Assembly: GCA_009746045.1 (NCBI GenBank)
Contig: RPFO01001081.1
Coordinates: 50,448 to 114,447, forward strand
Source: Mesostigma viride
Lineage: Eukaryota > Streptophyta > Mesostigmatophyceae > Mesostigmatales > Mesostigmataceae
Direction: 5' to 3'
DNA length: 64,000 nt
Part shown: positions 1 to 64,000 of the stretch, piece by piece
How positions within the stretch are numbered: the first letter of the stretch is position 1
Layout: the number at the start of each line of letters is the position of its first letter
Made by a program: the position numbers and the translations under genes
Notes under the pieces: model-generated
What the model was told of the DNA's origin: nothing
Seen by the model: the letters and a program-made list of their open reading frames with translations, nothing else
Databases searched by the model: none

Positions 1-265
1 TCGTAGTCCCTCCTTTACTCTTGATGTATGGGACTCCGGCATGCCATCGGTTTCTAAAGGATTATATTGCATCAATGACAAAGTCCTTGTAGGCGTGCGC
101 TTGCACGCCATGCAAGGTGAGCTCATGCTTGCTGAGCTCACGCAGTTGTCCTCAACTTCTCAGTTTTCTCCAAGTTAATCATGCCAATATTACATTGAAT
201 AAAGGTGCATCATTCATTGTTTGGGCCTAAACTGACTTGTTGTCGGTTCAGCCCTTGTGTTTTTT

Positions 266-600
266 ACCACTTTTGTGCTCGTCGTGGTGTTCTTTTTACC
301 ACTTCAGCCACTTTTTATCACTTTTTACCACTTTTACTGCTTTTTACTGCTTTTTACTGCTTTTTACCACCATTTTCCACCTTTTACCACTTTTACCACC
401 TCCGTTAGGTGGTAAAAGTGGTAAAAGGTGGTATTTTTTACTGCTTTTTACTGCTTTTTACTGCTTTTTACTGCTTTTTACTGCTTTTTACTGCTTTTTA
501 CTGCTTTTTACTGCTTTTTACTGCTTTTTACTGCTTTTTGGTGGTAAAAAGTGGTCAAAAGTGGTAAAAGTGGTATTTTTTACCACCAACGAGTTCCTAG
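266..600. repeat. Pyrimidine-rich low-complexity tract with a perfect hairpin
   Basis: A run of TTTTACCAC and CTGCTTTTTA units. From about 439 to 540 the 10-bp unit CTGCTTTTTA repeats about ten times. At 377-400 and 408-431 a 24-bp sequence is followed, after a 7-nt loop, by its exact reverse complement; the arms are built from CCACTTTTA blocks. The remainder continues as GTGGTAAAA blocks. The short ORFs through it are low-complexity Phe/Leu/Tyr strings and do not look like genes. Confidence 0.85.
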
Positions 601-1467
601 TGTGAGAACAGAACCGTCACGTCCCAGATCTTATTCACAAATTGTATTATATAGCTCTTTCTCACTAGGTACAGTAACCTCACCAGTTTAGGTAAAGTCA
701 GATGAGGCGTTTGGAATAGAGGAGAGCCAGGTCGTTACAATGGTAGCGGAGATATTTTAGGTGAACGCGACGAAGTTCCCTTGCCACGGTCACCTTATAC
801 GCCAGAGACCGTCCAAGGCCGGGGTGCCGGAGAAGACACGCTCTTGACAGGTAAAGGGCGGGTCGCCTGCAAGCTAGCTGGGTAGTGCTGCATGCCCGAT
901 TCGCCCGGGACACGCCCTGCATGCCTAGAAGTTAGACCTGCTCAAAGCGGATGAACTCCTCACGTAGCTAGCTTCCTTTTCCTTTTCCTCCTGTGTGTTC
1001 ATTTCCTTGCTGAGTGCTGTTTGACGTTAGATAGTGGGTTAGTTAGACGGTTCAATCGTGCTGGTTAGGGAGACGATTAGCGTCTCGTTAGACTACACCT
1101 CTTTTCCGTGCATGCTGCTGCGTTTCTTTAGATGATTTCTCGTGCAGAACCTTGAGCCGGCTGCTCACATACCAATCGGTGCTGGATTCCTGGTCTACTT
1201 TCTGGATTCTGCTTTCAGATCCGGCAACGACAGCCGATCCTACACCTCCTGTAACGTCTAGTTCCACAGTTTCGCCTCGACCAGGTACGTTACCATGCAG
1301 GGTGCTGGGCTACATCGTTTTTCCAACCGTCCTCTCTCCGGCAGCTCCTCTATAGTAGTAATAATAGCCGTGCAAAATACTATGCTGTCATCACTTGGTG
1401 AGCTAATAATGCTCATTTTATCTATGACTAACCTGCTTCAAGCGGAGGTTTTTTTAGGGTATTATTT
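601..1467. other. No recognisable feature
   Basis: I see no convincing gene, repeat or RNA here. It may include the degenerate 3' part of the LINE lying to its right, which is on the - strand, but no motif proves this. Confidence 0.4.
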
Positions 1468-2886
1468 TTATTTAAATAAAATTATACTATTAATATTTTT
1501 GAATCTCCGTTTCCGCCCCGCTGGCTGCATGCCAGAAATGGTTGGCGACCTGCAGGCCCCTGGTTCCCTACCCACAATGCGAGCAAACCGCTTGCGCGCC
1601 TGAATCATTACGTATTCGACCACAATAATGAACAGGTAGGGCGAGAGCACGCAGCCCTGCCACACACCCTTCTGTAAAGGGCATGGTGGCGTGGTCCCGT
1701 AGGAAGTGCGCACCGAGGTGGTGGACCCTTCATATACAGGTTGCGGATTACAGCAATAAGGGGGAGGGGGATCCCGAGCAGTCTGAGAGAGGATGTCCCA
1801 CAGCGCAGGCCAGAAAACCGAATCGAATTAAGGCTTTTATGAAGTCGATCCACCAGCACAAGGTGCAGAGGGGACTCACCATGCAGGCTGATGGCGGTGC
1901 AGTTCTTCCACACTGATTAGGCGGCGAGTAGCGAAGAGCGCCTGTACTGTGTTGCGGCCTGCACGGAAGCCGTGCTGAGTCTCGCTGAGGTGGCCGTTCT
2001 GCAGGGCAGTGCGCAGGCAGTTCAGGATGAGCCGCATGAGAACTAGCTTGAGGGGGGCACTTTGGATGCACACCCCTCTGTAGTAGTTGCCGGGGTCGGC
2101 GGGCGACCCCTTGTTCTTGCACAGCATCGTGCGAAAACTGTGTTGCCAGGCCGCTGGGGGCGGTTGCGGCGACAGCAGAATGCGATTGCAGATATCCCGG
2201 AAGAGCTGCATGGCACCAGTGTCCTCAAACTTGGCGGCGGGTTTCACGACCGCGGCCGGAATCTCGTCGGAGCCTGTGGCTGCATCGTAACGCAGGCGCT
2301 GGACCGCCTCCGTGACCTCGTGGGAGGTGAAAGGCCGGAGGCATGTCTGACGGGTCCCCGAGCGGGCCGGCCAGTAGGGCCGGGGACTAGGTAGTCCGCG
2401 CCTCTGACCCGGGCGGGGCCGGGGGCCCGGCTGGGCCGCCTGCCAGGGCAGGCGGCCTGGCGGGCAGCGGCTCAGGCTGGGAGCAAGGGCGGGGGCGGCG
2501 CAGCTGCCCAGGACGTCTGCAGTGGCGGCCCAGGTGCGGAGCCACTTGGTCAGGGCCCCGGGTACGTCGTGGCGGTGGGGTCGGCCGAGGCCGTCTGGGT
2601 GCCCGAGGCGCTTGTACCAGAACCAGGCTCCCTTGCTGTCATTCTTCTGCAGGCAGGAGAGAAGGTCCTCGGCCATCAACTGAGCGTCGGCCTTTTCGGC
2701 TTGCTCGTAGGCGACCCGCAGAGCCGCTTCAATGCAGGCCAGGCTTGGCGATCGGGTACCTGTTGCGGCGAAGCAGCTGCCTGGCGGCGACCACTGTCGG
2801 CGCTTAATTGGCGGTGGACAGCGAGCTGTCAGCGCGGGGAAAAGGAGGGGAGGGTGCAGGCGGCCAGGCGGTACTTGGCATCCCAT
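1468..2886 (-). pseudogene. Non-LTR retrotransposon (LINE) reverse transcriptase, degenerate fragment
   Basis: The - strand encodes the stretch leading into a LINE reverse transcriptase and the first part of the RT domain. Read 2,886 to 1,468 it gives the pre-RT block (LLSCLQKNDSKGAWFWYK), a TGSDEIPAAVVK-like block, the KNKGSPADPGNYYRGVCI block (RT motif 1/2), the QHGFRAGRNTVQALF motif typical of LINE RTs, then LHLVLVD, a GIPLPLIAVIRNLY block and GVWQGCVLSPYLF. The reading frame changes several times after the QHGFRAG block, near 1,890 and 1,700, and the segment carrying the catalytic YxDD box was not found. It is therefore a dead, truncated copy. The family assignment rests on motif order as known for plant and algal L1/jockey-like LINEs. 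I cannot say whether it belongs to the same LINE family as the ORF1 copies to its right. Confidence 0.82.
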
Positions 2887-2959
2887 ATTTATGTCCCTGA
2901 TCGAGGATTTATGCTCATGTGCGCGCGGGAAGAAGGGTCGTTCGAGAGACGTGTATTAA

Positions 2960-3239
2960 TAAATAAAAAGTTGTCTAATTGATGTCATGATTGTCACATC
3001 GATGTTCTTTGAGGATTTATGCGACACGCATGCTGCATTGTCACAGCATGACTAAATCCATAAAGCCACGAGCGGACATGGCTGACGGCGGAGCTCAGAA
3101 CTTTTGCGTCTGAGCCCCGAATGCAGTCAGATCACTTGCAACCGATGCGTCTTTTCTAGGCGCATCTGCTACTATCATCGGTTACAGCTGCAACGCAGTA
3201 TTGTGACCAGCCTGGCAGCAGCTATTACGCAAAGCATAT
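2960..3239 (+). other. LINE 5' leader (untranslated)
   Basis: Roughly from 3,065, the sequence matches, in inverted orientation, the stretch at about 18,690-18,600 in front of the second LINE ORF1 copy. Both share the block around GACATGGCTGACGGCGGAG. It is therefore probably the 5' untranslated leader of this LINE family. Nothing else is recognisable upstream of it. Confidence 0.5.
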
Positions 3240-4351
3240 ATGACGAGCAAACGCTCATCTACGCAACGCACCCTGGCGGATGCGTTAAGCAATGAAAATA
3301 GGTCTGCAGCTCTGGCTGCAGCTTCGCCCTCAGGTCCGGAAGGCAGCGGTGACACTAGTCGCGCACTGGTGATCGCCCGGCAGCCCACCGGGCTTGCCTC
3401 GCCGTCTGCATCGCCTGAGCCTAAGCCGGCAGTCGCCCTGCCGAGCCGCATGGGGACGAGATCGCCTTTGACATCCACGCACCTGGCTACTGGACTCGCC
3501 GCCCCGGCAGGAGCCTTCATGGAAGACGTGTTTTTCGGCACGCACGCCTCGCTTGTAGCCCTGTGCTCGCACCTCATTTCCCACAACCGCGGCCGCTGGC
3601 CAGGTGGCCAGCCTGCCGACCCCCGGCCGCCGAGGATCTCCCAAGAGTTCTCTGAATAAATCGCCGGCCCCAAGCTCCAACGCTTCGCCCTCTGCTCCCT
3701 CCTCGGGCGCTTCGACGCCGAGATCTGGGCTTCCCCAATCCCCACCTTCCCCACCGAAGCCATCATCCGCACCCTCCTTAATTAAGGAAGCTTTCGAGCA
3801 GCACGTGACCCCCCTTGCCACAGATGTGGCGGCAATGGGCGGCATGCTGGCTGCTGAGCTCCCTCACATTTCCACCACCGTCACCTCCCGCCTCCACCCT
3901 CCTCGGCGCCTCCACCTCCACTGCCCGACCTCCACCTCCACCACCGCCCTCAAGGCCCAGCTTCTCGACATCGACCAGCGCCTAAAGGACACCACCATTA
4001 TTAGCCATCGAGTGCATGCAGAACACCGCCGGCATCACCGCCCAGGCGGTGAGGGACATCGCCACCAAGCCAGCCCCCGCTAGCTGGCCCAGGCGACGAC
4101 GCCCCTCCCACCCAGACCTGGGCGGACCTGCTCAAGCACCACGCCACCTCCACCACCTCCACCATCGCGGCACAGCTTAAGCAACAAGCCCCGTCTGACC
4201 TCCGCGAGGAGGCCGACCGCACCCTGCGTAGCCACCATGTCATCGTCAAGCACTTCGACCAGCCGGCAGGTGAGACCTCCACGAGCCTTCTCACGGCATT
4301 TCAGTAAGCGCGACATTTTTGCCCCCATGCTACTCACTCTGGTGAGCTGCG
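3240..4351 (+). pseudogene. LINE ORF1 protein, 5' part (interrupted by transposon E5)
   Basis: The protein starts MTSKRSSTQRTLADAL and is rich in Ser/Pro/Ala. The same start (MTSKRLSTQRSLADEL) begins the inverted copy at 18,541. Further on, both share a block around AEQHVTPLA-type residues, a leucine/threonine-rich coiled-coil-like region (QLLDIDQRLKDT), and a VKHFDQPAGETSTS block that resembles the RRM-like part of L1-type ORF1 proteins, which bind LINE RNA. Frame changes near 3,600-3,660 and 4,010-4,090 show this copy is decayed. Coding sequence stops at 4,351 exactly where E5 begins and resumes at 14,464 after the duplicated CTGCG. The intact order can be read by comparison with the inverted copy around 17,480-17,530. 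Confidence 0.7.
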
Positions 4352-4391
4352 AGGGGATTCATAGGTGTTTGCTCAATTTCACAAGTCTTCA
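4352..4391 (+). repeat. E5 left terminal inverted repeat
   Basis: Starts AGGGGATTCATAGGTG and pairs with 14,419-14,458 on the opposite strand. About five mismatches are visible over the first 35 positions. The outermost ten bases, AGGGGATTCA, are identical. Confidence 0.85.
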
Positions 4392-4432
4392 AATGAGTAA
4401 AAAAAAAATCTTTCAGATCTGAGGGTACCTAA

Positions 4433-4812
4433 AGCTGGACTGTTGCAGGCAGCCTGTAGACCATGAAAATAGACCACCCACGAAAATTGGGCTCATTCTG
4501 AGCTCAAATGGTGACATGTGACAGCATATATGTGCAGTTTTTCGTCATTTTCCCCCTTTACTTACATGAAACAAATATGAATAGTGGACAAATGAACTCA
4601 TTTCAGGCTGGATTCTTGCAGGCAGCATGTATACCATGAAAATAGACCACCCACAAAAATTGGGCTCATTCTGAGCTCAAATGGTGACATGTGACAGCAT
4701 ACATGTGCAGTTTTTCGTCATTTTCTCGGTTAACTTACATGAAACAAATATGAATAGTGAACAAATGAACGAATATCAAGTTGGATTCTTGCAGGCAGCA
4801 TTTAGAAAATGC
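4433..4812 (+). repeat. E5 left subterminal repeats (173-bp units)
   Basis: Two full tandem units of 173 bp (starting about 4,433 and 4,606) and the start of a third (about 4,779). Each begins with a GGCTGGATTCTTGCAGG-like block and contains GGGCTCATTCTGAGCTCAAA, which holds an internal GAGCTC palindrome. The same units occur inverted at 14,128-14,370, so they extend the transposon's inverted repeats. Such subterminal arrays commonly act as transposase binding sites; that role is inferred here. Confidence 0.85.
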
Positions 4813-6225
4813 ACATTGCCAGCTTTTACGTCATATCCCATTGAAAAAAAATAGATGAGCCATGAGCCATGAAACCTGTTCACCCAAATATGGTTTTATC
4901 CCATTTGATATATGTTCTACCAATTGTAAGGACATGTAATAAACCTATGAACCAAGGTCATAAGACACGGAATGTGTTGATCACAAGGCTGCTAGCCGCA
5001 AAGCATGCACCGAGAAGGTAGGGCAGCCATGAAAAATTAAAAGCCACATGCGGCAAGGCTAGTCATCAGAGTCTGAATCAGGAATGATGGGAGGCCGGCG
5101 CTTGTGGCGCGGGGTGGCCTTGGCTTGCTTCATTGCCGTGGACCGCTGGGCGACCTGCTTGCGAATGCACTCAGTAATGTCCGCCTTCCCTCGCGCAATG
5201 CTCGCAGGTGGAAGATTTGGCATGCAACTGCACACCGGGGCATGCGCAAAGCGCAGCCTGCACCTCATCAAATCCCACTATTTCATCGTCGCCATCGGAG
5301 TATAGCAGATGGGCCATGTCGTGCTCCTTACTAAAGGCCGTCACATGGCCATGATACCGCTTCTCCCCCGAGTTGGGGCCCGAAAATATCTTGCATACCA
5401 GGGTCCCCACCAACCATTCCGGCTCTGGCACGTCCATGACACGCGATTTGAAAAGTCCCACCGCCGTCTTCTCCGCCATCGCCGGGGTTCCGTACCCATC
5501 CCACTGAATCCAGTCGAGCGAGAGCCCAACAACAGCATCCTTCGTGTGCTGCGTCAATGTGCCACTGCTTGTCAAGCCCACCCGGCGCACCTTGCCCCCC
5601 CCGCACGCCACGAAGACAAGACGATTGTGCTTGCCTTCACTGAAAATGTGTGGGTACCTGTCCTTGTGGCGGCGGGCAGGGGGAAAATATGGGCCGAGCT
5701 CGGGCTGAAGGGCGAAAACCGCGTTGTGTACGAGTGCGAGCCGTAGCACTCAAGTTCAACCACGGCGTCTGGCGATAAGTCGCCGGTGATGTTGCGGGCC
5801 ACCGCGTACAGCAAAGGAGTGAAAGGCATTAGGGGGCTGCACAGAAGATCGCAGCCGTCCTTTAGCCCCGGATGTTGACACATCACCGGCTTCCCCACCT
5901 CGATGCCCTCCCATGCTGCAGCGGATGCTTGCTTTAGCGCTACCGCTGCATCCTCTGCGCGTCGCACAGCAGCGGGCCGCCCCGCGTGGACAACGGGGTC
6001 AACCAGCGGCACGAAGCAACGAGCACCCTCCAATGCTAGACGCGTTTCCGCATCCAGGTCAGTGGTGGCACTCGGGCCTGCTCCGCTCTGATTGGGTCGC
6101 CGCAGCGCCTGGATTTCCGCTCTAGTTGGCCACTTGGGGGGCTGCCATTCAGCAGGCACGGTGGCCACACCAGTTGGAACAAGAGGCCAGAAGGCCTCCC
6201 ACTTGTCCATGCCCTCCTTCTTTAA

Positions 6226-7925
6226 CCCCTAAATGGTCTGGCTGCCGATTTTCCGCCTAAAACTGAGTTACAGCCGACACGTCGGCCCCTTCTCGGGGGA
6301 CCAAATGCCGCGAAAACTATTGAGAATTAGGAAAAGTTTAGCTGAGAAGATCGAAAGTTTATAATTTTCCTCACAGCATGGTACTAGGGTTTGCATACTT
6401 CTGACAAAGTTATAGAGGTGTTCTGGCCGGTCAAAGTACAAGGGGTCAGGGTACTTTTTCACGTAGAACGTGCATTCCGGAAAACGACGACCTGGCCATG
6501 GCGGCTTGCGCACACGCATGGCATTTACGTTTTCGTTCGAATTTTCTGACCAAACTCAGTAATTTGATTTTATACGTCCTAAAGATGATACAGGCCAATT
6601 TTTGGTTCGCGGGAATGCCATTTGATAGGTGTCGGCAGCGTTCTTGCTGGAAAAAACTGCGATCAGGCCGGACGATAGAAACGTTGACAGCAATAACTTT
6701 CCGGCGTATTTTAAAGGATAAATCGGTTTCTTTGTACTTTTTATGATGATTTGTAGTCGTAAACGTGCAAGGGTGGCCAGAAATCGTCGAATCTAGCGAC
6801 CATGCTGCACAACTTTGGTGTGCCGAAATGCGCCATTTTGCGGCCACCGCCTGGGCCAAGGTAATGCCAGCCATGCCAGGTAAAGCTGAGTTATCGTTTT
6901 CTTGTCGATGTTTGACGTTTATATATACGTTCTAGCTTGTGTAGCACATTCTTTCTTCATTATTCATGCTCTTTCTTGACCATGGCCTGGCCCCTTCCTA
7001 AAACACCACTCTTAGATGCTTCCCTCAGTCAGTTGACCTGCCATAGTGTGATGGTGATAAGTTTTAGAGGCTGTGTGGGTTTGAATACCTCCATATATGT
7101 TTGTTATACATTTCCCACACACATATTGCATGAGTGTGAGGCAGTTGGCTGGTCTCTGTGGCATCATCAAGCATGTACCCGGTGAGTAGAAGCTTCCCAT
7201 TGTCAGCATGTGCCACCAGGTGTGCTGGCCATCACCTGGCAAGCTATAGCAGCTTAGGCCTAGTTTATCCTTGCTAGGGCAAGCTGAAATAGGCTTAAAA
7301 TCACTAGTTTGTTGGTGGCTGCCTCCTAGAATGCATGCCTTGCGTAGGGTATCCGTACCACGTTACCTACGTGCATGGACAAGGTGGCACCTGCACATAG
7401 GTGCCATGTAAGGGCAGTGTGATGATGCAGTTATGTTTCCCCATCATTGTGGAAGGGAAATGTATTGTGTGGCATGGTTGGGGGACATTTTTAGTAGGTA
7501 TTAGTAGGTAGTATGCCCACCCCTACCCCTTTGGTTGCTTTTTACCAACCGTACCCCTATGGGCTGTACTGGGTGTAACTGCTGGTATACCCACCCAAAT
7601 GATGACCCCAATGGCTCAAACTGTTCAGCAACTAATTGTTTATCATCCCTGAAGTGGTAGGTGCCTAGCTCTTACAACATAATTCAAAATGCACATTCTA
7701 CCAAAAATGAAAACGCTCGTCTTGACCCCCCTGACTTTGACGGCAGTTATACATGGCCTACCCTGCATATATGTAAGGTTGTGATATACCAACCCGAAGG
7801 GCAACTCATGGACATGCTTGGCCCCCAAGGACAGCCATTGGATATGGGTGGGTTGGATGGCATCTGGTTTGCAAAATTGTGAAGTTACAGCCGATGCATC
7901 GGCAGTATTTCTGCCCATTTAGGGG
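6226..7925. mobile_element. E1: 1,700-bp TTAA-flanked (piggyBac-like) element inside the transposase gene
   Basis: Ends are CCCCTAAATGG at 6,226 and its reverse complement CCATTTAGGGG ending 7,925. Both sides are flanked by TTAA (6,222-6,225 and 7,926-7,929). TTAA duplication with termini beginning CCC is the hallmark of piggyBac-type transposons. A GTTACAGCCGA...TCGGC hairpin lies near each end. Removing the element with one TTAA joins codons TAT TTA | AAG AAG GAG GGC ATG in frame. No transposase ORF is evident, so it is probably non-autonomous. Its middle (about 6,617-7,387) is closely similar to part of element E4 (about 21,822-22,588). Confidence 0.88.
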
Positions 7926-9575
7926 TTAAATACTGCGCGTATCCTCCAGCCATCAAGCCCTTGATCTTTCTCTGGATTCCTGGCATCTTGCCCTCCAGGA
8001 AGTCCAAATCCAAGCCTGCTAGCGAGGGCACCGTCCCAAGTGCGCGCTCCACCTTCTCCCCGTCCACCACCAATACCCCATACAACTCCTTGCCGTCGTG
8101 TTCCCTAGTCCACAGCGGGTGCTCGCCGTCGGCGCCGTCCGGCCTCCACTCGAGCAAGTCATGGAATTTATACCACAAGTAGACTTCCCCGTCCGCAGCA
8201 CGCCGCAACATCAGATGGTGAACCTTGCAGGACTTTGTGTTTTTTTCTGCCTCCCCCGTCAGCGGGTTTTCCACCCAATCCGTTGACATCGCCCAGTTCG
8301 CGAGCTCCGGCTCTTTCAAGAGCATGATCGAGCCACGCAGCGATGTTGTAGTAGGCGGCGCCCATGGTCCAGCAGACCGTGCCTGCGGGCGTGGTGCGAC
8401 CCAGGTCCGACGTGTCCGAACGCCGAAACGCGGCAACGACCGCTTCCCCATACTCCTCCACTGTGTGCCACACCGCACCCTTCAGTGCGTTGGCCCCCAG
8501 CTTGAAGTACCCCCAAACTTGTCCGAATTTCTGATCGATGTCGAGATGGGTGTGCCCCCTTGGCAGGCGATGAATCTCGACACGCGCGAACAAGCCCGAC
8601 GCCACCAGCCACCACGCCCACAGCAGCACCGTGTCGTTGCGATTTTCAGATCCCCCGTCGAGTTGCAGGTGGAGGGTATCAGGCATCGGCAGCCCCTTCC
8701 CCTCCCAAGGCTTGGCCTTGATGAGCTCACAGAGCACCCACATGAGCAGCGTGACGGTGATGCCCCCCGACTGATCTGCCACAGCCACCCAGGGGAGCAC
8801 CTGGAAGAAACAAGTTTTCCACCCGTGGGCTGCGACACAAAAGAGAGAGAAACGAAACAATGTGTTTATTCCGTTTTCCCAACCCTCGTGTTTCGCGCAC
8901 ATGTGCGGCACGTATGACTTGTTGCTGTCGATCTTATCGCACGCAAGGGATATGATCTGCCAATCCACACCCTCACGGCGGCGCTTCCAAAACTCGCGCC
9001 GCGCAACTCGCACGGCAGCCAGGTGGCGATTCCGCTCCAGGGTGATGCGCTCCAGCTGCTCCCGATTGGTTCCCGCTGCCGCACGGAGGGTACGGTACAG
9101 CACACAGTGCCCACAAATCCCCACATTGCGCCGGTTTTTCTGCATCTCTATTTTCAAGCCGTCGCTGTATTTGCCCTCGCAGACGTCGTTCCACAGAATG
9201 GTGAAGGCCGTGTACTTGTACATCATTTTCGACTCCGTTGGGTTGCCCCATACCGCGATGCAATCCATACAATACTGCTGCTCCCACAGGTTTTTCAAGT
9301 TCTCTTTCTCTAGCAGCAATACATTGTCGCGTGTGGGATCGCGGCAGCCATTCGTCTGCACGTATGCCGCAATCCAGTCCACAGCCCATTCTTTACGCTG
9401 TTGCACAACACTCGGCTCGCGTTTGCCAGCGCCTGCATTGCACAAGGCACACATCACATGGACAAGTTTACCAACAGAGGCATGAAGAATATAAGTTATC
9501 CATGCAGGGTCATCCTCAACATGCACACGCGAGAGCAACATCAGGTATTAAACATAGTAATGAAACAACAATAAA

Positions 9576-9746
9576 TGTGCCTGGCAAGCCAAAAAAAAAT
9601 TTTTCCCCTCGCGGGGGGCGCTGGAAAACGGCAAAGGCAAAGCGGAGCCCGCCGAAAGGGGGGGGTTTTGCGGGCTCCGCTTTGCCTTTGCCGTTTTCCA
9701 GCGCCCCCCGCGAGGGGAAAATTTTTTTTTTGGCTTGCCAGGCACA
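9576..9746. repeat. 171-bp foldback (77-bp arms) in intron 1 of the DUF7869-type gene
   Basis: Left arm 9,576-9,652 and right arm 9,670-9,746 are near-perfect reverse complements (ends TGTGCCTGGCAAGCC), separated by 17 nt. It lies wholly within the predicted intron 9,843-9,433. No target-site duplication is obvious. It could be a tiny foldback or MITE-like insert, or a hairpin that survives because it is spliced out. Confidence 0.9.
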
Positions 9747-10435
9747 GTAGCATTTCTCATATACAGATTTCTCAAAACAGGGCAGCAATAAGGTGAATTG
9801 CATCCAAAAGGAGGAAGGGCAGAACGATAGCATGTCTTCTTACCGTGAGAGATTCCTGGTATTTCACACCCCACGGCGTCGAGGGTGTCCGCCTCCCAGA
9901 CTTCGTGATCAAGCTTGCAGGCCGCCTTGGCGACGGCCATGTATGTCCTCCACGTGGAGTGGGCGATGCCAAACATGCGTCGTATCGCATGGTGGCACCC
10001 CTCCACGTGGTGCCGTCGCCCATGCACCAGCACCTCCGCCACAACCGGCACCGAGCATTCGTATTTCCCATGGTGTCGGCCAAACTCTGGCAAGGTGACT
10101 GTCACATGCTCCAGGCCGGCAGCGACAAAGAGCCCCACCACCAGCTGCCGGCGTTCATTGCAGGACAGCCCCCAATATTTGCTACGTGCCGCCTCCCATA
10201 TTACAAAGGATGACAGGGGGCTCTGGGGATCTTGTATGCATCTATGTTTACAACACCGCCCGCGCAGCTCTGCCGCGATCACATGGGCATTACAGGCGTA
10301 TTTCAGTACTGTTGTTGCTGATGATTTGAATCCTGCTGTGCGGCACCCACCACCTACATCATCATCGTCATCACTGCCGATATCCAGATGGTCGACCTGA
10401 TCGTCATGATCAACGTCTACTACGACGTTGTAGGC

Positions 10436-10486
10436 CTCGTACAAGGGGAATCGACGCTGCCTGGGCATCAATTCCCCTTGTACGAG
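10436..10486. repeat. 16-bp perfect inverted repeat within exon 1 of the DUF7869-type gene
   Basis: CTCGTACAAGGGGAAT at 10,436-10,451 faces its exact reverse complement at 10,471-10,486 across a 19-nt loop. It falls near the presumed start of the coding sequence. Confidence 0.85.
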
Positions 10487-10552
10487 ACAGGCCCCTGGTG
10501 GTCGGGACGTAAGAGCAGCAACACCAAAACGGCAACGAACATTCTCCAGCAA

Positions 10553-11426
10553 GCTGCCTCATCCCCGGCTAAAACAGGGGGCCTGGGGCAAGGGTCTTCT
10601 TCAATTTCCAACGACATCCAATTCCAGCGCCCCCCACCATATTCGTCACGGCGCCTCCAATAGTCTGAACCTTCACGACCGCCCATGGCAGCTCTCGCAA
10701 TTATGTTGGCACGCCTCTCCCAATTATGCCTCTCCTGCCTCGTTTGTGGCTCGATCTTCCGCTGACTCAGCGCGGCGCATGAGAGTTCCATTCAGAATTC
10801 ATTCACCGACCCCCAACACTGACCGTACAGCCAGAACAAACGAAAAGGTCTTGCATTCTCAATGAAAATGGGCTGTAACGGCATTCCATTGAGAATTCCA
10901 TTCAGAACTCATTCACCGACCCCCAACACTGACCGTACAGCCTGACTGCCCGTCCAGTCTGAACATACGAAAAGGACTTGAATTTCCTTGCTAACACCAG
11001 CAGGTCGGTCTCGGCAATTCATCTTGCATTCACTGGAATTCACTCATCGAAGCCCCGAGACTGCCCGTCCAGTCTGAACATACGAAAAGGACGAATTTCC
11101 TTGCTAACAGGTCGGTCTCGGCAATTCATCTTGCATTCACTGGAATTCATTCATCGAAGACCCGAGACTGCCCGTCCAGTCTGAACTTCATACTACCGTT
11201 GTACGAAATTCAGACTGCACGAACCTCGAGGATTGTCAATGAATGCCCATGATTTTTGAATGAACAAAGCACACTGACCGCCGTGTTTGCGCGCGCGCGG
11301 GTGGAGGTGCGTGCACTAGTCTGCCAAGAAAACACTGCAGGGCATGCGCGCACGAACACAACGAGAACGTGCCAGCCTATGACGTCGTCGACGATGAAGT
11401 TCGTCGTCCGCTAAATTGTAGGGGAT
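10553..11426. promoter_or_regulatory. Divergent intergenic region with tandem repeats between the two E5 genes
   Basis: This interval separates the heads of the - strand DUF7869-type gene and the + strand PHD/poly-Q gene, so it should hold both promoters. It contains direct repeats: CATTCAGAA(T/C)TCATTCACCGACCCCC twice (about 10,791 and 10,902), and a block of about 95-115 bp built on TTTCCTTGCTAACA ... CGTCCAGTCTGAAC twice (about 10,980 and 11,095). An alternative short - strand ORF at 10,791-10,468 (starting MELSCAALSQRKIEPQ) could be an extra 5' exon of the DUF7869-type gene in another frame. I cannot identify a TATA box with confidence. Confidence 0.5.
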
Positions 11427-13930
11427 ATGGCGGAGTATCTGAGTGAAACAGAGAGGCTGCGGGCAGAACGACTGTGTTATGGACAAACTGCGGGTGTTTG
11501 CCTCTTAGGCCATGCCGATGGGGCAGACAACAACTGTCGGGGCCGAAATGGTGAAAGCTGCAACCTATTTGCTCACGCGATCTGCGTCAAGGCAATTGAC
11601 GGGAATAAAAATGGGGAGGAGTGGTGGTGCCCAGGATGCCGTGACCCCGGTGGCGTGAAAGTTGCCAATCTCCAAGCTTCGGGTTCGAACGGTCATCATG
11701 AGCTCGGCACTCCCCCCCCGGCCCTGGGGTCCGCTGCTAACAAGTTCATTCCGAAAACCGACGACGACCGTAAGATGTTGCTGGAGGATTCCGGATGCAA
11801 GGAGGTGGAGGATTGGGAGAAAGGACATCCAAAGGCTCCCGGCAGGAAGCTAGTGTTTCCGGGTGCCGACGCCCATGCCGACGCGGAATCAGATGCCAGC
11901 AAGGAGGTGCCGTCAACTGATGCCAGCAAGGAGGCGCCGTCAACTTATGCCAGCAAGGGCGTGCTTTCAACTGATGCCAGCAAGGGCGTGCCATCGAGTG
12001 GTGACAAGTCGAGCGCGGGTGTCATGGTCGATGATGACTTACCGGACTCCCTGCCCCCACCCCCCGACTCCCCGCCTCCCCCCACCTGCGAAGCATCACA
12101 TGCAGACGACGCCCAGCCCAGGGGCGGCCACCCAGCAGCTGCCATGCCCAGCGCTAGCAGTGCAGCACGGCGTGCCAGCTTTGATGCTGCAAATCTCAAG
12201 TCGGGGGACCAGCTTTCCTTGGAAGCTCCAGCGTTTCTGTCGTGGCCTCCCTCCCCTGATGGTGTCCCCTCCCCTGGCGATGTCCGTGTAGGACAATTGA
12301 TTCGCGTCGCCATCTCTCATAAAGAGCTCGGCAAACCCCTCTTCCCCAAGGTAATTCTTGGTTTTCATGTGTATTCCGGAGGGGCGGGGATCTTCCTGGC
12401 AAACACGCCATACGCAAGAAAGGACCTTATAGAGGGGGCTGTCAAGAGCGGGGTGGTCAAGCTGACGCCTGATCCCCCAGCATATTACGTGACCTGGGCT
12501 CAACAATCCCATGCCCTCCGGCCCGTCTTGATACAGGATGGCGTTGTCGCCAGGGTTGGCAACCTGACCGTCCTGCGCGACCGGCTAGATGCTGTGTGCG
12601 AATACCTGCCAAGCGCAGGTCTGGCGGCGCTTCGGGCCATCTCTGGTGGCTTGATCTACACTGGCAAAGGCGCTGAGGCAGTCAAGTTTGACTTGGTAAA
12701 GGACATGCCAAAACGCAAGACACCTGTCACTTCCTATCAACCTCGCGCTAACAAGAGTGTGCCAGAGCCGCAGCTGCAGGTTGCCCCCACACGCTCTTCC
12801 AAGCGTGTGAAGGCGGACAGCCAGCCCAAGGCAGAGCCCAAGTGCGGTGATCAAGCAGTCAAGCCGAGCAGCGAAGCCAGGGCGAGTGGCAGGAGCAGCA
12901 AGAGGCCTCCCTCGGTATATGTACGCGAGGACGAGTCGGATGAAGAACCTGACATGCAGCTGGCACCCCGCGATGGGCAAGTAGCGAAGTTGCGCCGCAC
13001 TCTCGCGGTCGAGCAGCACAAGCAGCACAACGCGGAGCTTCAGCAGCTGCAACGCCAGATGCTGGAAAGTCAGAAGCAGTGGCAACTGCTGCTCCACCAG
13101 CAGCAGCAGCAGCCGCAGCAGCAGCAGCAGCCGCCGCCGCCACCGCCGCCGCCACAGCAGCAGCAGCAGCAGCAGTCGCAGCAGCAGCAGCCACCGCCGC
13201 AGCAGCATCTGCTGCAGCCGCCGCCGCAGCAGCAGCAGCAACTGCTGCAGCAGCTGCTGCAGCTATTGCAGCAGGAGCCGCCGCAGCAGCAGCAGCAGCC
13301 CGTGCTGCAGCCGCCGCCGCCGCCGCAGCAGCAGCAGCAGCCGCAGCAACAGCCGCAACAGCTGGTGCTGCTGCAGCTGCAGCAGCTGCTGCAGCAACAG
13401 CAACACTACCGCCTCCCACTCCCTGCCGCTACAATGACTCCACGAGTAATTGACGGGGACGCCGAACTAGCGCCCATGGCTCAAGTGCAGCAAATGCTGG
13501 CTCAGATGCAACTTCCCATGCAGGTATGTCCTTTCCTATTTTGGAAACATAATATTCCTTTGTGAATAGATTCATGTTGGAGCAGTATATAGGATATGTT
13601 TGTTTGGTTTGTTGGAGGATTTTTCCTCCGTACCGTACCCTAAGGCATGCTAACCTTGATGTGCTTGGTGTTGTACAGGTGGGCGGACGCCGGCTCCCAT
13701 CCGTTGATCCCTTATCTGGCACGGTCTCTGTGGCGGTTGCTGCACTCAATTCAATTGCGACACTGGCCGCGTCTGGGAACACGACGCCTATGCCACGATG
13801 GCGTCCGGGGACCACGTGGGTGCCGTCATCCTTGTCATCTTTCCCCAACTATGGTGCCGGCCGCCCGTCGCAGCAGTGGCCAAGCTTCTCCAATGACTGG
13901 ACCATTAGCAATGACTGGTTTACTAGTTAA
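11427..13930 (+). CDS. PHD-like zinc-finger, poly-Q protein of transposon E5
   Basis: Two exons: 11,427-13,523 and 13,679-13,930, joined in phase 0 (donor CAG|GTATGT, acceptor TTGTACAG|GTGGGC), giving about 782 residues. An N-terminal Cys/His segment (about residues 22-72: CLLGH, NNCRGRNGESC, LFAHAICVKAI, EEWWCPGCR) resembles the second half of a PHD finger, a chromatin-reading fold. Next come four SKE/GVPSTDA-type repeats (about 155-190), a Pro-rich segment, and a central globular region (about 265-430) without a known domain. A basic stretch with KRVK and RSSKRP follows, then a glutamine/proline/leucine-rich tract from CAG/CCG triplets (about 530-665). The C-terminus is Ser/Trp-rich. Its place inside E5, divergent from the putative transposase, suggests an accessory protein like those of CACTA or Mutator elements; that is inference. 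No frame break is seen. Confidence 0.75.
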
Positions 13931-14127
13931 GCTTTGACTAAATGAAACTGAAGTATTATTAAGTGAGACAGCTGTGATGTGCTTACATAAGCTGATGTCT
14001 TAGTACATACTTATTGTATATTCATGATGGACTGTTAAGAAAGAGGTGCATGTCAGAACTGTCAGCCCAGAGCTGTGCCATGCCAATGACACCCGTAGAT
14101 CCTAGCTAGTCCTTGGATGATGCCTTA
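13931..14127. other. 3' flank of the PHD/poly-Q gene
   Basis: AT-rich sequence between the stop codon and the right subterminal repeats of E5; presumably the 3' untranslated region. No clear polyadenylation signal was recognised. Confidence 0.4.
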
Positions 14128-14458
14128 CCATTTGAGCTCAGAATGAGCCCAATTTTTGTAGGTGGTCCAGTTTCATGGTCTAAATGTTGCTTGCAAGAAT
14201 CCAGCTTGATATGAGTTCATTTGATCATGATTCCTATTTGTTTTTTGAAGAATACATGTGAAAATGGCGAAAAGCTGCATATTCATACTAGCACATGTCA
14301 CCATTTGAGCTCAGAATGAGCCCAATTTGTTTAGGTGGTCTAATTTCATGGTCCTCATGGTGAATGACACCTACTTCATTGACAAATACAAGCATTCAAT
14401 AACATTTGGAAAAATTGAGTAAAATTTGTGAAATTGAGCGACCACTTGTGAATCCCCT
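14128..14458 (-). repeat. E5 right subterminal repeats and terminal inverted repeat
   Basis: Two copies of the 173-bp subterminal unit, inverted relative to the left end. The block CCATTTGAGCTCAGAATGAG lies at 14,128 and 14,301. The terminal repeat ends TGAATCCCCT at 14,458 and is followed by the duplicated CTGCG. Confidence 0.85.
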
Positions 14459-14463
14459 CTGCG

Positions 14464-14726
14464 GATGTCGGCTGTCCGCCTCCCCCGCGCGCGCGGGAAG
14501 GCTGGCCTGGCACCCGTGCTCCTCACCTTTAAGTACATGGCGGACAAGCTGCATGGCGTTCCTTAAATGCCGCAAGAAGCTCTCGGAGACTCGCTTCACG
14601 CTGGACGACGACTTGCCCCCTGGCCCAGCAACAGCGGCGACGCGAGCTATGGCCGACCTACCTTCAGCTCCGGCAGAGCGCAAGGGGGAAGCCGGTTTAC
14701 TGGAGGGGGGCAGTCATCCACGTTGA
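14464..14726 (+). pseudogene. LINE ORF1 protein, 3' part (continues from 4,351)
   Basis: Continues the LINE ORF1 after E5: MSAVRLPRARGKA-like residues, LLTFKYMADKLHG, then KCRKKLSETRFTLDDDL, and an Arg/Glu-rich ending. The RFTLDDDL ... QQRR order matches the C-terminal part of L1-type ORF1 proteins. A one-base frame change occurs at GGCGTTCCTTAAATG (14,553), shared with the inverted copy. The TTAA in this string is intact here and is where E2 sits in the other copy. Confidence 0.68.
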
Positions 14727-15214
14727 CCACAAGCCCTGGCAGCCCCCTCCTGCCACCTCAGACTAGGAATATATATACCAGTAGTGTAGATTAGTAAGGC
14801 TTAGCCTAGCATGTGGCCCCCGCGCATGTGCGCCCATAATGGCCCCCATGGATGATGCCTTCAACATTTAGCCATGCCATGTCTATAATGGGACCCCCAT
14901 GGATGTTGCATTAAGAACTTAGCCATGCTATGCCTATGCAGAGAGATGCTCTCTGCCGAGAAGCCATGCCCTAGCCCTTGTATAGCCATGATGATCTTCC
15001 TCCCCCGTGCCAGGATCCCCCCCTTAGGCGGGTTGAACCTGCAAGACAGCATGGTGGTGCGGGTGCCCTGGTGCACCTAGAGCAAGGGTAGCTTACATTC
15101 CCACCCTTGCATGAAGTAGCCTAGGATGTATTAAAAACCATATGCCCCTTCTCAGGGATATGTGCTACATTGACTCCCAACGGAGTGATGTTGATAATTA
15201 ATTCATTAATTAAT
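14727..15214 (+). repeat. LINE 3' region ending in a hairpin and TAAT tail
   Basis: Non-coding 3' end of a LINE on the + strand. It ends with ACTCCCAACGGAGT (a short hairpin, about 15,173) and an AATTAATT-rich tail (15,195-15,214). The same TGTGCTACATT-hairpin-TAAT arrangement recurs at 18,700-18,747. A related hairpin with tail occurs at 34,010-34,070. No poly-A tail is present; a TAAT-type tail is typical of some LINE groups. Confidence 0.6.
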
Positions 15215-15318
15215 GCGCGTGGGCCACATGCTACGCTAAGCCTGACTAATCTACACTACTGGTATATATTCCTAGTCTGAGGTGGCAGGAGGGGGCTGCC
15301 GGCTGCCAGGGCTTGTGG

Positions 15319-15484
15319 TCAACGTGGATGACCGCCCCCCTCCAGTATACCGGCTTCCCCCGTGCGCTCTGCCGGAGCTGAAGGTACTAAGGTCGGCCAT
15401 AGCTCGCGTCGCCGCTGTTGCTGGGCCAGGGTCAAGTCGTCGTCCAGCGTGAAGCGAGTCTCCGAGACTGACTTCTTGCGGCAT
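15319..15484 (-). pseudogene. Inverted LINE ORF1, C-terminal part (beyond element E2)
   Basis: Encodes KCRKKSVSETRFTLDDDL and the Arg-rich C-terminus on the - strand. It is the continuation of the ORF1 at 18,541-17,383 after element E2. It is followed on the - strand by the same 3' sequence (ACTAGGAATATAT, TACACTACTGG) that follows the + strand copy at 14,760, so the two LINE copies lie tail to tail. Confidence 0.68.
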
Positions 15485-15488
15485 TTAA

Positions 15489-17378
15489 GGGGACTCGCAC
15501 GTCCAAAAGCCTGAAAAACTGACTTTAATGAATATAGTTCTGGACAATGCACTCGGGAACCATCTAGTGATGATTGAGTACCATAAATATGATGTTTGGA
15601 CATTCATGCCACCCCCAACCACGCACCGGTGGCGAGCTAAAAATAGAAAAAGACGCTATTTATGAGATATTTTGCCCAAGACAAACCACTTATCCAAATG
15701 ACCTGCCCATACATTTCTGCAAAGTTCCCCTACTTTTTTAAAAGCTGGGCTATTTACATGGCCAAAATGGTCACATTTGTTTGAGTTATTAATTTTCCCG
15801 CAAAATGGGTACTTTTTTGAGCCAAAAAAAATAAATCAAATCATTAACACATCAGATTGGGTCATCCATACATTTTATATTCCACTGAGTGGGGGGAAAC
15901 ACAACCCCAAAGTTTGAGCTCATTCTGACAAGCGTAGCTCAAGTTATTGATTTTCCTATGATGCCACCTGGGTAGACGCTAAAAGAGAATTGAGCTAGTG
16001 CTGAGCCAAAATGACATCTGTTTTGCTACCCTAGACACCCAAAAACATGCCCACTTTGATCACGGAGTGTGAGGAGGATGTCCGGAGCGTCATACGCCCC
16101 ACCCCTCCATCGGCACAGCCAGCCTTGTGAGTCTACCCTTAACAACAAGGCTGGTAGGACGACACGCCTGAGCAGCATATGTAATGCCTATCTCAGGCTA
16201 ATAATGTGTGCTTTTGTGCCAACAACCAAGTTGTTCCACCCAACAACACATTAAAAACCCTCTTCCAAAATGCCCAACAAGCCGGACACGTGGAGGACCA
16301 CACACGCAGTATATAAAGAGAAAATAAGCTGAATTTTTATCCAGCCAACCTGTGGCTAGCTGCTCTGGTTAGCATGACAAAGGCTATCATTTACAAAGTG
16401 GGAAAGGTGAAGAGACCATTGGAACAGCCTACCTGACGCATGTGCCACCAAAGCATTGTGTCCCGCAAAATGCATACTGCCTCCTTTCTAACAAGCACGA
16501 GCCGCTTTCTTTAGGAGACAGGTGCCAGCTCGTCAGTGTCTGGGGAAAATGATGCCGCTGCTTAGGAAGACCGCGTGAATTTCCTCGAACACAACTGTCT
16601 ATAAAGCAAAAGAAATTTCAGAGAAGCATGGAAATAAAAGCATTAAACCTTCCCGACAGGTTGCGGGCCACGCGCTGCAGAAAGCCAGCCACGACACAGA
16701 CGAACTTGCTAAAAGACACCCAGGAATCCAGCGATGCAGCGCCAGGACCCGCAACTTCCTGGCTGCATCTGGCCGGAAAGAAGGCAAAAAGCTTACGCTC
16801 AACGAGCTAAGAAAGCATGAAAACGCTAGCTTAAGACGTTTAATACAAGAACGTACCATAACGGGCATTTATTCGTGCCCAGGCGCACAAGTAAGTCCAC
16901 CCTTTCATGGAGAGGTTGGGCACGCATCGCGCAGGCTTAATGTTATCTTACCGCAAAATGACGGGAAAGGTAAAGATAGCAGCGGGAATTTTTACGGCTT
17001 TAGAAACATCATTAAACTAGCTTTCCTTACGACCATCAAAACTGGCAACAATCGACAATCACACCGGCAGGCATCCATTATACTTTATTCATCCCGACAG
17101 AAATTCAGGCCGGACCCCCCTGCCGATGGCAAAGAAAAAAAGCCCGCGACATTATAGATCGCAACCATCCCGCCATAAATTAGAATCAGTAACTAATTTT
17201 CTCCAAGAATCGAGCATTTTTTCTGCTTTCCGCGTGCCAGATTTGTCACGTTTCGTCTAAAAGCAGTCGCCATGGCCACTTCCGCAAGGGGTGCGCGCAC
17301 CGTGCACCCACTTTTCACGGTACGGAGGGTACCGCGGAATTTTTTTGGCGCGGAAAATATTCGCCGCGCCGAGTCCAC
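15489..17378. mobile_element. E2: 1,890-bp TTAA-flanked element inside the inverted LINE ORF1
   Basis: Flanked by TTAA at 15,485-15,488 and 17,379-17,382. Ends are GGGGACTCG (15,489) and, on the other strand from 17,378, GTGGACTCG. The uninterrupted sequence GGCGTTCCTTAAATGCCG exists at 14,553-14,570 in the + strand LINE copy, which proves the insertion point. Its last ~130 bp (CGCCATGGCCACTTCCGCAA, then GC-rich GGCGCG palindromes) match the right end of E3, so E2 and E3 are one family. No transposase ORF is visible. Confidence 0.85.
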
Positions 17379-17382
17379 TTAA

Positions 17383-18541
17383 GGAACGCCTGACAGCTTG
17401 TCCGCCATGTACTTAAAGGTGAGGAGCACGGGTGCCGGGCCAGCCTTCCCCCGCGCGCGGGGGAGGCAGACAGCCGACATGTCCAGCTCACCAGTGAGTA
17501 GCATCGGGGCAAAAATGTCGCGCTTAAATGTCTCAAGAAGGCTCGTGGAGGTCTCACCTGCCGGCTGGTCGAAGTGCTTGACGATAACAATGTGGCTGCG
17601 CTTGGCGATGTCGGCTTCCTCGCGAAGGTCGAGGGCTTGTAATTGCTTGAGTTGTGCCATGATGGTGGAGGTGGTGGAGGTGGTGTGCTGCTTAAGCAAG
17701 TCCGCCCAGGTGGAGGAAGCATCGTCGGCCGGGCCAGCAGGCGCCGGCTGGGCGGCGATGTCCTTCACCGCCTGGGCGGTGAGGCCGGCGTTGTCATGCA
17801 AGCTCTCAAGGGCGTTGCCGGCGGTGGCTTGAAGGCGTTGGTCGAGGTCGAGGAGCTGGGCTTGGATGTCGGCAGTGGAGGCGGAAATGGCAGTGGAGGT
17901 GGAGGTGGCGGCGGTGGAAAGGTGAGGAAGTTCAGCAGTCAGCGTGCCACCGATTGCTGCTAGGTCGGCAGCAAGGGGGGTCACGTGCTGCTGGAAGGCT
18001 TCCGTGAGGATGGAGCGGAGGGTGGGGGCGGAGATGGATGGAGCCCAGATCTCGCCGTCAGAGCGCTGGAGAAGGGAGTTGAGGATGGTGTGCTGGAGTT
18101 GGGGGCGGGGGCACCCGAACAGCGTGCTGATGTTGTGCCAGCGGCGGCCGTCCGGGAGGAGGAGGCGATTGTTGTCGTGGAGATGGAGGCACAGGTCTTA
18201 AAGCGAGGCGTAGTCCCCGTAGAGAATGCAGTGCATAGCATCGGACGGAGACATGTTGGTCCAGTCGTGATCATCGTCCTGGAAAGGTTGGAGCCGAAAG
18301 CGCGGTTCCGAGGGGCGTGAAGACCCTCCTGTTTGTCGGCTAGCTGAGCGGGTGCGTTTAGGGTCAGGCGATGCCGATGGCGAGGCATTGAGCCCGGGAG
18401 GTTGCTGGGCGACCACCAGTGCACGACTATAGTGTCACCGCTGCCTGCCGGAGCTGGCAAAGCTGCAGCCGCAGCTGCCGCATTTTCATGGGCGAGTTCA
18501 TCCGCCAAACTGCGTTGCGTCGAGAGGCGTTTGCTCGTCAT
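17383..18541 (-). pseudogene. Inverted LINE ORF1 protein, N-terminal and central part
   Basis: Starts MTSKRLSTQRSLADEL at 18,541. After a Ser/Pro/Thr-rich region the frame changes near 17,985-17,980. The central part runs MTPLAADLAAIGGTL, a coiled-coil-like QAQLLDLDQRLQ, VIVKHFDQPAGETSTS, FKRDIFAPMLLTGEL and LLTFKYMADKL. It stops at the TTAA where E2 is inserted. This copy is better preserved than the + strand copy and serves as the empty-site reference for E5. Confidence 0.7.
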
Positions 18542-18689
18542 ATATTGCGTTTTAGATTCGGAAAATTATATCAGCATGTGCGTCTTAGAAAGACGAAGCG
18601 ATGGTGATATTCACGGCTAAATTCGGTGCTCAAACGTGAAAGTTATGAACTCCGCCGTCAGCCATGGCTACCTCGTAGCTCGTGGCCTG

Positions 18690-18747
18690 CTCTGGGCCGA
18701 TATGTGCTACATTTACTCCCAACGGAGTTATGTTCCTAATTAATTAA
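18690..18747 (+). repeat. LINE 3' tail (hairpin plus TAAT repeats), split by E3 and E4
   Basis: TGTGCTACATTTACTCCCAACGGAG is followed by AATTAATTAA. The same TAAT repeat resumes at 23,146 after E3 and E4. The two TTAA elements have therefore inserted into the TTAA-rich tail of a short LINE 3' end. Confidence 0.65.
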
Positions 18748-21432
18748 GGGGACCGGACGGTTCTAACCACCCCAAAAGTGAACTCATGTAATAACATTGT
18801 AATTGCACATGATATGTCCAGATTTGAGTTTGGGGCATCAAAACAACATGTTTGGGCATGCATCCCCCCACCTGTAGGGTTCATGACCCCTGGCTATACA
18901 CCGGATGCCAGCATAACACGCTAAACCATAGGGTCCATGGCACCTAGTGCCTAGGTGCATGGCAAGACCAAATTCAATCATCCATGATATTTTCTTTAAG
19001 TTCCCACTGTTTACAAAAAACCTGGCTAGTTGGGTCCCAAAAATGGTACTTCAAACTAGTAGGTGTTAAATTTTGACCTAAAAAGGGTCTTTTTTAGCAC
19101 ATAAAAAAATAAATAAAATCAATAACACATGTTATATGGCCAGTGGGGTTAAAATCAAATATTAGATGGTGGGAAATGTACACTGACAAATTTTCAGCTC
19201 AATCTGACCAGTATAACACATATATGATCATGGTTATAGCCCATTTCAGGACTTGGAAAAAACTGGAAAAACTGTCAATCAAGCACACTGTTGGCCCCCG
19301 TGTCATCACATGCTGCACAAAACCAGGGATCACCAGGCACGGTGGACAGCGTGAAACCCAAGCACAACATGTGGCCCCCATGGTCGCCCGGATCCTGGTT
19401 GGAACACAAGAGAAAGGGGTTCACCTTCTTGTGCTCTGCACCGCCACACACCGTGCAGAGCACACTGTCACTGCCACTGTCACTGGATTCCCCCCCCCTT
19501 CCTGTCCAGCCACGGGCTGCCCGTAGATGGCATAGCCACTGCCATGCTCATACTCCCCACCGGCCTTGTTATCCTTCCACTTGCCCCCCTGGGCCTCAGT
19601 TTTTTTCTTCTTGCGCAGCCTGCGCCAGTTTGGGTCCCTCTTCTTGGCCTGCTGGCGTGCCCTCTCCAGCTTGAGGGAGGCCAGCTGCTCCTCCACAGCC
19701 GGTGTGACCGTGATGCCCAACCACATACTACCATCCTCTGCACATATGGTACCTCCTATGTTCAAGGTTTGACGACGTTCTGCCAAGAACTGCCCAAGTT
19801 ACAACCATTCCAAGACGGCCACCCATGTAGACACTACAAGGAAATTATAGTAACCATTCAGCCACACTAGCACCTCCTTCTTCATCAAAGACATCTGCAA
19901 ACTGACCAAAGCACACATGATTAACTCTTGCACGCTGACGGCAACGCATGCTCAACGTGGGGGGTCATTGTGACAAGAACTACTCAAGTTGATGGGTTTC
20001 CTATATGACCACCTGACAAGGCGCTAAGGACCACTCAGTAAGTTAGTAACCCCACAGTGCCACTTCATATGCCATCCAACATGCACCAAAACCATGCTGA
20101 GTATGTTTACAATGTACAAAGGGGTGGCCACGCACCTCATATGTGTTCATCATCCCTCCAGCATGGCCAGCCTTGTAAATATGTTCATAGCCTTGACGAT
20201 GGTAGCCCTAACATGCCTAAGCAGCATTTCCTATGTTTCTCCCAGGTTAGAGTGTAAGGTTGATGCCAACCAAGCTAATCAGCTCAACAACACCTCCTAA
20301 ACTGTCCTCCCCGGCATGGATGACAAACTGGGACTATGGAGGGCAAGGAACCAAGTAGGAACATGGTATATATAGCTTGCATGCAGTCATGCATGTCAAC
20401 CATGGTTGGCTCAGCACATTGTAGTCTTGTCACATCATCATAACAAAGGAAAGCTCAAACAACCATTGGTGCCAGCTATCTACATGCAGTCACACAAATG
20501 CAATATCTCCAACATCATCATCACTAAAACACTTCCATCCCTGCACGATAAAATGCAAAGAAACCATTGGCGGCCCTTCAGCGCATGAGCGCTGTGATGC
20601 CGCTGCGGCCTGCGAAGAGAGGGTGCGTCACTCTCAAACAACAAGAAGCGTCCATACGCACAACATCCTTGCCAGAACACGTTTTATGAAATGCCTTATA
20701 CCTTCCCGACGAGCTATAGGCTGCGACTGAAGCGGCCCTGATCACGACATCAACGAAAACAATCTAAAGCTGCCAGGTATTCGGCAACACAACGGCAAGC
20801 GACGGCAAGCTAGCTGGCGGAAACTGCCCAAAAAGAACGCAAAAAAAAATCGAACGATGAGCTCATAGAAGAAGGCACTGATAGCATATAACATTCGCGA
20901 CAAATCTGTAACTTGCCCTCGTAAATCCCTCGCCCAGGCGCGCAATAACAGCCGTTATTCCATGGACAGGTCAGACACGCACTGCGCAGGTCTGAACAAT
21001 TACTTACCGATAATGGCCGAAAATCTGGCAAAAAGCACCAGCTCGGTTTAGAATTCGATGCAACCGATATTAATGCCTGCTTCACGGTCAGAACAACCCC
21101 CAAAACCGCGATTTTACAGCCGCTATCATGAATTCTATTTCATTCCGCGGGACCAAAAAATTCAGATTACCCCCCATGCCGATGGCATAAAAAAACAACA
21201 GCGATATTGTAAACCAGCTGATTTCCGCCACAAACTAACATCATAAACTCATCGTCTTTTAGATTCGAGTAAAATTTTTGCATTTCGCCTGCCCTAGTGT
21301 GGTAGTTTCGCCTGAACGCAGTCGCCATGGCCACTTCCGCAAGGGGTGCGCGCACCGTGCACGTGAAATTTATGACCTTCGGTACCGGCGCGAATTTTTT
21401 GGCGCCAAAAAATTCGGAACCGTCCGGTCCCC
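18748..21432. mobile_element. E3: 2,685-bp TTAA-flanked element carrying a PHD-finger ORF
   Basis: Flanked by TTAA (18,744-18,747; 21,433-21,436). The inverted repeats are GGGGACCGGACGGTTC, exact over 16 bp at both ends. The right end (about 21,296-21,432) matches that of E2. It carries a PHD-finger ORF on the - strand but no recognisable piggyBac transposase, so it is probably non-autonomous or degenerate. Confidence 0.87.
19275..19786 (-). CDS. PHD-finger protein ORF within element E3 (one frame break)
   Basis: Starts MAERRQTLNIGGTICAEDGS at 19,786. A helical, basic stretch follows (EEQLASLKLERARQQAKKR ... RRLRKKKK, a likely nuclear localisation signal). After a frame change at a run of nine C on the + strand (19,490-19,498) comes a PHD finger: CTVCGG, NPFLLCSN, DHGGHMLCLG and PWFCAACDD, with the Cys4-His-Cys3 order. 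It ends NSVLD at 19,275. Joining across the homopolymer gives about 170 residues. PHD fingers read histone tails, so a role in target choice or regulation of the element is possible; that is inference. The homopolymer makes a sequencing error likely. Confidence 0.6.
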
Positions 21433-21436
21433 TTAA

Positions 21437-23145
21437 CTCGCGTTATTACATAACGCAATTTTTTGCGTTGTGAGGTTATAACGCAAAAAATTGCGTTGTT
21501 AACATGGAGTTCAAACAACTATTTCCCAATAGTTTAGAGGCCAAACAACTGCAGTCAGGCTTAGTTTATAACCCTAGGATCTCATAAAAAAATCCCCGTA
21601 CCCAAGTACCCAACGGTTGCCACGTGGCATCATGCAATGCCAGCTGTAAATCAGGACTTTTTAGGGAAGACGAAGGTGATGGCCGAACGAAATCGCGCGT
21701 ACCCACTGCAGTCCTGCTGTAGTCTAGCGACATGGCGCAGCTGTTTGACCCCAGGAAACGCGATCGTAACCTAATAGGAAGACATGTTAGCGTCCCAGCA
21801 ACATACTGGGGTGAGAAATGGGCCATTTGATAGGTGTCGGCAGCGTTCTTGCTGGAATAAACTGCGATCAGGCCGGACGATAGAAACGTTGACAGCAATA
21901 CCTTTCCGGCGTATTTTAAAGGATATATCGGTTTCTTTTTACTTTTTATGATACATAGTAGTCGTAAACGTGCAAGGGTGGCCAGAAATCGCCGAATCCA
22001 GCGACCATGCTGCACAGCTTTGGTGTGCCGAAATGCGCCATTTTGCGGCCACCGGCTGGGCCAAGGTAACGCCATCCATGCCTGGTAAAGCTTAAGCATC
22101 GTTTTCCTATCGATGTTTGACATTTATATATACGTTCTAGCTTGTGTAGCACATTCTTTTTGCACTATTCATGCTTTTCTTGACCCTGGCCTGGCCCCTT
22201 TCTAAAACACCATTCTTAGATGCTTCCCTCAGTCAGTTGACCTGCCACAGGGTGATGGTGATAAGTTTTAGAGGCTGTATGGGTTTGAATACCTCCATAT
22301 ATGTTTGTTATACATTTCCCATACACATATTGCATGAGTGTGAGGCAGTTGGCTGGTCTCTGTGGCATCATCAAGCACGTAACTGGTGAGTAAAAGCTTC
22401 CCATTGACAGCATGTGCCACCAGGTGTGCTGGCCATCACCTGGCAAGCTATAGCAGCTTAGGCCTAGTTTATCCTTGCTAGGGCAGGCTGAAATAGGCTC
22501 AACACCACTAGTTTGTTGGTGGCTGCCTCCTAGAATGCATGCCTTGCGTAGGGTGTCCGTACCACGTTACCTACGTGCATGGACAAGGTGGCCGCAGTGC
22601 CCGCTCTTCTCGTTAAGCGTGGCATGTGGCCAGCTTGTATTATTGGCTGCAGGTGGTTGCCCTGTCTTATTTTGACATATCTGGGCTTAGTTTGTGCATC
22701 TCCATGGGTTTATGCCCCCCAAGGGGCCCACGGTGCGTTTTGTGTGCACCCACTTGTCTACCCAGTGTTATAGTGTTATAATTTCATGGGTGTGGGGAAA
22801 ATAGGAGGGCTGCTTATTTCAAGCCCATATGCAGCCACGAGGGTCTACATATATTGCTTTTACTCCAAAAAATTCAGTGCCTGCAATACTTGACCCATGT
22901 GGCATACCGGCCCCTTGTAGTGTGAGGGGGTCATAGTTTACGAGACCCATGTGTCTTCAACTTTGAATTTCACATAGCCAGGCTGGGAATTACATGCCAA
23001 GACCATATACTACATTTTTTTATATATCTCAGAGAATTCATAACTGGCCTCAGATAGCCCATATCATGCTTGCTTCATTAGATGTGTTTAATTGAAATAA
23101 AGTGTTATAACGCAAAAAATTGCGTTATAAATGTGCTAACGCGAG
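21437..23145. mobile_element. E4: 1,709-bp TTAA-flanked element adjoining E3
   Basis: Flanked by TTAA (21,433-21,436, shared with E3, and 23,146-23,149). The inverted repeats begin CTCGCGTTA, and both ends then contain ATAACGCAATTTTTTGCGTT, itself nearly palindromic. The interior at about 21,822-22,588 is closely similar to E1's 6,617-7,387, although E1 and E4 have different termini. An open - strand stretch at 22,123-21,566 has no recognisable domain. Confidence 0.83.
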
Positions 23146-23149
23146 TTAA

Positions 23150-24885
23150 TTAATTAATGCTGCATTGTTGATCGAAGGAGATCAGACTTAGATCATCGAT
23201 CAAGGTTAATTTGGTGAACGATGACCCAATTACATTAACAACAATTGCTGGATCGACTTAATGCCTTGGACAAGGCCCGAGAGGCCCACGAGGCCAAATG
23301 CCATACTAGTGATAACTAACTACCTACTTATGTTTGTGATAAAGTACCTACTACTTTACAAGTGAAAAAAATGAAAGCTAACCTTGTCCTGTCGAGGAAC
23401 TTTGTGCCAAATAATTGGGATGGCCAGGATGGGCGCCCACTAGGTCAGCCATATGCCATTGGGTCCGCTAGGTTTACGATACCGCGTAACCTGAGGTTGG
23501 GCCACTAATGGTGGCTGAACTATAATTGCTATGCTTACATTCACACAGGCTGGAAGATGCAATCTGCAGCCACTCTCACAAACATGCTATGGATATGCAC
23601 CGAAAGATGAAGATTGCTCCCAGACTGGCAGGCATTACTAGTTAAAAAAGGTTGGTGGCTAGACACAACCCAAGCATCGTGGCAAGCACCGACGAACTCA
23701 ATTGAAACTGCCACAATGCCAGACCTTGGCTGGCAACTTGTCCAGTTTTCCAGTGACACTCTGGGTGGTGCTGCCTTGTCTATGTCGCACAACGAAAGGA
23801 CGAATAGGCCAGTTGAGGACACGAATCAATGAGGAAATCGTGTAAACGTTACCGGAAAGAAAGGCGCAGCTGGCATCCCAGCCTGGGAATGCGAGATTGC
23901 AGAGCTTGCCAAGTGACAGAGCTTGTCGTGCCCAAACTGAAGCCAGTCAAGAAAAGTCCCAAAACATCCTTGGGAGGCCGTTGGGAAAGCGGCCGTCCCA
24001 ACGCTAACACATGGCTGTCGCAACATGGCCATAATTCCTGCACCGGTGACCGCAAGCCTTGGATGCCGCGCGCATGAAGGGCACATGCATGAATGCACAA
24101 CATGCCGATCCCCTACGGTTGGGTGCTACCGATGGACCAGGCACTGACAGTTGTCACGGTGCAAGCAGTCACAGTTAAAAAAAAAAACGTCGCATTCGAT
24201 GGCATTTCGCTCCAAACAAATCGTTGCTGTCACCTATGCCGCCTCAAAACAAGACAGCTTCTTCCAAGGCATGCCCTGTTCAAACAGCACACAGGAAAAG
24301 GCCGCCAGCATCCAAGCGAGCCAGAAGTGGAGGGTGCACCAGATCCCGTCACGGCCGCTCATGGCCGCACCATGGTACTTGGGCGCGCGTTGCTGGCACT
24401 CCACTGCCCCGAGATATCGAGATGGGCTTGTCCACACAGCAAGCTGCTGTCAGACGCCGCTGTTGGCGCCCCGCCGATGCAAACCGACGTTCGAGTGCGT
24501 TGAACCACGCGCAGGCCACCTGAGGGCAGCCAGCGGCAGCGACGGCAAGCCACCTTGCAAGCGGGCGACATGCATTGTCGGTGAAAACGTTTTGCTCACG
24601 ATTACGTCTGCATCGGCATCCGCCATGCCTCATGACCACGCCTGCGGCTGCAATCACCATCACCTATGACGCCTCATGACCACGCCTGCGGCTCCATCCA
24701 TTGCTTCGGGTCCACGCACTCGCCCCCCACAAACAGGCCCCTGGTGGCGTCCACACGGGGGTGCATCGGCAGTCAGGAAGAAAAAACAAAACAAAAACAT
24801 ATGCACGTCAGCAGGCGAAAGAGGTTCCATTCCCTGACACACAACCCTTCATTCCCTGACACAAAGCCCAATCTCTGGTCACTGG
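23150..24885. other. Unassigned sequence downstream of the M23 gene
   Basis: No recognisable gene, RNA or mobile element. It may contain the 3' untranslated region or a missed last exon of the M23 peptidase gene, which reads toward it. Confidence 0.4.
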
Positions 24886-27800
24886 TCACCGCTCCCTAAC
24901 CACATGGGAGGGTGCCAGCATGCAAATACAGCCACAAGGACAGAAACCAACCCCGTGTGAAGCCATAGGCTGCACAAGTATGGCCACGAGATCACCAGGG
25001 CAGGCCTGACCACGCGCCCCTACCCACCAGTGCAGGTGCGGCCCGGTCGCAATGCCCGTGTCGCCCACCGTGCCGATCAGCTCACCCGCCTGCACCATCT
25101 TGCCCTCGCTGGTGTGGGTGGGGAATAGCAGGGAAGGGTCGGTGGGAACAGCAGGCATGCGGAACGCAGCAAGGGCAAGGCACTTAAGTTCATCTTCCCC
25201 TTGCTGGGTGGAGAATAGCGCAGGAGGGGGGGCATGACAGCGCAGGGGGATGGGTGTGTGGCATGCCAACGAGGAGTATGGTGAGGATGATGCAGCAAGG
25301 GTGAGGCGTGCTGCCGTCGCGCGGTAGGGTGAGAGACATCAGGCGACACCTCAGCGCATTTGGAACACGGCCGTGGCGCAGTGCAGCAAAACACACAGGC
25401 AACGCACTAGCGAGTGATGGTGCAGCAGGTCCAATCCAATCCAGTCCAGTCCGGTAAACAGAGCAAGACTAAAGGAAGGTTATGAACCAGCAGGCCTGGG
25501 AAATGGATGGCCAGAGAAATGACCCGTGTGGCGCTACTTGCAAAACTAAGGTCTAGCACTACTGCCCTCCAGAGACAGGCCCACTCACGTGGTTGCGATG
25601 CTGTCGAGGTGCATGAGGATGGAGACCACCCCATGGCCATGGTCGATGCCCACCACGTTGCCCGTGAGCGGGAAGCCCTCCTTCTCCAACCCGCGCAGGA
25701 TAACGCGGCCGCCGCTGGGGGCCACCACCGGCTTGCCCTTGTCCGCGCCATAGTCCACTCCGCGGTGGTAGTAGCTGCGGGGGGTTGTCAACAGAAACAC
25801 GAAACGCTTGAGTGCATGGCTAGACACGCGTAACCCTAGTCCAAGCCGCGGTGGTAGCAGCTGCGGGGGGTATCAATAAAAACATAAAAAGCTGCGGGGG
25901 TAATAAATAGATGATGCAGCCAGCAGCCTAGGGGGTAGAGGGGATAGGGTGGCGGTTGCAGATGGCATGCGCATGGGTGAGGATGGACAGGTGGCATGCG
26001 CATGGGTGAGGATGGACAGGTGGCATGCGCATGGGTGAGGATGGACAGGTGGCATGCGCGTGGGTGAGGATTCTTTATTGTAACCAAAGCCCTCACCGAC
26101 CTCCACCCACACCACAAATCGGTTGCACCTGTTGCACATTCTAAAAGCATCCAGCCAAAATTATTGGCGCAAAACGCTCACTTTCACGCAGGACTCCCGG
26201 GATCGGGTGAAGGCCGAGCTCGTCGCTCATAATGCAGGTAGCAAATAATGGTAAAGATAGATGGCACTTTTCTTCTTCTGCTGATAGCACTTTTCTTCTT
26301 CTACAGATAGCACTTTTCTTCTTCTACTGATAGCACTTTTCTTCTGCTGCTGATAGCACTTTTCTTCTTGTACTGATAGCACTTTTCTTCTTCTACAGAT
26401 AGCACTTTTCTTCTTCTACTGATAGCACTTTTCTTCTTCTGCTGATAGCCTCTTTTCTTAAAATCGTAAGAGCCTCAATGTTTCATTACTCGCGGCCCCG
26501 CCGCGTGGTTCAGGGACCACACGCTCATGAACACCCACGAACACTCAGGCACATGGGCGAGGATGGACAGGTGGCAGGCGCATGGGTGATGATTGACAGG
26601 TGGCATGCGCATGGGTGATGATTGACAGGTGGCATGCGCATGGGCGAGGATGGACAGGTGGCATGCGCATGGGCGAGGATGGACAGGTGGCATGCGCATG
26701 GGCGAGGATGGACAGGTGGCATGCGCATGGGCGAGGATGGACAGGTGGCAGGCGCATGGGCGAGGATGGACAGGTGGGATGCGCGAGGAACAACTTTTGT
26801 TGAACCCAAAGCCCTCACGACCACTACAGTACTGTGTACTCACCCGCGCGCATACTCCCCGTTGTACGTGCGCTGCAGGCCGTACTCGGTGGTAACCACG
26901 CCATCCGAGGGCACCACGAAGGGGCCGCGCCAGAGCTGCTCGCTGCTGCGTGTCGCCACCACCGATGAGATGCGGCCCGACTCAGTGCGCGTGCCTGTGC
27001 CCACGAGGGTGGTGACGTTTGCAAGCACAGCGATCAAGTTTAGGGTGCAAGCAAGGCTCAGTGCGCGTGCCAGCGCCCAACATGGTGCAAGCAAACATGC
27101 ATGCATCAACACTCTTTAGTACGTTCCTAAAATCGTCTCCGCGAGTGTGCCTGTGGGCAAGAGGACAGGTTGCAAGCATAGACACAGCGTAGAGGCAAAC
27201 GCGCTGAATATGGCTCAGTGCGCCTGCCTGCGGGCAAACATATGAACACACAGCGACAAAGCGTGGCAGATGGAAGCACCGAAGCTGTTTGGGTACAGCG
27301 ACAAGGCGTGGCGGATGAAAGCGTTGGGTTGCAACCAAACCGCCAGAAAGCGTTGGGTTGCAACCAAACCGCCACGCGGGCACAGACGGAGACACGAGGG
27401 CCCACCCCCCGCCACCCACCAATAAGGGGCGCCTTGCTGGGCCCCAGCCAGATGTGCTGGACGGGGAAGTCCTTCTTCTTCACTGCCACAAACGTGACGT
27501 GCCTGCGGTTGTGCCGGCCGTCGCGCACCTCCACCTGTGCAGGGTACACAGATGCACAGTTTGGGTTAAGGGGAAGAAACGATTAGATGAATTGTAGCTA
27601 TGATAGGGGTTGGTAGGTTAGGCCATCTTGCACCCCCACCTGTGCAGGTACACGGGGAAGAAACAGGTCGACGAACCGTAGCCATGTTAGGGTTGCCAAT
27701 CGTGCTATGCTAGGTGAAGGTAAGCGATCCTGGATCTCCACCTGGCAGCGTGCAGAAGCAACACACGGACAGGCAAGGGTGCCGCGATGTAACAATGCAG

Positions 27801-30002
27801 GGCGTGCACTGATCGGTCAGGGCGCCGTGCACATGCACGTCCAGCATCCACTGTTCGGCCTTGATAACCTGACAAATGCAAGCTCGCGTGAGCTCCTACC
27901 CTTTGGATCTCATCAGTGGGCGTCTGCTTTCCACATGGCTAGTGGCGACGCAACCCTCCACACATGTGGCCGATGGCCGAACCAACGATATGCATACGCA
28001 CTGTTGCGTCAAGACTCGCTCACGGTTTTGCAACTATCACAGCTGGCAGTGGGCAGCATGAACAGGTCCCCCACGGATCCACACGACCCCCCCAAGACCC
28101 CACAGACCCCACCCGCCCGCCCTCCTGAGGTGCTTGCATGGCTGTTTCCATTCTAGCCACTGTGAGCGGCCTGGTACCATGCAGAGACGCCCATCGACAA
28201 ACACAGCACAAGCACGAGCTTGGACTGACACTCGTACAGGCAGTGAACAAACAAACCAGCACGCAGCAGTGTAGCCCCCCCCCTAACAGAACACAAACAG
28301 CCACGCAAGCTCACCGTGACCTTGACCACGCGCGGCTCGTCCAGCGGCGTGGTGGGCACGAGCGCACGCCACCGCCAGTCCCACTGCTGCGCGCCCCCTC
28401 CGCTGGCCCCGCCCTCTCCCGCCCCGCCCCCTCGCCCCTCGCTCCCTTCCCACCCCCCTCGCCGGGCATGGTCGACACCCCCCTCCTCGGCCCCACTCCT
28501 CCGCTCCGGCGTCGGTGTCGCCCCTTCCTCCACCTGCCTTCCCCCCCGCTGCTTGCGACTGGCACCGCCCCGCTTGGCCTTGCTGCCGCCGCTGTTGGCA
28601 CCCCCGCCCCCTAGGGTGCCCCCCCCCAGCAGGGACAGGTGGTCGACCTCCCGCCCTGAGGTCTCCCCGCTGGTCCCGAACGCGCGCGGGTGCAGCCGCT
28701 TGACGACCACGTTGGCCGTGTGCACGGGGACGGGCTTGTCGTCGCATGTCACGCGCACGTGGGTCAGGCCCAGCGCGTCCCTGTGCGCACAAGCGAGGGC
28801 GTGATGACAACTGTGTCAGTGAGAAGAGTCAGACTGTGCGGCACGATGTAGCGTGTGCCGTGATAACCAGGTACAGGCCCGTTAGCACGCGTGGGATGGT
28901 GTATGTTCACAAGCCCGTTAGCACGCGTGGGATGGTGTATGTTCACAAGCCCGTTAGCACGCGTGGGATGGTGTATGTTCGCAAGCCCGTTAGCACGCGT
29001 GGGATGGTGTATGTTCGCAAGCCCGTTAGCACGCGTGGGATGGTGTATGATCACAAGCCCGTTAGCACGCGTGGGAAACTACAAAACGGTCATACTGAAG
29101 TATGGGTTATAACACATGGGTAGGGTTGTCTGTATAATCATTTCTGCGTGCGTGCAAAACTGCGTCAGATACTATAGCTATGAGTGCGATACAATAAATA
29201 GTCAGAAGTCTATAACTTGGGAGAGCGACCCCTTATGGTGTTTAGTGTATACAAACACCAGCTTGTAAGAATACGCATAGGCAAGTGCAAGGAAGTGCAT
29301 GCCCATCCGCAGCAGTACCATCCTCGTGGTCACACATGACTTATTCTTCAGAATGGCCTGGACCAGAGCCACCCAGCACAGGAAATGCACCCACATTCTA
29401 ATGGGTGTGACAAGAGATGCCAGGGCCCTAAAACTCAACACATTTAAGGTCGCGGACTGGATGGAGTGTGTCCTCTTCCTTGCGTTTGTGCTTTACCGAA
29501 GAATGTCATCAAGTGCGCGCCAAAGAAGTCGACTCGGGAGCGTACGGGACTCGTACCTGATTGCCATGTGGGCGCGATCAAGAGGGTCGCGTGCTGGCCT
29601 TTGCGAGATAAGGACCGCCAGAGTGTCGCCCTGGAGCGCCTGGCGCGAGGAGAGGAGGACGAGTGGCTCAAAGGGCTGGCGCGCGGGGATGAATGGGAGA
29701 GCCTCAAGCTGCGTTTCGAACTGCTGCATTGCGTCCGCGAGGATGGTGGTGGTGTCATCTAGTAGCCGCCTCAGCGTGAGAGGGAATGCTACCTCTTCGG
29801 ACTTAGCGGAGGCCATGCCAAGAGACGCAAAGTCAGGGTTCCCGGCATCGCCCTTGGCCACGCGACCGCCAAGGAAATTCGCCAAGTTGAAGCCAGAATT
29901 GGCCGCAGATTTCTCGCGCAGAGTCACAACGGGATGCTGCTTTTCATGGTGATTAGGAAAAACGAAAGGAAAAATCCCGTTACGGGCAGGTTTGGATGCC
30001 AT
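24886..30002 (-). CDS. M23-family (LytM-type) metallopeptidase, six exons
   Basis: Exons 30,002-29,557; 28,780-28,315; 27,534-27,420; 26,994-26,844; 25,774-25,589; 25,108-24,886. All junctions are GT-AG and phases match, giving about 528 residues. The product is a zinc endopeptidase of the kind that cuts peptide bridges in peptidoglycan. An N-terminal QGDTLAVLI strand and RALVPTTPLDEP block (Ig-like domain of cyanobacterial M23 proteins) precede FPVQHIWLGPSK, LWRGPFVVPSDG and TEYGLQRTYNGEYARG. The catalytic domain follows: HRGVDYG (zinc ligands about His396 and Asp400), GIDHGHGVVSILMHLD, and GPHLHW (His479/His481). Relative to cyanobacterial proteins it has an extra Gly/Arg-rich insert in exon 2 (about residues 190-270). 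No clear transit peptide is visible. The final 45 residues are doubtful, because a TGG|GTAGGG donor in exon 6 could lead to another exon. Likely of plastid/cyanobacterial origin (inference). Confidence 0.87.
25955..26070. repeat. 29-bp minisatellite, first array (intron 4 of the M23 gene)
   Basis: About four copies of GGTGGCATGCGCATGGGTGA-GGATGGACA (29 bp). The same unit recurs at 26,550-26,780 in the same intron. Confidence 0.9.
26262..26457. repeat. 23-bp pyrimidine-rich minisatellite (intron 4 of the M23 gene)
   Basis: About eight copies of GATAGCACTTTTCTTCTTCT plus ACT. On the - strand, which is the gene's sense strand, it is purine-rich. Confidence 0.9.
26550..26780. repeat. 29-bp minisatellite, second array (intron 4 of the M23 gene)
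   Basis: About eight copies of the same 29-bp unit as at 25,955, with GGGCGA replacing GGGTGA in most copies. It stops about 60 bp before exon 4. Confidence 0.9.
28878..29076. repeat. 36-bp minisatellite (intron 1 of the M23 gene)
   Basis: About six copies of CCCGTTAGCACGCGTGGGAT followed by GGTGTATGTTCACAAG. Copies differ at one or two positions. Confidence 0.92.
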
Positions 30003-31931
30003 GTAGAGGACAATGTCGCTAACACCGCGAGGATATACAGCTGTAGTAACCGAAAAGCGCAGATAAACGTATTAAGGACACTTGGCGGATAGTGTAGCAG
30101 CAGGACCTTTGTGTTCGAGACAGTAAGGCATGAAATTTTGAATTAAGAGCTGCAATGCTTGAGTGCGTACTAATTTTCAGCAGCTGCCCCGATCGGCAGG
30201 TGCCATGGCCGCTTTTTCTCGCTGATAAACACAGTCAGTGTTTTCCCTCGCCCGTTGCCCGTTGGCAAAAACTTTCCGTTGAACGGGTCTGCACTGGAGC
30301 ACGTCTTACGGTACGGACAATCTCGCGCCGCGCCCGCCGTGAACCGCCCAAACGGGCGGGAAGAGATCTCAAAATCTTTTCCATGTAATGTTTTTCGCCC
30401 CACTGGAGTTACCGAAATTTTTACGAAGCTAGAGATCTCAAAATCAATCAAAATCATCTGCCGCGCTGGCAGGAGCTGAAATGAGAAGACGTGATGAACA
30501 CGTCTGATGAATTTCTACTCACGGCTAGGCAGAAAAACTTAATCTGCGCTCCTGCTGCGCATGCGAATTTGGGCATGGCGGCAAGGTCGAGGAATGGAGA
30601 GCAAACAAGACGTAATCCCCTCCCCCCCACAAAAGTTTACCTGATGCAAGTCTAAACACTGGACTAGCCTTCTAAAACTTGCGTGTTTACAGCGGTAGCC
30701 CCCTGCGGCACCTACAGTACCACGTGCTCCTGACGTGCTCCTATTTTTGGACTCAAAGCTTATCCTCCGTGGCCGTAAGTAGTGGCACGTGTCTTGAAAT
30801 GGAGAGAGAGGTCCTTGGCGGCCATGGCTGGTCAGCATATTCTCGAAATAGTTTATTTTCACCCAGTGGCGACTGGCGAGCCCACGGGACCCTTCTTGGA
30901 TTATGGTAGAATTGGATTATGGTAGAAAACTTTCCTTGAAGGAAAGACGTCACACTCCATGTGATTTACAGAAGGAAAGGAAAGACCTCGGACGCGGCTT
31001 GAGATACAGAAAAGCATAATTGTGTTTCGAAGTGTGCCTGGGAACAGCAAAAAAAAGGCTTAAACGAAGAAAGAGGAAGAAGAGGCCGGGTTAGGGTTAC
31101 TGCTGAGGAAGTAGGAAAGCAGGAAGAGGGCTAAAGGAAGCTACGCCCGATATTAGCCCGCTCGGCCTAGGATAATAAACGTTGCACAATCTTCAGTGGT
31201 TTTTAATGATACAGAGCTCTCGATTTGAAAACCCGCCAATTGGAAACCCTTCCGATGTCTTATTTCCGTCGTGCGGTGAGCGCGATGCATACTGCGCCCT
31301 AGCTAGGCCAGCCCTTGCTATGTGGCTAGTCCTGTCTGGCGCCCTACCAGGCTAACTAATACTTAGCCCTAGCCAGTGCAGGAGACAACCAGCGCAGGCC
31401 AGAAATCGGGAGAATCCGGACCATGGTAGCTCGAGCCTGCCGTTATCTTGTCCGCGTGTTCGAGTCGTCCAGGATGATGAATATGAATGGTGATGGAAAT
31501 GTGTAGCCTTGTGCATTGAAATTATGGCTGGCTTACGTGTAGAGGGACTAGATGACCTAGACGGTGGGGCCGGAAACAGCTTGCTTGATCAGGGCGTGTG
31601 TTTCGAGCCACTGGCCGGGAGTGTCTAGGGGTAAGCACCATTGCTGCGATCGCTCTCCCACCATTTACGAGGAAATACCCGCAAATGGGAAACCACTGAA
31701 AAGGTCTAGCTAGTCAGTCATTACGTTAGCACTGCCATGATTCCAAACGTCCAAGAACTGCACACGGTGCAAAGGCAAAAATCTGGAGGACATCACTTTC
31801 AAATGTGCGGCGGGAACCAAAAGCCCGCGTATGCCAGAGAACATCGTGTTGCTGCAGCGACGCGACGATGTGGACAACGAATCCAGTTCCAAGCTCGGAA
31901 CGGCCGCAAAGGAGATCTGGCACCACAGGGT
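30003..31931. other. Unassigned sequence upstream of the M23 gene
   Basis: The 5' flank of the M23 gene and unclassified DNA. The promoter must lie just above 30,002 but I cannot point to a motif. Nothing else is recognisable. Confidence 0.4.
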
Positions 31932-32511
31932 TCAGATGTGCGGAGATACTACGCGATGCCGGTCCATGGCCTGTTTGTAGAGCTTGTGCCAAGGGGCAGC
32001 ACGGAACAGATGTGGGTGACGTTGCAAAAAACACCGGACTTGACGGAGCATAATGTCTTGGTCATAGTCTTTGACCAAACAAACAATGCAAGAATTCAAC
32101 AAGAGTCGTGATGAAATCCACACGACACGAACAAAGACGGGGAAAACGATGCAACTGACTAAGAACAACACCATATTTTGCTGTGACAGTGGGAAAGGAG
32201 ACTATGAATATCGGGGTAGCGAATAAAAGGAATTTGCTGATATTTAGGATCCTTGCGCTTATCATAGACAGCGGTACGCCAGCCCTTCTTGTATGGGTAA
32301 TGTTAAGATCGAGGTAATTGCAACTAGTTTCCTCCGACGTGAGCTTTAATGTGACGGACGCTTGCGGGTAGATGCCGGGCAGACCAGCGGTGATATAATA
32401 ATGGGTTGCGAAATCAGGGTTGTCGAAAGCAATGACATCATCAATGTATCGACATGTGTGGATAAAACGCCTGATGACAACATCATCATTTGAGGCAATG
32501 AGATTCTCCAC
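31932..32511 (-). pseudogene. Penelope-like (or related) reverse transcriptase fragment
   Basis: The - strand reads CRYIDDVIAF (RT catalytic YxDD box, here YIDD), then GIYPQASVTLKLTSEE, NYLDLNITH, a hydrophobic block with FPTVTAKYGV and SQLHRFPRLC. After a frame change near 32,062 it continues DYDQDIMLRQVRCFLQRHP. This order (YxDD, IYP..L.L, LDL.I, SQ..R..R.C) is that of Penelope-like retroelements and relatives. Only the second half of the RT domain is present, with frameshifts; the GIY-YIG endonuclease expected in some Penelope elements is not visible. A dead remnant. Confidence 0.62.
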
Positions 32512-32517
32512 GAATGC

Positions 32518-32640
32518 AAGCTCATTAATTAATTAATTAATAGACACGTGACTGCGTCACGTGAGCATTAAGTCCTCAGTGGGAGGGGAACATGGGGATG
32601 GAATTAATTAATTAATTAATTAATTAATTAATTAACCCAT
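32518..32640. repeat. TTAA-repeat tracts with short palindromes
   Basis: ATTA/TTAA microsatellites at 32,522-32,542 and 32,603-32,636 surround a small segment containing CACGTGAC-TGC-GTCACGTG (about 32,547). A nearly perfect 22-bp palindrome AGTGTATGTGATCGCATACACT (about 32,650) follows. These tracts resemble the TAAT tails of LINE copies elsewhere in the window. Confidence 0.6.
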
Positions 32641-33436
32641 AGTCCGAAAAGTGTATGTGATCGCATACACTTTGACTTAACGTAATAAACCACGTAATTC
32701 CCGGAGCGCCGCGCCACCCGTGACGGATGGAAGTTGTCCGGTGGGTCTGGGAACACTTAGGGACGAAGGTGATGTATAGGTTTGGGGGGGGGTTTCGCCA
32801 TAGCTTGGTAATTACAACGTGCATTGAGAAAGTATCACGTGACTTTGGCGGGAAATTTTCACTCTCGCGCGCGCGCAACGAGATATGGCTGCCAACGTGC
32901 CGTTATCAGGGAAATTTGCGTCTCGCGGCTAGAAACGGTTAAGAATGTTGCTCAGAATGATGATGCGTGATTTTCGTAGGTCAGGCATGGCCAGATTTTT
33001 AGGATTGGGAAAATACAGGTAGGAAAATACTGCCTTCTTGGTCGTCAGTGCCAGACAAGTCATCGCCTATCATATGTCAATTTTCTCCTTATGGCCGGGC
33101 AGTCTGCGCCAGCCCGAGCATCCAGGTTTGCTACGGGATGTCCCCTGCAGCATTTGCTGCGAATGCGGACGCATTTATAGGTCATCTTTGAACGAAACAT
33201 CAACCTGGTAATCATAAAGGATGCATGCTTGACGCGGCTATGGCGGCCTATGCCCGTAGAGCCACGGTATCTGTGAGTTATGGTGGTCCCGGCCAGCGGA
33301 CCCCGGGAAGGACATGAACGAGCTGGGTACGACAACGTATTTGCGTGTTGTTTGCAGCGGAATTCGTCTCCCATGCAATATATATGACGATTTTATCTTT
33401 GCATATTTCAGCAAGCTTTCATGCCTGTTGTAGAGA

Positions 33437-33868
33437 GTGGTTTCAGCCCTGAAAGTGCCCAGTTTATGGCATATCTTTGGAGTGTATCATTCCGTTAGTG
33501 CAGGTAGGCAACGTGTTTGTATTCCAGCACTTTTGGCAGCATTTTATAGCTTTTTACGCCGCCTGCAGCTTGTAGGGCACCTAGCTCGCACCAACCAGGT
33601 AGACACCTCACGTGGCCCCCCCGCAGGACTGCGACCAGCCCAGCCTGGCCGGCACCTCCTGACGTGGGCTGGGCCTAGTGATGTTAGACGCCGCAAGGCC
33701 CGCACCTTTAAGGAACAGCTAGTAGAGGACATGGGGGGCCTCGGCCTCTCCGTGATTTGGAAGAAGATGATGGACAAGGCCAAGTGGGCCCAGGTCATAG
33801 AGGACAATGAGCCCCCCCCAGTGGGGAAGCGCCCGCGTGTGCAATCCCGCGGGAGGCACGCCAGATAG
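33437..33868 (+). pseudogene. LINE reverse transcriptase, C-terminal end
   Basis: Encodes LVGHLARTNQ followed by RRRKARTFKEQLVEDMGG, LGLSVIWKKMMDKAKWAQVI, and ends RVQSRGRHAR. The GH(L/V)AR motif and the later W...A.D+..W pattern are those of the extreme C-terminus of LINE ORF2 proteins. Only this end is present, as expected for a 5'-truncated LINE insertion. Confidence 0.6.
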
Positions 33869-34070
33869 CTCCCCCTCGGGCAGCGTGCGGCTGCCTAGAT
33901 AGATGTTGTAGTTAGAATGCTGTTAGATAGATGTAGTATGTAGCCAATGTAGATAGATTAGACCGGTAGGAATGTTTGCACCCATCCATCCATCCATCGA
34001 GGGGTTAATGCTCCGTGACTCCCCAACGGGAGCACGAGTCTAATTAATTAATTAATTAATTAATTAATTA
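33869..34070 (+). repeat. LINE 3' UTR with terminal hairpin and TAAT tail
   Basis: GATAGATGT-rich 3' UTR, then GCTCCGTGACTCCCCAACGG and GAGC (hairpin at about 34,009-34,032), then about eight TAAT units. An inverted partner lies at 34,498-34,665. Confidence 0.65.
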
Positions 34071-34497
34071 TAGCTTTTTATAATGCATTATTGTGTTGCA
34101 TGTCATAGATAGCTGTTTACATGCGCGTAACCCACACACATATATGAGCACGTTATATAGAGGTAATGGGTTATCCGGGTGGTCTGACCCAAGGAATCCC
34201 CCATTGGACTATCCAACTAAGTTGTCCTATGTTGGTATTGAGGTTCCCTACCCTCCCTGGGAAAAAAGTGGGGGGTTAACTTTTCCTTGGGGAAAAAAGA
34301 TCGTCTTTTGGCCAACTTTGACTAGAGCTATCTTCCAAATGCTTTCATAAAGCCATGGTATTATTGCATATTCTAAAAGCCCTTGAAGTGTAGATACTCC
34401 TAGCATCTTGGTTTGGGGTATTTGGAGTGGTGGCCTGTGAGTTATGATTTTTTTCATTTTCAGGGGTATGAAAGTGCCAAAAATGGGTCAGCGGACT

Positions 34498-34665
34498 TAA
34501 TTAATTAATTAATTAATTAGACTCGTGCTCCCGTTGGGGAGTCACGGAGCAGTAACCCCGATAGATGGATGGGTGGGTGCAAACAGTCCTACCGGTCTAA
34601 GCTATCTACATCAGCTACCTACGACATCTATCTAACAGCAACTAACTACAACATCTATCTATACA
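34498..34665 (-). repeat. Inverted second copy of the LINE 3' end
   Basis: Reverse complement of 33,900-34,075 with about 85-90 per cent identity by eye: TAAT tail, hairpin, CCATCC-rich stretch and GATAGATGT repeats. With 33,869-34,070 it makes a ~170-bp inverted repeat around a 420-bp AT-rich spacer. It is read as two LINE tails facing each other. Confidence 0.65.
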
Positions 34666-35135
34666 GCAGGGAAGGCCCACACTAAATCACTAATCGAAAA
34701 TTACTTGGGAAATGTTGTCTCGGGCTGATGGACATGTGTGCCCCTCAATTGCGGAGTTAAATTGGATGTATAATTGAATGAAATACATTATTACATTCCA
34801 TGCATCGATGCTCGAGTCATCGCGATATCTGAATATCTTACATAATTACAGACCCATCAATTGGAAGATCAGAAAGCTCCAGTGCATCTGCTCTACGACC
34901 GGACGTCTCAATCGTACGTAGTGCTTTCGAGTTATAATTACCCTCAATGTATGTCTGGAAAATCCACGTGCAGGCAGTGTCAAATGCATGGTATATGAAC
35001 TAGTTATGTACATGTCAAGATGATGACAGTCAAGCGAGGCCATACATGTTGACGGACAAGTGAGCCTGTAGACCTACGTCGATCCCCAGTTCCTCGATGT
35101 CGTGCGCAGCCCCGATATCATCAGATTTCCAATCC
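34666..35135. other. Unassigned sequence
   Basis: No gene or repeat recognised. Confidence 0.35.
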
Positions 35136-36460
35136 CCAACGGCCGTCGGCTCCGCAAAATCCACGTTCGCGATTAAACAGTGCAACCGCGAGGGCCGTTC
35201 TAACTTGTAATCCACCTATATAATGGGCTCCGTCTCGTCACCGTGCGTTCGCATCAACAGGACAGCCACGGGTGTCGCGACGTCTCGGACGCTGTGCACT
35301 ACACGCATCATCTCGGTCATCGCAGCCGTCGAGCACGTCACAAGCATCAATTATTCTCTGGACGAATTCTCGTGACCGTGTTGATATTAATGTCTGCCAA
35401 CTTCACGACTGTGAACAGCAGCCTCACGCACGTCCGGTCCATCCGACTCCGTCAGGCGGTGTTGCGAATGGCGTCCTGCGTGCAAAAACCAGTACATGAA
35501 GGACAATAATGTTAGCCCGTTAGACAGATTTGTCTGTGGTTCCGCTTACAGCAGTACTAATCACCCGTTACGCGGATTTCGGGCAAGTGGGTATCCTCCT
35601 ACATTACATGTATCCAATTATGGACGGGAGATTTAAAATGGGAAACAAGTATCAGCGAACCCAGAATCAAGGTATCCACGCAACGGTTTTGAATAAACGG
35701 CTATGTACATAGAGACACAATGAACTGAACAAAACTTTAGTAGCTCACTCGTCGTTCACTTGTTAGTCGTAACGGAGGCAGTCATTCAGTCAGTTTGCAA
35801 GTTCAGTTGGCAAGTACGGAAACACACGCAAGTGCGTAACGGAGGCAGTCAGTCAGTCAGTTTGCAAGTGCAGTTGGCAAGTACGGACCACCAACCGCGT
35901 GTGTACGTCCATGATATCGCAATAATATAATCAAGAATAACAGGGGACGGTTAACGTATCCTTTACGCAGCTTTTTCGTTCAGGGCATGTTGAAATAACG
36001 AAAGTGAGGTCAGGTGTTCGAACCCTCCAAGTGCCGAATTTTTTACGAACCAGCGCATTCACGAACCTTGCACTGGGGACGCGGTGGACCATTACCCCGG
36101 CCTAATTCTAGCATTGTACACAAGGGGCGGTGGCTAGCAGTAAAGAAGGGCATCCTAGTCATAACGCTGGGCAAGTTTGAAAGCACCAACGGCCGTTGAG
36201 TAGGAAAAAAAAAGAGCAGGAGAAGAGCACGTCGACGTTTCAACAGCAAGACAAAAATATTAAACCCCGAGTACCAATGAAAATGCTTTCATGCATGTCC
36301 ACCCCGACGAGGCACAAATTCATGCATGCCCACCCCGACGAGGCACAAATTAATGAACGACAGATTTCTCACCCCCCCCCGGCACATGGCACAAGTGCCA
36401 TCGCACGCACACACATTGTAGACAGGGTTATGAGAGTTTCGAGAGTCCAACGGCCGTTGG
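35136..36460. repeat. Scattered CCAACGGCCGTTGG palindromes and short duplications
   Basis: Copies of the 14-bp palindrome at 35,136 (one mismatch), 36,186 (last base differs) and 36,447. Also a ~70-bp duplication around CGTAACGGAGGCAGTC (about 35,766 and 35,835) and a 31-bp duplication containing CACCCCGACGAGGCACAAATT (about 36,299 and 36,330). No gene is recognised in this interval. Confidence 0.7.
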
Positions 36461-36703
36461 CTCGGAGAAATTGACAGTACACCCGTAAAGACATTAAAAT
36501 TATCACTTTGTTGTCTTATGTGTGCCTTGTCATTTCCCAAGGTCAAAAGCCGTCAACTTCTGCACCTCTTGTCCCTCCCACCCGTACGCACTAAGCATGC
36601 CCACCTTACACTACCACATGTGGCTCTTGAGAAAACTCCCCCCGACGATGCACATGTGCCATCTCACGCACACACCTTCAGACAAGGCTATCAGTTTTTC
36701 GGA

Positions 36704-37012
36704 GTCCAACGGCCGTTGGCTCCGAGAAATGCTGTTACAACTCAAAATTACAATGGTGACATCCACGAGCTAGTGGTACGCCGAACAAGTGCTTGTATGA
36801 CATATGGCGACTGCCCGTGAGGAAAAGTCCACCACCACACACGGTCAGTTTTTTGAGTCCAACGGCCGTTGGCTCCGAGAAATGCTGTTACAACGCAAAA
36901 TTACAATGGTGACATACATGAGCTAGTGGTACGCCGAACAAGTGCTTGTATGACATATGGCGACTGCCCGTGAGGAAAAGTCCACCACCACACACGGACA
37001 GTTTTTTGACTC
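36704..37012. repeat. Tandem 153-bp duplication led by CCAACGGCCGTTGG
   Basis: Two copies, about 36,704-36,856 and 36,857-37,009. Each begins GTCCAACGGCCGTTGGCTCC and continues GAGAAATGCTGTTACAAC ... AAAAGTCCACCACCACACACGG. Confidence 0.88.
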
Positions 37013-37436
37013 CAACGCAAGAACAGACGTAATGCACACCAAGTGACCAAGTGGCAAGATAAAAACACCCTTGCCAATCTCTACCCACAAAAACTTAGCC
37101 CCGAAATCCGTAGCCCCGAAATCCGTAATTGATTTGTACATTGTAGATGACAATGCAGCGATCACATGTATTCTGAAACCAACACGTTTTTACCTAGTTA
37201 TCATGGTAACCAATTTATGGTTACCTAGTTATCCATGGCTAGAAAGTTGTTGTAAATACACGATGTGGCCACACACGCCATAGATGAAAATCATAACCAG
37301 CTCACGCACATGATCATGGAAGGGGACTCCATTGATCTCAAAAAAGAAAGCTCAAGACACCCTACACCCTACACCATACATCCTACAACCTACACCCTTA
37401 ACTCTCCACCCTTAAAGCTTACGTGACCTTTTTTTC

Positions 37437-37504
37437 GGAGAAATGTCCGAGTGGAATGCTATGTATGGGGTAACTTTCCCAAGGGTTCGAATCCCTCTTT
37501 CTCC
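37437..37504 (+). other. tRNA-like sequence (Ser/Leu-type, lacking a normal anticodon arm)
   Basis: Acceptor-like GGAGAAA pairs with TTTCTCC. A TGTCCGAGTGG A-box and a perfect GGTTCGAATCC B-box inside AGGG-TTCGAAT-CCCT (T arm) are present. Total length is only 68 nt, and I cannot fold a standard 5-bp/7-nt anticodon arm from the remaining bases. It is therefore a decayed tRNA, a tRNA-derived SINE head, or an unusual tRNA. A T-run follows at about 37,512. Confidence 0.5.
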
Positions 37505-37612
37505 ATTAGAGTTTTGTTTAGCTTCTATTCTCGTCTACACATAATTCACACGAAGTACGCTTGCAAATACTTTATTACTATTTTGTTTGATATACTACAC
37601 TAATATTATAAT

Positions 37613-37776
37613 TGTTGTGTGTGTGTTGTTCACGTGTGCGTGTGTGTGTTGTGTGTGTTGTGTGTGTTGTGCGTGTGCGTGTGCGTGTGCGTGTGCGTGT
37701 GCGTGTGCGTGTGCGTGTGCGTGTGCGTGTGTGTGTGTATATAATTTTTTGTTGTGTGTGTGTGTTGTGTGTTGTA
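37613..37776 (+). repeat. GT-rich microsatellite leading into the satellite
   Basis: (GTGTGT)n with GTTGTGTGTGTT and a run of about ten GTGTGC/GTGCGT units. It borders the 40-bp satellite. Confidence 0.9.
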
Positions 37777-40700
37777 CGTGCAAGGTGTATGTACATGTGT
37801 GTGCAGCCGGCCCTTGCGTGCGCGGTGTGTGTACGTTTCTGTGCAGCCGCCCCTTGCGTGCGCGGTGTATGTACGTGTGTGTGCATGCCGACCCTTGCGT
37901 GCATGGTGTGTGTACGTGTGTGTGCAGCCGCCCCTTGCGTGCGCGGTGTATGTACATGTGTTTGCACTCGCCCCTTGCGTGCGCGGTGTATGTACGTGTG
38001 TGTGCAGCCGCCCCTTGCGTCCGCGGTGGATGTACGTGTGTGCAGCCGCCCCTTGCGTGCATGGTGTATGTACGTGTGTGTGCAGCCGCCCCTTGCGTGC
38101 GCGGTGTATGTACATGTGTGTGCATCCTTGTCCTTGCGTGCATGGTGTATGTACATGTGAGTGCCGTCGCCCCAACCGTGCATTGTGTATGTACGTGTGT
38201 GTGCAGCCGCCCCTTGCGTGCATGGTGTATGTACATGTGTTTGCACTCTCCCCTTGCGTGCGCGGTGTATGTACGTGTGTGTGCAGCCGCCCCTTGCGTG
38301 CGCGGTGGATGTACGTGTGTGCGCACTCGCCCCTTGCGTGCGCGGTGTATGTACGTGTGTGCGCACTCGCCCCTTGCGTGCGCGGTGTATGTACGTGTGT
38401 GTGCAGCCGCCCCTTGCGTGCGCGGTGTATGTACATGTGTGTGCATCCTTGTCCTTGCGTGCATGGTGTATGTACATGTGAGTGCCGTCGCCCCAACCGT
38501 GCATTGTGTATGTACGTGTGTGTGCAGCCGCCCCTTGCGTGCATGGTGTGTGTACATGTGTGTGCATCCTTGTCCTTCCGTGCATGGTGTATGTACATGT
38601 GTGTGCAGCCGCCCCTTGCGTGCGCGGTGTATGTACGTGTGTGTGCAGCCGCCCCTTGCGTGCATGGTGTGTGTACATGTGTGTGCATCCTTGTCCTTGC
38701 GTGCATGGTGTGTGTACATGTGTGTGCAGCCGCCCCTTGCGTGCGCGGTGGATGTACATGTGCAGGCAGTTGCCCCTTGCGTGCGCGGTGTATGTACATG
38801 TGTTTGCACTCGCCCCTTGCGTGCGCGGTGTATGTACATGTGTGTGCAGCCGCCCCTTGCGTGCATGGTGTATGTACATGTGTGTGCAGTCGCCCCGTGC
38901 GTGCGCAGTGTATGTACGTGTGTGTGCATGCCGGCCCTTGCGTGCATGGTGTGTGTACGTGTGTGTGCAGGCGCCCCTTGCATGCGCAGTGTATGTACGT
39001 GTGAGTGCAGCCGGCCCTTCCGTGCGCGGTGGATGTACATGTGTGGGCAGTCGCCCCGTGCGTGCGCAGTGTATGTACGTGTGTGTGCATGCCGGCCCTT
39101 GCGTGCATGGTGTGTGTACGTGTGTGTGCAGGCGCCCCTTGCATGCGCAGTGTATGTACGTGTGAGTGCAGCCGGCCCTTCCGTGCGCGGTGGATGTACA
39201 TGTGTGGGCAGTTGCCCCTTGTGTGCGCGGTGTATGTACATGTGTTTGCACTCGCCCCTTGCGTGCGCGGTGGATGTACATGTGTGTGAAGCTGCCCCTT
39301 GCGTGCATGGTTTATGTACATGTGTGTGCAGTCGCCCCGTGCGTGCGCAGTGGATGTACGTGTGTGTGCAGCCGCCCCTTGCGTGCGCGGTGGATGTACA
39401 TGTGCGGGCAGTTGCCCCTTGCGTGCGCGGTGTATGTACATGTGAGTGCAGCCGCCCCTTGCGTGCGCGGTGTATGTACGTGTGTGTGCAGCCGCCCCGT
39501 GGTTGCGCGGTGGATGTACATGTGAGTCCAGCCGTCCCTTCCGTGCATGGTGTGTGTACGTGTGTGTGCAGTTGCCCCTTGCGTGCGCAGTGTATGTACG
39601 TGTGTGTGCATGCCGGCCCTTGCGTGCATGGTGTATGTACGTGTGTGTGCAGCCGGCCCTTGCGTGCATGGTGTGTGTAGATGTGTGTTCATCCTTGTCC
39701 TTGCGTGCATGGTGTATGTACATGTGGGTGCAGCCGCCCCTTGCGTGCGCAGTGTATGTACGTGTGAGTGCAGCCGCCCTTCCGTGCGCGGTGGATGTAC
39801 ATGTGTGGGCAGTTGCCCCTTGTGTGCGCGGTGTATGTACATGTGTTTGCACTCGCCCCTTGCGTGCGCGGTGGATGTACATGTGTGTGAAGCTGCCCCT
39901 TGCGTGCATGGTTTATGTACATGTGTGTGCAGTCGCCCCGTGCGTGCGCAGTGGATGTACGTGTGTGTGCAGTTGCCCCTTGCGTGCGCAGTGTATGTAC
40001 GTGTGTGTGCATGCCGGCCCTTGCGTGCATGGTGTATGTACGTGTGTGTGCAGCCGGCCCTTGCGTGCATGGTGTGTGTAGATGTGTGTTCATCCTTGTC
40101 CTTGCGTGCATGGTGTATGTACATGTGGGTGCAGCCGCCCCTTGCGTGCGCGGTGGATGTACATGTGCGGGCAGTTGCCCCTTGCGTGCGCGGTGTATGT
40201 ACGTGTGTGTGCAGCCGGCCCTTGCGTGCGCGGTGTGTGTACATGTGTGTGCAGTTGCCCCTTGCGTGCGCGGTGTAGGTACGTGTCTGTGCAGCCGCCC
40301 CAAGCGTGCATGGTGTGTGTACGTGTGTGCAGCCGCCCCTTGCGTGCGCGGTGTATGCCAGTGACAGTGTGTGCATGCCGGCCCTTGCGTGCATGGTGTG
40401 TGTAAGTGTGTGTGCAGCAGCCCCTTGCGTGCGCGGTGTAGGTACGTATGTGTGCAGCCGCCCCTTGCGTGCGCGGTGTATGTACGTGTTAATGCAGCCG
40501 GCCCTTGCGTGCGCAGTGTATGTCCAGGTGTGGGCAGTTGCCCCTTGCGTGCGCGGTGTATGTACGTGTGTGTGCAGCCGCCCCTTGCGTGCATGGTGGG
40601 TGTACATGTGAGTGCAGCCGCCCCTTGCGTGCGCGGTGTGTGTACGTGTGTGTGCAGCCCCCCTTGCGTGCGCGGTGTAGGTACGTGTGTGTGCAGCCGC

Positions 40701-43700
40701 CCCAAGCGTGCATGGTGTGTGTACGTGTGTGCAGCCGGCCCTTGCGTGCGCGGTGTATGCCAGTGTGTGTGCATGCCGGCCCTTGCGTGCATGGTGTGTG
40801 TAAGTGTGTGTGCAGCCGCCCCTTGCGGGCGCGGTGTAGGTACGTATGTGTGCAGCCGCCCCTGGCGTGCATGGTGTATGTATGTGTGTGTGCAGCCGCC
40901 CCTTGCGTGCGCGGTGGATGTACGTGTGTGTGCAGCCACCCCTTGCATGCGCGGTGTATGTACGTGTGTGTGCAGCCGCCCCTTGCGTGCGCGGTGTAGG
41001 TACGTGTGTGTGCAGCCGCCCCAAGCGTGCATGGTGTGTGTAAGTGTGTGTGCAGCAGCCCCTTGCGTGCGCGGTGTAGGTACGTATGTGTGCAGCCGCC
41101 CCTGGCGTGCATGGTGTATGTATGTGTGTGTGCAGCCGCCCCTTGCGTGCGCGGTGTATGTACGTGTGTGTGCAGCCACCCCTTGCATGCGCGGTGTATG
41201 TACATGTGAGTGCCGTCGCCCCAAGCGTGCATTGTGTGTGTAAGTGTGTGTGCAGCAGCCCCTTGCGTGCGCGGTGTATGTACGTGAGTGTGCAGCCGCC
41301 CCGTGGTTGCGCGGTGGATGTACATGTGAGTGCAGCCGCCCCTTGTGTGCGCGGTGTAATATGTACGTGTGTGTGCAGCCGTCCCTTGCGTGCGCGGTGT
41401 GTGTACGTGTGTGTGCAGCCGCCCCATGCGTGCACGGTGAGTGTAAGTGTGTGTGCAGCAGCCCCTTGCGTGCGCAGTGTATGTACATGTGAGTGCAGCC
41501 GCCCCAAGCGTGCGCGGTGTGTGTACATGTGTGTGCAGTTGCCCCTTGCGTGCGCGGTGGATGTACGTGTGTGCATGCCGGCAATTGCGTGCATGGTGTG
41601 TGTACGTGTGTGTGCAGCCGCCCCTTGCGTGCGCGGTGTGTGTACGTGTGTGTGCACTTGCCCCTTGCGTGCGCGGTGGATGTACATGTGTGTGCAGCCG
41701 CCCCTTGCGTGCATGGTGTATGTACGTGTGTGTGCAGCCGCCCCTTGCGTGCGCGGTGTATGTACGTGTGTGTGCAGCCGTCCCTTGCGTGCGCGGTGTG
41801 TGTACGTGTGTGTGCAGCCGCCCCATGCGTGCATGGTGAGTGTAAGTGTGTCTGCAGCCGGCCCTTGCGTGCGCGGTGTGTGTACATGTGAGTGCAGCCG
41901 CCCCAAGCGTGCGCGGTGTGTGTACATGTGTGTGCAGTTGCCCCTTGCGTGCGCGGTGGATGTACGTGTGTGTGCATGCCGGCCCTTGCGTGCATGGTGT
42001 GTGTACGTGTGTGTGCAGCCGCCCCTTGCGTGCGCGGTGTATGTACATGTGTGTTCATCCTTGTCCTTGTGTGCATGGTGTAGGTACATGTGGGTGCAGG
42101 CGCCCCTTGCGTGCGCGGTGGATGTACATGTGCGGGCAGTTGCCCCTTGCGTGCGCGGTGTACGTACATGTGAGTGCAGCCGCCCCTTGCGTGCGCGGTG
42201 TATGTACGTGTGTGTGCAGCCGCCCCTTGCGTGCGCGGTGTATGTACGTGTGTGTGCAGCCGCCCCGTGGTTGCGCGGTGGATGTACATGTGAGTGGAGC
42301 CGGTCCTTGCGTGGGCGGTGTATGTACGTGTGTGTGCAGCCGCCCCTTGCGTGCGTGGTGTGTGTACATGTAAGTGCAGCCGCCCCTTGCGTGCGCGGTG
42401 GATGTACGTGTGTGTGCAGCCGTCCCTTGCGTGCGCGGTGTGTGTACGTGTGTGTGCAGCCGCCCCTTGCGTGCATGGTGAGTGTAAGTGTGTGTGCAGC
42501 CGCCCCTTGCGTGCATGGTGTATGTACGTGTGTGTGCAGCCGCCCCTTGCGTGCGCGGTGTATGTACGTGTGTGTGCAGCCGTCCCTTGCGTGCGCGGTG
42601 TGTGTACGTGTGTGTGCAGCCGCCCCTTGCATGGGCGGTGTATGTACAATTGAGTGCAGCCGGCCCTTGCGTGCGCGGTGTATGTACATGTGTTTGCACT
42701 CGCCCCTTGCGTGCGCGGTGGATGTACATGTGTGTGCAGCCGAACCTTGCGTGCATGGTGTGTGTACCTGTGCGTGAAGTCGCTCCTTGCGTGCATGGTG
42801 TGTGTACATGTGTGTGCAGCCGCCCCTTGCGTGCATGGTGTATGTACATGTGAGTGCCGTTGCCCCAAGCGTGCATTGTGTGTGTAAGTGTGTGTGCAGC
42901 CGGCCCTTGCGTGCATGGTGTGTGTACATGTGAGTGCAGCCGGCCCTTGCGTGCATGGTGTGTGTACGTGTGTGTGCAGTTGCCCCTTGCGTGCGCGGTG
43001 TATGTACGTGTGTGTGCAGCCGGCCCTTGCGTGCGCGGTGTGTGTACATGTGTGGGCAGTTGCCCCTTGCGTGCGCGGTGGATGTACGTGTGTGTGCATG
43101 CCGGCAATTGCGTGCAAGGTGTGTGTACGTGTGTGTGCAGCCGCCCCTTGCGTGCGCGGTGTATGTACGTGTGTGTGCAGCCGCCCCTTGCGTGCGCGGT
43201 GTATGTACGTGTGTGTGCAGCCGCCCCGTGGTTGCGCGGTGGATGTACATGTAAGTGCAGCCGTCCCTTCCGTGCATGGTGTGTACGTGTGTGTGCAGTT
43301 GCCCCTTGTTTGCGCAGTGTATGTACGTGTGTGTGCATGCCGGCCCTTGCGTGCATGGTGTATGTACGTGTGTGTTCATCCTTGTCCTTGCGTGCATGGT
43401 GTATGTACATGTGGGTGCAGGCGCCCCTTGCGTGCGCGGTGGATGTACATGTGCGGGCAGTGGGTGTGTGTGCATGCCAGCAATTGCGTGCATGGTGTGT
43501 GTACGTGTGTGTGCAGCCGCCCCTTGCGTGCGCAGTGTATGTACATGTGAGTGCAGCCGCCCCAAGCGTGCGCGGTGTGTGTACATGTGTGTGCAGTTGC
43601 CCCTTGCGTGCGCGGTGGATGTACGTGTGTGTGCATGCCGGCAATTGCGTGCATGGTGTGTGTACGTGTGTGTGCAGCCGCCCCTTGCGTGCGCGGTGTG

Positions 43701-46700
43701 TGTACGTGTGTGTGCACTCGCCCCTTGCGTGCGCGGTGGATGTACATGTGTGTGCAGCCGCCCCTTGCGTGCATGGTGTATGTACATGTGTGTGCAGCCG
43801 CCCCTTGCGTGCGCGGTGTATGTACATGCGTGTGCATCCTTGTCCTTGCGTGCATGGTGTATGTACATGTGAGTGCCGTCGCCCCAACCGTGCATTGTGT
43901 ATGTACGTGTGTGTGCAGCCGCCCCTTGCGTGCATGGTGTGTGTACATGTGTGTGCATCCTTGTCCTTGCGTGCATGGTGTATGTACATGTGTTTGCACT
44001 CGCCCCTTGCGTGCATGGTGAGTGTAAGTGTGTGTGCAGCCGCCCCTTGCGTGCATGGTGTATGTACGTGTGTGTGCAGCCGCCCCTTGCGTGCGCGGTG
44101 TATGTACGTGTGTGTGCAGCCGTCCCTTGCGTGCGCGGTGTGTGTACGTGTGTGTGCAGCCGCCCCTTGCATGGGCGGTGTATGTACAATTGAGTGCAGC
44201 CGGCCCTTGCGTGCGCGGTGTATGTACATGTGTTTGCACTCGCCCCTTGCGTGCGCGGTGGATGTACATGTGTGTGCAGCCGAACCTTGCGTGCATGGTG
44301 TGTGTACCTGTGCGTGAAGTCGCTCCTTGCGTGCATGGTGTGTGTACATGTGTGTGCAGCCGCCCCTTGCGTGCATGGTGTATGTACATGTGAGTGCCGT
44401 TGCCCCAAGCGTGCATTGTGTGTGTAAGTGTGTGTGCAGCCGGCCCTTGCGTGCATGGTGTGTGTACATGTGAGTGCAGCCGGCCCTTGCGTGCATGGTG
44501 TGTGTACGTGTGTGTGCAGTTGCCCCTTGCGTGCGCGGTGTATGTACGTGTGTGTGCAGCCGGCCCTTGCGTGCGCGGTGTGTGTACATGTGTGGGCAGT
44601 TGCCCCTTGCGTGCGCGGTGGATGTACGTGTGTGTGCATGCCGGCAATTGCGTGCAAGGTGTGTGTACGTGTGTGTGCAGCCGCCCCTTGCGTGCGCGGT
44701 GTATGTACGTGTGTGTGCAGCCGCCCCTTGCGTGCGCGGTGTATGTACGTGTGTGTGCAGCCGCCCCGTGGTTGCGCGGTGGATGTACATGTAAGTGCAG
44801 CCGTCCCTTCCGTGCATGGTGTGTACGTGTGTGTGCAGTTGCCCCTTGTTTGCGCAGTGTATGTACGTGTGTGTGCATGCCGGCCCTTGCGTGCATGGTG
44901 TATGTACGTGTGTGTTCATCCTTGTCCTTGCGTGCATGGTGTATGTACATGTGGGTGCAGGCGCCCCTTGCGTGCGCGGTGGATGTACATGTGCGGGCAG
45001 TGGGTGTGTGTGCATGCCAGCAATTGCGTGCATGGTGTGTGTACGTGTGTGTGCAGCCGCCCCTTGCGTGCGCAGTGTATGTACATGTGAGTGCAGCCGC
45101 CCCAAGCGTGCGCGGTGTGTGTACATGTGTGTGCAGTTGCCCCTTGCGTGCGCGGTGGATGTACGTGTGTGTGCATGCCGGCAATTGCGTGCATGGTGTG
45201 TGTACGTGTGTGTGCAGCCGCCCCTTGCGTGCGCGGTGTGTGTACGTGTGTGTGCACTCGCCCCTTGCGTGCGCGGTGGATGTACATGTGTGTGCAGCCG
45301 CCCCTTGCGTGCATGGTGTATGTACATGTGTGTGCAGCCGCCCCTTGCGTGCGCGGTGTATGTACATGCGTGTGCATCCTTGTCCTTGCGTGCATGGTGT
45401 ATGTACATGTGAGTGCCGTCGCCCCAACCGTGCATTGTGTATGTACGTGTGTGTGCAGCCGCCCCTTGCGTGCATGGTGTGTGTACATGTGTGTGCATCC
45501 TTGTCCTTGCGTGCATGGTGTATGTACATGTGTTTGCACTCGCCCCTTGCGTGCGCGGTGTGTGTACGTGTGTGTGCAGCCGCCCCTTGCGTGCAGGGTG
45601 TGTGTACATGTGTGTGCATCCTTGTCCTTGCGTGCATGGTGTGTGTACATGTGTGTGCAGCCGCCCCTTGCGTGCGCGGTGGATGTACGTGTGTGTGCAG
45701 CCGCCCCGTGGTTGCGCGGTGGATGTACATGTGAGTGCAGCCGTCCCTTCCGTGCATGGTGTGTACGTGTGTGTGCAGCCGCCCCTTGCGTGCGCGGTGT
45801 GTGTACGTGTGTGTGCACTCGCCCCTTGCGTGCGCGGTGGATGTACATGTGTGTGCAGCCGCCCCTTGCGTGCATGGTGTATATGTACGTGTGTGTGCAG
45901 CCGCCCCTTGCGTGCGCGGTGTATGTACGTGTGTGTGCAGCCGGCCCTTGCGTGCATGGTGTGTGTACGTGTGTGTGCAGCCGCCCCTTGCGTGCGTGGT
46001 GTGTGTACATGTGTGTGCAGTTGCCCCTTGCGTGCATGGTGTGTGTACGTGTGTGTGCATGCCGGCCCTTGCGTGCATGGTGTGTGTACGTGTGTGTGCA
46101 GCCGGACCTTGCGTGCATGGTGAGTGTAAGTGTGTGTGCAGCAGCCCCTTGCGTGCGCAGTGTATGTACGTGTGTGTGCAGCCGCCCCTTGCGTGCGCGG
46201 TGTGTGTACTGTGTGTGCATGCCGGCCCTTGCGTGCATGGTGTGTGTACGTGTGTGTGCAGCCGCCCCTTGCGTGCGCGGTGGATGTACACGTGTGTGCA
46301 GCCGCCCCTTGCGTGCGCGGTGGATGTACATGTGTGGGCAGTTGCCCCTTGCGTGCGCGGTGTATGTACATGTGTTTGCACTCGCCCCTTGCGTGCGCGG
46401 TGGATGTACATGTGTGTGCAGCCGAACCTTGCGTGCATGGTGTGTGTACCTGTGCGTGAAGTCGCTCCTTGCGTGCATGGTGTGTGTACGTGTGTGTGCA
46501 GCCGCCCCTTGCGTGCATGGTGTATGTACATGTGAGTGCCGTTGCCCCAAACGTGCATTGTGTGTGTAAGTGTGTGTGCAGCCGGCCCTTGCGTGCATGG
46601 TGTGTGTACATGTGAGTGCAGCCGGCCCTTGCGTGCATGGTGTGTGTACGTGTGTGTGCAGTTGCCCCTTGCGTGCGCGGTGTATGTACGTGTGTGTGCA

Positions 46701-49024
46701 GCCGGCCCTTGCGTGCGCGGTGTGTGTACATGTGTGGGCAGTTGCCCCTTGCGTGCGCGGTGGATGTACGTGTGTGTGCATGCCGGCAATTGCGTGCAAG
46801 GTGTGTGTACGTGTGTGTGCAGCCGCCCCTTGCGTGCGCGGTGTATGTACGTGTGTGTGCAGCCGCCCCTTGCGTGCGCGGTGTATGTACGTGTGTGTGC
46901 AGCCGCCCCGTGGTTGCGCGGTGGATGTACATGTGAGTGCAGCCGTCCCTTCCGTGCATGGTGTGTACGTGTGTGTGCAGTTGCCCCTTGCGTGCGCAGT
47001 GTATGTACGTGTGTGTGCATGCCGGCCCTTGCGTGCATGGTGTATGTACGTGTGTGTGCAGCCGGCCCTTGCGTGCATGGTGTGTGTAGATGTGTGTTCA
47101 TCCTTGTCCTTGCGTGCATGGTGTATGTACATGTGGGTGCAGGCGCCCCTTGCGTGCGCGGTGGATGTACATGTGCGGGCAGTGGGTGTGTTTGCATGCC
47201 AGCAATTGCGTGCATGGTGTGTGTACGTGTGTGTGCAGCCGCCCCTTGCGTGCGCGGTGTGTGTACGTGTGTGTGCACTCGCCCCTTGCGTGCGCGGTGG
47301 ATGTACATGTGTGTGCAGCCGCCCCTTGCGTGCATGGTGTATGTAAGTGTGTGTGCAGCCGCCCCGTGGTTGCGCTGTGGATGTACATGTGAGTGCAGCC
47401 GTCCCTTCCGTGCATGGTGTGTGTACGTGTGTGTGCAGTTGCCCCTTGCGTGCGCAGTGTATGTACGTGTGTGTGCCGTTGCCCCAAGCGTGCATTGTGT
47501 GTGTAAGTGTGTGTGCAGCCGGCCCTTGCGTGCATGGTGTGTGTAGATGTGTGTTCATCCTTGTCCTTGCGTGCATGGTGTGTGTACATGTGGGTGCAGC
47601 CGCCCCTTGCGTGCGCGGTGTGTGTACGTGTGTGTGCACTCGCCCCTTGCGTGCGCGGTGGATGTACATGTGTGTGTAGCCGCCCCTTGCGTGCATGGTG
47701 TATGTAGGTGTGTGTGCAGCCGCCCCTTGCGTGCGCGGTGTATGTACGTGTGTGTGCAGCCGTCCCTTGCGTGCGCGGTGTGTGTACGTGTGTGTGCAGC
47801 CGCCCCATGCGTGCATGGTGAGTGTAAGTGTGTGTGCAGCCGGCCCTTGCGTGCGCGGTGTGTGTACATGTGAGTGCAGCCGCCCCAAGCGTGCGCGGTG
47901 TGTGTACATGTGTGTGCAGTTGCCCCTTGCGTGCGCGGTGGATGTACGTGTGTGTGCATGCCGGCCCTTGCGTGCATGGTGTGTGTACGTGTGTGTGCAG
48001 CCGCCCCTTGCGTGCATGGTGGATGTACGTGTGTGTGCAGTCGCTCCTTGCGTGCATGGTGGATGTACGTGTGTGTGCAGGCGTCCCTTGCGTGCGCGGT
48101 GTGTGTGTAAGTGTGCGTGCACTCGCCCCTTGCGTGCATGGTGTGTGTACGTGTGTGTGCAACCGCCCCTTGCATGCGCGGTGTATGTACATGTGAGTGC
48201 AGCCGCTCCTTGCGTGCATGGTGGATGTACGTGTGTGTGCAGTCGCCCCTTGCGTGCGCGGTGTGTGTGTAAGTGTGCGTGCAGTCGCTCCTTGCGTGCG
48301 CGGTGGATGTACGTGTGTGTGCAGCCGCCCCTTGCATGCGCGGTGTATGTGTAAGTGTGCGTGCACTCGCCCCTTGCGTGCATGGTGTGTGTACATGTGA
48401 GTGCAGTCGCTCCTTGCGTGCGCGGTGGATCTACGTGTGTGTGCACTTGCCCCTTGCGTGCGCGGTGGATGTACGTGTGTGTGCAGTTGCCCCTTGCGTG
48501 CATGGTGTGTGTACGTGTGTGTGCAGCCGCCCCTTGCGTGCGCGGTGTATGTACGTGTGTGTGCAGCCGCCCCTTGCGTGCGCGGTGTATGTACGTGTGT
48601 GTGCATGCCGGCCCTTGCGTGCATGGTGTGTGTACGTGTGTGTGCAGCCGCCCCTTGCATGCGCGGTGTATGTACGTGTGTGTGCAGTCGCTGCTTGCGT
48701 GCATGGTGTGTGTACGTGTGTGTGCATGCCGCCCCTTGCGTGCGCGGTGTGTGTACGTGTGTGTGCAGTTGCCCCTTGCGTGCGCGGTGGATGTACGTGT
48801 GTGTGCACTCGCCCCTTGCGTGCGCGGTGGATGTACGTGTGTGTGCACTCGCCCCTTGCGTGCGCGGTGGATGTACGTGTGTGTGCACTCGCCCCTTGCG
48901 TGCGCGGTGGATGTACGTGTGTGTGCAGGCGTCCCTTGCGTGCGTGGTGTATGTACATGTGAGTGCCGTCGCCCCAAGCGTGCATGGTGTGTGTACGTGT
49001 GTGTGCAGTTGCCCCTTGCGTGCA
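37777..49024 (+). repeat. 40-bp satellite array, left block (~280 monomers)
   Basis: The consensus monomer is GTGTATGTACGTGTGTGTGC followed by AGCCGCCCCTTGCGTGCGCG (40 bp). Variants at fixed positions include CAGTTGCCCC, CACTCGCCCC, CATGCCGGCCC, CATCCTTGTCC and CAGTCGCTCC, and GCGTGCATGG against GCGTGCGCGG. Stop codons are almost absent in most frames, so ORFs of over 1,000 codons appear on both strands. These are Cys/Val-rich on + and His/Thr/Arg-rich on -, and are not genes. Higher-order duplications are obvious: about 42,490-43,870 recurs at +1,540 bp, and part of it again about 2,142 bp further on. About 21 nt of each monomer is strictly alternating purine-pyrimidine. Confidence 0.97.
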
Positions 49025-51030
49025 TTTTGTGAGCTCACGCTCGTTCTATCTATGACCTGCGGAAGTCTCAAAGGGGGAGGGGAGGCCGCAGTAGACAGGT
49101 CTGACTAGGTAGCCAGTACTAGGGGGGGGGGTACGGTGTTGTGGGGGGGGGGTACCGGGGACGGTACTGTGGACCGGGTCCAATTTGTGTTGTGGACCGG
49201 GGGCAGTCCTGTGGACCGGGGACGGCGCGGCGCCACTGGCCGGTTGGTCAGTGGGCTGGCGTCCGTCACCCCACCTACGACTAGGTAGACGGTGGATACT
49301 TAGGGTTGTGGCGGGGCAACAACCACTCCTCTTTGCAGCTGTGTCGACGGCCCACTGACGGCGTGTGTGCACTGCTATGGCGGTGCCGAATGTAAATCAC
49401 AGCTACCGGCCTCCGAATTATTATTCGGGGGCCTGTTTTATTTAAGGTTATGACGGCTGCGCGACGGGGGTCGGCAGCACCCCAATAACTTGCCGTTCGA
49501 AGTGCAGGCGGTAGCTGCCAGTGCCAGATTGTTTTATTTCTGCTGCGTTGTACTCGCCACCCCGGGCTCGCGGGAGGGGTCTGGATAGACGCGGGAGTGA
49601 CTCTTGATCGGACAACTAAAGCGGGGCAGTCGTGGTGCTAGGGTGGCAACAGCTACAGGCGGAGGGGGAATACGCCGCAGGCAAGTTCGTGGTGTATCGT
49701 ATGTGCTGGGCCTGGCTAATGAATATCGTCAAGAATAGTGCATGAGCGCGCTATACGAGCATGGGAAGAAGGGGGAATCGAGCCCCCAGGCCAGCATAGG
49801 AGCGGGGTGGCTGCAGCCCCAGCGCCAGGGGGGCAGCACCCTAAACAGCCTAACATTTCCTCGTGCCAAGTGAGGCGACAGCGGCCGGCGGCCAGCGCGG
49901 AATGGTGGGGTCGTTGCCGCGTAATTTAAGCGGGGACGAGTTGTTGGGACTGACGGTGCACAGCGGGGAAGGGGAAGGATGTAGGGCGGGGCGATAGCGG
50001 ATCCCAGACGCAGCTGCGTCATTGGGGTGCCGGGGGTGCTATGCCTGTGAAGAAAGGTGTACAAAGAATTGCCGAGCCTGCAGGGGTGGCTGCCGAGGGC
50101 AGTGCCCATATGGGTGAGAACCCCCCCGAGTGGGGGGTCCCTACGGGGATACTTTTGGCTTCCCCCTTGTATTGCCGCCTGGTTAATGAAGCACTGGTAG
50201 CGGCAGGGGACAAGGGGGGCGACGAGAAGTCTGGGCCATACGACAGCTTGCGGCCAAGTGGCCAGGTAGTGGGTGCGGGATGTTACAAAGCCCAGGTCCT
50301 CTTGACTGGCCCAGGTCCTTATGACTGGTATGATGTTTCGGCCCTTGTTGTGTGGCCTAGTTAGCTTAGAAACTGCAGATTCTTAGGTTAGCTAATGGCT
50401 TGGACGTGTGCCTAACACGTATTTGTAATAAACATGTTTCTCTGGCAGCCCCTCACTCCAATGGAACTAAAGCAGCAATTGGATTTTGTGAGCTCACGCT
50501 CGTTCTATCTATGACCTGCGGAAGTCTCAAAGGGGGAGGGGAGGCCGCAGTAGACAGGTCTGACTAGGTAGCCAGTACTAGGGGGGGGGGTACGGTGTTG
50601 TGGGGGGGGGTACCGGGGACGGTACTGTGGACCGGGTCCAATTTGTGTTGTGGACCGGGGGCAGTCCTGTGGACCGGGGACGGCGCGGCGCCACTGGCCG
50701 GTTGGTCAGTGGGCTGGCGTCCGTCACCCCACCTACGACTAGGTAGACGGTGGATACTTAGGGTTGTGGCGGGGCAACAACCACTCCTCTTTGCAGCTCC
50801 CACCCACCCACCCTTGCTGCCAGACGGATGTTACAAAGCCCAGGTCCTCTTGACTGGCCCAGGTCCTTATGACTGGTATGATGTTTCGGCCCTTGTTGTG
50901 TGGCCTAGTTAGCTTAGAAACTGCAGATTCTTAGGTTAGCTAATGGCTTGGACGTGTGCCTAACACGTATTTGTAATAAACATGTTTCTCTGGCAGCCCC
51001 TCACTCCAATGGAACTAAAGCAGCAATTGG
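49025..51030. other. Non-satellite insert in the satellite: a 1,459-bp unit and its 547-bp deleted copy
   Basis: Unit 1 (49,025-50,483) and unit 2 (50,484-51,030) start with the same TTTTGTGAGCTCACGCTCG and end with the same GGAACTAAAGCAGCAATTGG. Unit 2 lacks about 900 bp (corresponding to 49,339-50,278), replaced by a short CCCACCCACCCACC filler. The satellite phase (GCGTGCA | TGGTG) is continuous across the whole insert. Both units end with TTTGTAATAAAC, which includes TGTAA, the usual green-algal polyadenylation signal. The G-rich runs near 49,121 and 50,581 are homopolymers. Confidence 0.85.
50041..50364 (+). CDS. Hypothetical small ORF in the satellite insert
   Basis: An open reading frame of 107 codons starting MPVKKGVQRIAEPAGVAAEG and ending DWYDVSALVVWPS. 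It is followed 60 bp later by TGTAATAAAC, a plausible polyadenylation signal. The last ~30 codons are repeated in unit 2 (50,825-50,912). I recognise no domain. It may be the 3' end of a larger captured gene rather than a gene in its own right. Confidence 0.25.
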   Translation: MPVKKGVQRIAEPAGVAAEGSAHMGENPPEWGVPTGILLASPLYCRLVNEALVAAGDKGGDEKSGPYDSLRPSGQVVGAGCYKAQVLLTGPGPYDWYDVSALVVWPS

Positions 51031-54000
51031 ATGGTGTGTGTACGTGTGTGTGCAGCCGCCCCTTGCGTGCGCGGTGTATGTGTAAGTGTGCGTGCACTCG
51101 CCCCTTGCGTGCATGGTGTGTGTACGTGTGTGTGCATGCCGGCCCTTGCGTGCATGGTGTGTGTACGTGTGTGTGCAGCCGCCCCTTGCATGCGCGGTGT
51201 ATTTACACGTGTGTGCAGCCGCCCCTTGCGTGCATGGTGTATGTACATGTGAGTGCACTCGCCCCTTGCGTGCGCGGTGTATGTGCATGTGAGTGCAGTC
51301 GCTCCTTGCGTGCATGGTGTGTGTACGTGTGTGTGCAGCCGCCCCTTGCGTGCGCGGTGTATGTACGTGTGTGTGCAGTCGCTCCTTGCGTGCATGGTGT
51401 GTGTACGTGTGTGTGCAGTTGCCCCTTGCGTGCATGGTGTGTGTACGTGTGTGTGCAGCCGCCCCTTGCATGCGCGGTGTATTTACACGTGTGTGCAGCC
51501 GCCCCTTGCGTGCATGGTGTATGTACATGTGAGTGCAGTCGCTCCTTGCGTGCATGGTGTGTGTACGTGTGTGTGCAGCCGCCCCTTGCGTGCGCGGTGT
51601 ATGTACGTGTGTGTGCAGTCGCTCCTTGCGTGCATGGTGTGTGTACGTGTGTGTGCAGTTGCCCCTTGCGTGCATGGTGTGTGTACGTGTGTGTGCAGCC
51701 GCCCCTTGCATGCGCGGTGTATTTACACGTGTGTGTGCAGTTGCCCCTTGCGTGCGCAGTGTATGTACGTGTGTGTGCATGCCGGCCCTTGCGTGCATGG
51801 TGTATGTACGTGTGTGTGCAGCCGGCCCTTGCGTGCATGGTGTGTGTACATGTGTGTTCATCCTTGTCCTTGCGTGCATGGTGTATGTACATGTGGGTGC
51901 AGGCGCCCCTTGCGTGCGCGGTGGATGTACATGTGCGGGCAGTGGGTGTGTTTGCATGCCAGCAATTGCGTGCATGGTGTGTGTACGTGTGTGTGCAGCC
52001 GCCCCTTGCGTGCGCGGTGTGTGTACGTGTGTGTGCACTCGCCCCTTGCGTGCGCGGTGGATGTACATGTGTGTGCAGCCGCCCCTTGCGTGCATGGTGT
52101 ATGTAAGTGTGTGTGCAGCCGCCCCGTGGTTGCGCTGTGGATGTACATGTGAGTGCAGCCGTCCCTTCCGTGCATGGTGTGTGTACGTGTGTGTGCAGTT
52201 GCCCCTTGCGTGCGCAGTGTATGTACGTGTGTGTGCCGTTGCCCCAAGCGTGCATTGTGTGTGTAAGTGTGTGTGCAGCCGGCCCTTGCGTGCATGGTGT
52301 GTGTAGATGTGTGTTCATCCTTGTCCTTGCGTGCATGGTGTGTGTACATGTGGGTGCAGCCGCCCCTTGCGTGCGCGGTGTGTGTACGTGTGTGTGCACT
52401 CGCCCCTTGCGTGCGCGGTGGATGTACATGTGTGTGTAGCCGCCCCTTGCGTGCATGGTGTATGTAGGTGTGTGTGCAGCCGCCCCTTGCGTGCGCGGTG
52501 TATGTACGTGTGTGTGCAGCCGTCCCTTGCGTGCGCGGTGTGTGTACGTGTGTGTGCAGCCGCCCCATGCGTGCATGGTGAGTGTAAGTGTGTGTGCAGC
52601 CGGCCCTTGCGTGCGCGGTGTGTGTACATGTGAGTGCAGCCGCCCCAAGCGTGCGCGGTGTGTGTACATGTGTGTGCAGTTGCCCCTTGCGTGCGCGGTG
52701 GATGTACGTGTGTGTGCATGCCGGCCCTTGCGTGCATGGTGTGTGTACGTGTGTGTGCAGCCGCCCCTTGCGTGCATGGTGGATGTACGTGTGTGTGCAG
52801 TCGCTCCTTGCGTGCATGGTGGATGTACGTGTGTGTGCAGGCGTCCCTTGCGTGCGCGGTGTGTGTGTAAGTGTGCGTGCACTCGCCCCTTGCGTGCATG
52901 GTGTGTGTACGTGTGTGTGCAACCGCCCCTTGCATGCGCGGTGTATGTACATGTGAGTGCAGCCGCTCCTTGCGTGCATGGTGGATGTACGTGTGCGTGC
53001 AGTCGCTCCTTGCGTGCGCGGTGGATGTACGTGTGTGTGCAGCCGCCCCTTGCATGCGCGGTGTATGTGTAAGTGTGCGTGCACTCGCCCCTTGCGTGCA
53101 TGGTGTGTGTACATGTGAGTGCAGTCGCTCCTTGCGTGCGCGGTGGATCTACGTGTGTGTGCACTTGCCCCTTGCGTGCGCGGTGTATGTACGTGTGTGT
53201 GCAGTCGCTCCTTGCGTGCATGGTGTGTGTACGTGTGTGTGCATGCCGCCCCTTGCGTGCGCGGTGTGTGTACGTGTGTGTGCAGTTGCCCCTTGCGTGC
53301 GCGGTGGATGTACGTGTGTGTGCACTCGCCCCTTGCGTGCGCGGTGGATGTACGTGTGTGTGCACTCGCCCCTTGCGTGCGCGGTGGATGTACGTGTGTG
53401 TGCACTCGCCCCTTGCGTGCGCGGTGGATGTACGTGTGTGTGCAGGCGTCCCTTGCGTGCGTGGTGTATGTACATGTGAGTGCCGTCGCCCCAAGCGTGC
53501 ATGGTGTGTGTACGTGTGTGTGCAGTTGCCCCTTGCGTGCATGGTGTGTGTACGTGTGTGTGCAGCCGCCCCTTGCGTGCGCGGTGTATGTGTAAGTGTG
53601 CGTGCACTCGCCCCTTGCGTGCATGGTGTGTGTACGTGTGTGTGCATGCCGGCCCTTGCGTGCATGGTGTGTGTACGTGTGTGTGCAGCCGCCCCTTGCA
53701 TGCGCGGTGTATTTACACGTGTGTGCAGCCGCCCCTTGCGTGCATGGTGTATGTACATGTGAGTGCAGCCGCCCCTTGCGTGCGCGGTGTATGTGCATGT
53801 GAGTGCAGTCGCTCCTTGCGTGCATGGTGTGTGTACGTGTGTGTGCAGCCGCCCCTTGCGTGCGCGGTGTATGTACGTGTGTGTGCAGTCGCTCCTTGCG
53901 TGCATGGTGTGTGTACGTGTGTGTGCAGTTGCCCCTTGCGTGCATGGTGTGTGTACGTGTGTGTGCAGCCGCCCCTTGCATGCGCGGTGTATTTACACGT

Positions 54001-54674
54001 GTGTGCAGCCGCCCCTTGCGTGCATGGTGTATGTACATGTGAGTGCAGTCGCTCCTTGCGTGCATGGTGTGTGTACGTGTGTGTGCAGCCGCCCCTTGCG
54101 TGCGCGGTGTATGTACGTGTGTGTGCAGTCGCTCCTTGCGTGCATGGTGTGTGTACGTGTGTGTGCAGTTGCCCCTTGCGTGCATGGTGTGTGTACGTGT
54201 GTGTGCAGCCGCCCCTTGCATGCGCGGTGTATTTACACGTGTGTGCAGCCGCCCCTTGCGTGCATGGTGTATGTACATGTGAGTGCAGCCGGCCCCTTGC
54301 GTGCATGGTGTATGTACATGTGTGTGCAGCCGCCCCTTGCGTGCATGGTGTATGTACATGTGAGTGCAGCCGGCCCCTTGCGTGCATGGTGTATGTACGT
54401 GTGTGTGCAACCGCCCCTTGCGTGCATGGTGTGTGTACATGTGAGTGCAGTCGCTCCTTGCGTGCGCGGTGGATGTACGTGTGTGTGCACTTGCCCCTTG
54501 CGTGCGCGGTGGATGTACGTGTGTGTGCATGCCGGCCCTTTCGTGCATGGTGTGTGTACGTGTGTGTGCATCCGGCCCTTGCGTGCATGGTGTGTGTACA
54601 TGTGAGTGCAGTCGCTCCTTGCGTGCTCGGTGTGTGTACGTGTGTGTGCAGCCGCCCCTTGCGTGCATGTACAT
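51031..54674 (+). repeat. 40-bp satellite array, right block (~90 monomers)
   Basis: Same 40-bp family. The stretch at about 51,745-53,550 repeats 47,000-49,020 with a constant offset of 4,760 bp in its middle. 240-bp higher-order units (six monomers) repeat in tandem at 51,293-51,772 and 53,803-54,282. A GTATTTACACGTG variant marks one monomer of each 240-bp unit. Confidence 0.96.
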
Positions 54675-54785
54675 GTTTGAAGAAATAAGCAATAGTGAAT
54701 GGAATAGTAAAAAGAAAATCATTCCAGCATATGTATGTACAAGTTTTTAGTAGTACACTATGACTATCGTCAAACATAACAATTT
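54675..54785. other. AT-rich spacer between satellite blocks of opposite strand bias
   Basis: About 110 bp of ordinary AT-rich sequence where the + strand changes from GT-rich to AC-rich. Confidence 0.6.
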
Positions 54786-57425
54786 TCTATATTTTCATAC
54801 ACACACGAACAACACACCCAACACACACACGCTATGTTTGCACCCAAGACACACACCAACACCTAAAAACAAGACACCAACACACAAGACACCCAACACA
54901 CACCCAAGACACACAATCACACACACGCAACACACACAGAACACACCTAAGTAACACACAACACACATGTACATCCCTCCCCCCCCACACACAACACCAA
55001 CACATGACAATTATAACATGCCACAACACACACACTGACACACATGCCCCAACACACACACACATGCCCCAACACACACACACATGCCCCAACACTGCAC
55101 ACACAACAACACCCAAACACACACCACACACACACAAGACACCCAACACACATACCGAAAACACGCACACACAACACCTACTAAAAACAAGACACCAACA
55201 CACAAGACACCCAACACACACCCAACACACACACACACAATGTTTGCACCCACGACACACACACCCAACACCTAAAAATAAGACACCAACACACAAGACA
55301 CCCAACACACACTTAACACACACACACACAATGTTTGCACCCACGACACACACACCAACACCTAAAAATAAGACACCAACACACAACACACGTACACGTA
55401 CATCCCCCCCCCCCCACAACACCAACACATGACAAATAACATGCAAACAACACACCACACAACACGTACACACACACGCAACACACACCTAGGTCAATCA
55501 CACACAACACACACAAAACACACCTAAGTCACACACAACACACACGTACACCCCCCCACACACACCCAATACCAACACACAAGACACTTGGCATCCCCCC
55601 CCCACACCCACACACCCACACCCACACCCACACCACACATCCAACACACACAACACACACAAAAGACACACAACACACATACCCGACACACACACACGCA
55701 CCCAACGTACACACACACACAACACCTACTAAAAACAAGACACCAACACACAAGACACCCAACACACACCCAAGACACACAATCACACACACACAACACA
55801 CACAGAACACACCTAAGTAACAAACAACACACACGTACATCCCCCCCCCCACACACAACACCAACACATGACAATTAACATGCCACAACACACTGACACA
55901 CATGCCCCAACACACACACACATGCCCCAACACACACACACACATGCCCCAACACTGCACACACAACAACACCCAAACACACACCACACACACAAAAGAC
56001 ACACAACACACATACCGAAAACACGCACACACAACACCTACTAAAAACAAGACACCAACACACAAGACACCCAACACACACCCAACACACACACACACAC
56101 ACAATGTTTGCACCCACGACACCCACACCCAAGACACACACATAACACACCTAAGTAACACACAACACACACGTACATCCCCCCCCACACACACAACACC
56201 AACACACGACAATTAACATGCCATAACACACACACTGACACACATGCCCCAACACACACACATGCCCCAACACTGCATGCACACACAACAACACCCAAAC
56301 ACACACCACACACACACAAGACACCCAACACACATACCGAAAACACGCACACACAACACCTACTAAAAACAAGACACCAACACACAAGACACCCAACACA
56401 CACCCAACACACACACACACACACACACAATGTTTGCACCCACGACACAAACACCCAACACCTAAAAATAAGACACCAACACACAAGACACCCAACACAC
56501 ACTTAACACACACACACACAATGTTTGCACCCACGACACACACACCAACACCTAAAAATAAGACACCAACACACAACACACGTACACGTACATCCCCCCC
56601 CCCCACAACACCAACACATGACAATTAACATGCAAACAACACACCACACAACACATACACACACGCAACACACACCTAGGTCAATCACACACAACACACA
56701 CAAAACACACCTAAGTCACACACAACACACACGTACACCCCCACACACACACCCAATACCAACACACAAGACACTTGGCACCCCCCCCACCACCCACACA
56801 CCCACACCCACACCCACACCACACATCCAACACACACAACACACACAAAAGACACTTAAGTCACACACAACACACACATAACACACCTAAGTCACACACA
56901 ACACACACGTCCATCCCCCCCCCACACTCAACACCAATACATGACAATTAACATGCACACAACACACACAGGCACACGCCCCAACACACACACACACACA
57001 CACACAACATACATACACAGAGCACACACACACGCCCCAACACACACAACACACACAAAAGACACCCAACACACATACCGAACACACACACACACACACT
57101 ATGTTTGCACCCGACATACACACACCCAACACCTACTAAAAACAAGACACCAACACACAAGACACCCTACACACACAACACACACACACACAACACATAT
57201 CCAACACAAACAACACACACACCTAAGTCACACACACAACACACCTACTAAGACACACACACAACACACATGTACCTCCCCCCCCCCACACCCAACATCA
57301 ACACACAAGACACTTTGCACACACCCTACACCCCCCACACCTTTATGAATGCACCCAACACACACACAACACACACGCCCCAACACACATACCCAACATT
57401 CACCCAACACACCCAACATATAAGG
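54786..57425 (-). repeat. AC-rich repeat domain with recurring AATGTTTGCACCC blocks
   Basis: Mostly ACACAC, CACCCAAC and CAAGACACC. A recurring block, AATGTTTGCACCCACGACAC followed by CTAAAAATAAGACACC, appears at about 55,239, 55,330, 56,102, 56,429 and 56,520, with variants at 54,834 and 57,100. Another, ACACATGCCCCAACAC, recurs around 55,040, 55,910 and 56,240. Runs of 8-11 C are common. The apparent ORFs (Thr/His or Val/Cys) are low complexity. Confidence 0.93.
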
Positions 57426-57627
57426 GTAAACATGGTTTAGGAGTGTAGGGGTTTAGGGTTTAAGGCCTACCATACACCCGTATGTAAAAATGCAACAACA
57501 CGCCAAGTCATCCGCCACCATGCAAAAATATATAAACACAACTGGTCATCCTCAACAATAATAGTACCCAATCCGCACTTGGCACTTGTCCAGTTTCGTA
57601 AGTCCAACGGCCGTTGGCTTTGAGAAA

Positions 57628-60600
57628 TTAAGATATGCGAACTGCGCCATTCAGCCAAGCTAAAGTATAGGCTGCCATTGCCCCGTATGTAATGTAGTAG
57701 TAAGGTGAACGAACGTCGACAAAAAAACACATGGGACATACAAACACCAATTTTACACAGTTATGTTTGGAATGACGTACCGTAATTTCGGCGTCCACCT
57801 TCTTCGCAATTGTGAACCAGCCCTGTCGCGTGTTGTCCGGATGTCCTTCCCACTTGCCCTTCGTGACCTTTGCGACGCTCAGGTAGCACACGATTGCAGT
57901 TAAGGGTTCTCGGTCGTCTGGGTTCCAGAAGAAGCGTCGGGCGTCCGATCCGGAGGAGGAGCACCTCTCGAAGTATTTTACGTACATTACCCAGTTGCCT
58001 TTCTTAAAAACCTCGCCCCCCCCCCGGTATGTTTGTTTAAACACTCATCCTTGTCGAGTTGGTGGGCGACTCGAACAACTTTCGCCAACCAGTACGGGTG
58101 GTCGGGCACATGGTCCTTGTGCCCCCTCTCAGATGCGACTGCGACGGCCTCCCCCTCCTGCAAACCACGCCCCAACTCGTTTCTTGCCGTTTGAAGGTGG
58201 TTCAGGCGGGTTCCCGGATATCGCGTGGGGTTCCGCGACTTACTCGCCTGGAGTTTTACAGTCCACGACGAGCTGCTCCAATCATTTGGGCATGTCCTCC
58301 ACTTGCCCTCTCGGCACTCCGCACAACTGAAGCATGAAAAACGCCTGAGCTGAACCACCTCGACCTGCTCGCCCTTTTTGTCCAGTCGCCACTGGTGTGC
58401 CGTGGAGATATCTCGGATCGGGCCTCGCTCCTTACCGGACGTGGGAATCTGCAATTGTAAATCCATGAAACAACATCACAGCACATTTCCCAACTCCAAC
58501 GGCCGTTGGCACTCAACAATTATAAGATTTCCAAACTCCAACGGCCGTTGGCCCTTGGAAACTTTATAAGTACATTTCTCAACTCCAACGGCCGTTGGCA
58601 CTCTACAATTATATGATTTTCCAGCTCCAACGGCCGTTGGCCTTATGAAACTTCAAACTGCATCAAGGAAGCTGTCCTCTGTAAAGTGTAACCAGAGACA
58701 AATTATAGAACTGCACTTGACCACCAGAAAGCAACTGTCTTTACTTACGTTATCGAGAAGAAATGCCCGTCGAACCACGTCCGATTGTGCCGATGGTCGA
58801 CTCGAGTCTTTGCCGGTTCTCCAATCCCGGTTCAGGTAGGCCACCAGTGCCTCCACCGTATTCAGGTTCCGATTGTCCTCCTGCATCTGCGCTCTTTTGA
58901 GGATGCTTTTCACCGTCCCCCCCTCCCCGTCCGACTCCCCCTTCCCATGTCCTGCACATGAGTAGTTCCACTCCAATGTGTCCAAGTCGGGGTCGGCCTC
59001 GAGCAGGTCCGCAGCCATCGCCACCACATACCGGGATTGGAACTGCTCCTTACAGTTGTCGGACCAACTGATCCAGTTCCTCACCTCCACCCCCTCCTCC
59101 CTCAGCACCTTAAGGGTATTCTTCATCACGAACTCCAGGGTCTGGGCATTCCTCGGTACGTCCTTCCCCATGTAATCGTGCTTCACCCTTTTGATTTCCA
59201 GCGATACGGGATCACGGTACATCACGATCACCGGCATCAGGACGTAACTACTTGGGTACCAGTACTGCGCCTGCAACTGTTTCTGCAGGTGGTCCGAATA
59301 GTTCTCCGAGTAGTCCATCAGGACCACCACCGTTCCCAGCGGCATCACGTCAATGCACTCCTTGTAAGCGTGGTGCTGCCAGGCCCATGTATGGACGTGA
59401 ATGGCGAATTCCGGGAAGCGCGCCGTAATGAGTTCATGGAGCTCCGAGAGGGTTGACTTGATGAGTTTTTGCTGCAGGTTCATTTGCGGCGCCACATCCT
59501 CCTCCTGCAACACAACACACCCGCGCACCATGGAATGACCGAAGAATGGAAGTCAGCAGCTGGGAATTTCCCAACGCCAACGGCCGTTGGAAGTATGAAA
59601 GTCTACATATATATATTCAACGATGCAAATATACATGCCCGCGCACCATGGATTGACCGAAGAATGGAAGTCAGCAGCTGGGAATTTCCCAACGCCAACG
59701 GCCGTTGGAAGTATGAAAGTCTACATATATATATTCAACGATGCAAATATACATGCTTACCGTCCCACGGGGCGCTGTGCCCTCCTTTATGAAGTCGAAC
59801 CACGTGTACTTCTTTGTCCACCCCTTCATCTGGTCCGTCACGATGAACTCGGAAATCCCACACTCGTTGCACGTCCCTTCCAAGCAGTTCATTGGGACGT
59901 TAACGAACGGGCCGCCCGTCCTCCCCCCTCCTTGCCCCCCCTCCCCCTCTCAGCCCTGTGGCAGGTGAAACGTCGAACGAAATCATGGGCATTGTCAGGC
60001 ACGGAAGGGATACCCTCCCTCTCCTCGATCTCCAGCGTGCTCTTCAACTCCTTGACGCCTTTGGTGAAGGCAGAGAGCAGAGACTCGAAGACGACGTGCT
60101 TTTCGCATGCGCACAAGTCCCGGTCCTTCCACACGCCCTTTACGCACTTGGGCATGAACTCCACGAACTTCGTGTACCCCACCTTGTACCTTGTCCCGTC
60201 CGCAGTCGTCACGATACCTCCCTTGTACGGCGACGCGTCAGAACAGAACCGCTTGTAAATCGTTTCAAGCGAGTCCAAATAGTACCTTCCGCCCTGGGAG
60301 GAAATGAGAATCCTGGCGTTTCCCTTCCTTTCGAACTCATTGACCACGTCCTTATGGTTGGGAGACGCCCTCGTGTTTAGGTCTGACAACCAGTAACTCC
60401 CGACGATTTCTTTGACCTCCTCCGGAAACTTGTCCGACCGTAAAGCACGAGGGGGCGCCTTCAGGGCGGGAAGGTCGCCCCCCATCCTCATTCCCCTTGC
60501 GGTCTGGATATCCTTGGGCGTGACGTGAAGCAGCCGCGCGAGAGTGCAATGCCCTTGATTGTTCATGCCGTCCTTTCCCAAGCACATTGACAGCACAGCG

Positions 60601-61778
60601 CACTTCGCGTTCCTGTGCTCATCCGACTTGCCCAATTCCTGGAAACCTTGCACGATATTAGCGACAACCTCCTGAGCGAAGGACTCCGACGCCTTTCTTT
60701 TCAGCGCAGGGCGGTACTGTTTCCCCATAACCTTCACAACCGCACCTGGCAGCCGCTCAAGCGCCCTCAAGCCTACTGCAGTTTTCGTGTTTTCAGTCTT
60801 GTGATTGTTGTCCTTCAGCAAGTATTCCATTGCGCTGGCCATGTCGAGGGCAAGTTGGTTGCCCTTGATCTCGACGTACTTGAGACTTTGGTCTTTGTTG
60901 TGCGCTTCACCTGCATCCGCGCGCATACAGAATCCAGACGAAGTTTTGACATTTTATCAAATTATTGCTTTCCAACAATTACCCAATTTGTACGTCCCAA
61001 CGGCCGTTGGACCCCTGAAAGTAAGCCTGAAACACGCCAACACATGCATTTTCGACACCCAACGGCCGTTGGACCCCCGAAAGTGGGCCTGAAACACGCC
61101 AACACATGCATTTTCGACACCCAACGGCCGTTGGACCCCAGAAAGCGGGCCGAAAACACGCCAACACATGCATTTTCGACACCCAACGGCCGTTGGACCC
61201 CTGAAAGTGGGCCTGAAACACGGCAACACATGCATTTTCGACACCCAACGGCCGTTGGACCCCTGAAAGCGGGCCGAAAACACGCCAACACATGCATTTT
61301 CGACACCCAACGGCCGTTGGACCCCTGAAAGTGGGCCTGAAACACGCCAACACATGCATTTTCGACACCCAACGGCCGTTGGACCCCTGAAAGCGGGCCG
61401 AAAACACGCCAACACATGCATTTTTTACACCCAACGGCCGTTGGACCCCTGAAAGTGGGCCTGAAACACGCCCTTTACATGCATTTTCGACGTCCAATGG
61501 CCGTTGGGCCCCTGAAAGTGGGCCGGAAACACGCTAACACATGCATTTTAGACACCCAACGGCCGTTGGACCCCTGAAAGCGGGCCGAAAACTCGCCAAC
61601 ACCTGCATTTTTTACACGCCAGAAAGTGAATTTCCGAATCCCAACGCACTTTTTATAACCTTAACGACCGTTGGAATCCAGAAATTCGACTGAAATGTTT
61701 CCATAACACACGTAACAACAAATTTGGTGGTCAACAACCCCGTAAATCCGTAACCCTGCACGCACCTCCCGCCGCCAT
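57628..61778 (-). CDS. RNase-H-like, transposase-related multi-exon gene
   Basis: Likely start ATGGCGGCGGGAG (61,778-61,766), spliced over an 855-bp intron to 60,910. Exon 2 (60,910-about 59,950) encodes KRKASESFAQEV, MVGYTKF-type residues and a DLCACEKH block. A small intron or one-base break in G-runs (59,926-59,955) leads to MNCLEGTCNECG (Cys pairs), with a donor at 59,761. Exon 59,504-58,749 holds three candidate catalytic blocks: MDYSENYSD, WSDNCKEQFQSR and GHGKGESDGEGG. Exon 58,448-57,781 gives CFSCAECREG, HPYWLAKVVRV and, after a break at a C10 run (58,016-58,025), VFKKGNWVMYVKYFE. Read-through past a GTACGT donor ends at 57,628. The DYSEN/SDxC/HGKGxSD pattern occurs in an uncharacterised family widespread in invertebrates and algae that resembles DDE transposases. 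Function is inferred; a missing last exon is possible. Confidence 0.65.
58496..58640. repeat. 42-47-bp tandem units with CCAACGGCCGTTGG in an intron
   Basis: Four palindromes at 58,496, 58,538, 58,585 and 58,627, each in an ACTCCAACGGCCGTTGGC context followed by AT-rich sequence. All lie in the intron between 58,748 and 58,449. Confidence 0.92.
59533..59755. repeat. 118-bp tandem duplication with CCAACGGCCGTTGG in an intron
   Basis: Palindromes at 59,577 and 59,695. The unit contains GGAAGTCAGCAGCTGGGAAT and CTACATATATATATTCAACG. It lies in the intron 59,760-59,505. Confidence 0.92.
60997..61612. repeat. 62-bp tandem array (~10 copies) with CCAACGGCCGTTGG in intron 1
   Basis: The unit starts CCAACGGCCGTTGGACCCC and continues GAAAGTGGGCC(T)GAAACACG ... 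ACATGCATTTTCGACAC. Copies start at 60,997, 61,059, 61,121, 61,183 and onward every 62 bp. Two subtypes (AAGTGGGCCTGAA and AAGCGGGCCGAAA) tend to alternate. The array lies in the predicted intron 61,765-60,911. Confidence 0.95.
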
Positions 61779-61789
61779 AGCTCTTGTTT

Positions 61790-63060
61790 GCAGCAGTGGG
61801 CCCTGAAGACGCCTTTTGGTCTTGCACCTGTTGGTTACAATTGCATGGCATACCAGCAATATATTGCACATAGCATTGTATTTTACACAATTATTATATT
61901 CATGCCACAAATAATAATAATAATTATTGTATTAAACATCGGGGGGCAGGTTGCATATTCGTTTCATTGCAGTCTAATATCAACATATTAAAAATTTCCA
62001 TGCCCATAAACATTTTTGATATAGCTATTAGGTTGCTAATTATATTAAATCTTACCAGCCGTGTAGTGGTTTGCGGATTGCTTTATAGGCTTGCCACACC
62101 AACCCAAAAAAAAATGTTACGACGGGAGTTGAACCCGGGCCTACTAGACGTGTTCACGAGGTACTACGAGGATCAGCCAAGAATCTGTCCCGTACCGGTG
62201 TGGTTCACCAGTTCCGCACACTAGCATGGTCTCCGCGTCGCGCTCGTTCATTAAATTTCGGAGAAATTTTGCCTGCTTATATACGTTTTTGAAGCCCCTC
62301 GGCGTCGCGCCGTGAAAAGCTTCCTCCGCCAGGCGTCCAATCAGGTAGCAGGAATGTGAAAAAATGGGCTCGAGCTGTGTGCAGCGCCGCGTCCATGTGG
62401 CGCCACACGGCGTCAGGAGTCGGCGTGGCGCCATATATGGCGCTGCGAATTCCCTACCGTGTGGTCTGCAGCGCCACGTCACAGTTGCGACTGCAAGTAT
62501 TTTTCAGCGCGGCGCCGGGACGGCGCCGCGCCATATCGTTTGGCGCGTCAATTTTTTTCCCGCGCGCGGCGCCTTTTAGGCGCCGCGCCATTCCATTTGC
62601 GCGTCGGCATACCAGCACCAGGGAATTTGAATTGCAGGTGCTGCGTTGGCGCTTTCCAGCCCTCCTGGAAGACCGACACCGTGGATGCACCTTGCACCCG
62701 AGCATCAACGGCGGGTATTCGCGACATCGGCCGAAAGTGACAACGATATTAGCAACCCGACAGCCATATTCAACTGAGCAACGCCATTTGTCAGCCGAAC
62801 AGTTAAAAAGAGGTGAGCAATGGCGGTGGATGTACATGGATGCTTTTGACAGATAGTTGTCCACAAGCAGCTCGATGACGGGGGAGTGTGAGACAGATAA
62901 TTTCGTCGCTTTTTTGGTGTCGTGGTGCCGGTCGCTGACGGGGGAGTGTGAGTGTTTTTGTCGGTTCTCGTTTGGTTGCAGGGATTTGCGAGCAAGCCGA
63001 GACCATCGATTGGATTGGTAAGCCCCACTTGTTCATTTGTGTGAATCCAAGCATTATTGA
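61790..63060. other. Unassigned sequence with GC-rich palindromes
   Basis: Upstream flank of the 57.6-61.8-kb gene. Around 62,370-62,620 there are many GGCGCC/GCGCGGCGCC palindromes, similar in style to the right ends of E2 and E3. A T-arm-like GGGTTCAACTCCC occurs on the - strand near 62,135. No gene is recognised. Confidence 0.4.
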
Positions 63061-63162
63061 AGCAGGCTGTCGCAAATGTTTTCGTTTCTGGGTTGCGCCA
63101 TAGCTGCGTTGCTGGGTTTTCTTGCCATGGCAGCGCCATATGATCTTTCCCCCGGCTCCCAT

Positions 63163-63620
63163 TCTTGGTTACTAACGTCAACGTCCTTGCTGCTTCCTTT
63201 GGTGCTTGATCTGCCTTGGTGTCGTGCCTCCGTTTGGTGGCCGGTGGTCACGGGATGCACAACAACGCTATCAGTTTTCTTCCACCCGCCGCCGCTGCCC
63301 CAGGCCGGCCCCCATTAAAAAATAAAAACAGAAAAAAAGGTACGAATGGCAGCTGAACCCCTCGGTATTTATGCATGCCAGCACCCCCCTCGGTATTTAT
63401 GCATGCCAGCACCCCCATTCTTGGTTACTAACGTCAACGTCCTTGCTGCTTCCTTTGGTGCTTGATCTGCCTTGGTGTCGTGCCTCCGTTTGGTGGCCGG
63501 TGGTCACGGGATGCACAACAACGCTATCAGTTTTCTTCCACCCGCCGCCGCTGCCCCAGGCCGGCCCCCATTAAAAAATAAAAACAGAAAAAAAGGTACG
63601 AATGGCAGCTGAACCCCTAG
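63163..63620. repeat. Direct duplication of a ~200-bp segment
   Basis: CATTCTTGGTTACTAACGTC and the following ~190 bp (to GGTACGAATGGCAGCTGAAC) occur at 63,162 and again at 63,416. Each copy is followed by the CGGTATTTATGCATGCCAGC minisatellite. Confidence 0.92.
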
Positions 63621-64000
63621 GTATTTATGCATGCCAGCACCCCCCCTCGGTATTTATGCTTGCCAGCACCCCCCCTCGGTATTTATGCATGCCAGCACCC
63701 CCCCTCGGTATTTATGCATGCCAGCACCCCCTCGGTATTTATGCATGCCAGCACCCCCCTCGGTATTTATGCATGCCAGCACCCCCCCTAGGTATTTATG
63801 CATGCCAGCACCCCCCTCGGTATTTATGCATGCCAGCACCCCCCTCGGTATTTATGCATGCCAGCACCCCCCCTAGGTATTTATGCATGCCAGCACCCCC
63901 CCCTCGGTATTTATGCTTGCCAGCACCCCCCCTCGGTATTTATGCATGCCAGCACCCCCCCTAGGTATTTATGCATGCCAGCACCCCCCCTAGGTATTTA
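63357..64000. repeat. ~28-bp minisatellite running off the window end
   Basis: CTCGGTATTTATGCATGCCA followed by GCACCCCC, with a variable C-run of 5-8. Two units precede the second duplicated segment, and about 15 units lie from 63,617 to the end. TGCATGCCA occasionally reads TGCTTGCCA, and CTCGG occasionally CTAGG. Confidence 0.92.

Follow-up and report, generated by a model that had tools for sequence, protein, structure and literature searches.

A multi-copy family of cut-and-paste DNA transposons was found in the streptophyte alga Mesostigma viride (GCA_009746045.1), generating target-site duplications (TSDs) of 3 bp, and its transposase is very probably the DUF7869 protein, with a predicted DDD triad. 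The copies share common termini and 3-bp duplications, near-identical copies are dispersed, an empty site was located, and most of the DUF7869 gene is missing in 11 of the 17 copies with both ends. The copy described here (Table 1) lies in a window of 64,000 nucleotides from contig RPFO01001081.1, the whole stretch of DNA that was analyzed.

Table 1. Features of the Mesostigma viride element and its surroundings, in window positions.
Feature	Position	Strand	Remarks
Left TSD, TGC	4348-4350	.	exact, 3 bp, in 20/21 both-ended copies
DNA transposon, whole element	4351-14459		inverted termini, mirrored subterminal repeats, clean empty site
Left terminal inverted repeat	4351-4389	+	opens with GAGGGGATTCA; 39 nt, 85% complementary to 14421-14459
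Tandem 173-bp subterminal repeat, two copies	4434-4779	+	91% identical; period 173 (TRF)
Tudor-like C-terminal part of the DUF7869 gene, out of frame in this copy	5171-5749	-	PTM_DIR17_Tudor E 4e-4, below curated cut-off
DUF7869 gene, 3' coding part	5575-6225	-	P0001 residues 544-759, tblastn 99.5%
TTAA duplications of nested element	6222-6225 / 7926-7929
Nested non-autonomous element, interrupting the DUF7869 gene	6226-7925	.	ends CCCCTAAATGG; 16-bp perfect inverted ends
DUF7869 putative catalytic exon	7926-9433	-	P0001 residue 45 onward (tblastn); frame slip near 8330-8364
Intron, GT...AG	9434-9841	-	P0001 exon junction
Hairpin within intron, 77-bp arms	9576-9746		inverted repeat I3, 99% complementary
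First coding exon, CCxxxC motif	9842-10468	-	P0001 residues 1-45 at 9976-9842; open frame upstream; putative start codon
Gene B exon 1	11427-13523	+	open frame; zinc-finger-like N-terminus, poly-Q protein
Gene B putative intron, GT..AG, from sequence	about 13524-13678	+
Gene B exon 2	13679-13930	+	in-frame continuation past putative intron
Right subterminal repeats, mirroring left	14127-14362	-	236 nt, 82% complementary to 4450-4685
Right terminal inverted repeat	14421-14459	-	closes with TGAATCCCCTC
Right TSD, TGC	14460-14462	.	same 3-bp evidence as left
Sister repeat carrying the empty site	17376-17711	-	joined flanks align, 86% over 351 columns

The inverted termini, originally predicted to be of about 40 bp, were re-measured as in Table 1 and, in the frame of that prediction, match at 32 of 39 positions, the best of 200,000 random pairs reaching 28. 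The mirrored 173-bp subterminal repeats that it described were also recovered, and these arrays are longer in other copies of the family. The precise empty site is present too (17480-17484), in an inverted sister repeat, a putative LINE copy according to the original prediction, and among the flanking frames scanned none has a Pfam match above the cut-off. The duplication, on the other hand, had been read as 5 bp (CTGCG), an apparent length found in only 5 of the 21 copies with both ends read, and this reading is rejected: CTGCG is C + TGC + G. In 20 of 21 copies AGGGG is preceded by G, and in all 21 CCCCT is followed by C; since both flanking bases belong to the element, the duplication is 3 bp. 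The ends are GAGGGG, and the duplications, exact in 20 copies, vary in sequence among them.

Inside the element, the claimed DUF7869-family gene was confirmed by Pfam (PF25273; E 6e-15, 55.7 bits against a cut-off of 26 bits), and the CCxxxC motif of its first exon also occurs in the family consensus. This candidate transposase gene is not intact in the window copy, due to a nested 1.7-kb insertion and two frame slips, so that the element, which had been called complete, is so with respect to its bounded ends and not in a functional sense. The original prediction also listed two genes as the only contents, overlooking the frame slips and the TTAA-flanked insertion. Copy L011 is free of this insertion exactly, jumping from element base 1874 to 3575, and the inner part of the insertion has a 94% relative at 21822-22592. 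A single uninterrupted DUF7869 frame was found in six copies (L011, L012, L014, L015, L016 and L017), which differ pairwise by 0-2 of 1950 bases, and in L016 the Tudor-like part is in frame (885-aa frame; PTM_DIR17_Tudor E 0.003).

No other transposase, and in particular no different linked one, was revealed by Pfam in the window's frames and in selected frames of six other copies, eight further frames of L012, L015, L016, L022, L024 and L027 included. As had been proposed, DUF7869 was the sole product resembling a transposase, and six of the copies read link it to bounded ends. Several short matches in the eight further frames, such as Sushi, CX9C and UvrD_C, lie mostly below the cut-offs and look like chance hits driven by repeats. 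The second gene, here gene B, had been presented as a divergent PHD/poly-Q gene; it is indeed divergent and poly-Q, while the PHD match is insignificant (E 0.52). NCBIfam gave no match for gene B or for the proteins P0001 (DUF7869) and P0002.

Searching the 440-Mb assembly with up to 3 mismatches, we found the terminal inverted repeat pattern at 292 places (148 + 144), and the reversed control at none. The termini are therefore not unique to this locus, and further copies share them as foreseen, with duplications of 3 bp in place of 5 bp. Near-identical copies sit at different genomic sites, and DUF7869 occurs at no fewer than 150 places (at least) in the genome. The genome also has a second DUF7869 family, one copy of which is bounded by perfect 29-bp inverted ends and a 3-bp duplication.

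Three aspartates are invariant in all 70 aligned DUF7869 sequences, corresponding in P0001 to the candidate triad D210, D303 and D344. Two predicted models have the RNase-H strand order, with the aspartates placed, judging by topology, where DDD/E transposases carry theirs; the RNase-H-like core with acidic residues anticipated by the original prediction is thus supported by predicted structure. P0001 has no sequence match in the PDB at E <= 1. A profile, A1, matched only NIPBL chains there, at its C-terminal part (28.6 bits), and the best Foldseek match in a viral library (E 1.6e-4) was to a putative Tetraselmis virus 1 transposase.

Plain searches for homologues of the window frame or the P0001 core recovered P0001 alone, so a third query was built around an animal core. 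Among the matches listed, all 120 relatives contain DUF7869 and come from many animals and metagenomes. No relative was found in the viral contigs scanned, and a repeat search found no element ends around DUF7869 on two contigs in bacterial MAGs (L002 being one). In the literature searched, we found neither a paper naming DUF7869 nor one on a new superfamily with a 5-bp duplication.

We suggest that the DUF7869 protein acts as the transposase, the triad in its RNase-H domain cutting at the GAGGGG ends, which would then be joined to the target DNA at a stagger of 3 bp. Binding of the 173-bp subterminal repeats could be the task of gene B, of the cysteine-bearing N-terminal region or of both, and the Tudor-like C-terminus may direct the element to chromatin. 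Copies lacking the DUF7869 gene would have moved in trans, and action in trans of some kind is likely for the family, since 11 of 17 both-ended copies are without most of the gene.

That loss could also mean that an unrelated transposase encoded elsewhere in the genome acts in trans, DUF7869 being cargo. Such a scenario seems highly unlikely to us, considering that intact, near-identical DUF7869 frames lie within bounded copies at distinct sites, that both the fold and the triad are predicted to be those of a transposase, and that an element with different termini likewise carries DUF7869. It is just as improbable that gene B is the transposase and DUF7869 either a nuclease carried along as a passenger or a gene captured from a host. 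The 11 both-ended copies that retain at most 182 of 759 DUF7869 residues all keep gene B, or a diverged part of it, over 48 or more aligned residues. However, gene B was not detected in L016, a copy in which DUF7869 is full and the 3-bp duplication clean, and it varies much more among copies (54-99% by segment) than does the nearly invariant DUF7869 exon. It is also rich in low-complexity sequence, no domain above the cut-off was found in the three copies scanned, and the genome has a second bounded DUF7869 element.

A different question is whether DUF7869 is the Pfam label of the transposase of an already described superfamily, Academ or another Repbase group, which would be compatible with DUF7869 as the transposase. 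Academ elements have 3-4 bp duplications and are present in many of the animals that carry DUF7869; among the matches listed, cnidarians, molluscs and lancelets have numerous DUF7869 proteins. Yet Academ, taken by its general features only, is characterized by a core Cys8 motif and an XPG or helicase partner; neither partner nor motif was seen here, and the DUF7869 core contains 0-6 cysteines (median 2, 70 sequences). Repbase holds 23-24 superfamilies, 21 of 23 with DDD/E, according to the available text of PMC10045372 and PMC12730594. Against a known superfamily, P0001 and three relatives match no Pfam transposase model at E <= 10, and the signatures compared below are missing. We regard this as a real possibility, somewhat short of even.

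The chances are about even, in our view, that DUF7869 defines an undescribed superfamily of eukaryotic DDD transposases, with 3-bp duplications, a GHTHxDxD motif at the third aspartate (fixed spacing of 40-41 residues) and TnsB/IstA-like domain order. It would be spread over cnidarians, molluscs, lancelets, echinoderms, sponges, streptophyte algae and freshwater protists, with very recent activity in Mesostigma. This status is possible but unproven, the comparison having covered Pfam, the tested signatures and, for Academ, its general features. A new superfamily would extend the roughly two dozen already listed, and mobile genes that now go unlabelled would become a class that can be annotated in eukaryotic genomes. 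The probable transposase role would itself provide a function for a family of many animals and microbes: a domain of unknown function becomes a transposase open to testing, its ends and target length defined. The close likeness of the Mesostigma copies suggests that this culturable alga may harbour an active element.

Among known systems, TnsB (Tn7/CAST) and IstA (IS21) were the top Foldseek matches of a coral DUF7869 model, aligned over 506-625 columns. The likeness concerns at most domain order, because the whole-chain rmsd is near 21 A; moreover, these systems are bacterial, whereas our element comes from a streptophyte alga, and Tn7 duplicates 5 bp. CACTA/EnSpm elements resemble it in their subterminal repeats and two-gene layout, but the Mesostigma ends are GAGGGG, not CACTA, and their Pfam transposases are unmatched. 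Duplications of 2-3 bp, also similar, are given for EnSpm and Plavaka families in the available part of PMC12730594. The same source describes C(2)C and H(3-4)H between the second D and the last acidic residue for CMC (CACTA/EnSpm, Mirage, Chapaev, Transib); the C..C half occurs between the second and third D in none of the 70 DUF7869 sequences. Nor does C/D..H (0/70), the C/DxxH signature that the accessible text of PMC10045372 assigns to hAT, MuDR, P, Kolobok and Dada.

IS3EU, as far as the fungal families covered in the available text of PMC12730594 go, has 6-bp duplications and TAYGG ends, in contrast with 3 bp and GAGGGG here. The 2-bp TA duplication, general in mariner-type elements (Tc1/mariner, ITm; PMC10045372, available text), likewise separates Mos1/mariner and SETMAR (Metnase) from the varied 3-bp sites of this element, and the PDB search placed P0001 with neither SETMAR nor Mos1. 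Zator / ISAzo13 and PIF/Harbinger share the 3-bp duplication (PMC10045372 and PMC12730594, in the parts available), while P0001, compared by Pfam only, matches no transposase model (E <= 10). The element thus fails the superfamily signatures tested; with DDD/E cut-and-paste transposons in general it shares common inverted termini, a duplication of fixed length and a predicted RNase-H-like core with three acidic residues.

The window corresponds to G000:C1505:50448-114447 of the genome assembly searched (440 Mb, 2243 contigs). As originally predicted, the element has terminal inverted repeats (39 nt, 85% complementary), matching in the predicted frame at 32 of 39 positions, against a best of 28 among 200,000 random pairs; two tandem 173-bp repeats lie inside the left end and recur, mirrored, within the right end. 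When the two flanks are joined, they align across the sister repeat, which is inverted, at 17,480; the predicted empty site is thus clean, and it fits a duplication of 3 or 5 bp alike. Both ends were scored in 21 copies: 17 with interior (the window copy, L011-L013, L015-L020, L022-L024 and L026-L029) and 4 short flank pairs, leaving out L014, which is rearranged, and L021 and L025, whose right ends were not reached. Twenty of the 21 copies have a G just before AGGGG, and all 21 have a C just after CCCCT. With those bases inside the element, the 3-bp target duplication is exact in 20 copies, the exception being L026, whose left tip has altered bases, while the 5-bp repeat proposed before occurs in only 5 of 21. 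From these tips and the 3-bp duplication, the bounded element stands, with each end one base further out than 4352..14458. The left flanks are all different, indicating 21 separate insertions.

Features of the window and related loci (window positions unless a contig or locus is named)
Feature	Position	Ends	Duplication or flanks	Remarks
Element, corrected	4351-14459 (10,109 bp)	GAGGGGATTCA	TGC	Bounds from end reading of 21 copies
Nested non-autonomous element	6226-7925	CCCCTAAATGG	TTAA	Inside the DUF7869 gene
Relative of the nested element's inside	21822-22592			94%
Hairpin	9576-9746			Near-perfect; 77-bp arms, 99% complementary; in DUF7869 gene intron
Insertion in the sister repeat that has the empty site	15490-17376 (1.9 kb)	Short GGGACTCG-type, by eye	TTAAG-like, by eye	
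Overlapping open frames	37545-54786 (~17 kb)			Very long (up to 1867 codons), both strands, built of short repeats, e.g. THTYIHHARKGR; probably non-coding tandem repeats
Second-family copy	G000:C1945:352141-363350 (L045/L046; 11,210 bp)	Perfect 29-bp inverted, starting GGGTGGTTTTACC	TCT (3 bp)	
DUF7869 genes on contigs filed under Bacteroidetes MAGs	L001 5451-6290; L002 1927-4658			Apparently intron-bearing, algal subtype (DGGxEN); probably eukaryotic contamination of the MAGs

Allowing up to 3 mismatches, the terminus pattern has 148 + 144 matches in the genome (100 places listed) and none when read backwards; the expected sharing of termini was thus found, with 3 bp duplicated instead of 5. 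The subterminal repeats of other copies are extended into long arrays. Among the 17 both-ended copies with interior, six cover at least 754 of the 759 residues of the DUF7869 protein P0001, so that DUF7869 genes do sit between the same ends elsewhere, and 11 cover at most 182, making the majority of the read copies non-autonomous. Three copies (L027-L029) have a right-type end at left and a left-type end at right, and four flank pairs (L035-L040, L042-L043) have two right-type ends. Pairing between ends of one type thus seems possible.

The predicted DUF7869 gene is present (E 6e-15), PF25273 being the sole Pfam family above cut-off; Tudor and OSTMP1 also match, weakly and short of their own cut-offs. 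In the protein collection, its frame gave one near-identical match, P0001, a JGI Mesostigma viride predicted protein. The element had been called complete, which is not supported in the functional sense: this gene is split by the nested TTAA-flanked element, exactly missing in L011, and has frame slips near 8330 and 5750. We take the nested element to be piggyBac- or Kolobok-like, judging by its duplication. The second exon is a single 715-residue open frame from the splice site in L011, L012, L014, L015 and L017, and an 885-residue one in L016, Tudor-like part included. These six copies differ pairwise by 0-2 bases over 1950 nt, a pattern that points to very recent spread or else to gene conversion.

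In a search for relatives, with a query including an animal core, 570 of 724 candidates matched at E <= 1. PF25273 is present in all 120 matches listed, whose sources are cnidarians, molluscs, lancelets, echinoderms, hemichordates, a sponge and metagenomes; in 7 it is accompanied by OTU, Ulp1 or MYND domains. When P0001 was aligned with 69 of these (n=70), D210, D303, H338, T339, H340 and D344 were invariant. The three aspartates, a candidate DDD triad, are kept in 70/70, with a D2-D3 spacing of 40-41 throughout and a D1-D2 spacing of 77-182 (median 81; 92 in P0001). The closest viral fold to a coral DUF7869 model is that of a putative Tetraselmis virus 1 transposase (BFVD A0A2P0VP61, probability 0.99).

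With 150 of 275 candidates scored, the PF25273 profile found at least 150 places in the Mesostigma genome; it had no match in 14 control genomes. Seventeen listed places have the profile span of the window family (7 read); many others, with unlike open-frame lengths and scores, look like further DUF7869 families. Of the listed places, 59 have one common score and span, with open frames mostly >1000 codons, and two of them were read. One is bounded, and the other matches it at 99.9% over 9.7 kb and has the same right end; its left end was looked for and not found. This second family combines other termini and equal duplication length with the same protein family in one bounded copy, and no other single finding argues as strongly for DUF7869 as the cutting enzyme.

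The DNA itself shows defined ends, a duplication, an empty site, near-identical copies at distinct sites, and other copies that lack the DUF7869 gene. DUF7869 would be a DDD transposase cutting at GAGGGG ends and inserting with a 3-bp stagger. Binding of the ends may fall to gene B, the element's poly-Q gene, and to the N-terminal cysteine motif, with the Tudor-like tail a putative chromatin reader. Gene B was sought and not detected in L016, whose ends are intact and duplication clean; the element can therefore probably do without it in cis.

A literature search for DUF7869 found no paper, a result that says little on subscription journals and Repbase. The CMC group has a C..C motif (PMC12730594) and the hAT/MuDR/P/Kolobok/Dada group a C/D..H motif (PMC10045372); so defined, each occurs in 0 of the 70 DUF7869 proteins. 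IS3EU and mariner do not fit in duplication or ends. Zator and Harbinger have the 3-bp duplication in common with the element, and neither has a Pfam match to the DUF7869 protein. On these grounds, we file the element under the DDD/E transposons, in a group that was not placed in any of the superfamilies compared (CMC, hAT/MuDR/P/Kolobok/Dada, IS3EU, mariner, Zator and Harbinger).
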